From: Diadema setosum
Lineage: Eukaryota; Echinodermata; Echinoidea; Diadematoida; Diadematidae
Assembly (NCBI RefSeq): GCF_964275005.1
Contig: NC_092685.1
Coordinates: 29,224,682-29,288,681, forward strand
Direction of reading: 5' to 3'
DNA: 64,000 bases
The notes under the pieces were generated by a model that worked only from the letters and a program-made list of their open reading frames with translations, had not been told where the DNA came from and did no database searches. Positions 1 through 64,000 of the stretch are shown here, piece by piece; the first letter of the stretch is position 1; every line of letters begins with the position of its first letter. The position numbers and the translations under genes are program-made.

Positions 1-156
1 GCAATAATATATCTTGCGTAATACATTTGACATACATGAAATCGTATCAGGGAGGTGAGACCATTCACAGGGAGCAGTACCTAAAAAAAAAGAAGAAGAA
101 AAGTAGAGCTTGTGGTGAGCTGCGTGGTAGAAACACATTACTCCACAAACACGAGA

Positions 157-157
<1 letters not shown>

Positions 158-215
<58 letters not shown>
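158..215 (+). repeat. (CAA)n microsatellite
   Basis: About 19 uninterrupted CAA units, read in one frame as a threonine run. I see no gene context. Confidence 0.9.
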
Positions 216-216
<1 letters not shown>

Positions 217-295
217 AAAATAGCAATTTCCAAGTCGATCAAACCGCATATCAGAGCAATCCCCTCCCCCCTCCCCCGCTAAATACTGGTTAGTG

Positions 296-412
296 ATAAG
301 GTTAGAGTAAAGATTAGGGTTAGGGTTAGGTTAAGGGTTAAAGTTTGGGTTCGGGTTCGGATTAGGTTCAGGATTAGGATTAGGGTTAGGGTCAGGGAAA
401 GGGTCCGGGGTA
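296..412 (+). repeat. Degenerate TTAGGG-like tract
   Basis: Imperfect hexamers such as GGGTTAGGGTTAGG alternate with GGGTTCGGG and AGGATTAGG. A second short patch is at about 1147-1228. They resemble interstitial telomere-like DNA and lie outside the segmental duplication. Confidence 0.7.
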
Positions 413-1544
413 ATTGTCCAGAGGGTGATTGCCCTAGACCCATTAAAATGAGAATGGAGATGCTCTTTAAAAAGAATAACTTTTCCATTCCACTATTCGC
501 GCATTCAGTTGAGAGAAGACACATAAACAATGTGTATAATTTTGAGTCCTTTCGTAAACTGTTCTGAGCAAATTATAGTGTAGTGTACTTCATTAAAAAT
601 ACTTTGGAATAAAGCTTGCAATTTTATGAATGTGACACTCCTGCCTATGGGATAAAACGGTGCAAAGCGTAGAGGAATACTAGACATTATTATTTTTGTA
701 ATGCTTTAGAACCCGGACATACCGTTGCATGCATGGATTCCGAAGAGAAGAGAGTACTCAATCTATAACACCGCCCTGTTCTACCCCTACTCGCACTTTC
801 TTTTACGTTGCAATTTCATCATAGTCTTTATATTGTTATCTACTTCTAATTGTAGCACAAGGGAGAGTAAATATGATCTTCTTTTACTTGTTCATGAAAG
901 CATCTTGACTGGCAAGATTTTGAGAGATTCCTTTATTGGTCATACTTCAAATGGAGTTTGACAAGTTTTCCTGAATTTCCCGGTGATTTTATGCAGATTT
1001 AACGAATGTAACACATATGTACGTATAGGTATGTGTGTTAAATATGTGCACGTTTGACTCTTTGGCACAGAAAGGATTGTTGGCAGATGACCACTCGGTG
1101 ATACGACATTTGCTCATGCGAAAATTGCTCCCGTCTTATTTTCTCCAAGGACTTGGGTTAGGGTTAGGGTTATAACAGGGTTTTAGGATTAATTTGATGT
1201 GAGGGTTAGGATTAAGGTTAGGGTTATGTTTGTGAGTAGAATTTATGTTTGGCTTTGTGTGCAGATATTACATGGGAGCAATTGTCGCAGGAGAAAATGT
1301 CATGGAACCGACCACTTTTGCAGCACGTTTAATTAGGTCACAATATACAGTATGTCCCACCCCTCCCCCCCCCCCCAAAAAAAAAAAAAAAAAAAAAAAC
1401 CAAACAAACAACCAAACAAACAAACACACGATAGGATCTCCGCATTAATAATTTTCAATATGATTAAACTTCCTCTATGCTATTTCACGGTTTAAACATG
1501 TAACATCTTACCTATATTTTGCACACAGAAAAAAAGAATTCCAT

Positions 1545-3762
1545 TCAATTTGGTTAAGTAGCCACAGAGAAATATGGATCGTTGTAAAGCATGTCATGGG
1601 TCTGTTCCTTCCATGTTAAGCACTTGGATGCTCTTGGAACTGCATGTTAATGTCTGAACACAATGGACAAAACTTGGAGGGAAGGGATTCCTGACATGCT
1701 CTACAAAGATTTCTCTTGGATCACTGAAGCAAATCGGATGGGTTTTTCTGTAAGATGAGGGTAATAAGATATAGTTTCAGAAAAGAAAATTCATTTAGAT
1801 TGATTCAATTATTTTAAAGTTATCGTTGCGGAAGATCCCGTTGTAATTTTTTTTTTTTGGACATACACTATAGAGAAATAATGAGGATAAGGTAAATAAT
1901 AGACACTTACTCTCTTTGATACTGTGACAATTTCTATATGTTTTTTGAGTGTTTATACTTTGTTGGGATTTGATACCTTTTTTCTTTTTATGTTACTTTT
2001 TTCTTTTTTCTTTTTTTATTTATTTATGTATTTATTATTATTATTATTTTTTTTTTTTTGGGGGGGTCGTTTCTTTTCTTTGTATATCTGCGTTGCGCGC
2101 GCGTGCGTATCAATGGGAGGATCCTGCATTGTCTTTATCCTGTCACTTTCGACAGTCAATATTATCTTTCTATATCTATATTAGACATACAGTTTGACGT
2201 AACAAAGCTAACAACTTTCTGCAAGCCTTCAGCTGCTGTGTGTTTACTTACGTAATGGTACACTATTCTCCATAAACTATTTTCAATCAATTATTTTGGT
2301 AATTTATACAGTCACTAGATAAAGTACGCAACTGATTCGAGAAAGTATCAAAGACTCCACAATACACTAAAAAATAAAATGACAAAGGTAATATTTTGAC
2401 AGAGACACAAAATGACGATTTATTGGCACCACAGATATGACTCCACAATACAGAGGTAGTATCAATCCGTAAAGAGAGTGAAAATATCAATAAAACATTT
2501 GTACTGAATCATTCGAAATCATTCCAAAAGGAAGCACATTATAGTATCAAGACACTATCACCTAAAGTAAACCTAGGCAATGTCCTTGTCACAATCAACA
2601 AGAATGTCACACAAGTCCATAATTCAGGATAAAATACGAAATACCACAGCATCTCACTAAACACATTCTCACTATACGGCAGCATTGAGGTAATAGCGAA
2701 AAAATAAGGGTTTGATGGAAAGGTCAGAACAAGAATGTATCTTGAATCTTTTACTATGCAAAGTAAACCGTCAACAGTCAAAGCAAAAGACAGAAAAAAT
2801 GTGAGAGCCGTCAACTTTTTTGTTTGTTTGCTTTTGTTTGTCTGTTTTTACATAGTGTTAACCTGCCTACTGAAAGTATTCCCATATGTATGACGTTGTG
2901 ATTTGTTTGTTCTCATCATCTTTATTTCTCTATTCTTGGGTGCTTGGGCATCATTAAAATAAAACACTCAATTTCCATGAAGCACGTAATACCCACTAAC
3001 GTGACACATAGTGCCCGTGGAAGAGCTTGCAAAAAACTGTATCAAACATCAAATGAACGTGAAAGAAAATGAAAAAAAGTTGACGCTTATCTTGAGAAAG
3101 CATTCCTTCCTTCACTATTTCTTCCTCCCACTCTCCTCCCTCATTTCCAAACAACAACAACAACAACAAATGCATCTGTAATTTCTTACCTCACTTTCAC
3201 TCTGTCCTTTCTAACCCTCCTTTCCATATACATACCCCTCGCCCCTACAATCGAATGCCACAGCGAATCATGGAAAACATCATCTCCATTGTGTGTTGGA
3301 CCAAGGAAATATACTTCTCACGATACGCATTGTATCAAATAATAGTCGCCTATCTTTATGTTTCTTTATTTGTTCTTTCTTTGGTAACAAATCTTCATTT
3401 TTCATTAAAAGGCAAGACAGCGTTACTTACGTTGCAAACAATGCATATATCAGAATATGCGCACATAATGAGCAAAATAAAATAAATATTCCGAATGGAC
3501 ATGAGGGCTAAGCATGTACGTTGAATTACGATTAGCTTTGAACACGCATGCAGTCTGGATTGTATTGTCCGTGAACTGGAACCAGGAACACGCGATTTGG
3601 GTAGGCCTACGTTATTGGATCTAGGCCGTCTATCACATTTACCGTAAGCATGCATCAAGAGCAATTTTCATTGTGACTGGTTGATTTGAAAGCGACTTAT
3701 TCAATGGTCGTTGACATGTAAATGTTATGAAATGTTAAGATACAGTTATGCTAAACACACTT

Positions 3763-3811
<49 letters not shown>

Positions 3812-4825
3812 CACCCATATATCACTCTATCTTGCATACCGCACAAAATCACCAGCGCCATCAAATGATAGCTTATGATATACCTGTATACTATTTACAT
3901 AATCATACTTACAATGAAGACTGTATTAACCACACTGGCAAGAGCTAAAAGGAAAAGTAAAACCTGTCAATATGGCTGCAACATTGACTTTCGAATTGCA
4001 CCGAACATGACACTTACAGCATCAATCATGCAGTTCAATGTATTAGACAACAGTAAACGTATTTCCCAACGTTTTATGCCATACTTCTACGTTTCTTTTT
4101 ATCAAGAGTAAAATACTCAATATGCGGCAGGGTGCTTATTTCTGGCAGGGCTACTCTCATTCATCAATCAATCAGCTAATGAATATCGTGTGTGCTTAGT
4201 TCAGTGCTCACTTCAGAGCTGAAAAAAAAAATGTCATAAATCTAAGATTGATTCTTCTTGGCAGTATGGGATGTTGACAGACTGGATTTGATCTGCAATC
4301 CCTTTGGACAAAAAAGGCACAATTAATTACAGAGTATTCTGAAGTACAGCCATGTACGTTTCAATCACACCCAACCATAAAAGAACTTGTCGGTTCTATC
4401 ATTAAAAATTTTCATATGACGTCTGGAACAAAATGAAATTAGCTGACATTAGCCATATCAAGCAGCACCCACATAACGGACAGTGATTACATCACATATT
4501 GCACGACTTGACTCGGTACACAGTGGCAAGATATCACTCACATCCTGAAGAAATCACTCGCTGTGGCTACATGTATGGCCTCGGGTCACCTGTTATTATT
4601 ATATAGTCTTGCATTATGTAAATATCTAAATTACAAAGTGCACTTATAAATGCTTACTGATTTGTATATGGGAAATAAAGATCGAAATTTTCGCCTATTC
4701 AAGACCAGTGCTCTAACGACATGATTTGAGACAGTCTTTGCATGTTGTTCTTGTTGTTTTGTCCATGCTGCCACGTCCGACGTTGCTCTGAAATATCAGC
4801 TAGGTATATTACGTATTCACATGCA
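1545..4825. other. 3' flank of gene A, no gene seen
   Basis: It holds simple repeats, poly-T and poly-C/A runs (1,365-1,400; 2,047-2,066) and conserved non-coding homology to 32,945-38,296. Small open frames here are not preserved as proteins between the two copies beyond what DNA similarity explains. Confidence 0.5.
3765..3808 (+). repeat. (TA)n microsatellite
   Basis: It is a pure TA tract in the 3' flank of gene A. The matching place in copy B (about 35,680) has only a short TA/CA tract, so it expanded after duplication. Confidence 0.9.
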
Positions 4826-5145
4826 TCATACGTCAACGGGTTCCCCCGCGCTCTTTCCTGCTGTCGAATCCGGGGACACAGACTCGTATGTTGGTGGAGC
4901 CTCCTCAGGCTTGGGTGATGGCGGAGCGTAGGCTGGCGGAGGTGAAGACGCGTCTCCTGACGCAACTTCAACGCGCGTCGAATGCGTTGACTGCACGTAG
5001 GTGGCGCTGGCAGTTGTTGCGGAGCCCGTCTTCCGATGACTTCGCCAGCAGCAGCAAACTACGAGACACAGCGGTATCACGACCGCCATACTGATCAGTA
5101 CGATCTTCCACGCAGCTAGACCGGACCCGTAATCCGGATATGAAT
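4826..5145 (-). CDS. Gene A exon 9: membrane segment and cytoplasmic tail with PPxY motifs
   Basis: After a short stalk (SYPDYGSG) comes one hydrophobic segment, roughly [15 protein letters not shown], then a CCCW juxtamembrane cluster, a possible palmitoylation site by analogy. The tail has PPPAY and PPTYESV. Both fit the PPxY ligand of WW domains, and YESV also fits a YxxPhi sorting motif. The acceptor cttcag before 5145 is chosen because it is the one conserved in gene B, where the alternative upstream AG is lost. The stop is TGA at 4828-4826. Confidence 0.85.
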
Positions 5146-8100
5146 CTGAAGAGCCTAAGAATTATACATTGTACATAGACAATATCACTTGTATCACCTT
5201 CCAGGATAACATAATCCTGAGAAACGTTTGAGAAAAGTCTTCACTGAGTTCTCTAAGATGACTTATCAATGCTTTGCCATATTCAATGATATAATGCAAG
5301 CACTCTGTAGAAAATCCGAAGCAAGAGAAACTGAATGATATAAACGCAAATTACACCATGCTTTATACGCAAAGCGCAAAAACAATACCGATTGCCCCAT
5401 TGACTGTTATGGGTCTTAAAATGCAGGTATCACGATGCTAAGGATGTATATTTTTCTCCCTTTTTATACAAACCCTGCTTAGTTATACACAGTCTTCGTC
5501 ATAAAGAAGAGGCCATAACGAAGGAACTGAACGGTTAGGAATTTTTTATGAACAATTTTTGATGAATAAACCAAAAGAATATACTTCGCTTCTTCAGGTC
5601 TATGGTGCAATCCCCAGTGGCAAGTCAAAAGGCTGATATCGTGCAATTACATTTCACGATAAACACGTCTGTTATTTTTTCATATATATAGACAGCATCA
5701 TGACAGACGTGACAATTTATCGCTTTAACTTGGAGACCTCTAGAACATTTTTTTTTTAATTTGTCCTCTTACCTGAACTAGAGTGTAAGTGAGGCAGATC
5801 GCCCACACACGTGATGATAGCCAGCTCCTCATTGCTGCAATACGGCGCCCTCTTCCACGCTCCGTGGCTACACTCGAACACCTTGTCGATGCTGTCTTGA
5901 CTGTCTAAAAGGCAGAACGGATCATCAAACCAAACGTAGGGAGATGGCCAGGTGACACCGTCTGTCTCGTGGCTATACAGAATTCGCGCTCTCCCTGTCC
6001 GAGAATGACCCAGTTCCTTGCACAATAACTATCACATAGAGGAAGTTGAGAAAAAACGAGAACATCAAACGAAAGTACTACAACAGAAAAACAAACAAAT
6101 TGAACAAAATAAAGATCATTTATGTTATCTGACAAGTCTAAAGTCATTCACATTCTAAAATTGGATGAAACCATAACTGATAGAAAGGGACTTACTTCGG
6201 TGAAGAGGAAATACGTGTCACACACAGCTCCCCACATACCGTCGTGGTATATCTGTACGATGCCGTACCGCGTGTTGGCTATCCCGGTCTCGGTCAGTAA
6301 CCTGACAGGATGGTTCGCGACACTTTCTTCGTGACAGAAAATAATGATTAAAAAAAGAGTGACACAAAAGTTAGGAAAGCCGTATAAAAAGATCAAATAT
6401 TGCGATATTCTGTTTTGTTTTCCTTTCATAAACAGGTATCTTTTATGTTCCCTGAATTTTGGACTTACAACTGCCCGTCAACCCAATAACTTCTTCAAGT
6501 ATATCTGACATGGGACGGTTGGTTACATAACGCGCATATAAGCACAATATGGCCTGTAGCAGGATTAACCAAACGATCAGTTTCTATCTTAGCTGAAAAG
6601 TGGATCAGTTTTCAATACTTTTGCATGGGCAATGTAATAATTACCGTCCGCTCTGCTCACCCCAATAATCATGAGCGTAACAAATCGGTTGTTGTTCTTG
6701 TTGCTCTTATCATCGTGAGCTTCCACATGGAGACATCCATAGTGAGCGCCCTCGTGGAGATATTATGTTATGCAAAATGCTGCAAGTCTACAAAAGCACT
6801 GATTGAGGTGTATGATACCGTCTTATTTGATGCAAGTATTGTCAGCGGCATATAATTTTTTTCATATATATTTTTCATAAACAAAACAACAACAACATAA
6901 GTTTTGTTTCCTACTTGGTGATGCTTTCTGGAACAATGTCGTGATTGTCACTCTTTCTTTCTTAATTCAGACAGTATCCTGTCTTTGTTCCCAACTGTAT
7001 TTCTGGTACATCATTCCTAACGTTCATCAACATACAATCATGCTTACCATATGGGAAGCAAATCACGGAAACTTCATCTTCTCGTGTTTTCCTAGTTTGG
7101 CCATCTACTACATCTACGTCAAAACAGTCGTCGATCCGAAGTTCTTCACCATGGCAGCCTAAATTTTCGATCAAGATTGGCAGAGTCCCGCGCGGAAATG
7201 ATCCTCTGTCAAAGAAGACGTCAGAACTGAATCCCGCGTAACCCAGCTGGCGACAAATCACGCTGCGACTGCCGTAGGTTAGGAAGGTTTCGGCTATCCC
7301 TCCCCAACGTCCGGCCAAGAAGACTTCCACACGCCCCTGCTCGGAGTACTTGCTGCCGGCGAATCTTATGTCATAGTCTGGGTGCCAAAGAAATACCGGT
7401 GAAAGAATCATTGTAAAACCCAATAGTACGCGACGAGAATCGAGTAATGCATGCATTCTTTTACACACCACAGGAAAGATTACGATGTGGAAGGAGAGTG
7501 TAAGAGAAGAGAGAGAGAGAGAGAGAGGGGGGGGGGGGGAGCAGGAAAGAGAGCAAAGTGGTGAATTTCGTTAGATGTATACAACTACATATCACGATAG
7601 TTAAGACAAAGGAAACTAAGTTATACAAAATTGACACAACATAGGCCTACATCTTCCACAGTGAACAGCAGAGACTTTCACTGCGCAGAATAGAGTGCAC
7701 TCTGTAACGAATAGAGTTACAAACTGTATAAGGAAATTTTCGTTACGAAATAAAAATTCAGGTCCGAAAAGTATCATCTATATATCTTCATATACTATAA
7801 TTAAATTGCTATTATAACGAAATTCCAGTAAAACGCAAGAAAAACGCCGTTCCTGAGGATTTCATTATAACGGGAGTGCAATGAAGGACTATTATATTCA
7901 CCTTTTGGAGGTCCACATGTGACCTGGGCGATCTGATTACTGTCACACTGAGTGATACTCCGGGTCGTGAAGGGGCAGTCGCTTAGCTGTGTTTCCGTTC
8001 CATCGCACCGGTAGTCCCTGAAGAAAATCTTTGCCGACAAGGTGCCAAGAGATACCAGCTTGGTGCTGTTGCCATGTACGTACCCTAACTGGCGACAGAC

Positions 8101-11100
8101 CACGGCTGCCTCCTTTTCTCCCCAGTCCTGGTCGCAGATCAAACCGGGAATTATGTCTTCTCGGTATCTTACGATCCCGTCTCGAGAGCTTGATCCACTG
8201 AGTAGTTCGACCACAACCGACGGCACTGCACGTCAGAAATACATTTGGTGCGAGAAAGAATCTAAGAATATATTATTAATTACACAAAAAGTAAAGGTCA
8301 TGAGTGCGATGGCACAAGAGAAAAAGGCCAATTGAATCTCATCTTTCACCGAACGCGGAATCTCTTTAACTTCACGAAAGCCAGGCCAAAGCCAATGTCT
8401 GACCCTAAATATGACGAAACTGCAAAACGGCGAGTTTCATGAAGAGGAGCCTTTGGAAAGGTAGGTCTGCCCGGTTTGTGGTGTCACCGTGCACTATCAA
8501 AGAAAAGACTGCTGACTGCATTTTCTCTTCGATGTGTGGAGAAAGTGTGATACGGCCCTACATTGTCATGACGGTGGCTGAACACGAATCTTTGTAGGTG
8601 TTGAAATTTGAATATTATGTATACATAGCATTAGCAAGACTGAGATCTTGACCCAAGGCACCGACTCTCCTCCAGACATCCCCATCAATGACACGCATTT
8701 AAGAAATAGAGTTCTTCACCTACCTTGGTTCGACCATCTCCATAGTTCCCTCTCCCTTAACAATGAGACAATGAGATAAGCAATACGATAGGGAAAGCTA
8801 CCGCAGTCAAAGCCAAATTGAACAAGCGCATATGGAACAACTGTTAACTAACCAAGAACACCAAAAGCCTGTGTCCTCAGCACCCTGGTAAACCATTGTG
8901 AGCCCTGGGCAACATACTTTGGCCAGGAGGAGAGGCTGAACACCTTCCACCTCCGCTGCCTCAGACGACTCCTGCACATTAATTTTCAGGATAGGTTGAC
9001 AAACACAGATGTCTCCAAGCGTGCCGGCATTCTCATCATGTTTTCGCTCCAGCCAGAGACGCCTCAAGTGGTTGGATCATGTGCGACGAATGAACCCAGG
9101 CTGTATCCCGAAGGACCTGCTGTTAACAGAGAGCTATGCCCTTTCCAGGAAGGGCGCATCTTCGTTTTCAAGGGTGTGTGTGCACACACACGTGACATGA
9201 AGATATTTGACATCGACACAAACACCATGGCAAGAGGCAGCTGACAATCGTCAGCTGCGGAGAAGCACTGTAAGAGAAGGCGTCAAGAGGACTGAAGCTG
9301 CAAGAAAAGTACATCACACTGACAAGAGAGCCAGCAGGAAGGCAAGGGCTGCCTCAGTCTTAGCCGCAACGGACTGCATCTGCTGCATGTGCTCCAGAGA
9401 TTGTCACTCAAGAGTGGGACTATGCAGCCACTCAAGGCTACACGCCATCGTTTCTCAAGACGAATGGATGCCAACCAACCAACCAACATAAACAACATCA
9501 GCGGACTTGCGCGCACACACACACACACACACACACAAACACAACCCTATTCAAGTGATTTTATGCAATCTGTCCACCATGCTAACGGTTGAATGTGATA
9601 TAATATGCCTTTTTATCTTCAAATCCGTTTTCTAAGGAACTTGACGAACATTACTTAACGAAACTTTGACTCCATTTTGAAATAAGATAATCAGAATGAA
9701 ATTTATCAAAATCATTCTATTTTCATAGAATGGGAAGCGCTCCGTGTAGCATTGACTTACCATTACATACGACACCTGCCATCTGAGCTGACTCGGAATC
9801 ACAGTTCTCATTGTTAGCCCATCCACTTGACAGACAGTCAGAAAGGCTAGCCTCACTTCCGTTACACAGCAAACCATCTAGTAACACAGCTGGTCTACCG
9901 ACACTAGGCACTACCTTTATCGAGCGAGCTCCAACTGGATGTCCTAACTGTTTACAGAAAACGTGCGCGTCTTCGATGCTCCACTCGTGTGTGCAGATCG
10001 TCCCCCACGTGCCTCCATAGAACACCTCCACTCCACCCTCATCCGGGTACTCTCCGTCCACAATTCGAACGGCTGAAACATATCATACATGGAAGCATAA
10101 TATACGACCATACGGTTAAAATAATGAAAGAGGATGTTGCGAAAAAGGACATAATGAAACAGTGCATATGACAGCGACGGCAGTGAAGAGAAAACCCTGA
10201 CATCATTCACATGTAATTGTTTTAGACTCTCGCCAAAGCTTCTACAGTTAAAGCTGGAAATAATGAATTTTAAATATGAAATATAAAATGAATCAAAAGG
10301 AACAAAAATGTAATGATTATGCAGTATACTGAGCCATCAATTCACATAAACCACATCACTGCGATTTGGTATTGGGTCTTTTTCTCTAATATTTACTATT
10401 CATTTTTATAGTAAAGCTGGGTAAAGACTTCCATTTCATTTAACACTTTAGTTGTTAACACTTTTCCTTTTTTCCTTGGGGATAGCAAAACTTTAACAAG
10501 CTTCTTAAACGCCAAACTTACTACAGCTCAAGACTCATAAATTGGCATTGCACTTTAAATGCAAAGATGTCGATTCAGTACTGACAGGACAATTATTTCT
10601 TCATCTAAGAACTGTTCAAAGGAAGTGGCGGGCTAATTAGTCTGTAACAGAAAACGGCGTGAGGCTCACTTTTGGTCTCGCATATCACCCCGGCATCTTC
10701 CGCGTGCGAACAGTCGTTAACACCCCACTCTTTCGTGACGCTGCAGTGCCTCAGGAGAGTATTTTCCGCCGAACAATACACCCCGTCGAGAACAATCGAG
10801 CCCGATCCTCGTCCAAAGCGGGGCTCCCCGGGAGAGGACGCTGAGTTAACTACGGCTTCCAAAGCATCAGGGTAACCAAGCTCACGGCACACGACCCGTG
10901 CATCGGCAATATCCCAGTTGTCATCACACACAGTTCCCCATTCTCCAGATTCAGTGAGAACTTCAACTCGTCCCTCTGCAGGTGTCGAGCCGTTGACTAG
11001 TCGAAGGCTTCCTAGACAGCAAAGAATTTACACGGACAAGCTGAGCAGATTTGGAATTCTCTCGACATTCGAGTAACAATACCTTGACATCACCACAGGT

Positions 11101-11725
11101 GTTTGTTTGTTTGTTTGTTTTTTACGTGAAACCCCAACAAATACATAATTAATGATCTATACCATTGATTGGTAAAAATAAAAGACCAAAACAAATAACA
11201 AACAAACCTCATCGCATCATGATCTAATTAGATTTTCGCGCACTCATTCGCCTTGAATAACAGTAAGTGCGTGCAGGATAAGATCACTTTTCAAACTCTT
11301 GTCTTTTGATTTGCATCAAAGCTTTTTTACAGATTATCCAGCATTCTACTTTTCTGCTCCATGATGATGATTAGGGTCTCAGTTACCTAGGATTATAGCT
11401 TTTTGTGTCTGACTGCCTGAATAAATCAATGATCAACTTGCAACATAATTGATCAATAAGATGGTTACGCGAGCTTCATAACACTAGTTTTAGAGTTATA
11501 CACTCAGTCATAACTTACAACATCGCGTATATCTATCACGTATAGCCCCTCTTATCTACCCTGGGCAAACTCTATCTACGCAAAGGTGCGCCCGGAGAAT
11601 ATAGAATCCTCCTTCTTAATATCCTTTCTAAACGAAAGGTGGCTAGAAAACAGGCTCAATCGTATATCTTTGTGTGGCTGATTGGTCGAGGTTTAATCAA
11701 CAATGTCTACAGTATTGTCTTCCGC

Positions 11726-11766
<41 letters not shown>

Positions 11767-14700
11767 CATTATGTGTGTGCGTATATATTATGACTTTTTC
11801 TTTTCCAATAGTCATGACAGTGATTCCATCTGTCTTCTTCAGTCATGATTCTGGTTTTTTATGTTAGCACAAGTGTTGAGACGGCCGCTGTAACGCAACT
11901 AGGAAAGTATAGAACGAAGGAAGAAGGTGAAGACGTAATTCATCTCTTGCATGTTTTATCTGGTCATCGGAGATTGGTGACGACGAAAGAACAAGTGAGG
12001 ATACCGCACTTACCTACTGTAGTGCACGTAACGCCTGCGGTTTTGGATTCATGGCAACTCTTGACGCCTACACCGGCATGCTGGCAGGTCGATATGTTTG
12101 ATTCAAGGCCATTACATTGCACTTTATCCAGAAGTACGGGGCTATTTCCTCGCTGAAATGGCGAAGCTACCAGAGCCAGGTCCGCCCCGATGTAGCCGAG
12201 CTGTTTGCAGACAACCTCGGCATCCTCGGGTCCCCACAGGTTGTCACATATCGCGCCCCAAGTATCGTCAAGGAAGACTTCAACACGACCCTCAGAGTCA
12301 ACGCTGCCATCGACTAGTCGAACCGACCTCGCAGCTGCAATCAATGACAGACATCCAAAGCAAATATTCTCATAATTTGAACTTTGTATTATGTTACAAA
12401 ATGTTTCAAATATCAGTATACAGTATGTAATGTTCAAACTTGTGATCGATTTTATGGATGATGCATGAAGATATTTGGAAAAAACGCAAACGCCCAGCGA
12501 TGTCTCGCCAGCATGCATATAGCAATATGTGATTACAGTGCTTTTCAACGTATATTTCATTGACCTTTTTATCACTGACCTTGTGGTTCTTCACCAATAC
12601 ATATATAAACTTGATCGGCATCTTTAGGTGTTGCACACGCGGCGTGAGTTTTGTGGTCTTAGCTCAAAGCTGTGAAAAGTTATTGAAAGTACACAATATA
12701 TGACACCTATTATAGTTAAAGTTCACCGACACTTTGAACTTTGACCTTGTCGAAATTCACCACTATTTGGAACTTGACAGGCATATTAGATGAAGTACTT
12801 GCATTTGGTATGAGCTTGGCTATTCATAGCTCAAAGCTTTGGAAAGGTTATTTAGAGCACGCTACAATATCTTATGGACCAGTGCTTATCAGGTAAAGTT
12901 TATTGACCATTTGACCTTTGAACTTATCGGACTTGGTCCAAACTATATTCAAACTCGACCGGTATTTTTTACCTGTCATGTCGTCGGCGTTTTCACGAAC
13001 TGACGCTATTTCGATTTTGGTCAAAATTTTCAAAATCGAGATATTGGTACCAAATGAAAGTGCTTTCAAAACTCTACCAAATCCCAAAATTTTAAATCAC
13101 AAAATTAATTATTCTTAATTTTATCAAAGAAAGAAAAAAACGACGGTACTCGAAATATCGAGAAATTGAGAAAAAGGGGTTTCACGAACCGACGCACGAA
13201 AGATACGCCGGTTCGTGAAACCCGAATTGCTACGGTGAAGAGCAATGCGGGTTTCACGAACCGTCGCAGTTGCATTACTTTGAGCTTTGTTCAACTTACT
13301 GGCCTAGAATTAGGTTTTGGCCCTAATCCAGATCTCAGAGTGAGAACCAAACCTTCTGAAAGATGAATGACGGCCTAAGCCAGCCCACTGTCCACGAGTG
13401 AAGTGAATGGTAAGCTATAATCCTATTAAAATCATGCTCAAAATAACAGTTTCAGTTGGACTACCATAACCATTAATTGCGGTAGTGTGTAGTCCCATGT
13501 ATTCAATCGCGTGATGCTTATGAAGCCTAGTCTGTAAACGCCATCCAATTTCAAATTAGATCCCAAATCATATTATTTATTGTTTCTTTTCAACTTATGT
13601 CGTTACTTCTGAGACTACTGAGTACTGTAGTCGTAACGTCTGTGTGCAAGACATGCAGATTGCAAGATTTCAAAGTCTCGAAGACACTAAAAGCCTTGAC
13701 TTTTGAGTTGAAAATGAAATCATGAGATTGACAAAGTAGGCGTACTAAACAAAAAAATAAATAAAAAGTCTAACAGTAAAACTCAAAGGAAGAGTAAAGA
13801 ATAAAGTTAGACATGTTAGACTTTTACTTTCAAGTCTAACTATTAAGTCTAAGTTAAGACTTGTAATACCAGTTACTAAAACTAAGATCAGCTGAAGTCT
13901 AAGACCAAGTCAAATTAACACAGTTCAGAGCCATACCGGTAGTCTAGCTCTAGATCTACATCTAGACTAGTGGTAATAGTAGGTAGAGTCCACCCATTTT
14001 TTCCCCCAATCTTTACTGGTCCATTCCTGAAAAAGTTACTGGTCAGTGTCCAACAGTGATTTTTCCTGGTCAGGGACCGTCGGACCAGTGCCAGTGTGCA
14101 GCGTTGGTGTAGATGTCATCTATGACAGTATGTGGTCTAGTGATACTACCTAAACACTACGAGTACTCTACAGGTTAGGTGGCTTTCCTGTACAGTGCAG
14201 TGTTAAAGTATACTTGTGAATTCAGCCCTAATACCGTACTGTGTGTAGTGTATGTCTAACGTTAGTTCGAGTGGAGTACCTAAGCACAGCGGTGGGGCTT
14301 TTTTCCCCTAAAACTTGTGAATGTGGCCCAACCAAATGGCGTTTATATATTTAGGCTTGATTGATAGTGATACAGTGGCGCTGTCGATTTCCACAGCAGC
14401 CAAACATAATCTTTTGTCCTTTCTTCTTTCCTTTTTTCCCTTTGTTCTTTCACTCTTTTTATTCTTGGAATCGAAGGACTTCCTAAGAAATGTCCCTCGA
14501 CTGATTTAACCAGGACTCTTGAGTCCTGGTAAACCTAACCTTACTCTTGAGTCCTGGTAAACCTAACCTTACCGAGTAACCGTTAACGTTTGTTAGGCCT
14601 AACATAACAGTAACACTGACTTAGCCCTGTATTGACTTTGTCTTTGGCCGACTTACTGAGATGGCGAGTCTCACTCTTTAACGTTAGTCTAAACGTAGTC

Positions 14701-17700
14701 GCTAGATCTGTCAGTGTCAGTGTCACCGGTTATTGTATATGGTGCCATCTCTAACGTACTTTAACAAGTTGATGTTAGTTATCTATGTCAACTTACTGAT
14801 TTAGTAATAGTGGTACTGTCATCCTGTTGGACATCGCCGAAATATCATCCGTGACGTGTTAATTTCGTGTCACAAAGACAAAAGTTGCCAAGATCTAATA
14901 GTATTAGATGTCTAAATTTAGATGTAGTCTAGATCTAAGTAATATGAAATCTGTGTAACTTAAAAGTGAAAGGTCTAGACTTCACTTAGTCTATAATTAG
15001 ACCAGACATTCATGAGGCAAAGGCCTATTTAGTAGATCTATTCTTATTCTATTTTAATGTCAATTCCTGCTAACTCGCCACGTGTTATTCCTAAGGCCAA
15101 GGACTTCCGGGTTAGTGATTTTTTTTGTTGATAAATACCAAACAGCAGACGTGTTTCATTTGCATTCTTGCACAGACTTCATGAAAATATATGCAGTATC
15201 AAAGAAATATGATGCACATGACAATGCCACTGTTTTATAGGTGAATGGTTAATACCTTTAAAAGCTGAATGATAATGTAGAGTCTAGGTCTAATTAAGAT
15301 GATACAGTCTCTGATAAGAAACAGGTTTGATTGTCGTAGACTGTTTCCCAAATGCAGGTAGTAATAATCAGCTACTTCAATGCAATGCCTTGTTTACAAG
15401 TACATGTAGATTTATATTCATGTGAATGATAATTCAATTTCTACATGAGACTTACTAAGTGCTAGACATAAGATCTTGCATCATTAAAATGTGTAAATGA
15501 CGAGACAATTTGAATATGGATCAAAGACGAACAGCAGTATATTTTGACATTCTTTGATCCTGCATAGGCCTACCATTTTGTTTTATGTTTAATATAAATA
15601 GAGCAAAATAATTTCAACTTCAGTTTTGTTGGCTGATTTTTTTTCTTCTCAAAATTAAAGTTGTATCTTGTACCATGATGTTTGATTTTAATCAAAAGTT
15701 CTTAATTTCTTTCTTTTCTTTCAGATGACTGGTGCCATGTAGTAGCGAAGAACTGGACTGTCTCAGAAAAGAAAAGAAAAAGTACAGGGTCGTGTACATC
15801 ATCAACGGATGTGAATACAATGGTAATTAGAGTCTAGGTCTAATCAAGATGTTAAAGTCTCTGATAATAAAGAAGTTTGATTGTCGTAGACTGTTTCCCA
15901 AATGCAGTTAGTAATATTCAGCTTTTTCAAAGCAATGCCTTATTTACAAGGACATGTAGATTTATTCATGTGAATGATAATTTAATTTCTACATGAGACT
16001 TACTAAGTGCTAGACATAAGATCTTGCATCATTAAAATATGTAAAAGGCGAGACAATTTGAATATGCATCAAAGACGAACAGCAGTATTTTTTGACATTC
16101 TTTGATCCTGTATATCATTTTGTTTTATGTTTAATATAAATAGAGCAAAATGATTTCAACTACAGCTTAGTTGGCTGATTTCTTTTTCTCAAAATGAAAG
16201 TTGTATCTTGTATCATGATGTTTGATTTTAATCAAAAGTTCTTAATTTCTGTCTTTTCTTTCACATGACTGATGCCATGCAGTAGCGAAGAGCTGGACTG
16301 TTTCAGAGAAGAAAAAAAGTACAGCATCGTGCTTATCATCAAGGAATGTGAATACAATGGCTTAGGAAAGAAGACAATCTACAGATAGGATAGAAGGGAG
16401 AACTTGGGATGAAGGGCGACAACATAAGGACGGTATATCTACATTAAAATGTGATTGTAAAGTGGAAACATGAAAGAAGATTCTAAGATTGAAGGTGAAA
16501 ACATGCATTCCATTCTGTGATGTCGTAATTACAATTTTGCTACACTTTAATAACACTACTGAGAGACATTTATATCAAGGCAAGCTTCATGTGGATATGG
16601 AATGTTAGATTTTCTTTAAGTGTTCATTGGTATGTATTTCATGATAATAAATCTTGAAGGTTTTGTGTGGTAATCATAACCTTGTGATACATCTTGATAA
16701 ATTTTTTAAGTGCACATTGGCAATATTCAGATGATGCTGTAATCAGATGAAGTTAGATGGTTGAATAATCATTGCATAGTTGTAATAGTTATCGACTGAG
16801 GATTAACATGCCCTTCACTGATTTATTTTTCGTAAACGGTGATAATTGCGAGAGTCAATCTAAATTGTCGGGGGCATAACCAAATGTGTCACACTGTCAA
16901 AATGTGTATATCAGAAACTTTTCGCTCGCTGTACGAATTTTCACAGAAAACAGATTTATGAGAGTCACAAATGGTAGCTTAGACCCATTAACAAAAAGTC
17001 CCAGCTTCATCTTCAACCATGTTCATGATACATGTTCATCTACATTTTGCAAACATTCTGAATGTTGATTGAGACATGTTATACATGTATGTATTTTTAT
17101 GAAATTAATGCAACAAATAATCAAATATGCATCTCTGCTAGATGATAATATTAATCCAGTTAATGACATGCCAAACTCACCTCAAACTGTAATTCATTCT
17201 ATTCTCCTTTATTCTTTTATTTATTATTTTGTTGTCTTCAACCCACTTTGAATGTGTTACGTATGATTCTTATAAACATGGGAAATGCACTCCATATAAC
17301 TGATAGGACTTATAACAAATTGACATAATCATTCAACCATCACTAGACAGTTCTGTTATGAGATGTTCTTTATTTAACTAAAATTGTAAATTATGATACG
17401 TGTATGCTCCCATGCAAACTCACAACAAAATACAGAAATATGATTTCTTTTAATAATAATTCATTATGTCTCTAAATGTACAATTAAAGAAAGTGATTAC
17501 AAAGAGGATGTCAAACATTGTATATTAAAATAATAGATTATTCATTTGTCTCCATCCGTAGTAACACATGCAACTGCAGTGTGCAGTTTGTGGGCTGCTG
17601 TGAAAAAAAAAAAAAAAAAAAAATCACAGGCAGCCCAAGCGGGATTCGAACCCACGACCTCCGGATTACTAGACCAGCGCCATAACCACTAGACCACCGG

Positions 17701-20700
17701 GATGCCCTAGCACTACCTTTAGACATGAATGATTAAATATAGAAGGGCTTGGGGGCGCTTCGAAGTTAACTGCTCTTATTAAATATGCACATGTCATTTG
17801 CAACTCGACTAAAGATGATTAAACGCACTGAAATTCTTACTTTAAATAATATTCATAATCTGTTTTTTTTTTTTCTTTAATAGCTTGGGATGTACACTTC
17901 ATACACTGTATCGGTCTACATTTCGCCTACAATATGGAATTCTTTACTTCGAGACGTTTGTTTTTTACAAAAGAAAATTAAGAGTCCTTTAAAGGTGCTG
18001 TAAAACAGTGGCGTGTTTTTGTTTTTGTTTTGTTTTTTTTTTTTTGGGGGGGGGAGGGGAGTCAAATTAGCCTTGGCCCCTCTCCACGGTCCTTTCCCCC
18101 CCCCCCCCCCCCCCCCTTTGGCTGCATTTTTTTTTTTAGTCATCACATGAAAATTCGTCTGCATCCACCCCGTAGTTTTGCAGATGACCTTTCTTTTTAA
18201 TTATCTTAACCACACACAATTTTGGCTGAATTTCCCCACCCCTCTTGTGAATTTGCTAGCACATGTGTTTATAGTACTGGTGGATTAAGGATTCGGAGGG
18301 GGGGGGGGGTCGGCCAAAATTTCTCTTTTCTCATATGTAACAAGCCTACGGGGCGAAAGGCTGATATTATGGGCTTTCTACACACATTTTTAGATGCTAA
18401 TTATTGGTTAATATGAGCACGATCATTTATGTTGTGATTAATTTGTTTCCTTTTCATATATGTATAACTATTAGAGACTTAATTGGCTTGGCACTCCTTA
18501 CATCGACCTATTTTAGACACCCATTTCCTTCTCTCTCTCTCTTGCTTTTTCTCTACTGTCCTGTGAATAGTGTAACTACATGTACATGCAGTACCTCTTC
18601 TCTTTTGTATGATATACATCAAGTTTCCATCTGAGCATAATGTGTGTTGCAGCACTCACAAGCTTCATGCATATGCAGCAACATCTTTTTATGTTCATAT
18701 ACATAATTATGCTTGATATATTAATTTGAGAATGTTATTCTTTCTTTTGTATATGTTCCGTCCGCACTCTATAGATGTAAATGTAAATTGTAAGATTTGG
18801 TGCGCATGTTCGAACTGTGTTTCTCTTTTTGTGAACACACAAGAACTGATGTAATAATGAACTTGAATTACGCATATTCTTTAATATTGATTCCATCTCC
18901 ATTTGCCATTAGATATTCATTGATTTATGGAGCTCTTCCACAATTGTTATCCTTCCCATTGTCATTACTCATCTCTGAATAATTCAAATTTGATACTTTA
19001 TTGAGAACCTATGTTTCTTCGATTACATAATGTACCTCTTCAATATATTGCTGCAAAAGGCATAATAAAACATGACCATTGTTATATATTTAAAATGAAG
19101 CTTGAAATTCTGATAATTTTGATATTTATGTATTTTTAGGAGTTTATCAGTTTCGAAGAGTGCATGCAGGATGAGTTTTATGTTTTTATATGATCAAGTG
19201 CAGCTATCAAAGAATCTGTTGAGCAGGAAAGAGAAAGATGGAAAATGAGGAATTATGAGTGAATTCGCATGCAAGCCAAATGACAATAATGACACCGATA
19301 AAAATTGTGACAAAGTAAAAGTCACAAATGTGGAATAATAAATAAAGAAATTAATAGATTATTTCAGAGAAAGAAATAACAGAGTGCATGAGTATGAAAG
19401 ATGAGTAAATGCAAGTAATCATTACAGACTGGCACATCTTTTTCCCTATATTTAGCGGTATCCTTCATCTTAGAACAAACATTCATAATTATTATGAAAG
19501 AAGTGAACTGAATTTGAATTAAAAATTATGTGAAAAATAAAGAAAGTAAGTTAAAAAAGTAAAAAATAAAACAGTAAAAAGTAAAAAAAATATGAAACAC
19601 AGTATACCGAGTACATATTAATTACCAAATGATAAATGTCCACATGCAAAAGTGTTGAATAATATATCCACACAAAAAAGGAGGGGGGAGGGCAAAGAAA
19701 TCTTTGGAGCGATCAACGACAGCTCTAATAACAATGCTAAATGAAGATGAAAACAAGGACAACACGCTTTTTAGAACAATGAAGAGAAACTGGCTTATAT
19801 TATCATCTTAATTATCACCTAATGTATTATAATCATCACAATAATCATTACATGACAATTAATTTCAATTAATAAGGTTATTGTTGATAAGCAGGTATAG
19901 CCCTAATAGTATTTGTATGTAAACACATACGAAAATGAAATAGCGACGGTTCGTAAATACACGCGTAATGCACGTTACCTATTGTGCAGGCCCTACAGCG
20001 CGGGTCTCACGAACCGGCGTAATACAACTTACGTCGGTTCGTGAGACCCGCGCTTAAGTACATAACCTATGGTGCGCGCAAGAAACGATGGATTTACGAA
20101 CCGACGCAGTGAGTTTGAAGACAGAAATATCGTAATTCTTTTGAATTCACACTAAAATTACACTATGGATAGGAAGAACAACTTCCACTCTCATCACCCT
20201 GTCAAAATTTTCACACACAAGACAGGAAAAGTCATTGAAAACGTTGTCTAAAACTTGTGAGATCTTTAAACGCGATTTTCTCAGAATTGCATTTTCGCTC
20301 AAAAACGAAATAGCGTCGGTTCGTGGTAACACCGACGATGTGAGTTTGGTGGTCATAGCTCAAATCTGTTGAAACTTATTGATAATCCCTCACATTACTG
20401 TGAGTACAGTGAATATCAGGAAAAGTTCATTGATATGTTGATCTTTGACCTTATCGGAGGTAATCAATATTCGAACTTAAATGACAGCTATAGGCTTGGC
20501 ATCTGTGGTATGAAACTGGTGGTGATATGCTATAGTAGCTCAAAGCTGTGGAAAGTTACTGAGCGTACACCACAATGCTATGTGTACAGTTCATAGCCCA
20601 TTTGACCCTAATTTGAACGAGAACTTGGTACATGCATAATACTTTGCCTTTTTCCGAATTTCGTATAGAAAAATCAAATGTGCAATCAGAATATAATAAA

Positions 20701-22946
20701 TTACAAATACAAACGTATGCAATTATATTTGTGCAGTTTCGTATACACAGCATAATACAGAGCGAATTAAAAAAAGTAATCAAGCTTTGGAGGGCTACGA
20801 TTTCATAGTTGTCAGATATGGAGAGCAGATTTTTTTTTTTTTTTTTTGGGGGGGGGGGGGAGAAAGAAGAACTCTTCCTCTTTCCATTCATACTTCTATT
20901 TATGTTGAAAATTGTCACGCGTGACTGAGCACATGAACTTTAAAGGCAACAATGACAAATCGCACTTTTTCCAAGTTTGAGTGTCACATGAAGGAACAGT
21001 GAAAGTCTCACCGAAGGGATGGGATCTGTCAATGAAAGTGGTCAAATTGACAGGCCAGCCTGCATGACTGTAGGTTTGAGTTCCTTCTTCTAATACAACC
21101 TTCAACATGGCCACGGTTGTTGATAAGTCGGTCACTCCCACAAAGGCTAACCCATTATCCATTTTCTCTCTTCATATTAAAGACATGGTTTGTCGCTGCA
21201 AGCTATATGTTGAATATGAACACAGAAAAAATGGACTGGTGGGTTTGCGTAAGTTGAGTGACCACGTTACAGGACATGTGGACCATACAATGTTAGAAGA
21301 AACCCTGAACACAAACCCTTAACACAAACCTGCATTTGTACAGGGTGGTCTGTTAAAGACAACAATAGGAAAATGCACTTTTCCCAAGTTTTTGGAGTAT
21401 TATCGTGAAAAAAACAATGAATGTCTCATTGAATGGTTGAGATCTGTAAATGAAAGTGATCCAATTAACATGGCATCCTGCGTGATTGCACAGCAGATTT
21501 GTGTCTAGGGTTTCTTCTGACCTTTTATGGTCCATAACCTTTAACGTGGCCACATTGTCCATATCTCACGATCACGTGGCCACTTCCACAAATGCTAACC
21601 CATTATCCCTTTTCTCTTTTCATATTCAAGACATAGTTTATCGCTGAGAGATGTGTTGAATATGAACAGAGAAAATGGACTGTGTGTGTTGAGCTTTGTG
21701 GGAATGACCAAGTTATCGGACAGGTGGCCATGTTAGATATGGACCATAACATTAGAAGACATCCTAAACACAAACCTGGCCTATTTATTTGACCACTTCC
21801 ATTGACAGATCTCATCTATTTAAGGAGATATTGATTGTTCCTTCGTGATGACACTCAAATTTGGAAGAGAGCAATTTGTCACGATGGTTGTCTTTAAAGT
21901 TCATGTGCTCTGTCACGCATAACATTTGTCAATATAACTAGGTACCAATGGAAAGAGGAAGGGTTCTTCTTTCTTCACAACCAAACGAACATTGGGTCCT
22001 CCGTAGCTGATAATTATGAAATTTATAGTAGCCCTCCAAAGTTGGATTACCTTTTTTTTTATTCGAACAGAACTGTGGTATGAATTGAATATTGAGTATG
22101 CTTTAAACAAATAAAAAAATAAATATTTTGCTTATATACCTCAATCCAAACAACAGCACGTGAAATACGACGGAAGATTCAATGACAATGCAGACGCTAT
22201 ATGACGATTGGTAAAATTTATTTATTTAGTTAGTTGCAGTACAACAATAGACACGATTCCACCAGTTGAGTTGAATAAACTCACTGTGAATTTAATTCAA
22301 ACTAAGATGATTATCTAATGCAAACTAATTTACAGATGACAGAATATCAACACATTACTCTATCGTGACTTTTTTCTTTCCTATATTATCACATGCATGA
22401 TATTAGGCAGCGAAAGCGTTTCGACAAGTTTAATATTTAACAATAGAGAACCTCACTAGTCCACGCTTATTATACACATACTCTTTGCGAATGATACCAT
22501 TTTTGTTCACTCCCTATTAAACATTTGGAAATTTTACCACGTACCACACTAAATTCATCAAATTATCATCTGGAAAACTCAAGAATTATCTTAGCACAAA
22601 CGTTCTTTAAAACAGCACGGCCCGATGTCTGAAATTTTGTACCCAACAACTTTAAACAAAGTAAATCTAAATTCACTCTTTCAAAGGACAGTTTGAGGAT
22701 ATGTTACATAATTATAATGTCTAATCATCCGGATGATTTTCACACTTTGACATGTAGACAACTAGAAATTGGTTTCAGTGTTTATAGTGATTCTGGGATG
22801 TCTAAATAAAAATGTTTTACAAATTGAAAACAAATAAAAATGAACAAGGATGGTGACATGGCAGTTTCACCGTAAAGATGAACGAGTTGGGGCTCAGAAT
22901 AAAACACGAAAGCACGTATGAATTTCAAGTAGGTTAACCTGTTAAG

Positions 22947-23035
<89 letters not shown>

Positions 23036-24004
23036 GGATTTACAGCGCTAATTTACATTTCTGAAATAAGTGAGCCTCCTTTTGTCATCAATTAAGTGTA
23101 ATTTGTTTGGGGGTTTCTTGGAATATTGATTGGTTTCTCTGCTCAAGGAATCACAAAATTTCACAAATCACATGGAACTGTCAATTTATGTATAATCTTT
23201 TCCCCTGAACTTTATGCATTTATTCATCTCTTTCTCTTCTGTTCACTTCTGTCATTCAAGAATAAAGGGCCCAGAACTGAACGTACACCACAAACATGAA
23301 CGTGTATAAAGACACTATATAGGCCTATATCAGTATCACATCAGTTTATAATCATACGCACAACTTCTTTCTAATATATATGTATATATATATATAAAAA
23401 TAGCTGTATATATATATATATATATATATTCATATATATATAATATATGTATATATATTATTATACAGATATATATGCAAATAAAATACATTTGCTTCTC
23501 ATTCATTCACCTCACGCCTACTCAACTCTCCAGGCCGCGGTTGTTGCTCAATATACATATACATGTACGTACTTCCTGCGCAACTCAACTACTGGTATAT
23601 AGAACGTGAACATAACGGTGATGCTGATGAATATGTATCCCGAGAATCTGATAAATTTGAATAGTCAGTCACCCGCACGAATAAAAAACGACCAAAAAAA
23701 AAAAAAAAAACCGAAAGAGAAAGGGAATTGATCTGCGCGTTTTAATATCCGCAGGTATAGGCCCTATGCATGGAAGGATAAAACCCATGCCAGTACATTA
23801 TCTCATGATGCTCATGTTCACTGAGACGACGAGTACGAGGGAGGGGCTCGGTACGTTGTGTGTACATGTATGTCTCGATACAAATGACAACTCGTACATT
23901 GCTTGCAACTCACTTGTGTCTGCTTCAGCAACACTATTGACATCAACGGAGAGGGAGATAATTCCACACACAAAGACACGCGTTAAAAGGCATTTAATGA
24001 TCAT
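4826..24004 (-). CDS. SRCR receptor gene A (six SRCR domains, type I membrane protein), nine coding exons
   Basis: The model joins 24004-23914 (signal peptide), 12334-12014 (SRCR1), 11011-10670 (SRCR2), 10072-9761 (SRCR3), 8225-7902 (SRCR4), 7377-7048 (SRCR5), 6326-6196 and 6028-5773 (SRCR6) and 5145-4826 (membrane and tail). The sum is 2,427 nt, or 808 residues plus stop, with no internal stop. All introns are GT/AG and phase 1, except the phase-0 intron inside SRCR6. The family binds microbial or endogenous ligands at the cell surface; the ligand here is unknown. Start: ATG at 24004 is shared with gene B and opens a hydrophobic leader. An in-frame ATG at 24109 would add 35 residues but is not conserved in B. 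Intron 1 is about 11.6 kb because it holds a 7.4-kb transposon. I cannot exclude unseen 5' UTR exons or alternative splicing. Confidence 0.85.
5773..6028 (-). CDS. Gene A exon 8: SRCR domain 6, C-terminal half
   Basis: It begins [20 protein letters not shown] in phase 0 after gtgatag. It carries the remaining four cysteines (FC, FEC, YC, ITC), a short linker PHLHSSSG, and ends in phase 1 before gtaaga. With the previous exon it makes a six-cysteine SRCR domain next to the membrane. Confidence 0.82.
6196..6326 (-). CDS. Gene A exon 7: SRCR domain 6, N-terminal half
   Basis: It encodes [20 protein letters not shown] and then MWGAVCDTYF. It starts in phase 1 after cacgaag and ends in phase 0 before gtaagt. 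The reading frame joins directly to LLCKELG in the next exon, completing the SRCR core. The equivalent exon in gene B has the same length, 131 nt. Confidence 0.8.
7048..7377 (-). CDS. Gene A exon 6: SRCR domain 5, divergent and four-cysteine
   Basis: It is an SRCR-like domain with [38 protein letters not shown] and [10 protein letters not shown]. Only four cysteines remain. The positions that would form the C2-C7 disulfide of group A domains are both non-cysteine (GGIAETF in place of the first, DVVDGQ near the second). The acceptor cccag precedes 7377 and the donor gtaagc follows 7048. About 21 of 109 residues differ from gene B, the highest divergence in the gene. Confidence 0.85.
7902..8225 (-). 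CDS. Gene A exon 5: SRCR domain 4
   Basis: It is a single-exon SRCR domain with [46 protein letters not shown] and IAQVTCGPP. Six cysteines are present. The acceptor is gtgcag before 8225 and the donor is gtgaat after 7902. About eight residues differ from gene B. Confidence 0.88.
8600..9500 (+). mobile_element. Old LINE ORF2 C-terminal fragment in a gene A intron
   Basis: Broken frames carry typical LINE ORF2 C-terminal phrases: [39 protein letters not shown] and the finger [18 protein letters not shown]. It ends in (CCAA)n followed by (CA)n. It is antisense to gene A between SRCR4 and SRCR3. A matching fragment in gene B shows that it predates the segmental duplication. Confidence 0.7.
9761..10072 (-). 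CDS. Gene A exon 4: SRCR domain 3
   Basis: It is a single-exon SRCR domain with [35 protein letters not shown] and MAGVVCNG, and six cysteines. The acceptor is ttcag before 10072 and the donor is gtaagt after 9761. It is the most conserved domain between A and B, with only about two replacements. Confidence 0.9.
10670..11011 (-). CDS. Gene A exon 3: SRCR domain 2
   Basis: It is a complete SRCR domain in one phase 1-1 exon. Landmarks are [30 protein letters not shown] and EDAGVICE. Six cysteines are present. The acceptor is tctag before 11011 and the donor is gtgagc after 10670. About four residues differ from gene B, so this exon is under constraint or has been homogenised. Confidence 0.9.
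11729..11762 (+). repeat. (TA)n microsatellite in a gene A intron
   Basis: It is a TA tract between the SRCR1 and SRCR2 exons. Copy B has only a few TA units at about 45,254. Confidence 0.9.
12014..12334 (-). CDS. Gene A exon 2: SRCR domain 1
   Basis: It is a complete SRCR domain in one phase 1-1 exon. Landmarks are [30 protein letters not shown] and the terminal AGVTC. Six cysteines fit the group A pattern. The acceptor is ttgcag before 12334 and the donor is gtaagt after 12014. It differs from the gene B domain at about five residues. Confidence 0.9.
12630..12981 (+). repeat. Diverged tandem repeat of intron 1, left part (gene A)
   Basis: Units of about 150-180 bp recur, with phrases TAGCTCAAAGCT, GTTTATTGACCATTTGACC and CTTATCGGA. 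The array continues at 20342-20620 after the transposon and is uninterrupted in gene B at about 46,080-46,720. Units often carry TTTGACCTT-like half-sites. Confidence 0.6.
13177..13267. repeat. Left subterminal GAACCG motif cluster with palindrome
   Basis: The palindrome at 13177-13223 has arms GGGTTTCACGAACCGACG and CGCCGGTTCGTGAAACCC around a short spacer. A third direct motif, TTTCACGAACCGTCGC, ends at 13267. Together with the terminal copy they look like repeated binding sites for a transposase (inference). Confidence 0.7.
13300..15270 (+). other. Transposon interior, non-coding and rich in GTCTA words
   Basis: I see no gene here. From about 13,690 to 15,060 the sequence repeatedly uses AGTCTA, TCTAGATCTA and close variants, giving a low-complexity look without a fixed period. 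A 27-bp direct repeat (cttgagtcctggtaaaccta...) occurs twice near 14,510-14,570. Confidence 0.45.
15275..16380 (+). repeat. Internal tandem duplication of about 550 bp in the transposon
   Basis: Two units, about 15,275-15,825 and 15,826-16,380, share start GAGTCTAGGTCTAAT, interior TTGATTGTCGTAGACTGTTT and a late pyrimidine tract (TTTCTTTTCTTTCA) followed by ATGACTG. They differ at several percent of positions, so the duplication is older than the split between the two transposon copies. No coding signal is visible. Confidence 0.65.
17629..17706 (-). other. tRNA-Thr-like Pol III module inside the transposon (copy 1)
   Basis: On the minus strand a 78-nt segment has an A box (TGGTCTAGTGG), a B box (GGTTCGAATCC) and 5'/3' ends that pair (GGCATCC with GGCTGCC, one mismatch). 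The anticodon-like loop reads CTAGTAA, formally AGT (Thr). The middle, CTGGTCTAGTAA, resembles tRNA-Thr. It is followed by TGTGA, a run of about 20 T, then TCACAGCAGCCC, which can pair with the module's own 3' end. I read it as a tRNA-derived SINE head or captured tRNA, not a proven functional tRNA. Confidence 0.6.
19941..20109. repeat. Right subterminal GAACCG motif cluster with 56-bp palindrome
   Basis: The palindrome at 19998-20053 has 25-bp arms (GCGCGGGTCTCACGAACCGG at its left edge) with one mismatched base pair and a six-base centre. Single motifs flank it near 19,943 and 20,096. The identical palindrome is at 60047-60102 in copy 2. Confidence 0.7.
20621..23913. other. Remainder of intron 1 of gene A
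   Basis: It is homologous to 46,720-50,650 without the two MITEs. Diverged internal repeats with TCAATGAAAGTG and ACCATAAC phrases occur between 20,930 and 21,900, partly as inverted pairs. No exon could be supported. Confidence 0.5.
22949..23032 (+). repeat. (AT)n microsatellite in intron 1 of gene A
   Basis: A nearly pure AT tract of 84 bp. Further AT-rich tracts follow at about 23,380-23,475. Copy B lacks both. Confidence 0.9.
23914..24004 (-). CDS. Gene A exon 1: signal peptide
   Basis: It encodes about 30 residues beginning MIIKCLLTRVFVCGIISLSV, a short hydrophobic leader followed by a polar stretch (NSVAEADT). The donor lies at 23913-23912 (gtgagt) and leaves phase 1, matching the SRCR1 exon. 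The same exon exists at 50738-50651 in gene B and, in opposite orientation, at 54445-54530. That conservation is the main reason to accept so small an exon 11.6 kb from the next one. Confidence 0.75.
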
Positions 24005-24470
24005 GCTTGACTTCTTGGATAACCTCGTCTTGCATGAAGTGGCAGACGAGAGAACCACATGCAGTGAGTGGAGAATCACTGACCGGCGGACCGCTCTGGG
24101 TAGCGTCATGTTTTATTCTCTCGCAACTCGAGCTCTAACCTGTGAACGTTCGTTGCGCGATAACCGTATGTACTAAATCCTTGCAGCGTGCGAACCAGAG
24201 ATGCTGGGAGGTTGTGTGTTTTACGAATCCACTTCCCGTGCAGTGAGCACAGTGGGCAATCTACGACATGTAGCACTCCAGCACCTCCCACCAAGGAGCT
24301 TCAAACACACGAACCTACGTACACCTCTTCAGATCACCTCCCTGGTAGTATGCATCAGTTAATACATTTTACGGGGGTATATAATAATTGTCATGACAAT
24401 TGTTATGAGTGGTCCTGCTCGTCACCCAGACGACATTCATCACGTTTATGTCGTCAGTGCTATTTTTATA

Positions 24471-24480
24471 GTCGTCGGTT
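24471..24480 (-). promoter_or_regulatory. Candidate TATA box of gene A
   Basis: The minus strand reads TATAAAAATA, 467 bp upstream of the start ATG. It sits in a block conserved with gene B that also includes GACGACATAAACGTGATG downstream. A palindrome TTGTCATGACAA lies nearby at about 24,390. The role is inferred from motif plus conservation. Confidence 0.45.
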
Positions 24481-24714
24481 CCGTTTGCCGCTGAGTATAA
24501 TAGGTAAAGGGCCTAATGATCGGAAAAAGAAGGACAAGGCTGCCCGTGGCTATAGCGGGTTGAGTAAAACAACTCAACTGTTTTTGATTCACCGCAGCTG
24601 GGCAGAAACTGCCCATTTTTGTTCTGAAGTGGAAATATGCAAAAAAAAAAAAAAGAAGAAGAAATGTGTGAATTGTTCATTGTTTGTTTTAATTATCATT
24701 TCCATTTCATATAA

Positions 24715-27700
24715 AAAAAAATACACAGAACAATAGGCATACACGAGCACGCACAACCAAGCCAGTGGCGTCTCCACCAGAGGCTCGTCAACGAAAAACG
24801 CTTCACGGACACCTACCCGGAACCTGATTGTGAAATTTGCCAACTACCGCAAACGCGAAAGTGTTTATAGTGCGAGGTTCAAGCTCAAGAATGCAAACAA
24901 CATAGTGTACATCAATGAGAGTCTCACTAAAAAGCGAAAAGATCTGTTCTGGAAGATCAGGAGCAAATACAAGAAAATAATCAGCAGAATATGGACCCAG
25001 GATGGACGCATTTGTGTCAAGCTACGTAATGACATGGGACGTGTGATTGTATCAAGGGAAGACGACCTCACCAAACTAGACAGGTACTTAAACTCACCAA
25101 ATTAGACAGGTACTTAAACTGAACTCAAGAATTTCTGCTTCAACAGCAAATTCTACAATACTCCACAGCCTTTAAAAAAAAAGAAAGTAATATATTGATA
25201 GAAATATCTGCTCAATTTTGTATACGAATATATGCCAGTTAAGCTCATAATGTTGTGATTATTTAATACATTCATTTTGTCCAAGCTCCCTCTGTTCGCA
25301 TTTGTATACGACCTTATAGTGATTAGTAAACTCTTGTATGTATTACATTTATTTTACTGTATATATCTATCTACCCTACAGATCATTTCAGGTAGATGTT
25401 AGTGTTTGTTTTTGAATGTAGAATTGTTTTTGTTTTTATTTATGGTTGAATCATCTTTTTGTAACGTTTGTCAAAAACCTGTTAAATGCAATCATAAGGC
25501 CTTACTCTGTACAAATTGCACTCAATGGATACACATTAAATGTGGATGTGTCTCGCCTAGACAGTATAATGATACATCTTATCCAGTTCTTTAAGTGGGA
25601 ATGTCCCAGGTGTCTTTTTCAACAAATGCCATTTTGGAACGCTGATATGAATACTAAATATCAGCAGCCCCACCTGGCTGATTTGTTACAAATGTCATGT
25701 GATGACGACTCCTCAAGAATTTCATCTGAATTTCCAAAAGTAAGGATTAAAAATTTCGCATATTAATATAAGAAGTTTGAGAAATAAGGTTGATGATTTG
25801 AAATTATTTTTGGAGAATAACCCATATGAAATACTTTCAATCTCAGAAACATGGCTCTGTGAAAGTATATCCAACTCTTTATTACACATAGATGGATATT
25901 GTTTGAAAGGAGGGATAGAGACGAAAAAGGTGGAGGAGTTGGTTGTTTTATAAAAGCTAATATTTCATATGTAAGAAGAAGTGATCTCGAAGACAGTGAG
26001 CTAGAAATGATGTGGCTTGAAATAAGACTACAAAATCACAGTTCAAAGTTACTTGGTATTGTGTATCGCCAGCCAAACAGTGGAAATACATTTTTTAATC
26101 GTTTTGAAATAAATTTAGAAAAAGTTAGTGACTTATCAAAGGACATTTTGATACTTGGTGATTTTAACTGCAATATGTTGACAAAGAATAATCTATCGCG
26201 GCAAATCTTTGATTTTTGTGATAACATGCAATTTACTCAATTGATCAAAAACCCTACAAGGATAACGCCAAACAGTAAAACTCTCATTGATTTGATTCTT
26301 GTTACAAATAATCTAAAATCATTGGAAAATGGCACACAGTCAATGGGAATTAGTGACCACTCATTGGTTTACCTTGTCTTAAAAGAAAACCGCCAGTATC
26401 AAGATGTCCACTGATAACATTTCGTTCATATAGGCATTTGATGAAGATGCATTTAAGCAAGACCTCGATACCATAAAGTGGGATGATCAGTTGTGAGAAA
26501 TGAAAACGTAGAACAGATGTGGCATATTTTAAATGTAGAGTAAAAGAGGTCTGTGATCGTCATGCTCCCTACATCACTATAAAAAGAAAGTCTAAAGGGT
26601 CACCATGGATAACGAATGAGTATTTGAGTATAGCACGTGATCGTGATTATTTTAAGCGCAAATATGATAAGTATAAAAGTTTGCATTATTGGGAAAAGTA
26701 TAGAAAATATGAGAAATGCAGCAAATGTTCTGAACAAGAAACTGAAACGAAATTATTATAAAAATTTATGTAATAAGAATTGTGATATGAAATCATCATG
26801 GAGAGTATTGAAACAATTGTTGCCTAAAAAAGATTGTAGTTCTGAATCAAGATTGTTTTGAATAATGAAATTATAGAAGAGAAAGAAAAAGTCGCTGAAC
26901 TTTTTAATAAAGTTTTTAATAATGTACAAAATGAAATTCTAGGTAATACGGACACCCGAAATCTTAATGCAAATGCATTAAAGACGTTACATCAGACTGA
27001 AAATGTATTTAAGTTTGTTGAACTTAAGGAAGATTTGTATTAAAGGAACTATCTCATCTTGATACGTCTAAAGCAGTTGGAGTTGATGATATACCTCCAA
27101 GGTTGCTTAGAATAGCTGCTCCTTACATAGCTGGTGCTTTAACAAAGCTGTTTAATTGTTCTTTAGAACATGGCTGTTTTCCGAGCGAGTTTAAGATAGC
27201 AAAAATAACTCCTATTCACAAAGGAGGAAATCGAATGCAACTAGGTAATTATAGACCCATCTCCGTGCTGCCAATATTGTCCAAAATTCTTGAGAAAGCT
27301 GTGCATACCCAATTATATACATACCTGAACGAACAATCAATGTTAAGCGAATTTCAATCAGGATTTAGACCTGGTCATTCAACTGTCACATGTTTAACCC
27401 ATATAGTAGAGAAAATTCTTGACAATATGGACAAAGGCAGAGTCACAGGTGCCGTTTTCCTAGATTTGAAAAGGGCCTTTGATCTTATACCTCATCACTT
27501 GATCTTTCAAAAAATGTTATGTTACGGCATTAATGGAGTTGAATTGGCGTGGTTTAAGTCATACTTTTTAAATAGGCAACATTGTACTAGCATACAAGGG
27601 ACCATGAGTAACTATCTCACAGTGAGATCTGGTGTACCACAAGGTTCCATTTTGGGACCGCTGATATTTTGTTTGTTCGTCAATGATATTTGTAATCTAA

Positions 27701-29209
27701 ATCTCCATCCGGAGACAAATATCTCTCTGTATGCAGATGACACGGCATTGTTTAATCAGGCAAAGGATCAACAATCATGTGAAAACAATCTGCAAAAAGA
27801 TTTCAATAATGTAGTTCAATGGTTACAATGCAATGGTATGTGCTTAAATGCAACCAAAACAAAACGATACTTTTTGGCTCTAAGAGAAAAACTCAAAATG
27901 CTGACATTTCCATCAAATATAATAGCAATCTGTTAGAATCAGTAGATAAAATCAAGTACCTTGGTGTTACGATTGACAAGCATTTACTATGGTCTTCACA
28001 CATACATGATATAGTTAAAAAAGGTATCAAATACGATTGTTTGTATTCGACGAGTTCAGCATTATTTATCCAAGAGACTTTTAAGAAAGTTGTATTACTC
28101 GTGATACTTCCGCATATAGATTATTGTAACAGCGTATGGGGAAATACCTCTAAAGCAAACATCGCAAATTGCAAAAGTTACAAAATAGGTATGCACGATT
28201 AATATTACGTGCAGATTATTCCACCCCACAAAGCAACCTTATCAGTATTTTGAATTGCATACAGTGCACAAGGATTAAGTACCAACAGTGTTTGATGGTT
28301 TTTAAAATATTGAATAATGTAGCCCCAATGTATTTGAATTCATGTATTAGTAAACGACCAGTATATTATTTTACGCGATATGCTATTAATAGTCCCTTAT
28401 TTATTCCAAGATGTAAGACAGATTTTAAGGTTCGCACCTTAGCAGTTACCGGAGCAAAACTGTTCAACAAACTACCGTTACTCGTTCAAAACTGTAAATC
28501 TTTGCAGTGTTTTAAACAGCAACTTCGGATTTTATTATTTTTGCTTTAAGGTTCAGGGTAAGGTGACATGGAAATCACACATACCATATAGGTTATTTCT
28601 GTGACCCTGCAAGGGAAGGAGTGCGGGTACCTCTTTTGTTTGTTTGTTTGTCTGTTTGTTTGTTTTGTCTATAGCGGTGCCTTGATCGTTTTGTTTTACC
28701 CGTATTTGCATGTTGAAGGTGATTTCCCCATACCACTTTGTTCTTTGAAGGTTTTAAGTACATGATCGTAGACGTGTGACATTTTTGTTTTGTTTTTAAT
28801 CTTGCTATTTTATACACGCACATGAATGACTGTTATCGTACTTTATGTATAGAAAATTATTGTGTATAACACGCGAGCACGTGTATGTGTGTACGTACAG
28901 TGTAGGCGCACGGGTACTCACGGAGGTCTCACCTTCCCGCTAGTGTGTGTGCATCCCCCATACAGGTACACTATGTATCATGCATGAGTTCGCTATGCAT
29001 TTGGAAGTGGAGTGTAAGAAAGTATGGGACGATGTATGAGTGACTGTGTGTGTTGTGTGTGTGTGTGTGTGCGCGCGCATGTGCGTGTGCGTGTGTGTGT
29101 GTGCATGTGTGTGTGTGTGTGTGTGTGTACATGTGTGTGTGCGCGCAGATGTGTGTGTGCATGTGTGTGTGTGTATGTAAATGTGTGTGTGTGTGTGTGT
29201 ATGTAAATG

Positions 29210-29240
<31 letters not shown>

Positions 29241-29665
29241 AACGGTATACACGTGTGCGTGCGTGCGTGCGTGCGCGGGAGTAATGGCAGGGTTAGATTT
29301 TCGGGTTGGTGCACCAACGTGTCTGCGCCAAGTGGCCTGCATTGTGTGTGCGTACGTAGGCGTGAGGGTTTGTAATTATTAGTTTTTGTTGGGGGGGGGG
29401 GGGGGGAGGGGGATGGGTTATTCCACTTTTATTCTATGTAAAGAAATATATCTATTGAGATGATTTTATTTCATTTTGATTGTATTATGATAAGTATTCA
29501 TGTGTGTAGATTTTAATGTTTTACTGTTCAATAATGTACGAAGGTTAACTTTGTGTTACGATGAATGTTTATGTATTTTTATCATGGGCAGGGCTCTCTT
29601 GAAGAGCAGGACCTGCTGGTCTTGATGAGACTACCCTGTGGAAATAAAACTGAAATAATAATAAT
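24715..29665 (+). mobile_element. 5'-truncated CR1-group LINE, inserted only in copy A
   Basis: The order is an ORF1 C-terminal part (about 24,770-25,105; RNLIVKFANYRKRE, IWTQDGRICVKL), a PHD-type zinc finger (25,446-25,590; CNVC, CTNC, HIKC), an endonuclease (about 25,770-26,400; NIRSLRNKVDDL, ILGDFNCNM, SDHS) and a reverse transcriptase (about 27,050-27,940; NYRPISVLPILSKILEK, SGFRPGHST, VFLDLKRAFD, YADDTALF). ORF2 is split among several frames, so this copy is dead. The 3' end is GTGGAAATAAAACTG plus AAT repeats. Homology between A and B stops near 24,715 and resumes near 29,690, so the insertion postdates the duplication. It lies upstream of gene A on the opposite strand. Confidence 0.85.
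29046..29245 (+). repeat. (GT)n-rich tract in the LINE 3' region
   Basis: About 200 bp of alternating GT with GCGCGC interruptions. It generates spurious open frames on both strands. Such alternating purine-pyrimidine DNA is prone to form Z-DNA (established chemistry; use here unknown). Confidence 0.85.
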
Positions 29666-29689
29666 AATACATAATGATACAATAACACA

Positions 29690-31436
29690 TGATTATGAAT
29701 CGATTAAGAAAAATACAAAATCGCTGGATTGCCTATTTCAGGTTGAGTCATATAATAGCTATATAAAAAGTCACTTACCATCAACATACTGAAATCACTG
29801 AGAAAAATCAAATATCTGTGTAGGTTTATACTTTTACCTTAATTAACACTTGCTACATGTATAATCCATAGCAACCTATAAGTACATCTACATAAATACT
29901 GATGCGGTGACAACATTTTTAATTGGGTAATGACGATAATGAGAAATTAAAGAAGAAGGGTATATACGCACCGGGAGTAGTGCAATCCCAAAACATATGA
30001 GGAATAAGAAGACCTGAGGGCCATTCACAACCACAAGTACTTCATTGCAACTGATGACTGACAATCAGTACATACGCCCATGATTTTTTTTTTTTTTTTT
30101 TTTTTAGCATGGCTACTACTAAAACACTGATCAATCCAGTGCTTATTTACGTCGATGTAGGGTAATTGTCGATCAGTTGCAATGAAAAACATCTTGAATG
30201 AAGTATTTCATGAATTTAAAATAAGTACTTCATATTTTAATTTTTCAGCAAATTACTGCCAGGAATACCCCATTTTTACCCATTATTATAAAAATATTGT
30301 AAACTTAAATTCTGACTGATCCATGTTTGTCAGCTAGTTGCAATGGCAACCAGTACTGGACATGACTATGGTTTTTTGTTTATCTAACTGTTTAATTTGC
30401 AATAGAATAAAAGGAAAAAATCACCACCAATATTTGGTTGAAATTGGGTTAAGGGCGCAGGGGTGAATAGGAGTGGATAACAATGTTTTCAAAATTTATA
30501 ATAAATTGCAACGAACAATGATGATGACAGGGCAACCTCACCATGAAATTGGTAAAAAAACACGCAAAATCTGAGCGATATGTTTATCAACTGGTTACAA
30601 TGGCAACCAGAACTTTCGAACATGACTATAACTTGTATACCAAAATGTTTGATTTTGCAATAAACTATTAGGAAAACTCACCAGTAATATTTGATTGAAA
30701 TTTGGTTAAGGGCCAGTAGGAGAGGCAAATGGAGATCTGGTAGGGGGACAGTGCACGTGTACCATCCCTGGGCTTCATAACCGGTTTGTGATACCGTTAG
30801 GCCTATGAGAACAGCTATTAAAAGCCAGAGACCTCAGGATGATTTTCAGAATTTTTGAACAACTATACTGATCGAGTTTCAGAATTTATAATGATTGGGA
30901 TGAGGTAATAAGAATGTTTTCAAAATCTATAACAAATTGCATGCGATGAACAAGGATGATGACATGGCAGCCTCACCATAAGAATGCGTGAGTAGGAGCT
31001 CAAGGAATTGATCAGAACAAAAGAAGAAGGCTAGGCCCTATGGAATAAAACTGCTACATTTCTGAAGTATAAGAGCCTATATGAGACGTGAGGCTCCTAT
31101 GTCATCAGCATTGCTCAGTGTAATTTGTTTAAGATTTTTCAGAGTATTGCTTCCCTGTTCAAGGACCATAATTCATAAATTCAACAAGTCTATACGTGGA
31201 GCTGTCGATTTTTGTAGGCCTACTACCTGATATGAAATTTTGAAAAATTGTCTGGAATATCCCTTCAATCCTGACCACTCATCATAACAACATATACCGG
31301 GTATCACAATGGCAATGATCATGTACCCTCTCTGAGCCCATTGAATGTATTTCTGGTCGTGACGAACTGAGTGAAGAAACGCAAGTTTGTGTTGGAAGTA
31401 GATTTCACTGCCATTGTGTTAACAGCACAGCTTGAG
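29690..31436. other. Divergent intergenic DNA of copy A
   Basis: It is homologous to 51,430-54,130. Short related segments repeat (AGGAAAA-TCACCA-TATTTG near 30,410 and 30,670; GTAGGGGGACAGTGCAC near 30,750). No gene is seen. Copy A loses homology at about 31,437, where B has the plus-strand exons. Confidence 0.5.
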
Positions 31437-32368
31437 TGTTCACTCTCTGCCTTCGTTCCACTTTCCTGTAATATTGTTTAGTTAGCGAGGTATTATCTCA
31501 ATTTGACTATTGCCATGTTATTATACCAACACTGTAAACTATACTTATACGAATAAACAGATGCCAAACAAAACTTTGTCTTTGAAAAAGGCAACCTTTA
31601 CAAGGCCGAAATATTGCCATTCTCCAATGTGATACGACTTCATAGCGTGACGTGTAAAACGACTTGAGCTGATATTCGACTTTTCCATGGAAGACAATGA
31701 GTTACAGTATAATAATTGGGTTCATCCATTCCCTCTAAGACAAATGTACTTGAGAGAAGAAGGAATATCATAGTCCAGAAGACCTATGTGACTGTTATAT
31801 CGGCAGAGATTGTACGATGTGACAGAATAAGATAATGAGTGTTCCACATATATCGCTCTTCGAGATTCTCTTGTGGGATTTTTGTTTTCTGTTTTCTCGA
31901 AAGCAATAGTTATTCTTGATGAAACCTCGACAATCAACCACACAAGGCTATTCAATTGATCAAGTTCTTTAGCCACCTCTCGTTTAAAAAGGAAATTAAG
32001 GAGAAGGTGGACTTTAGATTCTTCGGGCGCACCTTAGCAAAGGTACATGATTGTACGGGTATAGGAACGAGTGGCTGAGCGAAGTTATGAGTTATGACTG
32101 AGTGCATAACTCTACAACCTTGTGTAATGAACCTTCTGTAACCATGTGATTGGTTAACTTTGTGGTAAGTTGATACTGTGAGACTGTGAGAGGCTATTTA
32201 TCCTTGATAAATGAGACCTTAATCATCATGAAGTAAGAAAGAAGAATACTGGATGATTTGAAAAGCATTGATGCGACCAAGAGATATGAGTTCAAAAAGT
32301 GCCTCTTTTTATCCTGCATGCGATAATTAAACGCGAATTAAAAAATCTGATTAGGTTATATGCCATGA

Positions 32369-32533
32369 CAGGGGCGGATCCGTAAAGAGGGGCGCGTTTA
32401 CAAAATTAAAGGGGGGGGGGGCGCACGCACCTCTCCCCCCCCCCAATTTTTTCTTTTTATTTCTTTTGTTTCAACAAAAAATAAAGGGGGGGGGGGCGTG
32501 CGCCGGTTGCGGTCCTCCCTGGATCCGCCCCTG
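32369..32533. mobile_element. 165-bp element with perfect CAGGGGCGGATCC ends
   Basis: The left end CAGGGGCGGATCC and right end GGATCCGCCCCTG are exact inverted repeats of 13 bp. CATGA occurs on both sides (32364-32368, 32534-32538). The inverted homologue near 11,215-11,235 lacks the insert. The inside is G-run and C-run rich. It lies in the intron of the plus-strand SRCR relic. Confidence 0.7.
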
Positions 32534-32739
32534 CATGATGATTATCATTTTCGTTGCTGTAGAATCAATGTTGTAAGTTGTTAATCGTGTAATTATTGCA
32601 GCTTCATCCATGTCATGAACTCTTCGTGATAGTGATCATGGTGATGTTGAATTATTGTTTCTGATACTATTCTCATTTCACACAACGAATTTCAAAGCGA
32701 TTCACCCTGTCCATGGAAATTCTAAAATTTGCTTTCTAG

Positions 32740-32924
32740 GGAGCCTTCGACTAGACAACGGCTCGACACCTGTGGAGGGTCGAGTTGAAGGTCTCACTGA
32801 ATCTGGAGAATGGGGAACTGTGTGTGATGACGTCTGGGGTATTGCCGATGCACGGATCGTGTACCGAGAACTTGGTTATCCTGATGATTTGGACGCCGTG
32901 GTTAACTCAGCGTCCTCTCCCGGG
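32740..32924 (+). pseudogene. Truncated SRCR domain 2 exon of the plus-strand copy in duplication A
   Basis: After ttctag the reading frame gives [34 protein letters not shown] and IVYRELGYPD. One conserved cysteine is tyrosine. Homology to the 342-nt SRCR2 exon stops near 32,924 (ctctcccggg). The sequence then passes directly into the 3' flank of gene B. The preceding intron (about 31,437-32,739) is an inverted homologue of the gene A intron between SRCR1 and SRCR2. It cannot encode a working domain. Confidence 0.85.
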
Positions 32925-35900
32925 CATAAAACCTGGCTCAATTAAATTTTTTGTTAAGTGTAAGTGGTTACAGAGAAATATGGATCTTTGTAAGGCATGT
33001 CATAGGTCTGTCTCTTCCAAGTTCACAGCACTTGGATGCTCTAGGAACTGCGTATTAATGTGTGAACACAATGGAAAGAAATTGGAGGGAAGGGATTCCT
33101 GACATGCTCGACAAAGACCCTCATCTCTCTTTGACCACTGAAGCAAATCGGATGGGGTTTTCTGTATTACAGATGAGGGTAGCAAGTCATAGTTTCAGAA
33201 AAGAAAATTGCATTTGAATTGATTCACTACTTTTAAATATATCGTTGCAAAGGGTCCCGTTGTATTCTTCTTTTTTTGACATACACTATATAGAAATCAT
33301 GAGGATAAGGTATATAATACACGCTTACTTTCTTCCCTGTGATAATTTCTATGTTTTTTTGAGTGTTCTTTATCCAGTCTAGAAACGTGTTGATATACGC
33401 GTATGTACTTTGTTGGGATTTGATACATCTTTACTGTTTATGTTGCTCTTTTTTTTTTGCGGCGTTTCCTTGCTTTGTATGTCGGCGTTGCGTGTGTGTG
33501 TGTGTGTGTGTGTGTGTTGTGTTGGGGGTGGGGGTGGAGTAGAGGGTATAGAATGGTTTGGATGCTCGCAAGGTACATGTATGGTATTAATACTGTATAT
33601 CTCAACGAGAGAAAGAGCAAAAAGAGAGTGAGAGAAAAAAATGAGCGGAGGGGGGGGGGGGGAGAATATTACAATCATCTTCATCACCAGGCTGATTTTT
33701 GATATTGATAGCACACGCATTGGGGGGGGGGGGACTGCAATGTCTTTGTTTATAATACGGAAAAAGACCAACTCCTGTCACAATCAATATTATCTGTCTA
33801 TAATAGACATACAGTTTGACGTAACAAAGCTAACAACTTTCTGCAAGCCTTCAGCTGTGTTTACTTACATAATGGGTACACTATTCTCCATAAACTATTT
33901 TCAATCAATTGTTTTGGTACAGTCACTAAAGTACGCAACTGATTTAAATAACAAAAAAAAATCAACACACGTAATTGGAAAAAGCTAATGCATTAGAACA
34001 ATTTACTTGTACAGAATGTACATTCACTAGTGTATAACAGAAGACCTTATAAACACAATTACACACACATGCACTCACGCACAGGCACCTGTACGGACAT
34101 AAAACACATCCTTGTAGTTTTCTGTTTTATTCTGCTGTTGCTTTGCATATTTCAAAACATTATATAAATAATAACGACGAGCGCTACTGCAACAGTCAAT
34201 ATTCGCCAAGATTGATAAGGACACTTAATAAACATCGACCGAAAGAGTAGAGGGTAAGACTCCACAATACACAAAAAAAAAACTTAATGGCAAGGGTAAT
34301 ATTGTGACAGAGACACAAAATGACGATTTATTGGCACCACAGATATGACTCCACAATACAGAGGTAGTATCAATTCGTACAGAGAGTGAAAATATCAATA
34401 AAACATTTGTACTGAATCATTCCAAATCATTCCAAAAGGAAGCACATACTATAGTATCAAGACACTAAAGTAAACTTAGGCAATGTCCGTGTCTGCCGTA
34501 ATACCACAATCAACAAGAATGTCACATAAGTCCATAATTCAGGATAAAATACCACAGCATCTGACCTAATACATTCTCACTATATGGCAGCATTGAGGTA
34601 ATAGCGAAAAAATAAGGGTTTAATGTAAGGGTCAGAACATGAATGTATCTTGCATCTTTAACTATGCAAAGTAAACTGTCAAAGCAAAAGACAGAAATCT
34701 GAGAGCCATCAACGTTTTTTGTTTGTTTGTTGTTTACATAGTGTTAACCTGCCTACTGAAAGGATACCCAAATGTATGGCATTGTGATTTGTTTGTTCTT
34801 ATCGTCTTTATTTCTCTATTCTTGGGTGCTTAGGCATCATTAAAATAAAACACAATTTCCATGAAGTACGTAATACCCACTATAGGAACGTGACACATAG
34901 TGCCCGTGGAAGAGCATGCAAAAAACTGTATCAAACATCAAATGAACGTGAAAGAAAATGAAAAAACGTTGACGCTTATCTTGAGAAAGCATTCCTTCCT
35001 TCACTATTTCTTCCTCCCACTCTCCTCCCTCATTTCCAAACAACAACAACAACAACAACAACAAATGCATCTGTAATTTCTTACCTCACTTTCACTCTGT
35101 CCTTTCTAACCCTCCTTTCCATATACATACCCCCTCGTCCCTACAAGAATAGTGGCAATCGAATGCCACAGCGAATCATGGAAAACATCATCTCCACTGT
35201 GTGTTGGACCAAGGAAATATACTTCTCACGATACGCATTATATCAAATAATAGTCGCCTATCTTTATGTTTCTTTATTTGTTCGTTCTTTGGTAACAAAT
35301 CTTCATTTTTCATTAAAAGGCAAGACAGCGTTACTTACGTTGCAAACAATACATATATCAGAATATACGCACATAATGAGCAAAATAAAATAAATATTCC
35401 GAATGGACATGAAGGCTAAGCATGTATGCTGAACTACGATTAGCTTTGAACACACATGCAGTCTGGATTGTACTGTCCGTGAACTGGAACCAGGAACACG
35501 CGATTCGGGTAGGCATACAGTTATTGGACCTAGGCCGTCTATCGCTTTTACCGTAAGTATGCATCAAGAGCAATTTTCATTGCGACTGATTTGTTTGAAA
35601 TAGCGGCATATGTCATGGTTGTTGACATGTAAATGTTATGAAACGTTCACATACATTTATGCTAAACACACTTTGTATATATACACACACATATATTTCA
35701 TCTTGCATACTGCACAAAATCACCATCAAATAGCAGCTTTTAGCTTATCAAATTATACACGTATACTATTCAAATCTACGTTGCAATACAAACAACAGCC
35801 GATACACTTGACTTCGCATAATCATACTTACAAAGAAGATTGTATTAACCACACATGGCAAGAGCTAAAAGGAAAAGTAAAACCCGTCAATATGACGGCA

Positions 35901-36210
35901 ACATTAACTTTCGAATTGCACCGAGCATGACACTTACAGCATCAAAGGAATAAAGAAATGCAGTCCAATGTACTAGATGACAGTAAACGTTTTTCCCAAG
36001 ACGTTTTATGCCATACTTCTATGTTTCTTTAAATCTATACGACTCTTTTTTTTTTGCTTATTTTTCCTGAGGTAACCGTCTTCATTGAAACAGATGTTTA
36101 TCATAAAAACAATGGTCTTCCTCTTTTTATGAATATGCAATATGCATAGTAATGGCCTCACTTCAGAGCTAAAACAAGGAAAAGTAGAAATTACGCAGTG
36201 CGTAATATAT

Positions 36211-37468
36211 GTCCCCGCCGGAAGTAGCATTTAGTAGCAAAATGTACAATATAGGTACAAAAGATCAAGGTCAAAGGTCAAAGAAGTCAAAGGTCAAAAT
36301 TCTATGTAGAAGTTTTGAAGCCCTCACCTAGTGCCATCACATAAAGCAAATAGAATCGAAATCGGGTTAGAAATGGCGAAGGAGTAGCATTTTGTAGCCA
36401 ATGTACAATATAGGTCAAAAATCAAGGTCAAAGGTCAAAGAAGTCAAAGGTCAAAATTCTGTGTAGAAGTTTTGAAGCCCTCACCTAGTGCCCTCACCTA
36501 GTGCCATCACATAAAGCAAACGGAATCAAAATCGGATTACAAATGGCGAAGGAATAGCATTTGGTAGCAAAATGTACAATACAGGTAAAAAATCAAGGTC
36601 AGAGGTCAAAGAAGTCAAAGGTCAAAATTCTGTGTAGAAGTTTTGAAGCCCTCACCTAGTGCCATCACATAAAGCAAACGGAATCGAAATCGGGTTACAA
36701 ATGGCGAAGGAGTAGCATTTGGTAGCAAAATGTACAATACAGGTCAAAAATCACGGTCAGAGGTCAAAGAAGTCAAAGGTCAAAAATTCTGTGTAGAAGT
36801 TTTGAAGCCCTCACCTAGTGCCATCACTTAAAGTAAACGGAATTGAAATCGGGTTACAAATGGCGAAGGAGTAGCATTTTGTAGCAAAATGTACAATATA
36901 GGTCAAAAATCAAGGTCAAAGGTCAAAGAAGTCAAAGGTCAAAATTCTGTGTAGAGGTTTTGAAGCCCTCACCTAGTGCCATCACATAAAGCAAACGGAA
37001 TCGAAATCGGGTTAGAAATGGCGAAGGAGTAGCATTTTGTAGGCAATGTACAATATAGGTCAAAAATCAAGGTCAAGGGTCAAAGAAGTCAAAGGTCAAA
37101 ATTCTGTGTAGAAGTTTTGAAGCCCTCACCTAGTGCCATCATATAAAGCAAACGGAATCAAAATCGGGTTAGAAATGGCGTAGGAGTAGTATTTTGAAGC
37201 AAAATGTACAATATAGGTCAAAGGTCAAGGTCAAAGGTCACAACTGAAATTCTGTATAGAAGTTTCAAAGCTCCCATGTAGTGCTATCATATAAAGCAAA
37301 CAGAATCAAAATCGGGTTAGAATGGCGAAGGAGTAGCATTTTGAACATTTTGATCACACACGGACGCACAGACGGACGGACGGACAGACGGACAGACGGA
37401 CACACAGACACACATACACGTACGGAGCCCGTTTCATAGTCCCCTGCTCGAACTCGTTCGGCGGGGAC
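36211..37468. mobile_element. 1.26-kb element with GTCCCCGCCG inverted ends, copy B only
   Basis: GTCCCCGCCG at 36211 and its reverse complement ending at 37468 bound a block absent from copy A, where the flanks meet near 4,220. It contains a seven-unit minisatellite and a (GACG)n-like stretch (37,370-37,415). A short stretch left of 36211 (from about 36,180) is also missing in A, so the exact left limit is unsure. Confidence 0.65.
36241..37345 (+). repeat. Seven-unit minisatellite, about 158 bp per unit, with DR1 motifs
   Basis: Units start with AATGTACAATA at about 36241, 36400, 36571, 36729, 36888, 37045 and 37203. Each has AGGTCA-type half-sites one base apart: exact AGGTCAAAGGTCA in units 1, 2, 5 and 7, and one-to-two-base variants in 3, 4 and 6. 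Most have a further AAGGTCA 9 bp downstream. They share AGTTTTGAAGCCCTCACC. Unit 2 has a small internal duplication. Confidence 0.85.
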
Positions 37469-38048
37469 AAAAAAAAATGTCATAAATCTAAAATTGATTC
37501 TTCTTGGCAGTGTGGGATGTTGACAGTGTGTTTATTTCGTCAAAATCAGCCAACATAGATCTGTGAGGCGGAGAAATAAAGCGCATTTTGATGTTTGTTT
37601 GTCTTTTTTTTTCTGAATTACGGGCCCTGGTAGGACTCTTGCAATACCGGGTAGGCATTTATTTTTCTTGCTCTAATGCATGTTGATTTATATGTACAAA
37701 CGTGTATTACCCTCGAAAATGAGACTTCACTATGGAGATGCTACGTTTCAATCACACCCAACCATTATAGAAATTATCTGTTCTATCATTGAAAATTGTC
37801 ATATGACGTCAGCAACAAAATGACATTAGCCAACATTTAGGGGCCTAGTATACCTATCAAGTAGCATTCAAATACATGTACAGTGATTACATCAGATATA
37901 ACTACACGTGTATAACACATCGTATATTGCACGGCTTGCCGCCACCATTTCTAACTCGGTGTGCAGTGGCAAGATATATCTCTAACATCCTGATAAAATC
38001 ATGAGTGTTGGCCCGACGTCTACCTCTGATGGCCTCGGGTCACCTATT

Positions 38049-38054
38049 TTTATT
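38049..38054 (-). terminator. Candidate polyadenylation signal of gene B
   Basis: AATAAA on the minus strand lies 243 bp past the stop codon. The matching place in gene A (about 4,592) reads AATAAT-like sequence, so gene A may use a variant or a different site. Confidence 0.3.
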
Positions 38055-38296
38055 CAGTCTTGCATTATGTAAATATCTATGTTATAAACTACACATATAA
38101 ATGCTTACTGATTTGTTTATGGGCAATGAAGGCCGAAATCTTCGTCTGATCAAGACTATAGTGCCTTAACTGCCCAGTACATGGCTTGGGACAGTCTTTG
38201 CATGTTGTTGTTCTTGATGTTTTGTCCATGCTACAACGTCCGAGGTTGCGCTGAAATAGCAGCTATAGGTACATGTATATTGCGTATTCACATCCA

Positions 38297-38628
38297 TCAT
38301 ACGTCAACAGGTTCCGCCGCGCTCTTTCCTGCTGCCGAATCCGGGGACACAGACTCGTATGTTGGTGGAGCCTCCTCAGGCTTGGGTGACGGTGGAGCGT
38401 AGGCTGGCGGAGGCGATGACGCGTCTCCTGACGCAACTTCCACGCGCGTCGAATGCGTTGACTGCACGTAGGTGGCGCTGGCAGTTGTTGCGGAGTCCGT
38501 GCTCCGATGACTTCGCCAGCAGCAGCAAACTATCAGACCCAGCGGTATCACGACCGCCATACTGATCAGTACGACCTCCCACGTAGCTAGACCGGAATCG
38601 TACTCGTACTCATAATCCGGATATGAAT
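38297..38628 (-). CDS. Gene B exon 9: membrane segment and PPxY tail
   Basis: The stalk reads [12 protein letters not shown], four codons longer than in gene A. It is followed by the same kind of membrane segment ([15 protein letters not shown]), CCCW, PPPAY and PPTYESV. The tail is almost unchanged between the genes, consistent with a conserved trafficking or signalling role. Confidence 0.85.
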
Positions 38629-41600
38629 CTGAAGAGCGTAAGAATTATACATACACAATATCACTTGTATCACCTTTCAGGGTGATTTCTAATTCTGAGA
38701 AACGTTAGAGAAAAGATCTTCACTGAGTTCTGTGAGATGACTAATCAATGCTTTGCCATGTTCAATTATATAATGCAAACACTCTGTAGACAAATCGAAG
38801 CAAGAGGAATTGAATGATATAAACGCCAATTACAGTATTTGAGCTTTACACGCAAAGCACATATACATAACCGATTGCCTTACTGGCTGTTCTGGATCTT
38901 ATAGAGCAGATATCACAAAGCTAAAAATGGTCCTATTTTTCTTCCTTTGATACAAACCTTGCTTCGGAATATGGAATCATCGCCAGATAGAAGAGGACAT
39001 AACGAAGCGAAGTGAAAGGTTAGAATTTTTCTGATAAACAATCTTTGATAAATAGGCCTAAACCAAAATAAATATTTCGTCTCGAAATAATGTAATTTAT
39101 GTTTGGCAAGTCGACAGACTCTACTTCATGCAATTTATGGACTTTCACAATTAGGACGTCTGTCCTGTTATGGAGTATGACATTAAGATAGATGTGATAA
39201 TTTATCATCTTCACTTGAAGACCCTTTTTAGCAGTTTTTAGAATTAATGTTGCCCTTTTACCTGAACCAGAGTGTAAGTGAGGCAGCCCGCCCACACACG
39301 TGACGATAGCCAGCTCCTCATTGCTGCAATACGGCTTCCTCTTCCACGCTCCGTGGCCACACTCGAACACCTTGTCGATGTTGTCTTGACTGTATGAAGA
39401 GCAGTACGACATATCAAACCAAACGTGGGGAGATGGCCAGGTGACACCTTCTGTCTCGTGGCTGTACAGAATTCGAGCTCTCCCCGTCCGAGAATGACCC
39501 AGTTCCTTGCACAATAACTATCACATAGAAGGAGTTGAGAAAAAAAAAAAAAAACGAGAACATCAAACGAAAGTACTACAAAAGAAAAACAAACAAATTG
39601 AACAAAATAAAGGCCATTTATATTGTCTGACAAGTTTAAAGTCATTCACATTCTACAATTGGATGAAACCATAACTGATAGAAAGGGACTTACTTCCGTG
39701 GAGGAGAAATACGTGTCACACATAGCTCCCCACATACCGTCGTGGTATATCTGTACGATGCCGTACCGCGTGTTGACTCTCCCGGTCTCAGTCAGTAACC
39801 TGACAGGATGGTTCGCGACACTCTCTTCGTGACAGAAAATGATAATAATAGTAATAAAAGAATGAAGAGTAACACAAAAGTCAGGAGAACCGTATAGAAG
39901 GAGCAATTGTTGCGGTATGCTGTTTTGCTTTCCTTTTATCATGTTTATAGACAAACCTACTTGGCAGGCATTCTTATATACTCCCTGACTTAGCTTTAGC
40001 TTAACCAAACGATCATTTTGTTACCTTAGCTGAATAGGGGATCATTTTTCAGTAATTTTGCATCGGCAATGTAAGTACTGTCCACTCTGCTCACCCTAAT
40101 AATCAAAAGCGTATCGAATCGTAACTTTTCAGCAAGTTTGATAGAGGTAAACGATACCTAATCAAGTTTTCTTATTCGGGAACTGTTAGCGTTTGGACCG
40201 GTACTTATTCTTGTTACTCTCATTATCATAAGCTTCCAAATGGAGACAGCCATAGTGAGCTCCCTCGTGGAGATATTATACATGTATTAGCATGATACTG
40301 AAAATGTTATAATAATTGAGTCATTCATGATATTTATTGATTTGATGCCAGTATTGTCTGGCGCAAATTATTTTTCCATAGGACCGCATTTTTCATAAAA
40401 ACAACAACAACAACTCTTTTGTTTGATATTTGGTCATGCTTTTTGAAACAATGTTTTGATTGTCACTCTTTCTCTCTCAAAATTCAGACAGTAAGCTGTC
40501 TTTATTTCCGACTGTATTTCTGTTACATTATTCCTAACGTTCATACACATACAATCATGATTACCATATGGGAAGCAGATGACGGAAACTTCATCTTCTC
40601 GTGTTCGCCTAGTTTGGCCATCTACTACATCTACGTTATAACAGTCGTCGATCCGAAGTTCATCACCACTGCAACCTAAATTTTCGATCAAGATTGGCAG
40701 AGTCCCGCGCGGGAATGATTCTTCGTCAAAGGTGTAGTCGGAATTGAATCCCGCGTAACCCATATGCCGACAGATCACACTGCGGGTGTTGTAGGTTACG
40801 TAGCCATCGGTTATCACTCCCCAACGTCCGTCCAAGAAGACTTCCACACGCCCCTGCTCGGAGTACTTGCTGCCGGCGAATCTTATGTCATAGTCTGGAT
40901 CCCAAAGAAATACCGGTGAAAGAATCATTGTAAAACCCAGTAGCACACAACGAGAATCAATTAGTAATGCATGCATTCTTTTACACACCACAGGAATAAG
41001 AGAGTAAAGTGGGGAATTTCGTTAAATGTTCAGATTACAATATGTAAAACAAAGAAAACTAAGCTACGCAAAAGTCACACAACATAGGCCTACATCTTAC
41101 AAAGTGAATAGCAGAGACTACCATTGCGCAGAATAGAGTCCACTCTCGTTGCAACGAATAGTGTTAGAAGGAAATTTTTGTTACAACGAAACAAAATTCA
41201 ATTTCCAAAATTATCATCTATGTATCTTCATACACTATAATTGAATTGCTATTATAACGAAATTCTAGTATAACACACACACACACACACAAAAAAAAAC
41301 CCGCCGTTCCTGAGGATTTCATTATAACGGGAGTGCAATGAATTAAAATTTACCGTTTGGAGGTCCACATGTAACCTGGGCGATCTGATTACTGTTACAC
41401 TGAGTGATGCTACGGGTTGTGAAGGGGCAGTCGCTTAGCTGTGTTTCCGTTCCATCGCACTGGTAATCCCTGAAGAATATCCTTCCCGACAAGGTGCCAA
41501 GAGATACCAGCTTGGTGCTGTTGCCATGTACGTACCCTAACTGGCGACAGATCACGGCTGCCTCCTTTTCTCCCCAGTCCTGGTCGCAGATCAAACCGGA

Positions 41601-44600
41601 AATAGTGTCTTCTCGGTATCTTACGATCCCGTCTCGAGAGCTTGATCCGCTGAGTAGTTCGACCACAACCGACGGCACTGCACGTCAGAAATATATTTGG
41701 TGCGAGAAAGAATGTCCATGAATGCAGAAATGTACTATTAATTACACAAAAAGAGAAGTTCATGAGTGCGATAGCACAAGATTTTGCAGGAGAAGAAGGC
41801 CAACTGAATCGCATCTTTCACCGAATGCAGAATCTTTTTCCACTGAACGAGTAAAAATGTTCATCTGCTTGATTTCCTTTAACTTCACGAAAGCCAGGTG
41901 AATGTCAATGTCAGACCCTAAATATGACGAAACTGAAGAGGAAACCGAACATGAAGAGGAGCCATTGGAAAGGTAGGTCTGCGCGGTTTGTAGCGTCACC
42001 GTGCACTATCAAAGAAAAGACTGCTGACTGCATTTTCTCTTCGATGTGTGGAGGAAGTGTGATACGGCCCAACATTGTCATGAGGGTGGCTGAACACGAA
42101 CCTTTGTAGGTGTTGAAATTTGAATATACATGTATGTATACATAGTATTAGCAAGACTAAGATCTTGACCCAAGGCACCGACTCACCTATAGATATCCCC
42201 ATCAATGACACGTATTGGAAGAAATACGGTTCTTCACCTACCTTGGTTCGACCATCTCCAGTTCCCTCTCCCTTGACAATGAAACAATGAGATAAGCAAT
42301 ACGATAGGGAAAGTCAAAGCTAAATTGAACGAGCGCGTATGGACCAACAGTCAGCTAACCAAGAACACCAAGCTGTCTTGCATCCTCAGCACCCTGCTAA
42401 ACCACTGTGACTCCTGGGCAACATACGTTGGCCAGGAGAAGAGGCTGAACACCTTCCACCTCCGCAGCCTCAGAGGACTCCTGCACATTAATTCAGGATA
42501 GGTTGACAAACACAGATGGCTTCAAGCATGCCGGCATTCTTATCATGTTCTCACTCCAGCCAGAGATGCCTCAAGTGGTTGGATCATGAGCATCGAATGG
42601 ACCCAGGTTGTATCCCGAAGGACCTGCTGTTAACAGAGAGCTCGCCCTTTCTAGGAAGGCCACATCTTCGTCTTCAAGGGTGTGTGTGCACACACATGTG
42701 ACATGAAGATATTTGACATCGACACCAACACCATGGAAGATGCAGCTGACAATCGTCATCTGTGGAGAAGCACTTTCAGAGAAGGCGTCAAGAGGACTGC
42801 AGCTGTAAGAAAAGTACATCACACTGACAAGAGAGCCAGCAGGAAGGCAAGGGCTGCCCCAGCCTTAGCCGCAACGGACTGCATCTGCTGCATGTGCTCC
42901 AGAGATTGCCACTCAAGAGTGGGACTATACAGCCACTCAAGGCTGTGCAAACTTCTTGCCTAGTGCTATACGCCATCGTTTCTCAAGACGAATGGATGCC
43001 AACCAACCAACCAACCAACCAACATATAAACAACATCAGCGAACTTGCGCACGCACGCACACACACACACACATACACACACACAAACACACACATATTC
43101 AAGTGATTTTATGCAATCTGTCCACCATGCTAACGGTTGAATGTGATATAATATACCTTTTTATCTTCAAATCCGTCTTCTAAGGAACTTGACGAACATT
43201 ACTTAACGAAACTTTGACTCCTTTTTAAAATAAGATAATCAGAATGAAATTTATTATTAAAATTATTCGATTTTCATAGAATGGGAAGCGCACCGTGTAG
43301 CATTGACTTACCGTTACATACGACACCTGCCATCTGAGCTGACTCGGAATCACAGTTCTCATTGTTGGCCCATCCACTTGACAGACAGTCAGATAGGCTC
43401 GTCTCACTTCCGTTACATTGCAAACCATCTAGTAACACAGCTGGTCTACCGACACTAGGCACTACCTTTATCGAGCGAGCTCCAACTGGATGTCCTAACT
43501 GTTTACAGAAAACGTGCGCGTCTTCGATGCTCCACTCGTGTGTGCAGATCGTCCCCCACGTGCCTCCGTAGAACACCTCCACTCCACCCTCATCCGGGTA
43601 CTCTCCGTCCACAATTCGAACGGCTGAAATATATCATACATGGAAGCATAATATACGACCATACGGCTAAAATAATGAAAGAGGATGTTGCGAAAGTGGA
43701 CATAATGAAACAGTGCGTATGACGGCGAGGGCAGTGAAAAAAACCCTGACATCATTCACATGTGATTGTTTTAGACTCTCGCCAAATCTTCTACAGTTAA
43801 AGCTGGAAATAATGAATTTAAAATATGAAATATAAAATGGATCAAAAGGAACAAAAATGTAATGATTATGCAGTATACTGAGCCCTCAATTCACATAAAC
43901 CACATCACTGCGATTTGGTATTGGTTCTTTTTCTCTAATATTCACTATTCATTTTTAGAGTAAAGCTGGGTAAAGTTTAAAGATTTCCATTTCATTTAAC
44001 ACTTTAGTTGTTAACACTTCTCCTTTTTTCCTTGAGGATAGCAAAATTTTAACAAGCTTCTTACTACAGCTCAAGACTCATGGTGATATTACACTTTAAA
44101 TGCAAAGATGTCGATTTAGTACATGACAGGACAATGATTTCTTCACCTAAGAACTATTCAAAGGTAGTGTTGGGCTAATTAGTCTGTAACAGAAAACGGC
44201 GCGAGGCTCACTTTTGGTCTCGCATATCACCCCGGCATCTTCCGCGTGCGAACAGTCGTGAACACCCCACTCTTTCGTGACGCTGCAGTGCCTCAGGAGA
44301 GTCTTTTCCGCCGAACAATACACCCCGTCGAGAACAATCGGGCCCGATCCTCGTCCAAAGTGGGGCTCCCCGGGAGAGGACGCTGAGTTAACTACGGCTT
44401 CCAAAGCATCAGGGTAACCAAGCTCACGGCACACGACCCGTGCATCGGCAATATCCCAGTTGTCATCACACACAGTTCCCCATTCACCAGATTCAGTGAG
44501 AACTTCAACTCGTCCCTCTGCAGGTGTCGAGCCGTTGACTAGTCGAAGGCTTCCTAGACAGCAAAGAATTTACACGGACAAGCTGAGCAGATTTGGAATT

Positions 44601-47600
44601 CTCTCGACATTCGAGTAACAATACCTTGACATCACCACAGGTGTTTTTTTTTACGTGAAACCCCAACAAATACATAATTAATGATCTATACCATTGATTG
44701 GTAAAAATAAAAGACCAAAACAAATAACAAACAAACCTCATCGCATCATGATTTAATTAGATTTTCGCGAACTCATTCGCCTTGAATAACAGTAAGTGCG
44801 TGCAGGATAAGATCACTTTTCAAACTCTTGTCTTTTGATCTGCATCAAAGCTTTTTACAGATTATCCGGCATTCTACTTTTCTGCTCCATGATGATGATT
44901 AGGGTCTCAGTTACCTAGGATTATAGCTTTTTGTGTCTGACAGCCAGAATAAATCAATGATCAACTTGCAACATAATTGATCAATAAGATGGTTACGCGA
45001 GCTTCATAACACTAGTTTTCGAGTTATGCACTCAGTCATAACTTACAACATCGCGTACATCTATCACGTTGCCCTCTTATCTACCCTGGGCAAACTCTAT
45101 CTACGTAAACGTGCGCCCGGAGAATATAGAATCCTCCTTCTTAATGTCCTTTCTAAACGAAAGGTGGCTAGAAAACAGGCTCAATCGTATATATTTGTGT
45201 GGCTGATTGGTCAAGGTTTAATCAACAATGTCTACAGTATTGTCTTTCGCGAATATATATCATGACTTTTTTTTTTTCAATAGTCATGACAGTGATTCCA
45301 TCTGTCTTCTTCAGTCATGATTCTGGTTTTTATGTTAGCACAAGTGTTGAGACGGCCACTGTAACGCAACTAGGAAAGTATAGAACGAAGGAAGAAGGTG
45401 AAGACGTAATTTATCTCTTGCATGTTTTCTCTGGTCATCGGAGATTGGTGACGACGAAAGAACAAGTGAGGATACCGCACTTACCTACTGTAGTGCACGT
45501 AACGCCTGCAGTTTGGGATTCATGGCAACTCTTGACGCCTACACCGGCATGCTGGCAGGTCGATATGTTAGATTCAAAACCATTACATTGCACTTTATCC
45601 AGAAGTACGGGGCTATTTCCTCGCCCAAATGGCGAAGCTACCAGAGCCAGGTCCGCCCCGATGTAGCCGAGCTGTTTGCAGACAACCTCGGCATCCTCGG
45701 GTCCCCACAGGTTGTCACATATCGCGCCCCAAGTATCGTCAAGGAAGACTTCAACGCGACCCTCAGAGTCAACGCTGCCATCGACTAGTCGAACCGACCA
45801 GGGAACTGTAATCAATGACGGACATCCAAAGCAAATATTCTCAAAATTTGAACTTTGTATTATGTTACAAAATGTTTCAAATATCAGTATACAGTACGTA
45901 ATGTTCAAACTTGTGATCGAGTTTATGGATGGTGCATGAAGATATTTGGAAAACAACGCAAACGCCAAGCGATGTCTCGCCAGCATGCATATAGCAATAT
46001 GTGATTACAGTGCTTCTCAACGTAAATTTCATTGACCTTTTTATCATTTACCTTGCGGTTCTTCACCAATACATAAACTTGATCGGCATCTTTAGGTGTT
46101 GCACACGCGGCATGAGTTTTGTGGTCTTAGCTCAAAGCTGTGAAAAGTTATTGAAAGCACACAATATATGGCACCTATCAGTTAAAGTTCACCGACACTT
46201 TGAACTTTGACCTTGTCGAAATTCACCATTGACTATTTGGAACTTGACAGGCATATTAGATGAAGTACTTGCATGTGGTATGAGCTTGGCTTTTCATAGC
46301 TCAAAGCTTTGGAAAGGTTATTTAGAGCACGCTACAATATCATGTGGACCAGTGCTTATCAGGTAAAGTTTATTGACCATTTGACCTTTGAACTTATCGG
46401 ACTTGGTTCAAACTATATTCAAACTCGACCGGTATATTTTACCTGTCATGTGAGTTTGGTGGTCATAGCTCAAATCTGTTGAAACTTATTGATAATCCCT
46501 CACATTACTGTGAGTACAGTGAATATCAGGAAAAGTTCATTGATATGTTGATCTTTGACCTTATCGGAGTTAATCAATATTCGAACTTAAATGACAGCTA
46601 TAGGCTATATGCATTTGTGGTATGAAACTGGTGGTGATATACTGTAGTAGCTCAAAGCTGTGGAAAGTTACTGAGCGTACACCACAATGCTATGTTTACA
46701 GCTCATAGCCCATTTGACCCTAATTTGAACGGGAACTTGGTACATGCATAATACTTTGCCTTTTTCCGAATTTCGTATAGAAAAATCAAAAGTGCAGTCA
46801 GAACACAAAACATTACAAATACAAACGTATGCAATTATATTTGTGCAGTTTCGTATACACAGCATAATACAGAGCGAATAATTACGATTTCAAAGTTGTC
46901 AGATATGGAGAGCAGATGTTTTTGGGAAGAAAGAAGAACTCTTCCTCTTTCCATTCATACTTATTGGCCCGAATTCACGAAGGTGGTACAAATGAAACCA
47001 TGGTTTAAACCATGGACAAAAACTATGGAGCGCCAAGTGTCGCACGGAATATTTCGTTACGAAAATGGTCATTTCGTCGACAAAATGATCGTTTCGTTAA
47101 CGAAATTATCATTTCGTGGATGAAATGTTCATTTAGATACAAAAAAATGTCATTTCATTACAAAATAATCATTTCATTGACGAAATGTCTGATTTCGTAA
47201 CGAAATATTCCATGCGACACTTGGCACTCCATGGTTTTTGTCCATGGTTTAAACCATGGTTTCATTTGTACCACCTTCGTGAATTCGGGCCATTATGTTG
47301 AAAATTGTCACGCATGACTGAGCACACGGACTTTACAGGCAACAATGACAAATCGCCCTTTTTCCAAGTTTGAGTGTCACATGAAGGAACGATGAAAGTC
47401 TCACCGAAGGGATGGGATCTGTCAATGAAAGTGGTCAAATTGACAGGCCGGCCTGCATGACTGCAGGTTTATGTTCCTTCTTCTAATATAACCTTCAACA
47501 TGGCCACGGTTGTTGATAAGTCGGTCACTCCCACAAAGGCTAACCCACTATCCATTTTCTCTCTTCATATTAAAGACATGGTTTGTCGCTGCTAGCTATG

Positions 47601-50600
47601 TGTTGAATATGAACACAGAAAAAATGGACTGGTGGGTTTGCTTAAGCTGAGTGACCACGTTACAGGACATGTGGACCATACAATGTTAGAAGAAACCCTG
47701 AACACAAACTCTTTACACAAACCTGCATTTGTACAGGCTGGTCTGTTAAAGACAACAACAGGAAAATGCACTTTTTTTCCAAGTTTTTGGAGCATTATCG
47801 TGAAAAAAAAAAAAACCCACTGAGGCCCGAATTCACGAAGGTGGTACAAATGAAACCATGATCTAAACCAAGGACAAAAACCATGGAGCGCCAAGTGTCA
47901 CACGGAATATTTCGTTACGAAATTTGTCATTTCGTCGACAAAATGACTATTTCGTTAACGAAATTATCATTTCGTGGACGAAATGTTCATTTAGTTACAA
48001 AATGTTGTCATTTCTTTACAAAATAATCATTTCATCGACGAAATTACTGATTTCGTAGCGAAATATCCCATGCGACACTTGGCATTCCATGGTTTTTGTC
48101 CATGGTTTAAACCATGGTTTCATTTGTACCACCTTCGTGAATTCGGGCCTGAATGTCTCATTGAATGGTTGAGATCTTTCAATGAAAGTGATCCAATCGA
48201 CATGGCATCCTGCGTGATGCACAGCAGGTTTATGTTTAGGGTTTTTTCTGACCTTTTAGGGTCCATAACCTTTAACGTGGCCACATTGTCGATATCTCAC
48301 GATCAAGTGGCCACTTCCACAAAGGCTAACCCATTATCCCTTTTCTCTCTTCATATTCAAGACATAGTTTATCGCTGAGAGTTGTGTTGAATATGAACAG
48401 AGAAAATGGACTGTGTGTGTTGAGCATTGTGGGAATGATCAAGTTATCGGACAGGTGGCCATGTTATGGACCATCATGAACGTTAGAAGACTTCCTAAAT
48501 ACAAACCTGGTCTATTTATTTGACCACTTTCATTGACAGACTTCATCTATTCAGGGACACATTGATTGTTCCTTCGTGATGACACTCAAACTTGGAAAAA
48601 GTGCAATTTGTCATGATGTGCTCAGTCACGCATAACATTTGTCAATACAATTATGGAAAAACGAAGAGTTTTTCTTTCTTCACAACCAAACAAACATTGG
48701 GCCCTCCAAAGCTGACAATTATGAAATATTAGCCCGTCAAAGTGGGTTTACCTTTTTTGATACGCACAGAAGTGAAGTATGAATTAAACTTCATAAATGT
48801 AGCAATTAATTACATTTCGCCTATATATCTCGCTCCACACAACAGCACGTGAAACACGACGGAAGATTTATGACCAGACGCTACATGACGATTGAACGAT
48901 TTCTTTCTTTAGTGAGTTAGTTAGTTAGTTAGTTAGTTACAGTACAACGGATTTTAGACACAATTCCACCAGTTGAATAAACTCACTGTGAATTCAACTC
49001 AAACTAAGATGATAAATTCATGCTTACTAATTTACAGATGATAGACTATACCTAACTCTATTGTGACTTTTTTGTTCTTTCCTATATCACATGCATGATA
49101 TTAGGCAGCGAAAGCGTATGGACAATACTAATAGTTAAAAAATGAGAACATCACTAGTCCACGCTTATTATATTACATGCTCTTTGCAAATGATACATTT
49201 TTTTCCCACTCCCATAAAACATTTGAAAGTCTTACCACGCCGGTACCACACTAAATTCATTAGATTATCATTTGGAAAATTCGAGAATTGTCTTAGCACA
49301 AACATTTTTAAAACAGCATGACGGCCCCGGTGTCTGAAATCTTGTACCCGACAACTTTAAACAAACTAAATCTATTCACTCTTTCAAATTTAAAGACAGT
49401 TAAAGGATATGCTACATGTATAACGTCTGATTATCAGAGCATGTGAGACCTATAGCTCCGGATGATTTTTACACTTTGACGATTGCACAACTATAAATTG
49501 ATCATTTGAACAATATTATAAATTTGTTTCAGAGTTTATAGTGATTGTGATGAGGAATAAAAATGTTATCAAAGTTTATAACACAAATCACAATGAATAA
49601 GGATAATGACATGGCAGCTTCATCATGAAAACGAACGAGCGGGGGCTCAGAATTAAAAACATAAAAGCATGTATATGGAATTCCACACAGCTGGGTGAAC
49701 GTGTTAACTCCAGTGGTATATCGGAGTTACAGCTCTACATATCAGAAATAAGTGATCCTCCTATAGATATGTCATCATACCGTAATTTGTTTGGGGGCTT
49801 CTTGGAATATTGGTTTCTCTAGCTGCTCAAGCTAGGGACCACAGAACTCCACAAATCACAAGTCATGGAACTGTATAAATTTATGTACTACATGATCTGA
49901 ATTAATCGTCCGGACATCCCCTTTAACTATGCGTTTATTCATCTGTTTCTCCTCCTCTGTTGACTTCTGTCATTCAAGATTAAAGGGCCCCCGAACTGAA
50001 CGTACACAACAAAGTTTTGAGCATAATAAAAGACGCAGTCACCATCAGTAGGCCTATATTGTAGGTCCTATCACATCAGTTTATATCACATACGCACAAC
50101 TCATCATCATTAGCCGTGTCAACTGCGATCTCCCTCCCTCTCTCTTTCTAATATATCAATGAACATAATTACTGCATTATGAACAGTCATGTGTATAAAT
50201 ATACATTTGCTTCTCATTCATCTCACACCTATATAGGCCCGGCCTACTGCATATAGGCCTATACCTGCAACGCTTCGCGGCTGCATAGGCTGCTCAATAT
50301 TCCAACGCAACTCAATTACTGATAACGTCAACATATTACGGTGATGCTGATGATTATGTATCCCGACAATTTGATAAATTTGTATACGTCAGTCAGTCAC
50401 CCGCACAATAAAACAAAGCATAACCGAAAGAGAAAGGGAATTGATCTGTGCGTTTTATATCCGCAGCCATAGGCCCTATGTATGTATGGAAGTATAAAAA
50501 CCATGCTATGAGTATGTACTATATCTCTCATCAATTCACTCACTGGGACGTACGCGGCGAGTACATTTTATGTGAGGGAGGGGTTCGGTACGTTGTGTTT

Positions 50601-50738
50601 ACACGTATGTATCGATACATAGGCCAACTCGTACATTGCTTGCAACTCACTTGTGTCTGCTTCAGCACTATTGACATCAACGGAGAGGGAAATAATTCCA
50701 TACACGAATACATGCGTTAACAGGCATTCAGTGACCAT
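38297..50738 (-). CDS. SRCR receptor gene B (six SRCR domains), tandem paralogue of gene A
   Basis: The model joins 50738-50651, 45805-45485, 44553-44212, 43623-43312, 41677-41354, 40894-40565, 39824-39694, 39517-39262 and 38628-38297. The total is 2,436 nt, or 811 residues plus stop, without internal stops. Exon lengths equal those of gene A except exon 1 (one codon shorter) and the last exon (four codons longer). All splice phases match. The predicted product is again a secretory-pathway, single-pass receptor with a PPxY tail. Intron 1 is about 4.85 kb and lacks the large transposon of gene A. Protein differences from gene A cluster in SRCR5 and SRCR6, which suggests different ligand surfaces. 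Expression cannot be judged from sequence. Confidence 0.85.
39262..39517 (-). CDS. Gene B exon 8: SRCR domain 6, C-terminal half
   Basis: It is a 256-nt exon beginning [20 protein letters not shown] and ending with linker PHLHSGSG. The stretch around [14 protein letters not shown] differs from gene A (WFDDPFCLLDSQDS), a second local cluster of replacements. Confidence 0.82.
39694..39824 (-). CDS. Gene B exon 7: SRCR domain 6, N-terminal half
   Basis: It is a 131-nt exon, phase 1 to phase 0, encoding [20 protein letters not shown] and [10 protein letters not shown]. The donor is gtaagt after 39694. Confidence 0.8.
40565..40894 (-). CDS. Gene B exon 6: SRCR domain 5, divergent and four-cysteine
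   Basis: It has the same 330-nt exon and the same missing cysteine pair as gene A, so the loss predates the duplication. The central stretch ([20 protein letters not shown] and [12 protein letters not shown]) differs strongly from gene A, while both ends of the exon are nearly unchanged. The donor is gtaatc. Confidence 0.85.
41354..41677 (-). CDS. Gene B exon 5: SRCR domain 4
   Basis: It is a six-cysteine SRCR domain with [20 protein letters not shown]. The donor is gtaaat after 41354, and the terminal residues PPNG replace PPKG of gene A. Confidence 0.88.
42140..43090 (+). mobile_element. Old LINE ORF2 C-terminal fragment in the matching gene B intron
   Basis: It is the orthologous relic of the 8.6-9.5 kb fragment, with [21 protein letters not shown] and [18 protein letters not shown], then (CCAA)n and (CA)n. 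Frames are broken. Confidence 0.7.
43312..43623 (-). CDS. Gene B exon 4: SRCR domain 3
   Basis: It is a six-cysteine SRCR domain, almost identical to gene A. The visible replacements are in LQCNGSETS, where A has LLCNGSEAS. The acceptor is ttcag before 43623 and the donor is gtaagt after 43312. Confidence 0.9.
44212..44553 (-). CDS. Gene B exon 3: SRCR domain 2
   Basis: It is a six-cysteine SRCR domain with [18 protein letters not shown] and [10 protein letters not shown]. It has the same 342-nt length as in gene A. The donor is gtgagc after 44212. Confidence 0.9.
45485..45805 (-). CDS. Gene B exon 2: SRCR domain 1
   Basis: It is a six-cysteine SRCR domain in a single exon, with [22 protein letters not shown] and [10 protein letters not shown]. 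The acceptor is ttacag before 45805 and the donor is gtaagt after 45485. Confidence 0.9.
46080..46720 (+). repeat. Diverged tandem repeat of intron 1 (gene B), uninterrupted
   Basis: Four or so diverged units share CATAGCTCAAAGCTTTGG- and TTTGACCTTATCGG-type phrases. The array contains the empty insertion site (ATGT, 46448-46451) of the large transposon. Confidence 0.6.
46976..47291. mobile_element. 316-bp inverted-repeat element (MITE), copy 1
   Basis: Both ends read inward GGCCCGAATTCACGAAGGTG, and the inverted ends extend past an AACCATGGTTT palindrome. ATT flanks each side (46973-46975, 47292-47294). It interrupts a stretch that is continuous in copy A near 20,893. The interior is a run of short TTTCGT/ACGAAA words. 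The 3-bp target duplication fits Harbinger- or CACTA-like families; the class is unassigned. Confidence 0.8.
47824..48149. mobile_element. 326-bp inverted-repeat element (MITE), copy 2
   Basis: It belongs to the same family as the element 0.5 kb upstream. TGA flanks each side (47821-47823, 48150-48152), and copy A has the uninterrupted sequence near 21,415. Both copies arrived in intron 1 of gene B after the segmental duplication. Confidence 0.8.
50651..50738 (-). CDS. Gene B exon 1: signal peptide
   Basis: It encodes [20 protein letters not shown] and a short polar stretch, ending in phase 1 at a gtgagt donor. ATG at 50738 is the start conserved across all three gene copies. Confidence 0.75.
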
Positions 50739-51171
50739 GCTTAACTCCTTGTATATCCTCATCTTGCATGTAGTGGCAAACGAGAGAACCGCAGTGAGTG
50801 GAGAAATCGAATCACTCACCGGCGGAAAAAAGTCGTGTTGTATTCTCTCCTGCGCATGTATACTAAATCCTTGCAGCGTGCGAACCAGATATGATGTCAG
50901 GTTGTGTGTTGTATGAATCCACTAGCTTCCCGCCGTGCAGTGAAAGCTAAATCTAGTACAGCACCTCCCACCAAGGAGCTTCAAACACACGAACCTATAC
51001 GTATGCCCGCTTCTTCAGATAGTAATCATGTATCAGTTCGTCATGACCAGAAATGCATTTTAAGAGGGTATGTCATTGTCATGACAATTGTTATGATGAG
51101 TGGTCAGGATTTATCCTGCTCGTCATACACTTTTACGCAGACGACATTCATCACGTTTATGTCGTCAGTGC

Positions 51172-51181
51172 TATTTTTATA
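51172..51181 (-). promoter_or_regulatory. Candidate TATA box of gene B
   Basis: TATAAAAATA on the minus strand lies 434 bp upstream of the start ATG, with the same surrounding block as gene A. No counterpart is visible upstream of the plus-strand copy, whose homology to this region stops near 54,150. Confidence 0.45.
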
Positions 51182-51784
51182 GTCGTCGGTTCCGTTTGCC
51201 GCTGAGTAGGGAAAGGGCCTAATGATCGGAGAAAGAGGGACAAGGCTGCCCGTGGCCGATATAGCGGGTTGAGTAAAACAACTGTTTTTGATTCACTGCA
51301 GCTGGGCAGAAACTGCCCATTTTTGCTCTGAAGTGGAAACATGAAAAATAAAAAAATGTGTGAATTGTTCTTTGTTAGTTTATTATAGTCCATTTCGTAT
51401 TAAAGATGCACCGTGGGAATTATTATGCAGACACATTATTCGTATGAATCAAAGAAAATTACAAAATCGTTGGTTTGTCCATTTCAGATTGATTCATACT
51501 ATATTGAAATTCCCTGACCTATCAACATACTGAAATCACTGAGAAAAATAAAATACCTGTGTAGGCTTATAATAATACTACTTTTTCCATATGACGAAAA
51601 TGAGTAATAATAATAGTAAAAAAAAAAAAAAAAGGTTTATACGTATGCGCTGGAAGTAGTGCAGTCTCAAAACATTCATGAAGAATAAGAATTACACCTG
51701 TGATCGAGGGCCATTCACAACCATGATAACTCCATATTTTAATCTTTCAACAAATTACTGCTAGTTTATTTTTATCCATTATTT

Positions 51785-52850
51785 TCAATTCAATTCAAAT
51801 CAAAATGATTTTATTTCCATATAAAGTAAAGTAAAATTATACATAACGCTTTGCATACATGAGTGCATAACATCAAAAGGAACTTTGAGTCACGTAATTT
51901 TCAACAAAACATGAATACAATTATTATAATGATATCAACTCTGGTTTGGATAAATAAGCTAGTATAAGCAATACAATCTTAATTCATAACTTTACATGGA
52001 AAAGAGGAATTCACAAGAAAAGCAAAGCTAATAAAATTTGTGAATTACTCCAGAATGTGAAGCCATCTCAAGGTCCGTCAAGGGCCCAATGTATAAAATG
52101 TTGATATCCTGATGTCAGAGTCAGAAAATAGAAATAGAAAAAGACTAAGACAAGGACAAGAACAAAAGCAGGGACGGAACAGACAGAAAATAAAACTAAA
52201 GATAGTCAAGATAAAGAAAGGAAGGGAAACAAAACAAGACAATATGTACATTCAGTTATATGGAAAGGTCACCAAGGCATGAGGAAGAACTTCAACTTCT
52301 ATACAAATTTGGCTTAAAACACAAACTCTTATAGGGCTTGAGCCATAATGAAAGGAAACAAACACTATAGTTTATATTATGCCAATGTTATAATATTGTT
52401 AACTGGAATTGGAACGAAAGAGACGCAAAATCTGACTATGTTTGTCAGTTTCAATTGATTTCATTTGATTTGATTTCATTTCACATAAAATCATACAGTG
52501 TTGTGTATAAAACATCCATCCATGACAGTGTAAAGTAACACATAAATTATAAGTTAAGTTCAGTATATGCAAATGACATTTACATAGCACAAAGTTAATT
52601 GAAATCATTTTAAAGGGTACATTCATGACGGATGAATGAAATTGTGTGTGGAGGGAACCTACAGTTATAGGAGCAGATGCTTGTGGGAGTAGGTTCCCCG
52701 AAAAAAAAAAAATCAAACACAGGCTGTTACACTCACACACAAACACCAGGGAGGTGCCCTCCCTGCAAACACACTGCACGCACGCAGGTGCACCTGGACA
52801 CCTGGGCAGGTACAATGGCAAATGGCAACCATTACTCTCGGTACAAATGA
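51785..52850 (-). mobile_element. Probable LINE or SINE 3' tails, copy B only
   Basis: This block is absent from copy A near 30,290-30,400. Minus-strand tails such as GGAAATAAAATCATTTTGAT followed by TTGAAT repeats occur at the low-coordinate end, and a similar tail lies near 52,441-52,500. I see no recognisable protein domain. Classification is tentative. Confidence 0.4.
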
Positions 52851-53102
52851 CTATTTTGTACAATGTATTTTTGTACAGAATAAAAGGAAAAGTCACCACC
52901 AATATTTGGTTGAAATTACCGCGGTAAAGGGCGCAGGAATGAATAAGAGTGACTACGAGAATGTTTTCAAAATTTATAACAAATTGCAATGAACAATGGT
53001 GATGGCATGGCAGCCTCACCATGAAATTGGAACTAAAAACACTCAAAATCTGATTGATATGTTTATCAGCTGGTTACAATAACAACCAGAACTATCGAGC
53101 AT

Positions 53103-53395
53103 GACTATAACTTGATTTTGATTTTATTTTTTAGTTTCTTTTTTTTTCATACAGAGATTAAATACAAAGTCAATTGAACCATGGACCTATAGGTCCATGA
53201 TTGAACGAACTATTTATTGAGAGCAGTATATTATTTGAATCTGACAGTTAAAATAAATGAATGATTAATTCAAATATCCAACACTTTCTCTGACGTGATG
53301 CAAAATGAAAACAAACGAACTATCGTATTTATGCAAACATAAGTTACAGTGGTATTCATTGTTTAAAGACAAAATTAGGCAAATCTTGATATACA
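53103..53395 (-). mobile_element. Short copy-B-specific insertion with LINE-like tail
   Basis: About 290 bp replaces the gene-A-side sequence near 30,640-30,720. The minus strand ends in AAATAAAATCAAAATCAA. I see no coding content and the family is unknown. Confidence 0.35.
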
Positions 53396-54444
53396 GAAAT
53401 TCAGGAGACCATCGTCATAAGCAAACGCAAATGAAAATATGGTAGGGGGACAATGTGCACCTCCTTGCGTGTCATCACGGAGGTGAGAGGTTACACCTCC
53501 CTGGTGTCATAGGGTCTGTACTGCTTTGACGAGCGGCCATTAAAGGCCAGAGACCTCAGGATGATTTTCAGACTTTAGAATTTTGAACAACTATACTTAT
53601 TACAGAGTTTCAGAATTTTTAATGATTGGGATGAGGAATAAGAATGTTTTAAACATTTATAACAAAGTGCAATATGACCATTATGATGATGACATGGCAG
53701 CCTAACCATAAGAATGCGTGAGTTGGAGCTCAAGGAAGCAGGACAAAAGACGAAGGCATGCATAGGCCCTATTCTTCGCAGGTCACTGGTAATTTACTCC
53801 TTGGAATAACACTGCTGCATTTCTGGAGTAGGGCGAGGATCCGATATAGGTCAACAGCATTGCTCAGTGTAATTTGTTTAAGATTTTTCAGAGTATTGCT
53901 TCCCTGCTCAAGAATCACAATTCACGAATTTCACAATTCTATACATGGAGCTGTCGATTTATGTAGGCCTGCTACATGATGTGAAATTATGAAAAGTTGT
54001 CTGGAATATATGTCACTTTAATTTTAATTGACCACCCATCGTAACAACATTATACCGGGTATCACAATAGCAGTACCCTCTCTGAGCCCATTGAATATAA
54101 TTTCTGGTCGTGACGAACTGAGTGAAGAAACGGAAGTTTGTGTTGGAACAAGGAGCTTGAAGCTCCTTGGTTGGAAGTATAGATTTCACTATCACTGTCT
54201 CATTTCTCTTCATACATTTGTACATGCATCCTGGCATTGCAACGAGGGACGGGTACAGTTCTATGAGTAATAGAGTTCGCACGCTGCACGGATTTAGTGT
54301 GACGTGAGTCAGAGATGAGACAGAAAACGCTACTAACTACTACCACACTCATATAGCTGTCCTCCGGTAAGTGACTCGATTACTACAGTGCTTTGCCTGA
54401 TTGCCATCAGAATTGTAACACAAAGGATACAAGGAGTCGAGCAT

Positions 54445-54530
54445 GGTCACTAATCGTCTATTAACGTGTATATTCGTGTGTGGAATTATTTCCCTCTCCA
54501 CTGATGGCAGCAGCGCTAAAACAGAAACGT
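54445..54530 (+). pseudogene. Signal peptide exon of the plus-strand SRCR copy, frameshifted
   Basis: It starts MVTNRLLTCIFV like the other two signal exons. It then lacks two bases at the place where gene A reads GTGTGTGGA and this copy reads GTGTGGA. The donor gtaagt after 54530 is intact. This is a host gene, so the change is reported plainly. Confidence 0.7.
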
Positions 54531-55002
54531 GTAAGTTGCACGTAATGTACGAGCATGTATAGATAGTACAGTGTATACCCAACGTACCGTGCCCCTCCCT
54601 CGTCGTATTGTATGCTTGCCGTCCCAGATGAGGGCATGGCCCATGGGAGAGTTGTAATGGGATGGATTTTATACTTCCGTACATAGGGTCTACCTTTGCT
54701 CTGTTAAGCAAAGCAATGAACATAACAATTCCTTTCTCCTTCGTTTATTTCGTGTGTATGACGAGTGAAAATTCAATATTTGGTAATCATCACCATTACG
54801 GTTTTGATAGTGGGGATTTGAGTTGTGACCGTAACTAGCAAACCGAACCGCGGCGCATCTCAGGTGTGTACAACGTAGGTCCCTGTGTGTTTGGTGAATG
54901 AAAGGTATACAGTAAATGTATGCAAATATCATTGTGGCTTTGTACATAATGCATTGATAGACCATTGTGTGTGTATTACCTTGTATATTGTATCATATGT
55001 TC

Positions 55003-55219
55003 TATTATATTATATTATATTATATTATATTATATTATATTATATTATATCATATCATATTATATCATATTACATTACATTATATTATATTATATCATAT
55101 TATATCATATTTTATCATATTACATTACATTACATTATATCATATCATATCATATCATATCATATCATATTATATCATTTTATATTATATTATATTATAT
55201 TATATTATATTATATCATT
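55003..55219 (+). repeat. (ATATT)n pentanucleotide array with CATAT and CATTA variants
   Basis: About 43 five-base units in higher-order blocks (ATATT, ATATC, ACATT). (GA)n follows at about 55,225-55,246. It lies in the first intron of the plus-strand SRCR copy and produces spurious long open frames. Confidence 0.9.
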
Positions 55220-55480
55220 ACACAGAGAGAGAGAGAGAGAGAGAGATACAATTCTTTCATTTGAAACTACATAGTCAACACATTATGAGTTGTGTGTAGG
55301 GCTACTACATTTATAGTTCCAGTAGTTTGTGAAAGAAGCTAATTTGTCTTTTATTGTACTAGTATTTAGTGCATAATATAATGTGCAAGTGCATGCATAC
55401 ATCACGTGTCTCTATACGTGGCTTGGTGGCTTTGGGTAGTATATTCATATATCACTCATATATGGAACCGTGCATCTATG

Positions 55481-55482
<2 letters not shown>

Positions 55483-55530
<48 letters not shown>
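55483..55530 (+). repeat. (AT)n microsatellite
   Basis: A 48-bp AT tract in the first intron of the plus-strand SRCR copy. A (CCTT)n tract lies further on at about 56,172-56,208. Confidence 0.9.
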
Positions 55531-55533
<3 letters not shown>

Positions 55534-58364
55534 AGAAGATAAGAACATATATGTATATGTTTATATAATATATACATTTATATAATATCTACAGAGGGAT
55601 TGGTACACTATAATACCTGCTGACATCACAATTAGTCGCCATATAATCTAAATACACACTGGACAAACAAACCTCATCTTCGTGCGGATTTATGTATACA
55701 TTAGATAATTAGATCGAAATAAGTGTGAGTCAATGTAATCATGACGGATAAACAAGTACATAGATACAGTGAAACCTTCTATGACTATTATTTCTTGGAA
55801 TCATGGCCATCATGTAGTGCGGGAGCTGCAATGCTTTCTCGTTTACAAACATGTAGTAAGTAGGCCTAAATACTGGACTGTTCTTTTGCACGAGTATATA
55901 ACAATGTTTCTCAATGTGATGTATTCCAATGCGACTGTATAATCGGCTCTATGAATAGGGTAAACCAGTTTCTTTATTTGTCGCTCCTTCATGGAAAAGT
56001 TTTTACAGTCCTGCATCTGCAATGCAGTTTTGGTTGGTTTTAGATACAGCATTTCAACTGAATTTTCATCTTACTTGTATTATTTTTTGAATCAGTTATC
56101 TTGTTCGTGCCAGGGCTACAGCTTAGGACTCCTGCCATTGCCTGCTACTTCTCAAGTAATCTTTTCTTCCGTCCTTCCTTCCTTCCTTCCTTCCTTCCTT
56201 CCTTCCTTGCTTCCTCTTTTACCTCCCCTTCTTTATCCCTCTAATCTGCCCCTTCCCACTGTTTCTTGTTGTTTGTCCTGTGTCTTTGCTCACTGCGAGC
56301 GTTTTGTGCCTGCATGTGTGTTTCCTTTCCTTTATATTTTTTTTCTGCATTGCAAGTTCAATAATGATTTATATTCAGTAGCTCACATTTCTACAAGCTT
56401 GTGTTTTACATGGGCCTCTCTTTTCCAATAATACAATTATTTTGAATAATGCACCATTGTTGTAATACATTTTGTACATTGAACTTTTTTTTTCTCTCTC
56501 TCTACTTAAACTTGTATCAAAACGAAAATGTGTTATTGGAAATAAAATCGCATTTGAATGATTGATAGTTACTTTAATTTGAAGCTATCGTAAAGAATTG
56601 ATTGAAGTATTCTATCCTTTTTCAAGATTTCTTTTTTTTTTTTCAAAATGAAATCTGTCCTGTAATGATGATTCATTGATTTGTGGTGGGATGGCACAAT
56701 GCTTTAAAATGCAAACTCTAGTACAATTAGGTGCTGGCTTTCGTGAATGACATTTGAATAAAGTCAAATCTGATATTACTTCCTACAGCAGCATTCACTT
56801 GTATGCCAAAGGTGATTAGATGATGAGTAGATGAAATGTGAGATTTCTCTGATATCTAATGTGTCATAGCTGACCAACGATAGTCCTGGTTCACCGAACA
56901 CAATTGAACCGTTCAAGTTGTTTGAACCAGAAGTAGATCGTTCTACTTACGTGCAGTGACCCCGATTAATGAAATAGTTATGAAAACTGTGAACATTAGT
57001 TAATTCTAAACCTATCAGCATCGCAATTTAAACAAATGATGGTTTTAAATATTTCTTCAAAAACACTTCTTGGGTTTTTCAAATAATAATCGGGTGAACG
57101 GCGAGTTGACCTAAATCACAGTTATAATGATTCAGGTGAGAATGAATATTGGATTTAGGAATTAAAAAGTCATGGAAAGCCGTAGAAATTTGATTGAACG
57201 TGATTTTGTATATGAAGATGGCTGTCTGAAAAAAAAATGTGAATAACATCAATTTTTAATGTGTTTAATTGAGAAAACAATACATGGGTGAGAGGGAGAT
57301 AAGTAGTAATCTAAAGTTCGCAATCACAACCGCACTGCTCGTTTTAGGAAAATTATATTGAGTCTGTTTAAATTGAACCACAATTTCCCCACACCTAATG
57401 ATTCAGTCAATCTTTTTCCTACAACTGATTGTCCGTGAACACAAATGTATTGGTGAAGTTCAATTATATTAAACACAAATACAGTAATTAGAGTTATAGA
57501 GTTTAATATTTGACTTAATTTTTAATGAATTCTTACAAAACTTGTCTTAGAATGTTAATGAATGATTTTTTTTAAAACAATCAAACCACTATGATATCAC
57601 TTCAGATATCTCTAAATTTAGTGTGGTGATTAGAGTATCAAATATTTTATGGGAACAAAAATATTTGTATCGTCTGAAAAGAGCATGCCAAAGAAGTGTG
57701 AACTAATTAGCGAGGTTTTCACTTTCAGATATTATCATCTAAATTCTACTCTGTCGCTGCCTAATATTATGCATGTGGTACAGGAAACAGCAATTCTGTC
57801 TCGATTCATTGATGTTGATTATTTCATTTATGGATTATAATGCTTCAGATAATTACCTTATTTTGAGTTTCATTGTCAATAAACTTATTCAGCTGGCGGA
57901 ATTATGCCTCAAAATTTCGTTGTTACTGAGATAAATATATAATTCTACTCTGTGATTTTCTCGCCTGTGAACGCACACTTCGAATGACGTAGAATGTGTA
58001 TATGTGTTTTTTGTAAAATAATGATTTATCATTCTATTCATATCAAACTCACCAAATTTATAATTCCATTTTCATTCTCATTTAGGGACCCGAGCTATGC
58101 ACACTGTGATAACAATTTAAGGCAGATTTTAGTTACCTTTGTAATGATAGTTATTCCGTCGCCAGCAAAATCACGACAGTATAATTTTTATTTTCTCTTT
58201 TTGACCAGAAACCTTTATTCATCAGCTATAAAATCGATTACAAACAGGAACTTTATGAACCAGTTTATAATGTGCAGTATTTCAAGCATTCGGTTAATCG
58301 GTAACATGATACAAAGTTTAGATTTCTCTGAATGTTTACTTTGAATGTTTGTCATCGATTGCAG

Positions 58365-58685
58365 TTCCCTGGTCAGTTCGACTCGTCAACGGCAGCGTTG
58401 ACTCTGAGGGTCGTGTTGAGGTCTTCCTTGACAATACTTGGGGCGCGATATGTGACAACCTTTGGGGACCCGAGGATGCCGAGGTCGTCTGCAAACAACT
58501 CGGCTACGTCGGGGCTGACCTGGCTCTGGTAGCTTCGCCATTTGGGCGAGGAAATAGCTCCGTACTCCTGGATAAAGTGCAATGCAGTGGTCTTGAATCA
58601 AACATATCGACCTGTCAGCATGCCCGTTTAGGTGTCAAGAGTTGCCCCGAATCCAAAACTGCAGGCGTTACGTGCACATCAGTAG
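58365..58685 (+). CDS. SRCR domain 1 exon of the plus-strand copy, intact
   Basis: It is 321 nt, phase 1-1, the same length as SRCR1 in genes A and B. Landmarks are [25 protein letters not shown] and [12 protein letters not shown], and six cysteines are present. The acceptor gcag and donor gtaagt are both good. It is open despite the damaged leader exon, so either the decay is recent or another start is used. Confidence 0.8.
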
Positions 58686-59368
58686 GTAAGTGCGGTACAC
58701 TTGTTCGTACGTCGTCGCCCGTACGGAATTACAAGATAAAATGGGTCTAAGATGAATTAAGTGTTCACTCTCTTCCTTCGTTGCACTTTTCTTGTTTAGT
58801 TACAGAGGTATTATCTCAATTTGGCTATTGCCATGTTATCATACCAACACTGTAAACTATACCTACAAATAAAACAGAATTATGACTGAAATTGACAGCA
58901 GATGAAACATCTGTTATAATGTATACAAAATGATGATTAAGGAAATCTTGTCTCTAAAAAGGTAACCTATACAAGGCCGAAATAATGCCATTCTGCAATG
59001 TGATAACTGACTTCATAACGTGACGTGAGCTGATATTCGACTATTCCAGTGAAAGACAATAGGTTAAAATATGATAATTCAGGTTCATCCATTCCCTCTA
59101 AGACAGATGTACTTGAGAGTAAAAGGAATAACATAGTCCAGGATACCTAAGTGATTGTTATATCGGCAGAGATTGTACGATTTGACAGAATAAGATACTG
59201 AGTGTACCTTGTATATCGCTCTTCGAGATTCTCTTGTGGAATATAAATGTATGTATTTTTTCAATTTTCTCGAAAGCCAGTATAGTTATTCTTGATGAAA
59301 CCTTGACCACTCAAGGCTATTCAGTTGATCCCGTTCTTTAGCTACATCTCATTTAGCAAGGAAATTAA

Positions 59369-59762
59369 AGGACAAGTCCACCTTCATAGCCTATGTGGAT
59401 TGAGTGAATGCAACAATATTAGTAGAACACATCAGTGAAAGTTTGAGGAAAATCCGACAATCCGTTCAAAAGTTATGAATTTTTAAGTATCTGCACAATC
59501 ACTGCTGGATGAGTAGACTACTACAGTGCATGATGTCACATGCGTACAACGATATAAGGAAAATAAAAAGAGAATTTCACAAAACTTTATTTTTTTTTCG
59601 AATAAAGTGCACATTTCTTCGACTTGTTACTGATGTATGTTAAGGGTAATATTATTCCCCTTGCCTTCTGAAAGAGAGAAGTCGAGTGTTCTTTTGTTAT
59701 GCGAGAAAAGTGAAAATATGTTGAATTTTCTTTATACTTTCTTCATATCGTTGTACACATGT
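59369..59762. mobile_element. TTAA-type element, split by the large transposon
   Basis: It begins AGGACAAGTCCACC after TTAA (59365-59368). The paralogous positions near 32,000 and 11,625 have TTAA or ATTAAG without the insert. Its other end is missing because transposon copy 2 starts at 59763, so the remainder should lie beyond the window. A TTAA target fits piggyBac- or Kolobok-type MITEs. Confidence 0.6.
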
Positions 59763-62700
59763 CGTCGGTGTTACCACGAACCGACGCTATTTCGTTTTTG
59801 AGCGAAAATGCAATTCTGAGAAAATCGCGTTTAAAGATCTCACAAGTTTTAGACAACGTTTTCAATGACTTTTCCTGTCTTGTGTGTGAAAATTTTGACA
59901 GGGTGATGAGAGTGGAAGTTGTTCTTCCTATCCATAGTGTAATTTTAGTGTGAATTCAAAAGAATTACGATATTTCTGTCTTCAAACTCACTGCGTCGGT
60001 TCGTAAATCCATCGTTTCTTGCGCGCACCATAGGTTATGTACTTAAGCGCGGGTCTCACGAACCGACGTAAGTTGTATTACGCCGGTTCGTGAGACCCGC
60101 GCTGTAGGGCCTGCACAATAGGTAACGTGCAATACGCGTGTATTTACGAACCGTCGCTATTTCATTTTCGTATGTGTTTACATACAAATACTATTAGGGC
60201 TATACCTGCTTATCAACAATAACCTTATTAATTGAAATTAATTGTCATGTAATGATTATTGTGATGATTATACTACATTAGGTGATAATTAAGATGATAA
60301 TATAAGCCAGTTTCTCTTAATTGTTCTAAAAAGCGTGTTGTCCTTGTTTTCATCTTCATTTAGCATTGTTATTAGAGCTGTCGTTGATCGCTCCAAAGAT
60401 TTCTTTGCCCTCCCCCCTCCTTTTTTGTGTGGATATATTATTCAACACTTTTGCATGTGGACATTTATCATTTGGTAATTAATATGTACTCGGTATACTG
60501 TGTTTCATTTTTTTTTATACTTTTTACTGTTTTATTTTTTTTACTTTTTTAACTTACTTTCTTTATTTTTCACATAATTTTTAATTCAAATTCAGTTCAC
60601 TTCTTTCATAATAATTATGAATGTTTGTTCTAAGATGAAGGATACCGCTAAATATAGGGGAAAAAGATGTGCCAGTCAGTAATGATTACTTGCATTTACT
60701 CATCTTTCATACTCATGCACTCTGCTATTTCTTTCTCTGAAATAATCTATTGATTTCTTTATTTCTTATTATTCCACATTATTTGTGACTTTTACTTTGT
60801 CACAATTTTTATCGGTGTCATTATTGTCATTTGGCTTGCATGCGAATTCACTCATAATTCCTCATTTTCCATCTTTCTCTTTCCTGCTCAACAGATTCTT
60901 TGATAGCTGCACTTGATCATATAAAAACATAAAACTCATCCTGCATGCACTCTTCGAAACTGATAAACTCCTAAAAATACATAAATATCAAAATTATCAG
61001 AATTTCAAGCTTCATTTTAAATATATAACAATGGTCATGTTTTATTATGCCTTTTGCAGCAATATATTGAAGAGGTACATTATGTAATCGAAGAAACATA
61101 GGTTCTCAATAAAGTATCAAATTTGAATTATTCAGAGATGAGTAATGACAATGGGAAGGATAACAATTGTGGAAGAGCTCCATAAATCAATAAATATCTA
61201 ATGGCAAATGGAGATGGAATCAATATTAAAGAATATGCGTAATTCAAGTTCATTATTACATCAGTTCTTGTGTGTTCACAAAAAGAGAAACACAGTTCGA
61301 ACACGCGCACCAAATCTTACAATTTACATTTACATCTATAGAGTGCGGACGGAACATATACAAAAGAAAGAATAACATTCTCAAATTAATATATCAAGCA
61401 TAATTATGTATATGAACATAAAAAGATGTTGCTGCATATGCATGAAGCTTGTGAGTGCTGCAACACACATTATGCTCAGATGGAAACTTGATGTATATCA
61501 TACAAAAGAGAAGAGGTACTGCATGTACATGTAGTTACACTATTCACAGGACAGTAGAGAAAAAGCAAGAGAGAGAGAAGGAAATGGGTGTCTAAAATAG
61601 GTCGATGTAAGGAGTGCCAAGCCAATTAAGTCTCTAATAGTTATACATATATGAAAAGGAAACAAATTAATCACAACATAAATGATCGTGCTCATATTAA
61701 CCAATAATTAGCATCTAAAAATGTGTGTAGAAAGCCCATAATATCAGCCTTTCGCCCCGTAGGCTTGTTACATATGAGAAAAGAGAAATTTTGGCCGACC
61801 CCCCCCCCCTCCGAATCCTTAATCCACCAGTACTATAAACACATGTGCTAGCAAATTCACAAGAGGGGTGGGGAAATTCGGCCAAAATTGTGTGTGGTTA
61901 AGATAATTAAAAAGAAAGGTCATCGGCAAAACTACGGGGTGGATGCAGACGAATTTTCATGTGATGACTAAAAAAAAAAAATGCAGCCAAAGGGGGGGGG
62001 GGGGGGGGAAAGGACGGTGGAGAGGGGCCAAGGCTAATTTGACTCCCCTCCCCCCCCCCCAAAAAAAAAAAAAAAAAAAAACACGCCACTGTTTTACAGC
62101 ACCTTTAAAGGACTCTTAATTTTCTTTTGTAAAAAACAAACGTCTCGAAGTAAAGAATTCCATATTGTAGGCGAAATGTAGACCGATACAGTGTATGAAG
62201 TGTACATCCCAAGCTATTAAAGAAAAAAAAAAACAGATTATGAATATTATTTAAAGTAAGAATTTCAGTGCGTTTAATCATCTTTAGTCGAGTTGCAAAT
62301 GACATGTGCATATTTAATAAGAGCAGTTAACTTCGAAGCGCCCCCAAGCCCTTCTATATTTAATCATTCATGTCTAAAGGTAGTGCTAGGGCATCCCGGT
62401 GGTCTAGTGGTTATGGCGCTGGTCTAGTAATCCGGAGGTCGTGGGTTCGAATCCCGCTTGGGCTGCCTGTGCTTTTTTTTTTTTTTTTTTTTTTCACAGC
62501 AGCCCACAAACTGCACACTGCAGTTGCATGTGTTACTACGGATGGAGACAAATGAATAATCTATTATTTTAATATACAATGTTTGACATCCTTTTTGTAA
62601 TCACTTTCTTTAATTGTACATTTAGAGACATAATGAATTATTATTAAAAGAAATCATATTTCTGTATTTTGTTGTGAGTTTGCATGGGAGCATACACGTA

Positions 62701-64000
62701 TCATAATTTACAATTTTAGTTAAATAAAGAACATCTCATAACAGAACTGTCTAGTGATGGTTGAATGATTATGTCAATTTGTTATAAGTCCTATCAGTTA
62801 TATGGAGTGCATTTCCCATGTTTATAAGAATCATACGTAACACATTCAAAGTGGGTTGAAGACAACAAAATAATAAATAAAAGAATAAAGGAGAATAGAA
62901 TGAATTACAGTTTGAGGTGAGTTTGGCATGTCATTAACTGGATTAATATTATCATCTAGCAGAGATGCATATTTGATTATTTGTTGCATTAATTTCATAA
63001 AAATACATACATGTATAACATGTCTCAATCAACATTCAGAATGTTTGCAAAATGTAGATGAACATGTATCATGAACATGGTTGAAGATGAAGCTGGAACT
63101 TTTTGTTAATGGGTCTAAGCTACCATTTGTGACTCTCATAAATCTGTTTTCTGTGAAAATTCGTACAGCGAGCGAAAAGTTTCTGATATACACATTTTGA
63201 CAGTGTGACACATTTGGTTATGCCCCCGACAATTTAGATTGACTCTCGCAATTATCACCGTTTACGAAAAATAAATCAGTGAAGGGCATGTTAATCCTCA
63301 GTCGATAACTATTACAACTATGCAATGATTATTCAACCATCTAACTTCATCTGATTACAGCATCATCTGAATATTGCCAATGCGCACTTAGAAATTTATC
63401 AAGATGTATCACAAGGTTATGATTACCACACAAAACCTTCAAGATTTATTATCATGAAATACATACCAATGAACACTTAAAGAAAATCTAACATTCCATA
63501 TCCACATGAAGCTTGCCTTGATATAAATGTCTCTCAGTAGTGTTATTAAAGTGTAGCAAAATTGTAATTACGACATCACAGAATGGAATGCATGTTTTCA
63601 CCTTCAATCTTAGAATCTTCTTTCATGTTTCCACTTTACAATCACATTTTAATGTAGATATACCGTCCTTATGTTGTCGCCCTTCATCCCAAGTTCTCCC
63701 TTCTATCCTATCTGTAGATTGTCTTCTTTCCTAAGCCATTGTATTCACATTCCTTGATGATAAGCACGATGCTGTACTTTTTTTCTTCTCTGAAACAGTC
63801 CAGCTCTTCGCTACTGCATGGCATCAGTCATGTGAAAGAAAAGACAGAAATTAAGAACTTTCGATTAAAATCAAACATCATGATACAAGATACAACTTTC
63901 ATTTTGAGAAAAAGAAATCAGCCAACTGAGCTGTAGTTGAAATCATTTTGCTCTATTTATATTAAACATAAAACAAAATGGTATACAGGATCAAAGAATG
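59763..64000 (-). mobile_element. Same transposon, copy 2, inverted and cut by the window edge
   Basis: It begins CGTCGGTGTTACCACGAACC at 59763, the right end of the element. It then follows the reverse complement of 20337 down to about 16097 with only scattered differences, which implies recent activity. Flanking ATGT (59759-59762) is the expected target duplication, but the other end is outside the window. It is inserted inside the TTAA-type element that starts at 59369, in the intron of the plus-strand SRCR copy. Confidence 0.85.
62390..62467 (+). other. tRNA-Thr-like module, transposon copy 2
   Basis: It has the same 78-nt sequence as the module in copy 1. The following bases read TGTGC before the T run instead of TGTGA. 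Its presence in both copies shows that it was part of the element before these insertions. Confidence 0.6.

Follow-up and report, generated by a model that had tools for sequence, protein, structure and literature searches.

Sola2 transposons of amoebae make 4-bp AT-rich target-site duplications of the form AWWT and have short imperfect terminal inverted repeats (TIRs); the set described in the cited part of PMC3627910 includes versions with a deleted transposase and unrelated interiors. Repbase practice, as set out in the cited part of PMC4455052, relates an element to a classified one by the same duplication length together with alignment of positions 1–11. The window considered here, that is, the whole 64,000-nucleotide stretch of Diadema setosum DNA that was analysed, contains at 12982–20337 an element that invites comparison with these and other systems.

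Target-site duplications measure 8 bp in hAT and P, 8–11 bp in Mutator, 8–9 bp in Merlin, 5 bp in Transib, 2 bp in Tc1/mariner and 3 bp in Harbinger; piggyBac and Kolobok duplicate TTAA, and Academ and Chapaev make duplications near 4 bp. Chapaev ends begin CAC and Ginger1 ends begin TGT, CACTA-like elements often have repeated subterminal motifs, and MITEs are a few hundred bases long.

The window element resembles MITEs in being non-coding, TIR-bounded, high-copy and presumably mobilised in trans, but its family is 7.3 kb in size rather than a few hundred bases. With large non-autonomous CACTA- and Mutator-like elements it has in common a multi-kilobase non-coding interior, subterminal motif arrays and captured sequence, whereas duplications in those groups are 2–3 bp with CACTA ends or 8–11 bp, and here 4 bp; the termini do not agree either. 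The Sola2 elements in the cited part of PMC3627910 are similar in their AWWT-form AT-rich 4-bp duplication, imperfect TIRs, multi-kilobase length and common ends around unrelated interiors; the amoeba elements, however, encode a Sola2 transposase and/or Fanzor1 and have TIRs of 12–21 bp, whereas the window element has no coding sequence that we could see and a TIR of ~45 bp at 82%. We conclude that it very probably belongs to a family of large non-autonomous cut-and-paste DNA transposons that is young and present in many copies. This conclusion draws on observed features: fixed ends, TIRs, a 4-bp duplication, an empty site, copies that are nearly identical and the absence of any recognisable protein-coding sequence.

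Element ends, empty site and subterminal motifs

The element and its immediate context comprise the following features, each with the evidence that defines it:

12978..12981, unstranded, left target-site duplication ATGT (window sequence)
12982..20337, + strand, transposon of 7,356 bp (end sequences; end-to-end comparison with other copies)
12982..13026, + strand, left terminal inverted repeat, 37/45 positions matching the right one (end comparison)
20293..20337, − strand, right terminal inverted repeat (end comparison)
20338..20341, unstranded, right target-site duplication ATGT (window sequence)
46448..46451, unstranded, empty site, single ATGT in the tandem paralogue (window sequence; flank alignment)
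59763..64000, − strand, second copy, inverted, 98.8% identical, cut by the window end (sequence comparison)

The left end at 12982 reads CGTCGGCGTTTTCACGAACTGACG... and the right end at 20337, inverted, reads CGTCGGTGTTACCACGAACCGACG...; the termini take the form CGTCGG...CACGAACC. Inverted, the two ends agree at 28 of the 32 outermost positions and 37 of the 45 outermost, and among 200,000 position pairs drawn at random from the window the highest score was 34/45, which bears out the earlier note's description of a TIR-bounded element. The second copy has ATGT at 59759–59762 and likewise ATGT on its far side. G+C content is 35.3% in the element and 38.7% in the window outside both copies.

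Around the insertion is a tandemly duplicated cluster containing SRCR-domain frames (all three frames searched match Pfam PF00530); the element sits ~400 bp past the end of one such frame (11964–12575). When both flanks were fused computationally around a single ATGT and aligned to the paralogue, they were 96.75% identical over 400 columns with two gap openings; over longer stretches the paralogous flanks show 95.7% and 96.3% identity. The pre-insertion site with a single ATGT, which the earlier note had read from the paralogous gene, is thereby confirmed.

The ends also carry a motif of their own. ACGAACC or ACGAACTG, on either strand, has nine occurrences within the outer 430 bp of the two ends combined and none in the 6,496 bp between the element's end regions; elsewhere in the window, ACGAACC/GGTTCGT occurs three times in 52.4 kb. 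Near-perfect palindromes of the motif stand about 220–340 bp inside each end:

13206..13266, unstranded, left subterminal palindrome made of the TIR motif (hairpin z −5.7)
19997..20054, unstranded, right subterminal palindrome made of the TIR motif (hairpin z −7.2)

Neither hairpin was equalled in stability by any of 200 shuffles. Among copies and relatives introduced below, the same motif arrangement recurs in L031 and L040, and L037 and L043 have fewer motifs. The ACGAACC sites are putative transposase-binding sites.

A young, high-copy family and its relatives

The genome searched comprises 912,680,840 bases in 102 contigs. The left 201 bp of the element returned 190 candidates and the right 200 bp 203; the best 40 of each were scored, and all were 99–100% identical. 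A TIR pattern, DNNNCGTCGGNNNNNNCACGAACNGACG, matched 314 times across the 912.7 Mb, with no match for the reversed control. End pairing was based on the first 100 of these 314 matches (contigs C1–C4): neighbouring matches within 60 kb were paired, giving 46 pairs, which comprise ends of relatives besides those of the window family, and eight ends without a partner. Thirty of the pairs span 6.75–7.36 kb, one 3.9 kb and 15 between 7.6 and 48.9 kb. Identical 4-bp sequences flank 44 of the 46, as against 14% predicted from pooled frequencies; the other two have no matching duplication.

A second, non-overlapping sample of 20 loci was fetched from other contigs. Eighteen contain both ends (L020 and L024, clipped by the fetched stretch, were dropped from the count), and all 18 have the same end bases and a 4-bp duplication. 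The check that the earlier note proposed, searching the genome with both ends and collecting copies, has thus yielded constant ends, and its 4-bp duplication holds across copies (18/18; 44/46). The 18 complete copies are 5.9–8.6 kb long, outside MITE length; with the 7,356 bp of the window copy, they bear out the large size that the earlier note had reported.

The duplication is nearly always A-N-N-T, its middle mostly A/T. Among the 44 duplicated pairs on C1–C4, the first base is A in 43, the last is T in 42 and each middle position is A/T in 37, a profile slightly biased by the TIR pattern, which demanded a non-C base as the first of the four duplicated bases on both strands. TTAA, the piggyBac and Kolobok target, is absent from the duplications of the 18 fetched copies and of the C1–C4 pairs.

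Nineteen copies were aligned. Sixteen of them differ pairwise by a mean of 0.9%, in agreement with the young age claimed in the earlier note, and their variable sites (361 singleton vs 68 shared) form a star-like pattern. Because the young copies were chosen among the highest-scoring left-end matches, older copies are under-represented and this age applies to the family's youngest part. The other three (L015, L021 and L028) stand about 4% apart from the 16 and lack ~440 bp near element position 3,773–4,216. That stretch is also missing from L031, a copy flanked by AATT duplications, whose 24-bp TIR cores are perfect and which is 88–94% alike in pieces.

Several sequence-unrelated elements carry similar ends. 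A pattern for other end variants (32 matches, control 2) led to L037, L040 and the pair L043/L044; an end pattern with a five-base spacer found nothing in the genome. L037 (3.9 kb, duplication ATAT) has in common with the window element the ~30-bp TIR and little else. L040 (8.1 kb, duplication ATTT) matches it at 81% over ~250 bp of one end and at 88% over ~750 bp of the other, around an interior of ~880-bp repeats and three tRNA-Thr-like units. L043/L044 represent a second family, which over its first ~130 bp resembles the window element at about 71%. Its TIR gave 205 end matches in the genome (control 0); among the 100 listed, 44 copies were paired by position, 33 of them 6.6–7.0 kb long. 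This second family is mostly ~6.75 kb and young, and its left 376 bp is 99% identical in 39 other places (best 40 of 215 candidates scored). Six-frame searches of L037 and of 2.6 kb of L043 gave no Pfam match, and two frames searched in L040 gave no recognised domain. Several families, that of the window element among them, have these ends and are gene-less where examined; a single transposase common to them would be the simplest reading.

Interior content and candidate transposase sources

The longest stop-to-stop frame in the element is 94 codons, and no Pfam family was matched in any of the six frames of the window copy at E up to 0.1, a search that a transposase unlike any Pfam model or split into short exons would escape. 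The earlier note's description of a non-autonomous element with no visible transposase holds on both counts. The interior contains two further features:

15268..16360, + strand, two tandem units of ~548 bp, 90% alike (sequence self-comparison)
17629..17703, − strand, tRNA-Thr(AGT)-like sequence (Rfam 43.1 bits vs gathering score 29; ARAGORN)

The tRNA-Thr-like sequence is the sole Rfam match above gathering score within the element. ARAGORN, run with the bacterial code, called tRNA-Thr in 19 of the 21 loci scanned, an odd tRNA in L012 and none in L020, where that part falls outside the fetched stretch. The sequence is present in L031 and absent from the L038/L039 copy; both in the window copy and in L040 it is followed by a run of T flanked by short inverted repeats. 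We considered whether it behaves as a selected gene and rejected this: relative to the window copy it differs by 8.0% in three older copies, vs 3.7% for the whole element, and by 0.5% vs 0.8% in young copies, with tandem cross-matches and alignments under 230 columns left out of the comparison. We treat it as a probable passenger, with no sign of constraint in these alignments. The tRNA-like unit of L040 matches all 40 places scored (the best of 73 candidates; two in L040 itself, 12 on contig C78) and therefore forms an independent repeat.

Among the sampled long copies, end variants and guessed domains, we found neither an autonomous partner nor a transposase. The 14.4-kb copy on C6 contains a nested insert whose 836-codon frame is LINE-like, and L033, L035 and L042 hold LINE-like, DIRS-like and Gypsy-like inserts, respectively, with a Gypsy-like fragment also in L038/L039; these retroelement names were given by the look of the frames. 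L036 is family sequence, L032 and L034 are family sequence beside other DNA, L041 has extra 548-bp units, and some sampled long copies contain DNA of no recognised kind. Perfect-TIR variants (57 matches, control 0) were represented by L031, which, examined fully, proved to be a non-coding older subfamily.

Three protein-level candidates were likewise set aside. A 409-codon frame in a C12 copy of the L043-type family has 47 matches genome-wide; none of the 18 on C1–C10 lies between the second-family ends listed, and L043/L044 lack the insert that bears it. By these coordinates we judged it to be another nested repeat; its last 125 codons have no Pfam match. Two guessed transposase domains, DUF6589 (21 matches) and DUF7869 (32 matches), have none between the ends listed for the window family, the perfect-TIR and other end variants and the second family.

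Superfamily readings and implications

We propose that a transposase encoded elsewhere would act in trans, binding the (C)ACGAACC motif in both TIRs and the subterminal hairpin palindromes, cutting the element out and inserting it elsewhere by way of a 4-bp staggered cut. The L037, L040 and L043 types, which have these ends, probably depend on that enzyme too, and the interior, with its tRNA-Thr-like passenger, would simply be carried along.

A 4-bp duplication fits none of hAT, P, Mutator, Merlin, Transib, Tc1/mariner and Harbinger, and the family does show the 4-bp AT-rich AWWT duplication of the Sola2 kind. That the element is a non-autonomous Sola2 member of the Sola superfamily, moved by a Sola2 transposase, is a serious though tentative possibility: A in 43/44 and T in 42/44 outer positions, with A/T in 37/44 at each middle one, recall the AWWT of Sola2, and the cited part of PMC3627910 describes short imperfect TIRs and transposase-deleted versions with unrelated interiors. 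No transposase is seen here to anchor this assignment. Duplications near 4 bp are, moreover, also made by Academ and Chapaev.

Membership of another known superfamily with a 4-bp or 3–4-bp duplication (Academ, the Chapaev/CACTA group or Ginger1) is possible but doubtful. Duplication length alone would allow it, and the subterminal motif array has counterparts in CACTA-like elements, but the ends begin CGTCGG and not the CAC of Chapaev or the TGT of Ginger1.

It is unlikely that the mobilising enzyme belongs to a superfamily not yet described. Such an origin would accord with the fact that this analysis tied no superfamily to these ends and that the DUF6589 and DUF7869 matches do not fall between the listed ends; however, non-detection of a transposase is expected from the limited scope of the search. 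In the literature searched, including the cited parts of PMC3627910, PMC4455052 and PMC10294476, we recognised no description of the window family, which the earlier note called possibly undescribed; this carries little weight, as repeat-library entries lie outside such literature.

A segmental duplication or assembly artefact in place of a transposon, suggested by the tandemly duplicated cluster around the element, has practically no likelihood left, since the same ends recur on many contigs, at unrelated sites with separate 4-bp duplications, and an empty site exists.

The element thus reads as a non-autonomous TIR transposon that appears Sola2-like in target choice. The ANNT preference resembles the Sola2 target and favours Sola2-like machinery, but no transposase was found, and we therefore leave the superfamily unfixed, as the earlier note did in holding that ends and target length alone cannot assign it. 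A bolder version of the common-transposase reading is improbable as a whole: that one transposase, possibly of a new superfamily, recently drove several sequence-unrelated gene-less elements of 4–8 kb that have in common little beyond a terminal motif and an ANNT target, one family co-amplifying a tRNA-Thr-like sequence.

Large size is usually thought to hinder transposition. This family offers a clean and recent example of gene-less elements that are very large yet at high copy number, and whose transposase source is rare or hidden. How ~7-kb elements succeed becomes a testable question, and the obvious features to suspect are the subterminal palindromes and the common motif. The unoccupied paralogous site can serve directly as a presence/absence marker and, if the partner is found, a recently active transposase tolerant of large cargo could be tested.

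A second young family and a coding repeat

Beside the main element, the fetched loci L043 and L044 represent another young family, whose terminal inverted repeat, CGTCGGTCGCATYACGAACCGGCG, has 205 end matches. Most copies are about 6.75 kb long among the matches listed, the sequence itself having been read for the left part. A 409-codon open frame inside the C12 copy of this family has 47 matches across the genome, many within open frames of about 400 codons, and is, by its coordinates, probably a separate coding repeat.

C5:21647767: L043, second young family
C26, ending 648757: L044, second young family
L046 1-375 (C12:27075450-27075824): C-terminal portion of the 409-codon frame

The duplicated SRCR region and nearby palindromes

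Piece by piece, the two arms of the duplication are 83–96% identical. The array's 158-bp unit contains the AGGTCAAAGGTCA repeat. The palindromic stretches are 93% alike, each about 84% self-complementary; because the paralogous stretch near 21414-21418 lacks a counterpart of the second, that palindrome resembles a small MITE-like insertion having its own empty site.

2351-12981 and 34256-46451: tandem duplication bearing SRCR-domain frames
36223-37343: tandem array, about seven 158-bp units
46954-47302: first palindromic stretch
47823-48150: second palindromic stretch

tRNA-Thr-like sequences

A tRNA-Thr-like sequence was called in 19 of the 21 scanned loci of the main family and, in the window, is followed by a T-run flanked by short inverted repeats. 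Its kin in L040, an 8.1-kb relative sharing the main element's ends, has at least 40 matching places (40 scored, including L040's own), and is a tRNA-derived repeat, both dispersed and clustered.

17629-17703, minus strand: tRNA-Thr(AGT)-like sequence, first window copy of the transposon
62393-62467, plus strand: tRNA-Thr(AGT)-like sequence, second window copy
L040 2171-2897: tRNA-Thr-like unit, three times within L040
Contig C78, about 26,791-52,628: cluster of such units, 12 of the 40 scored matches
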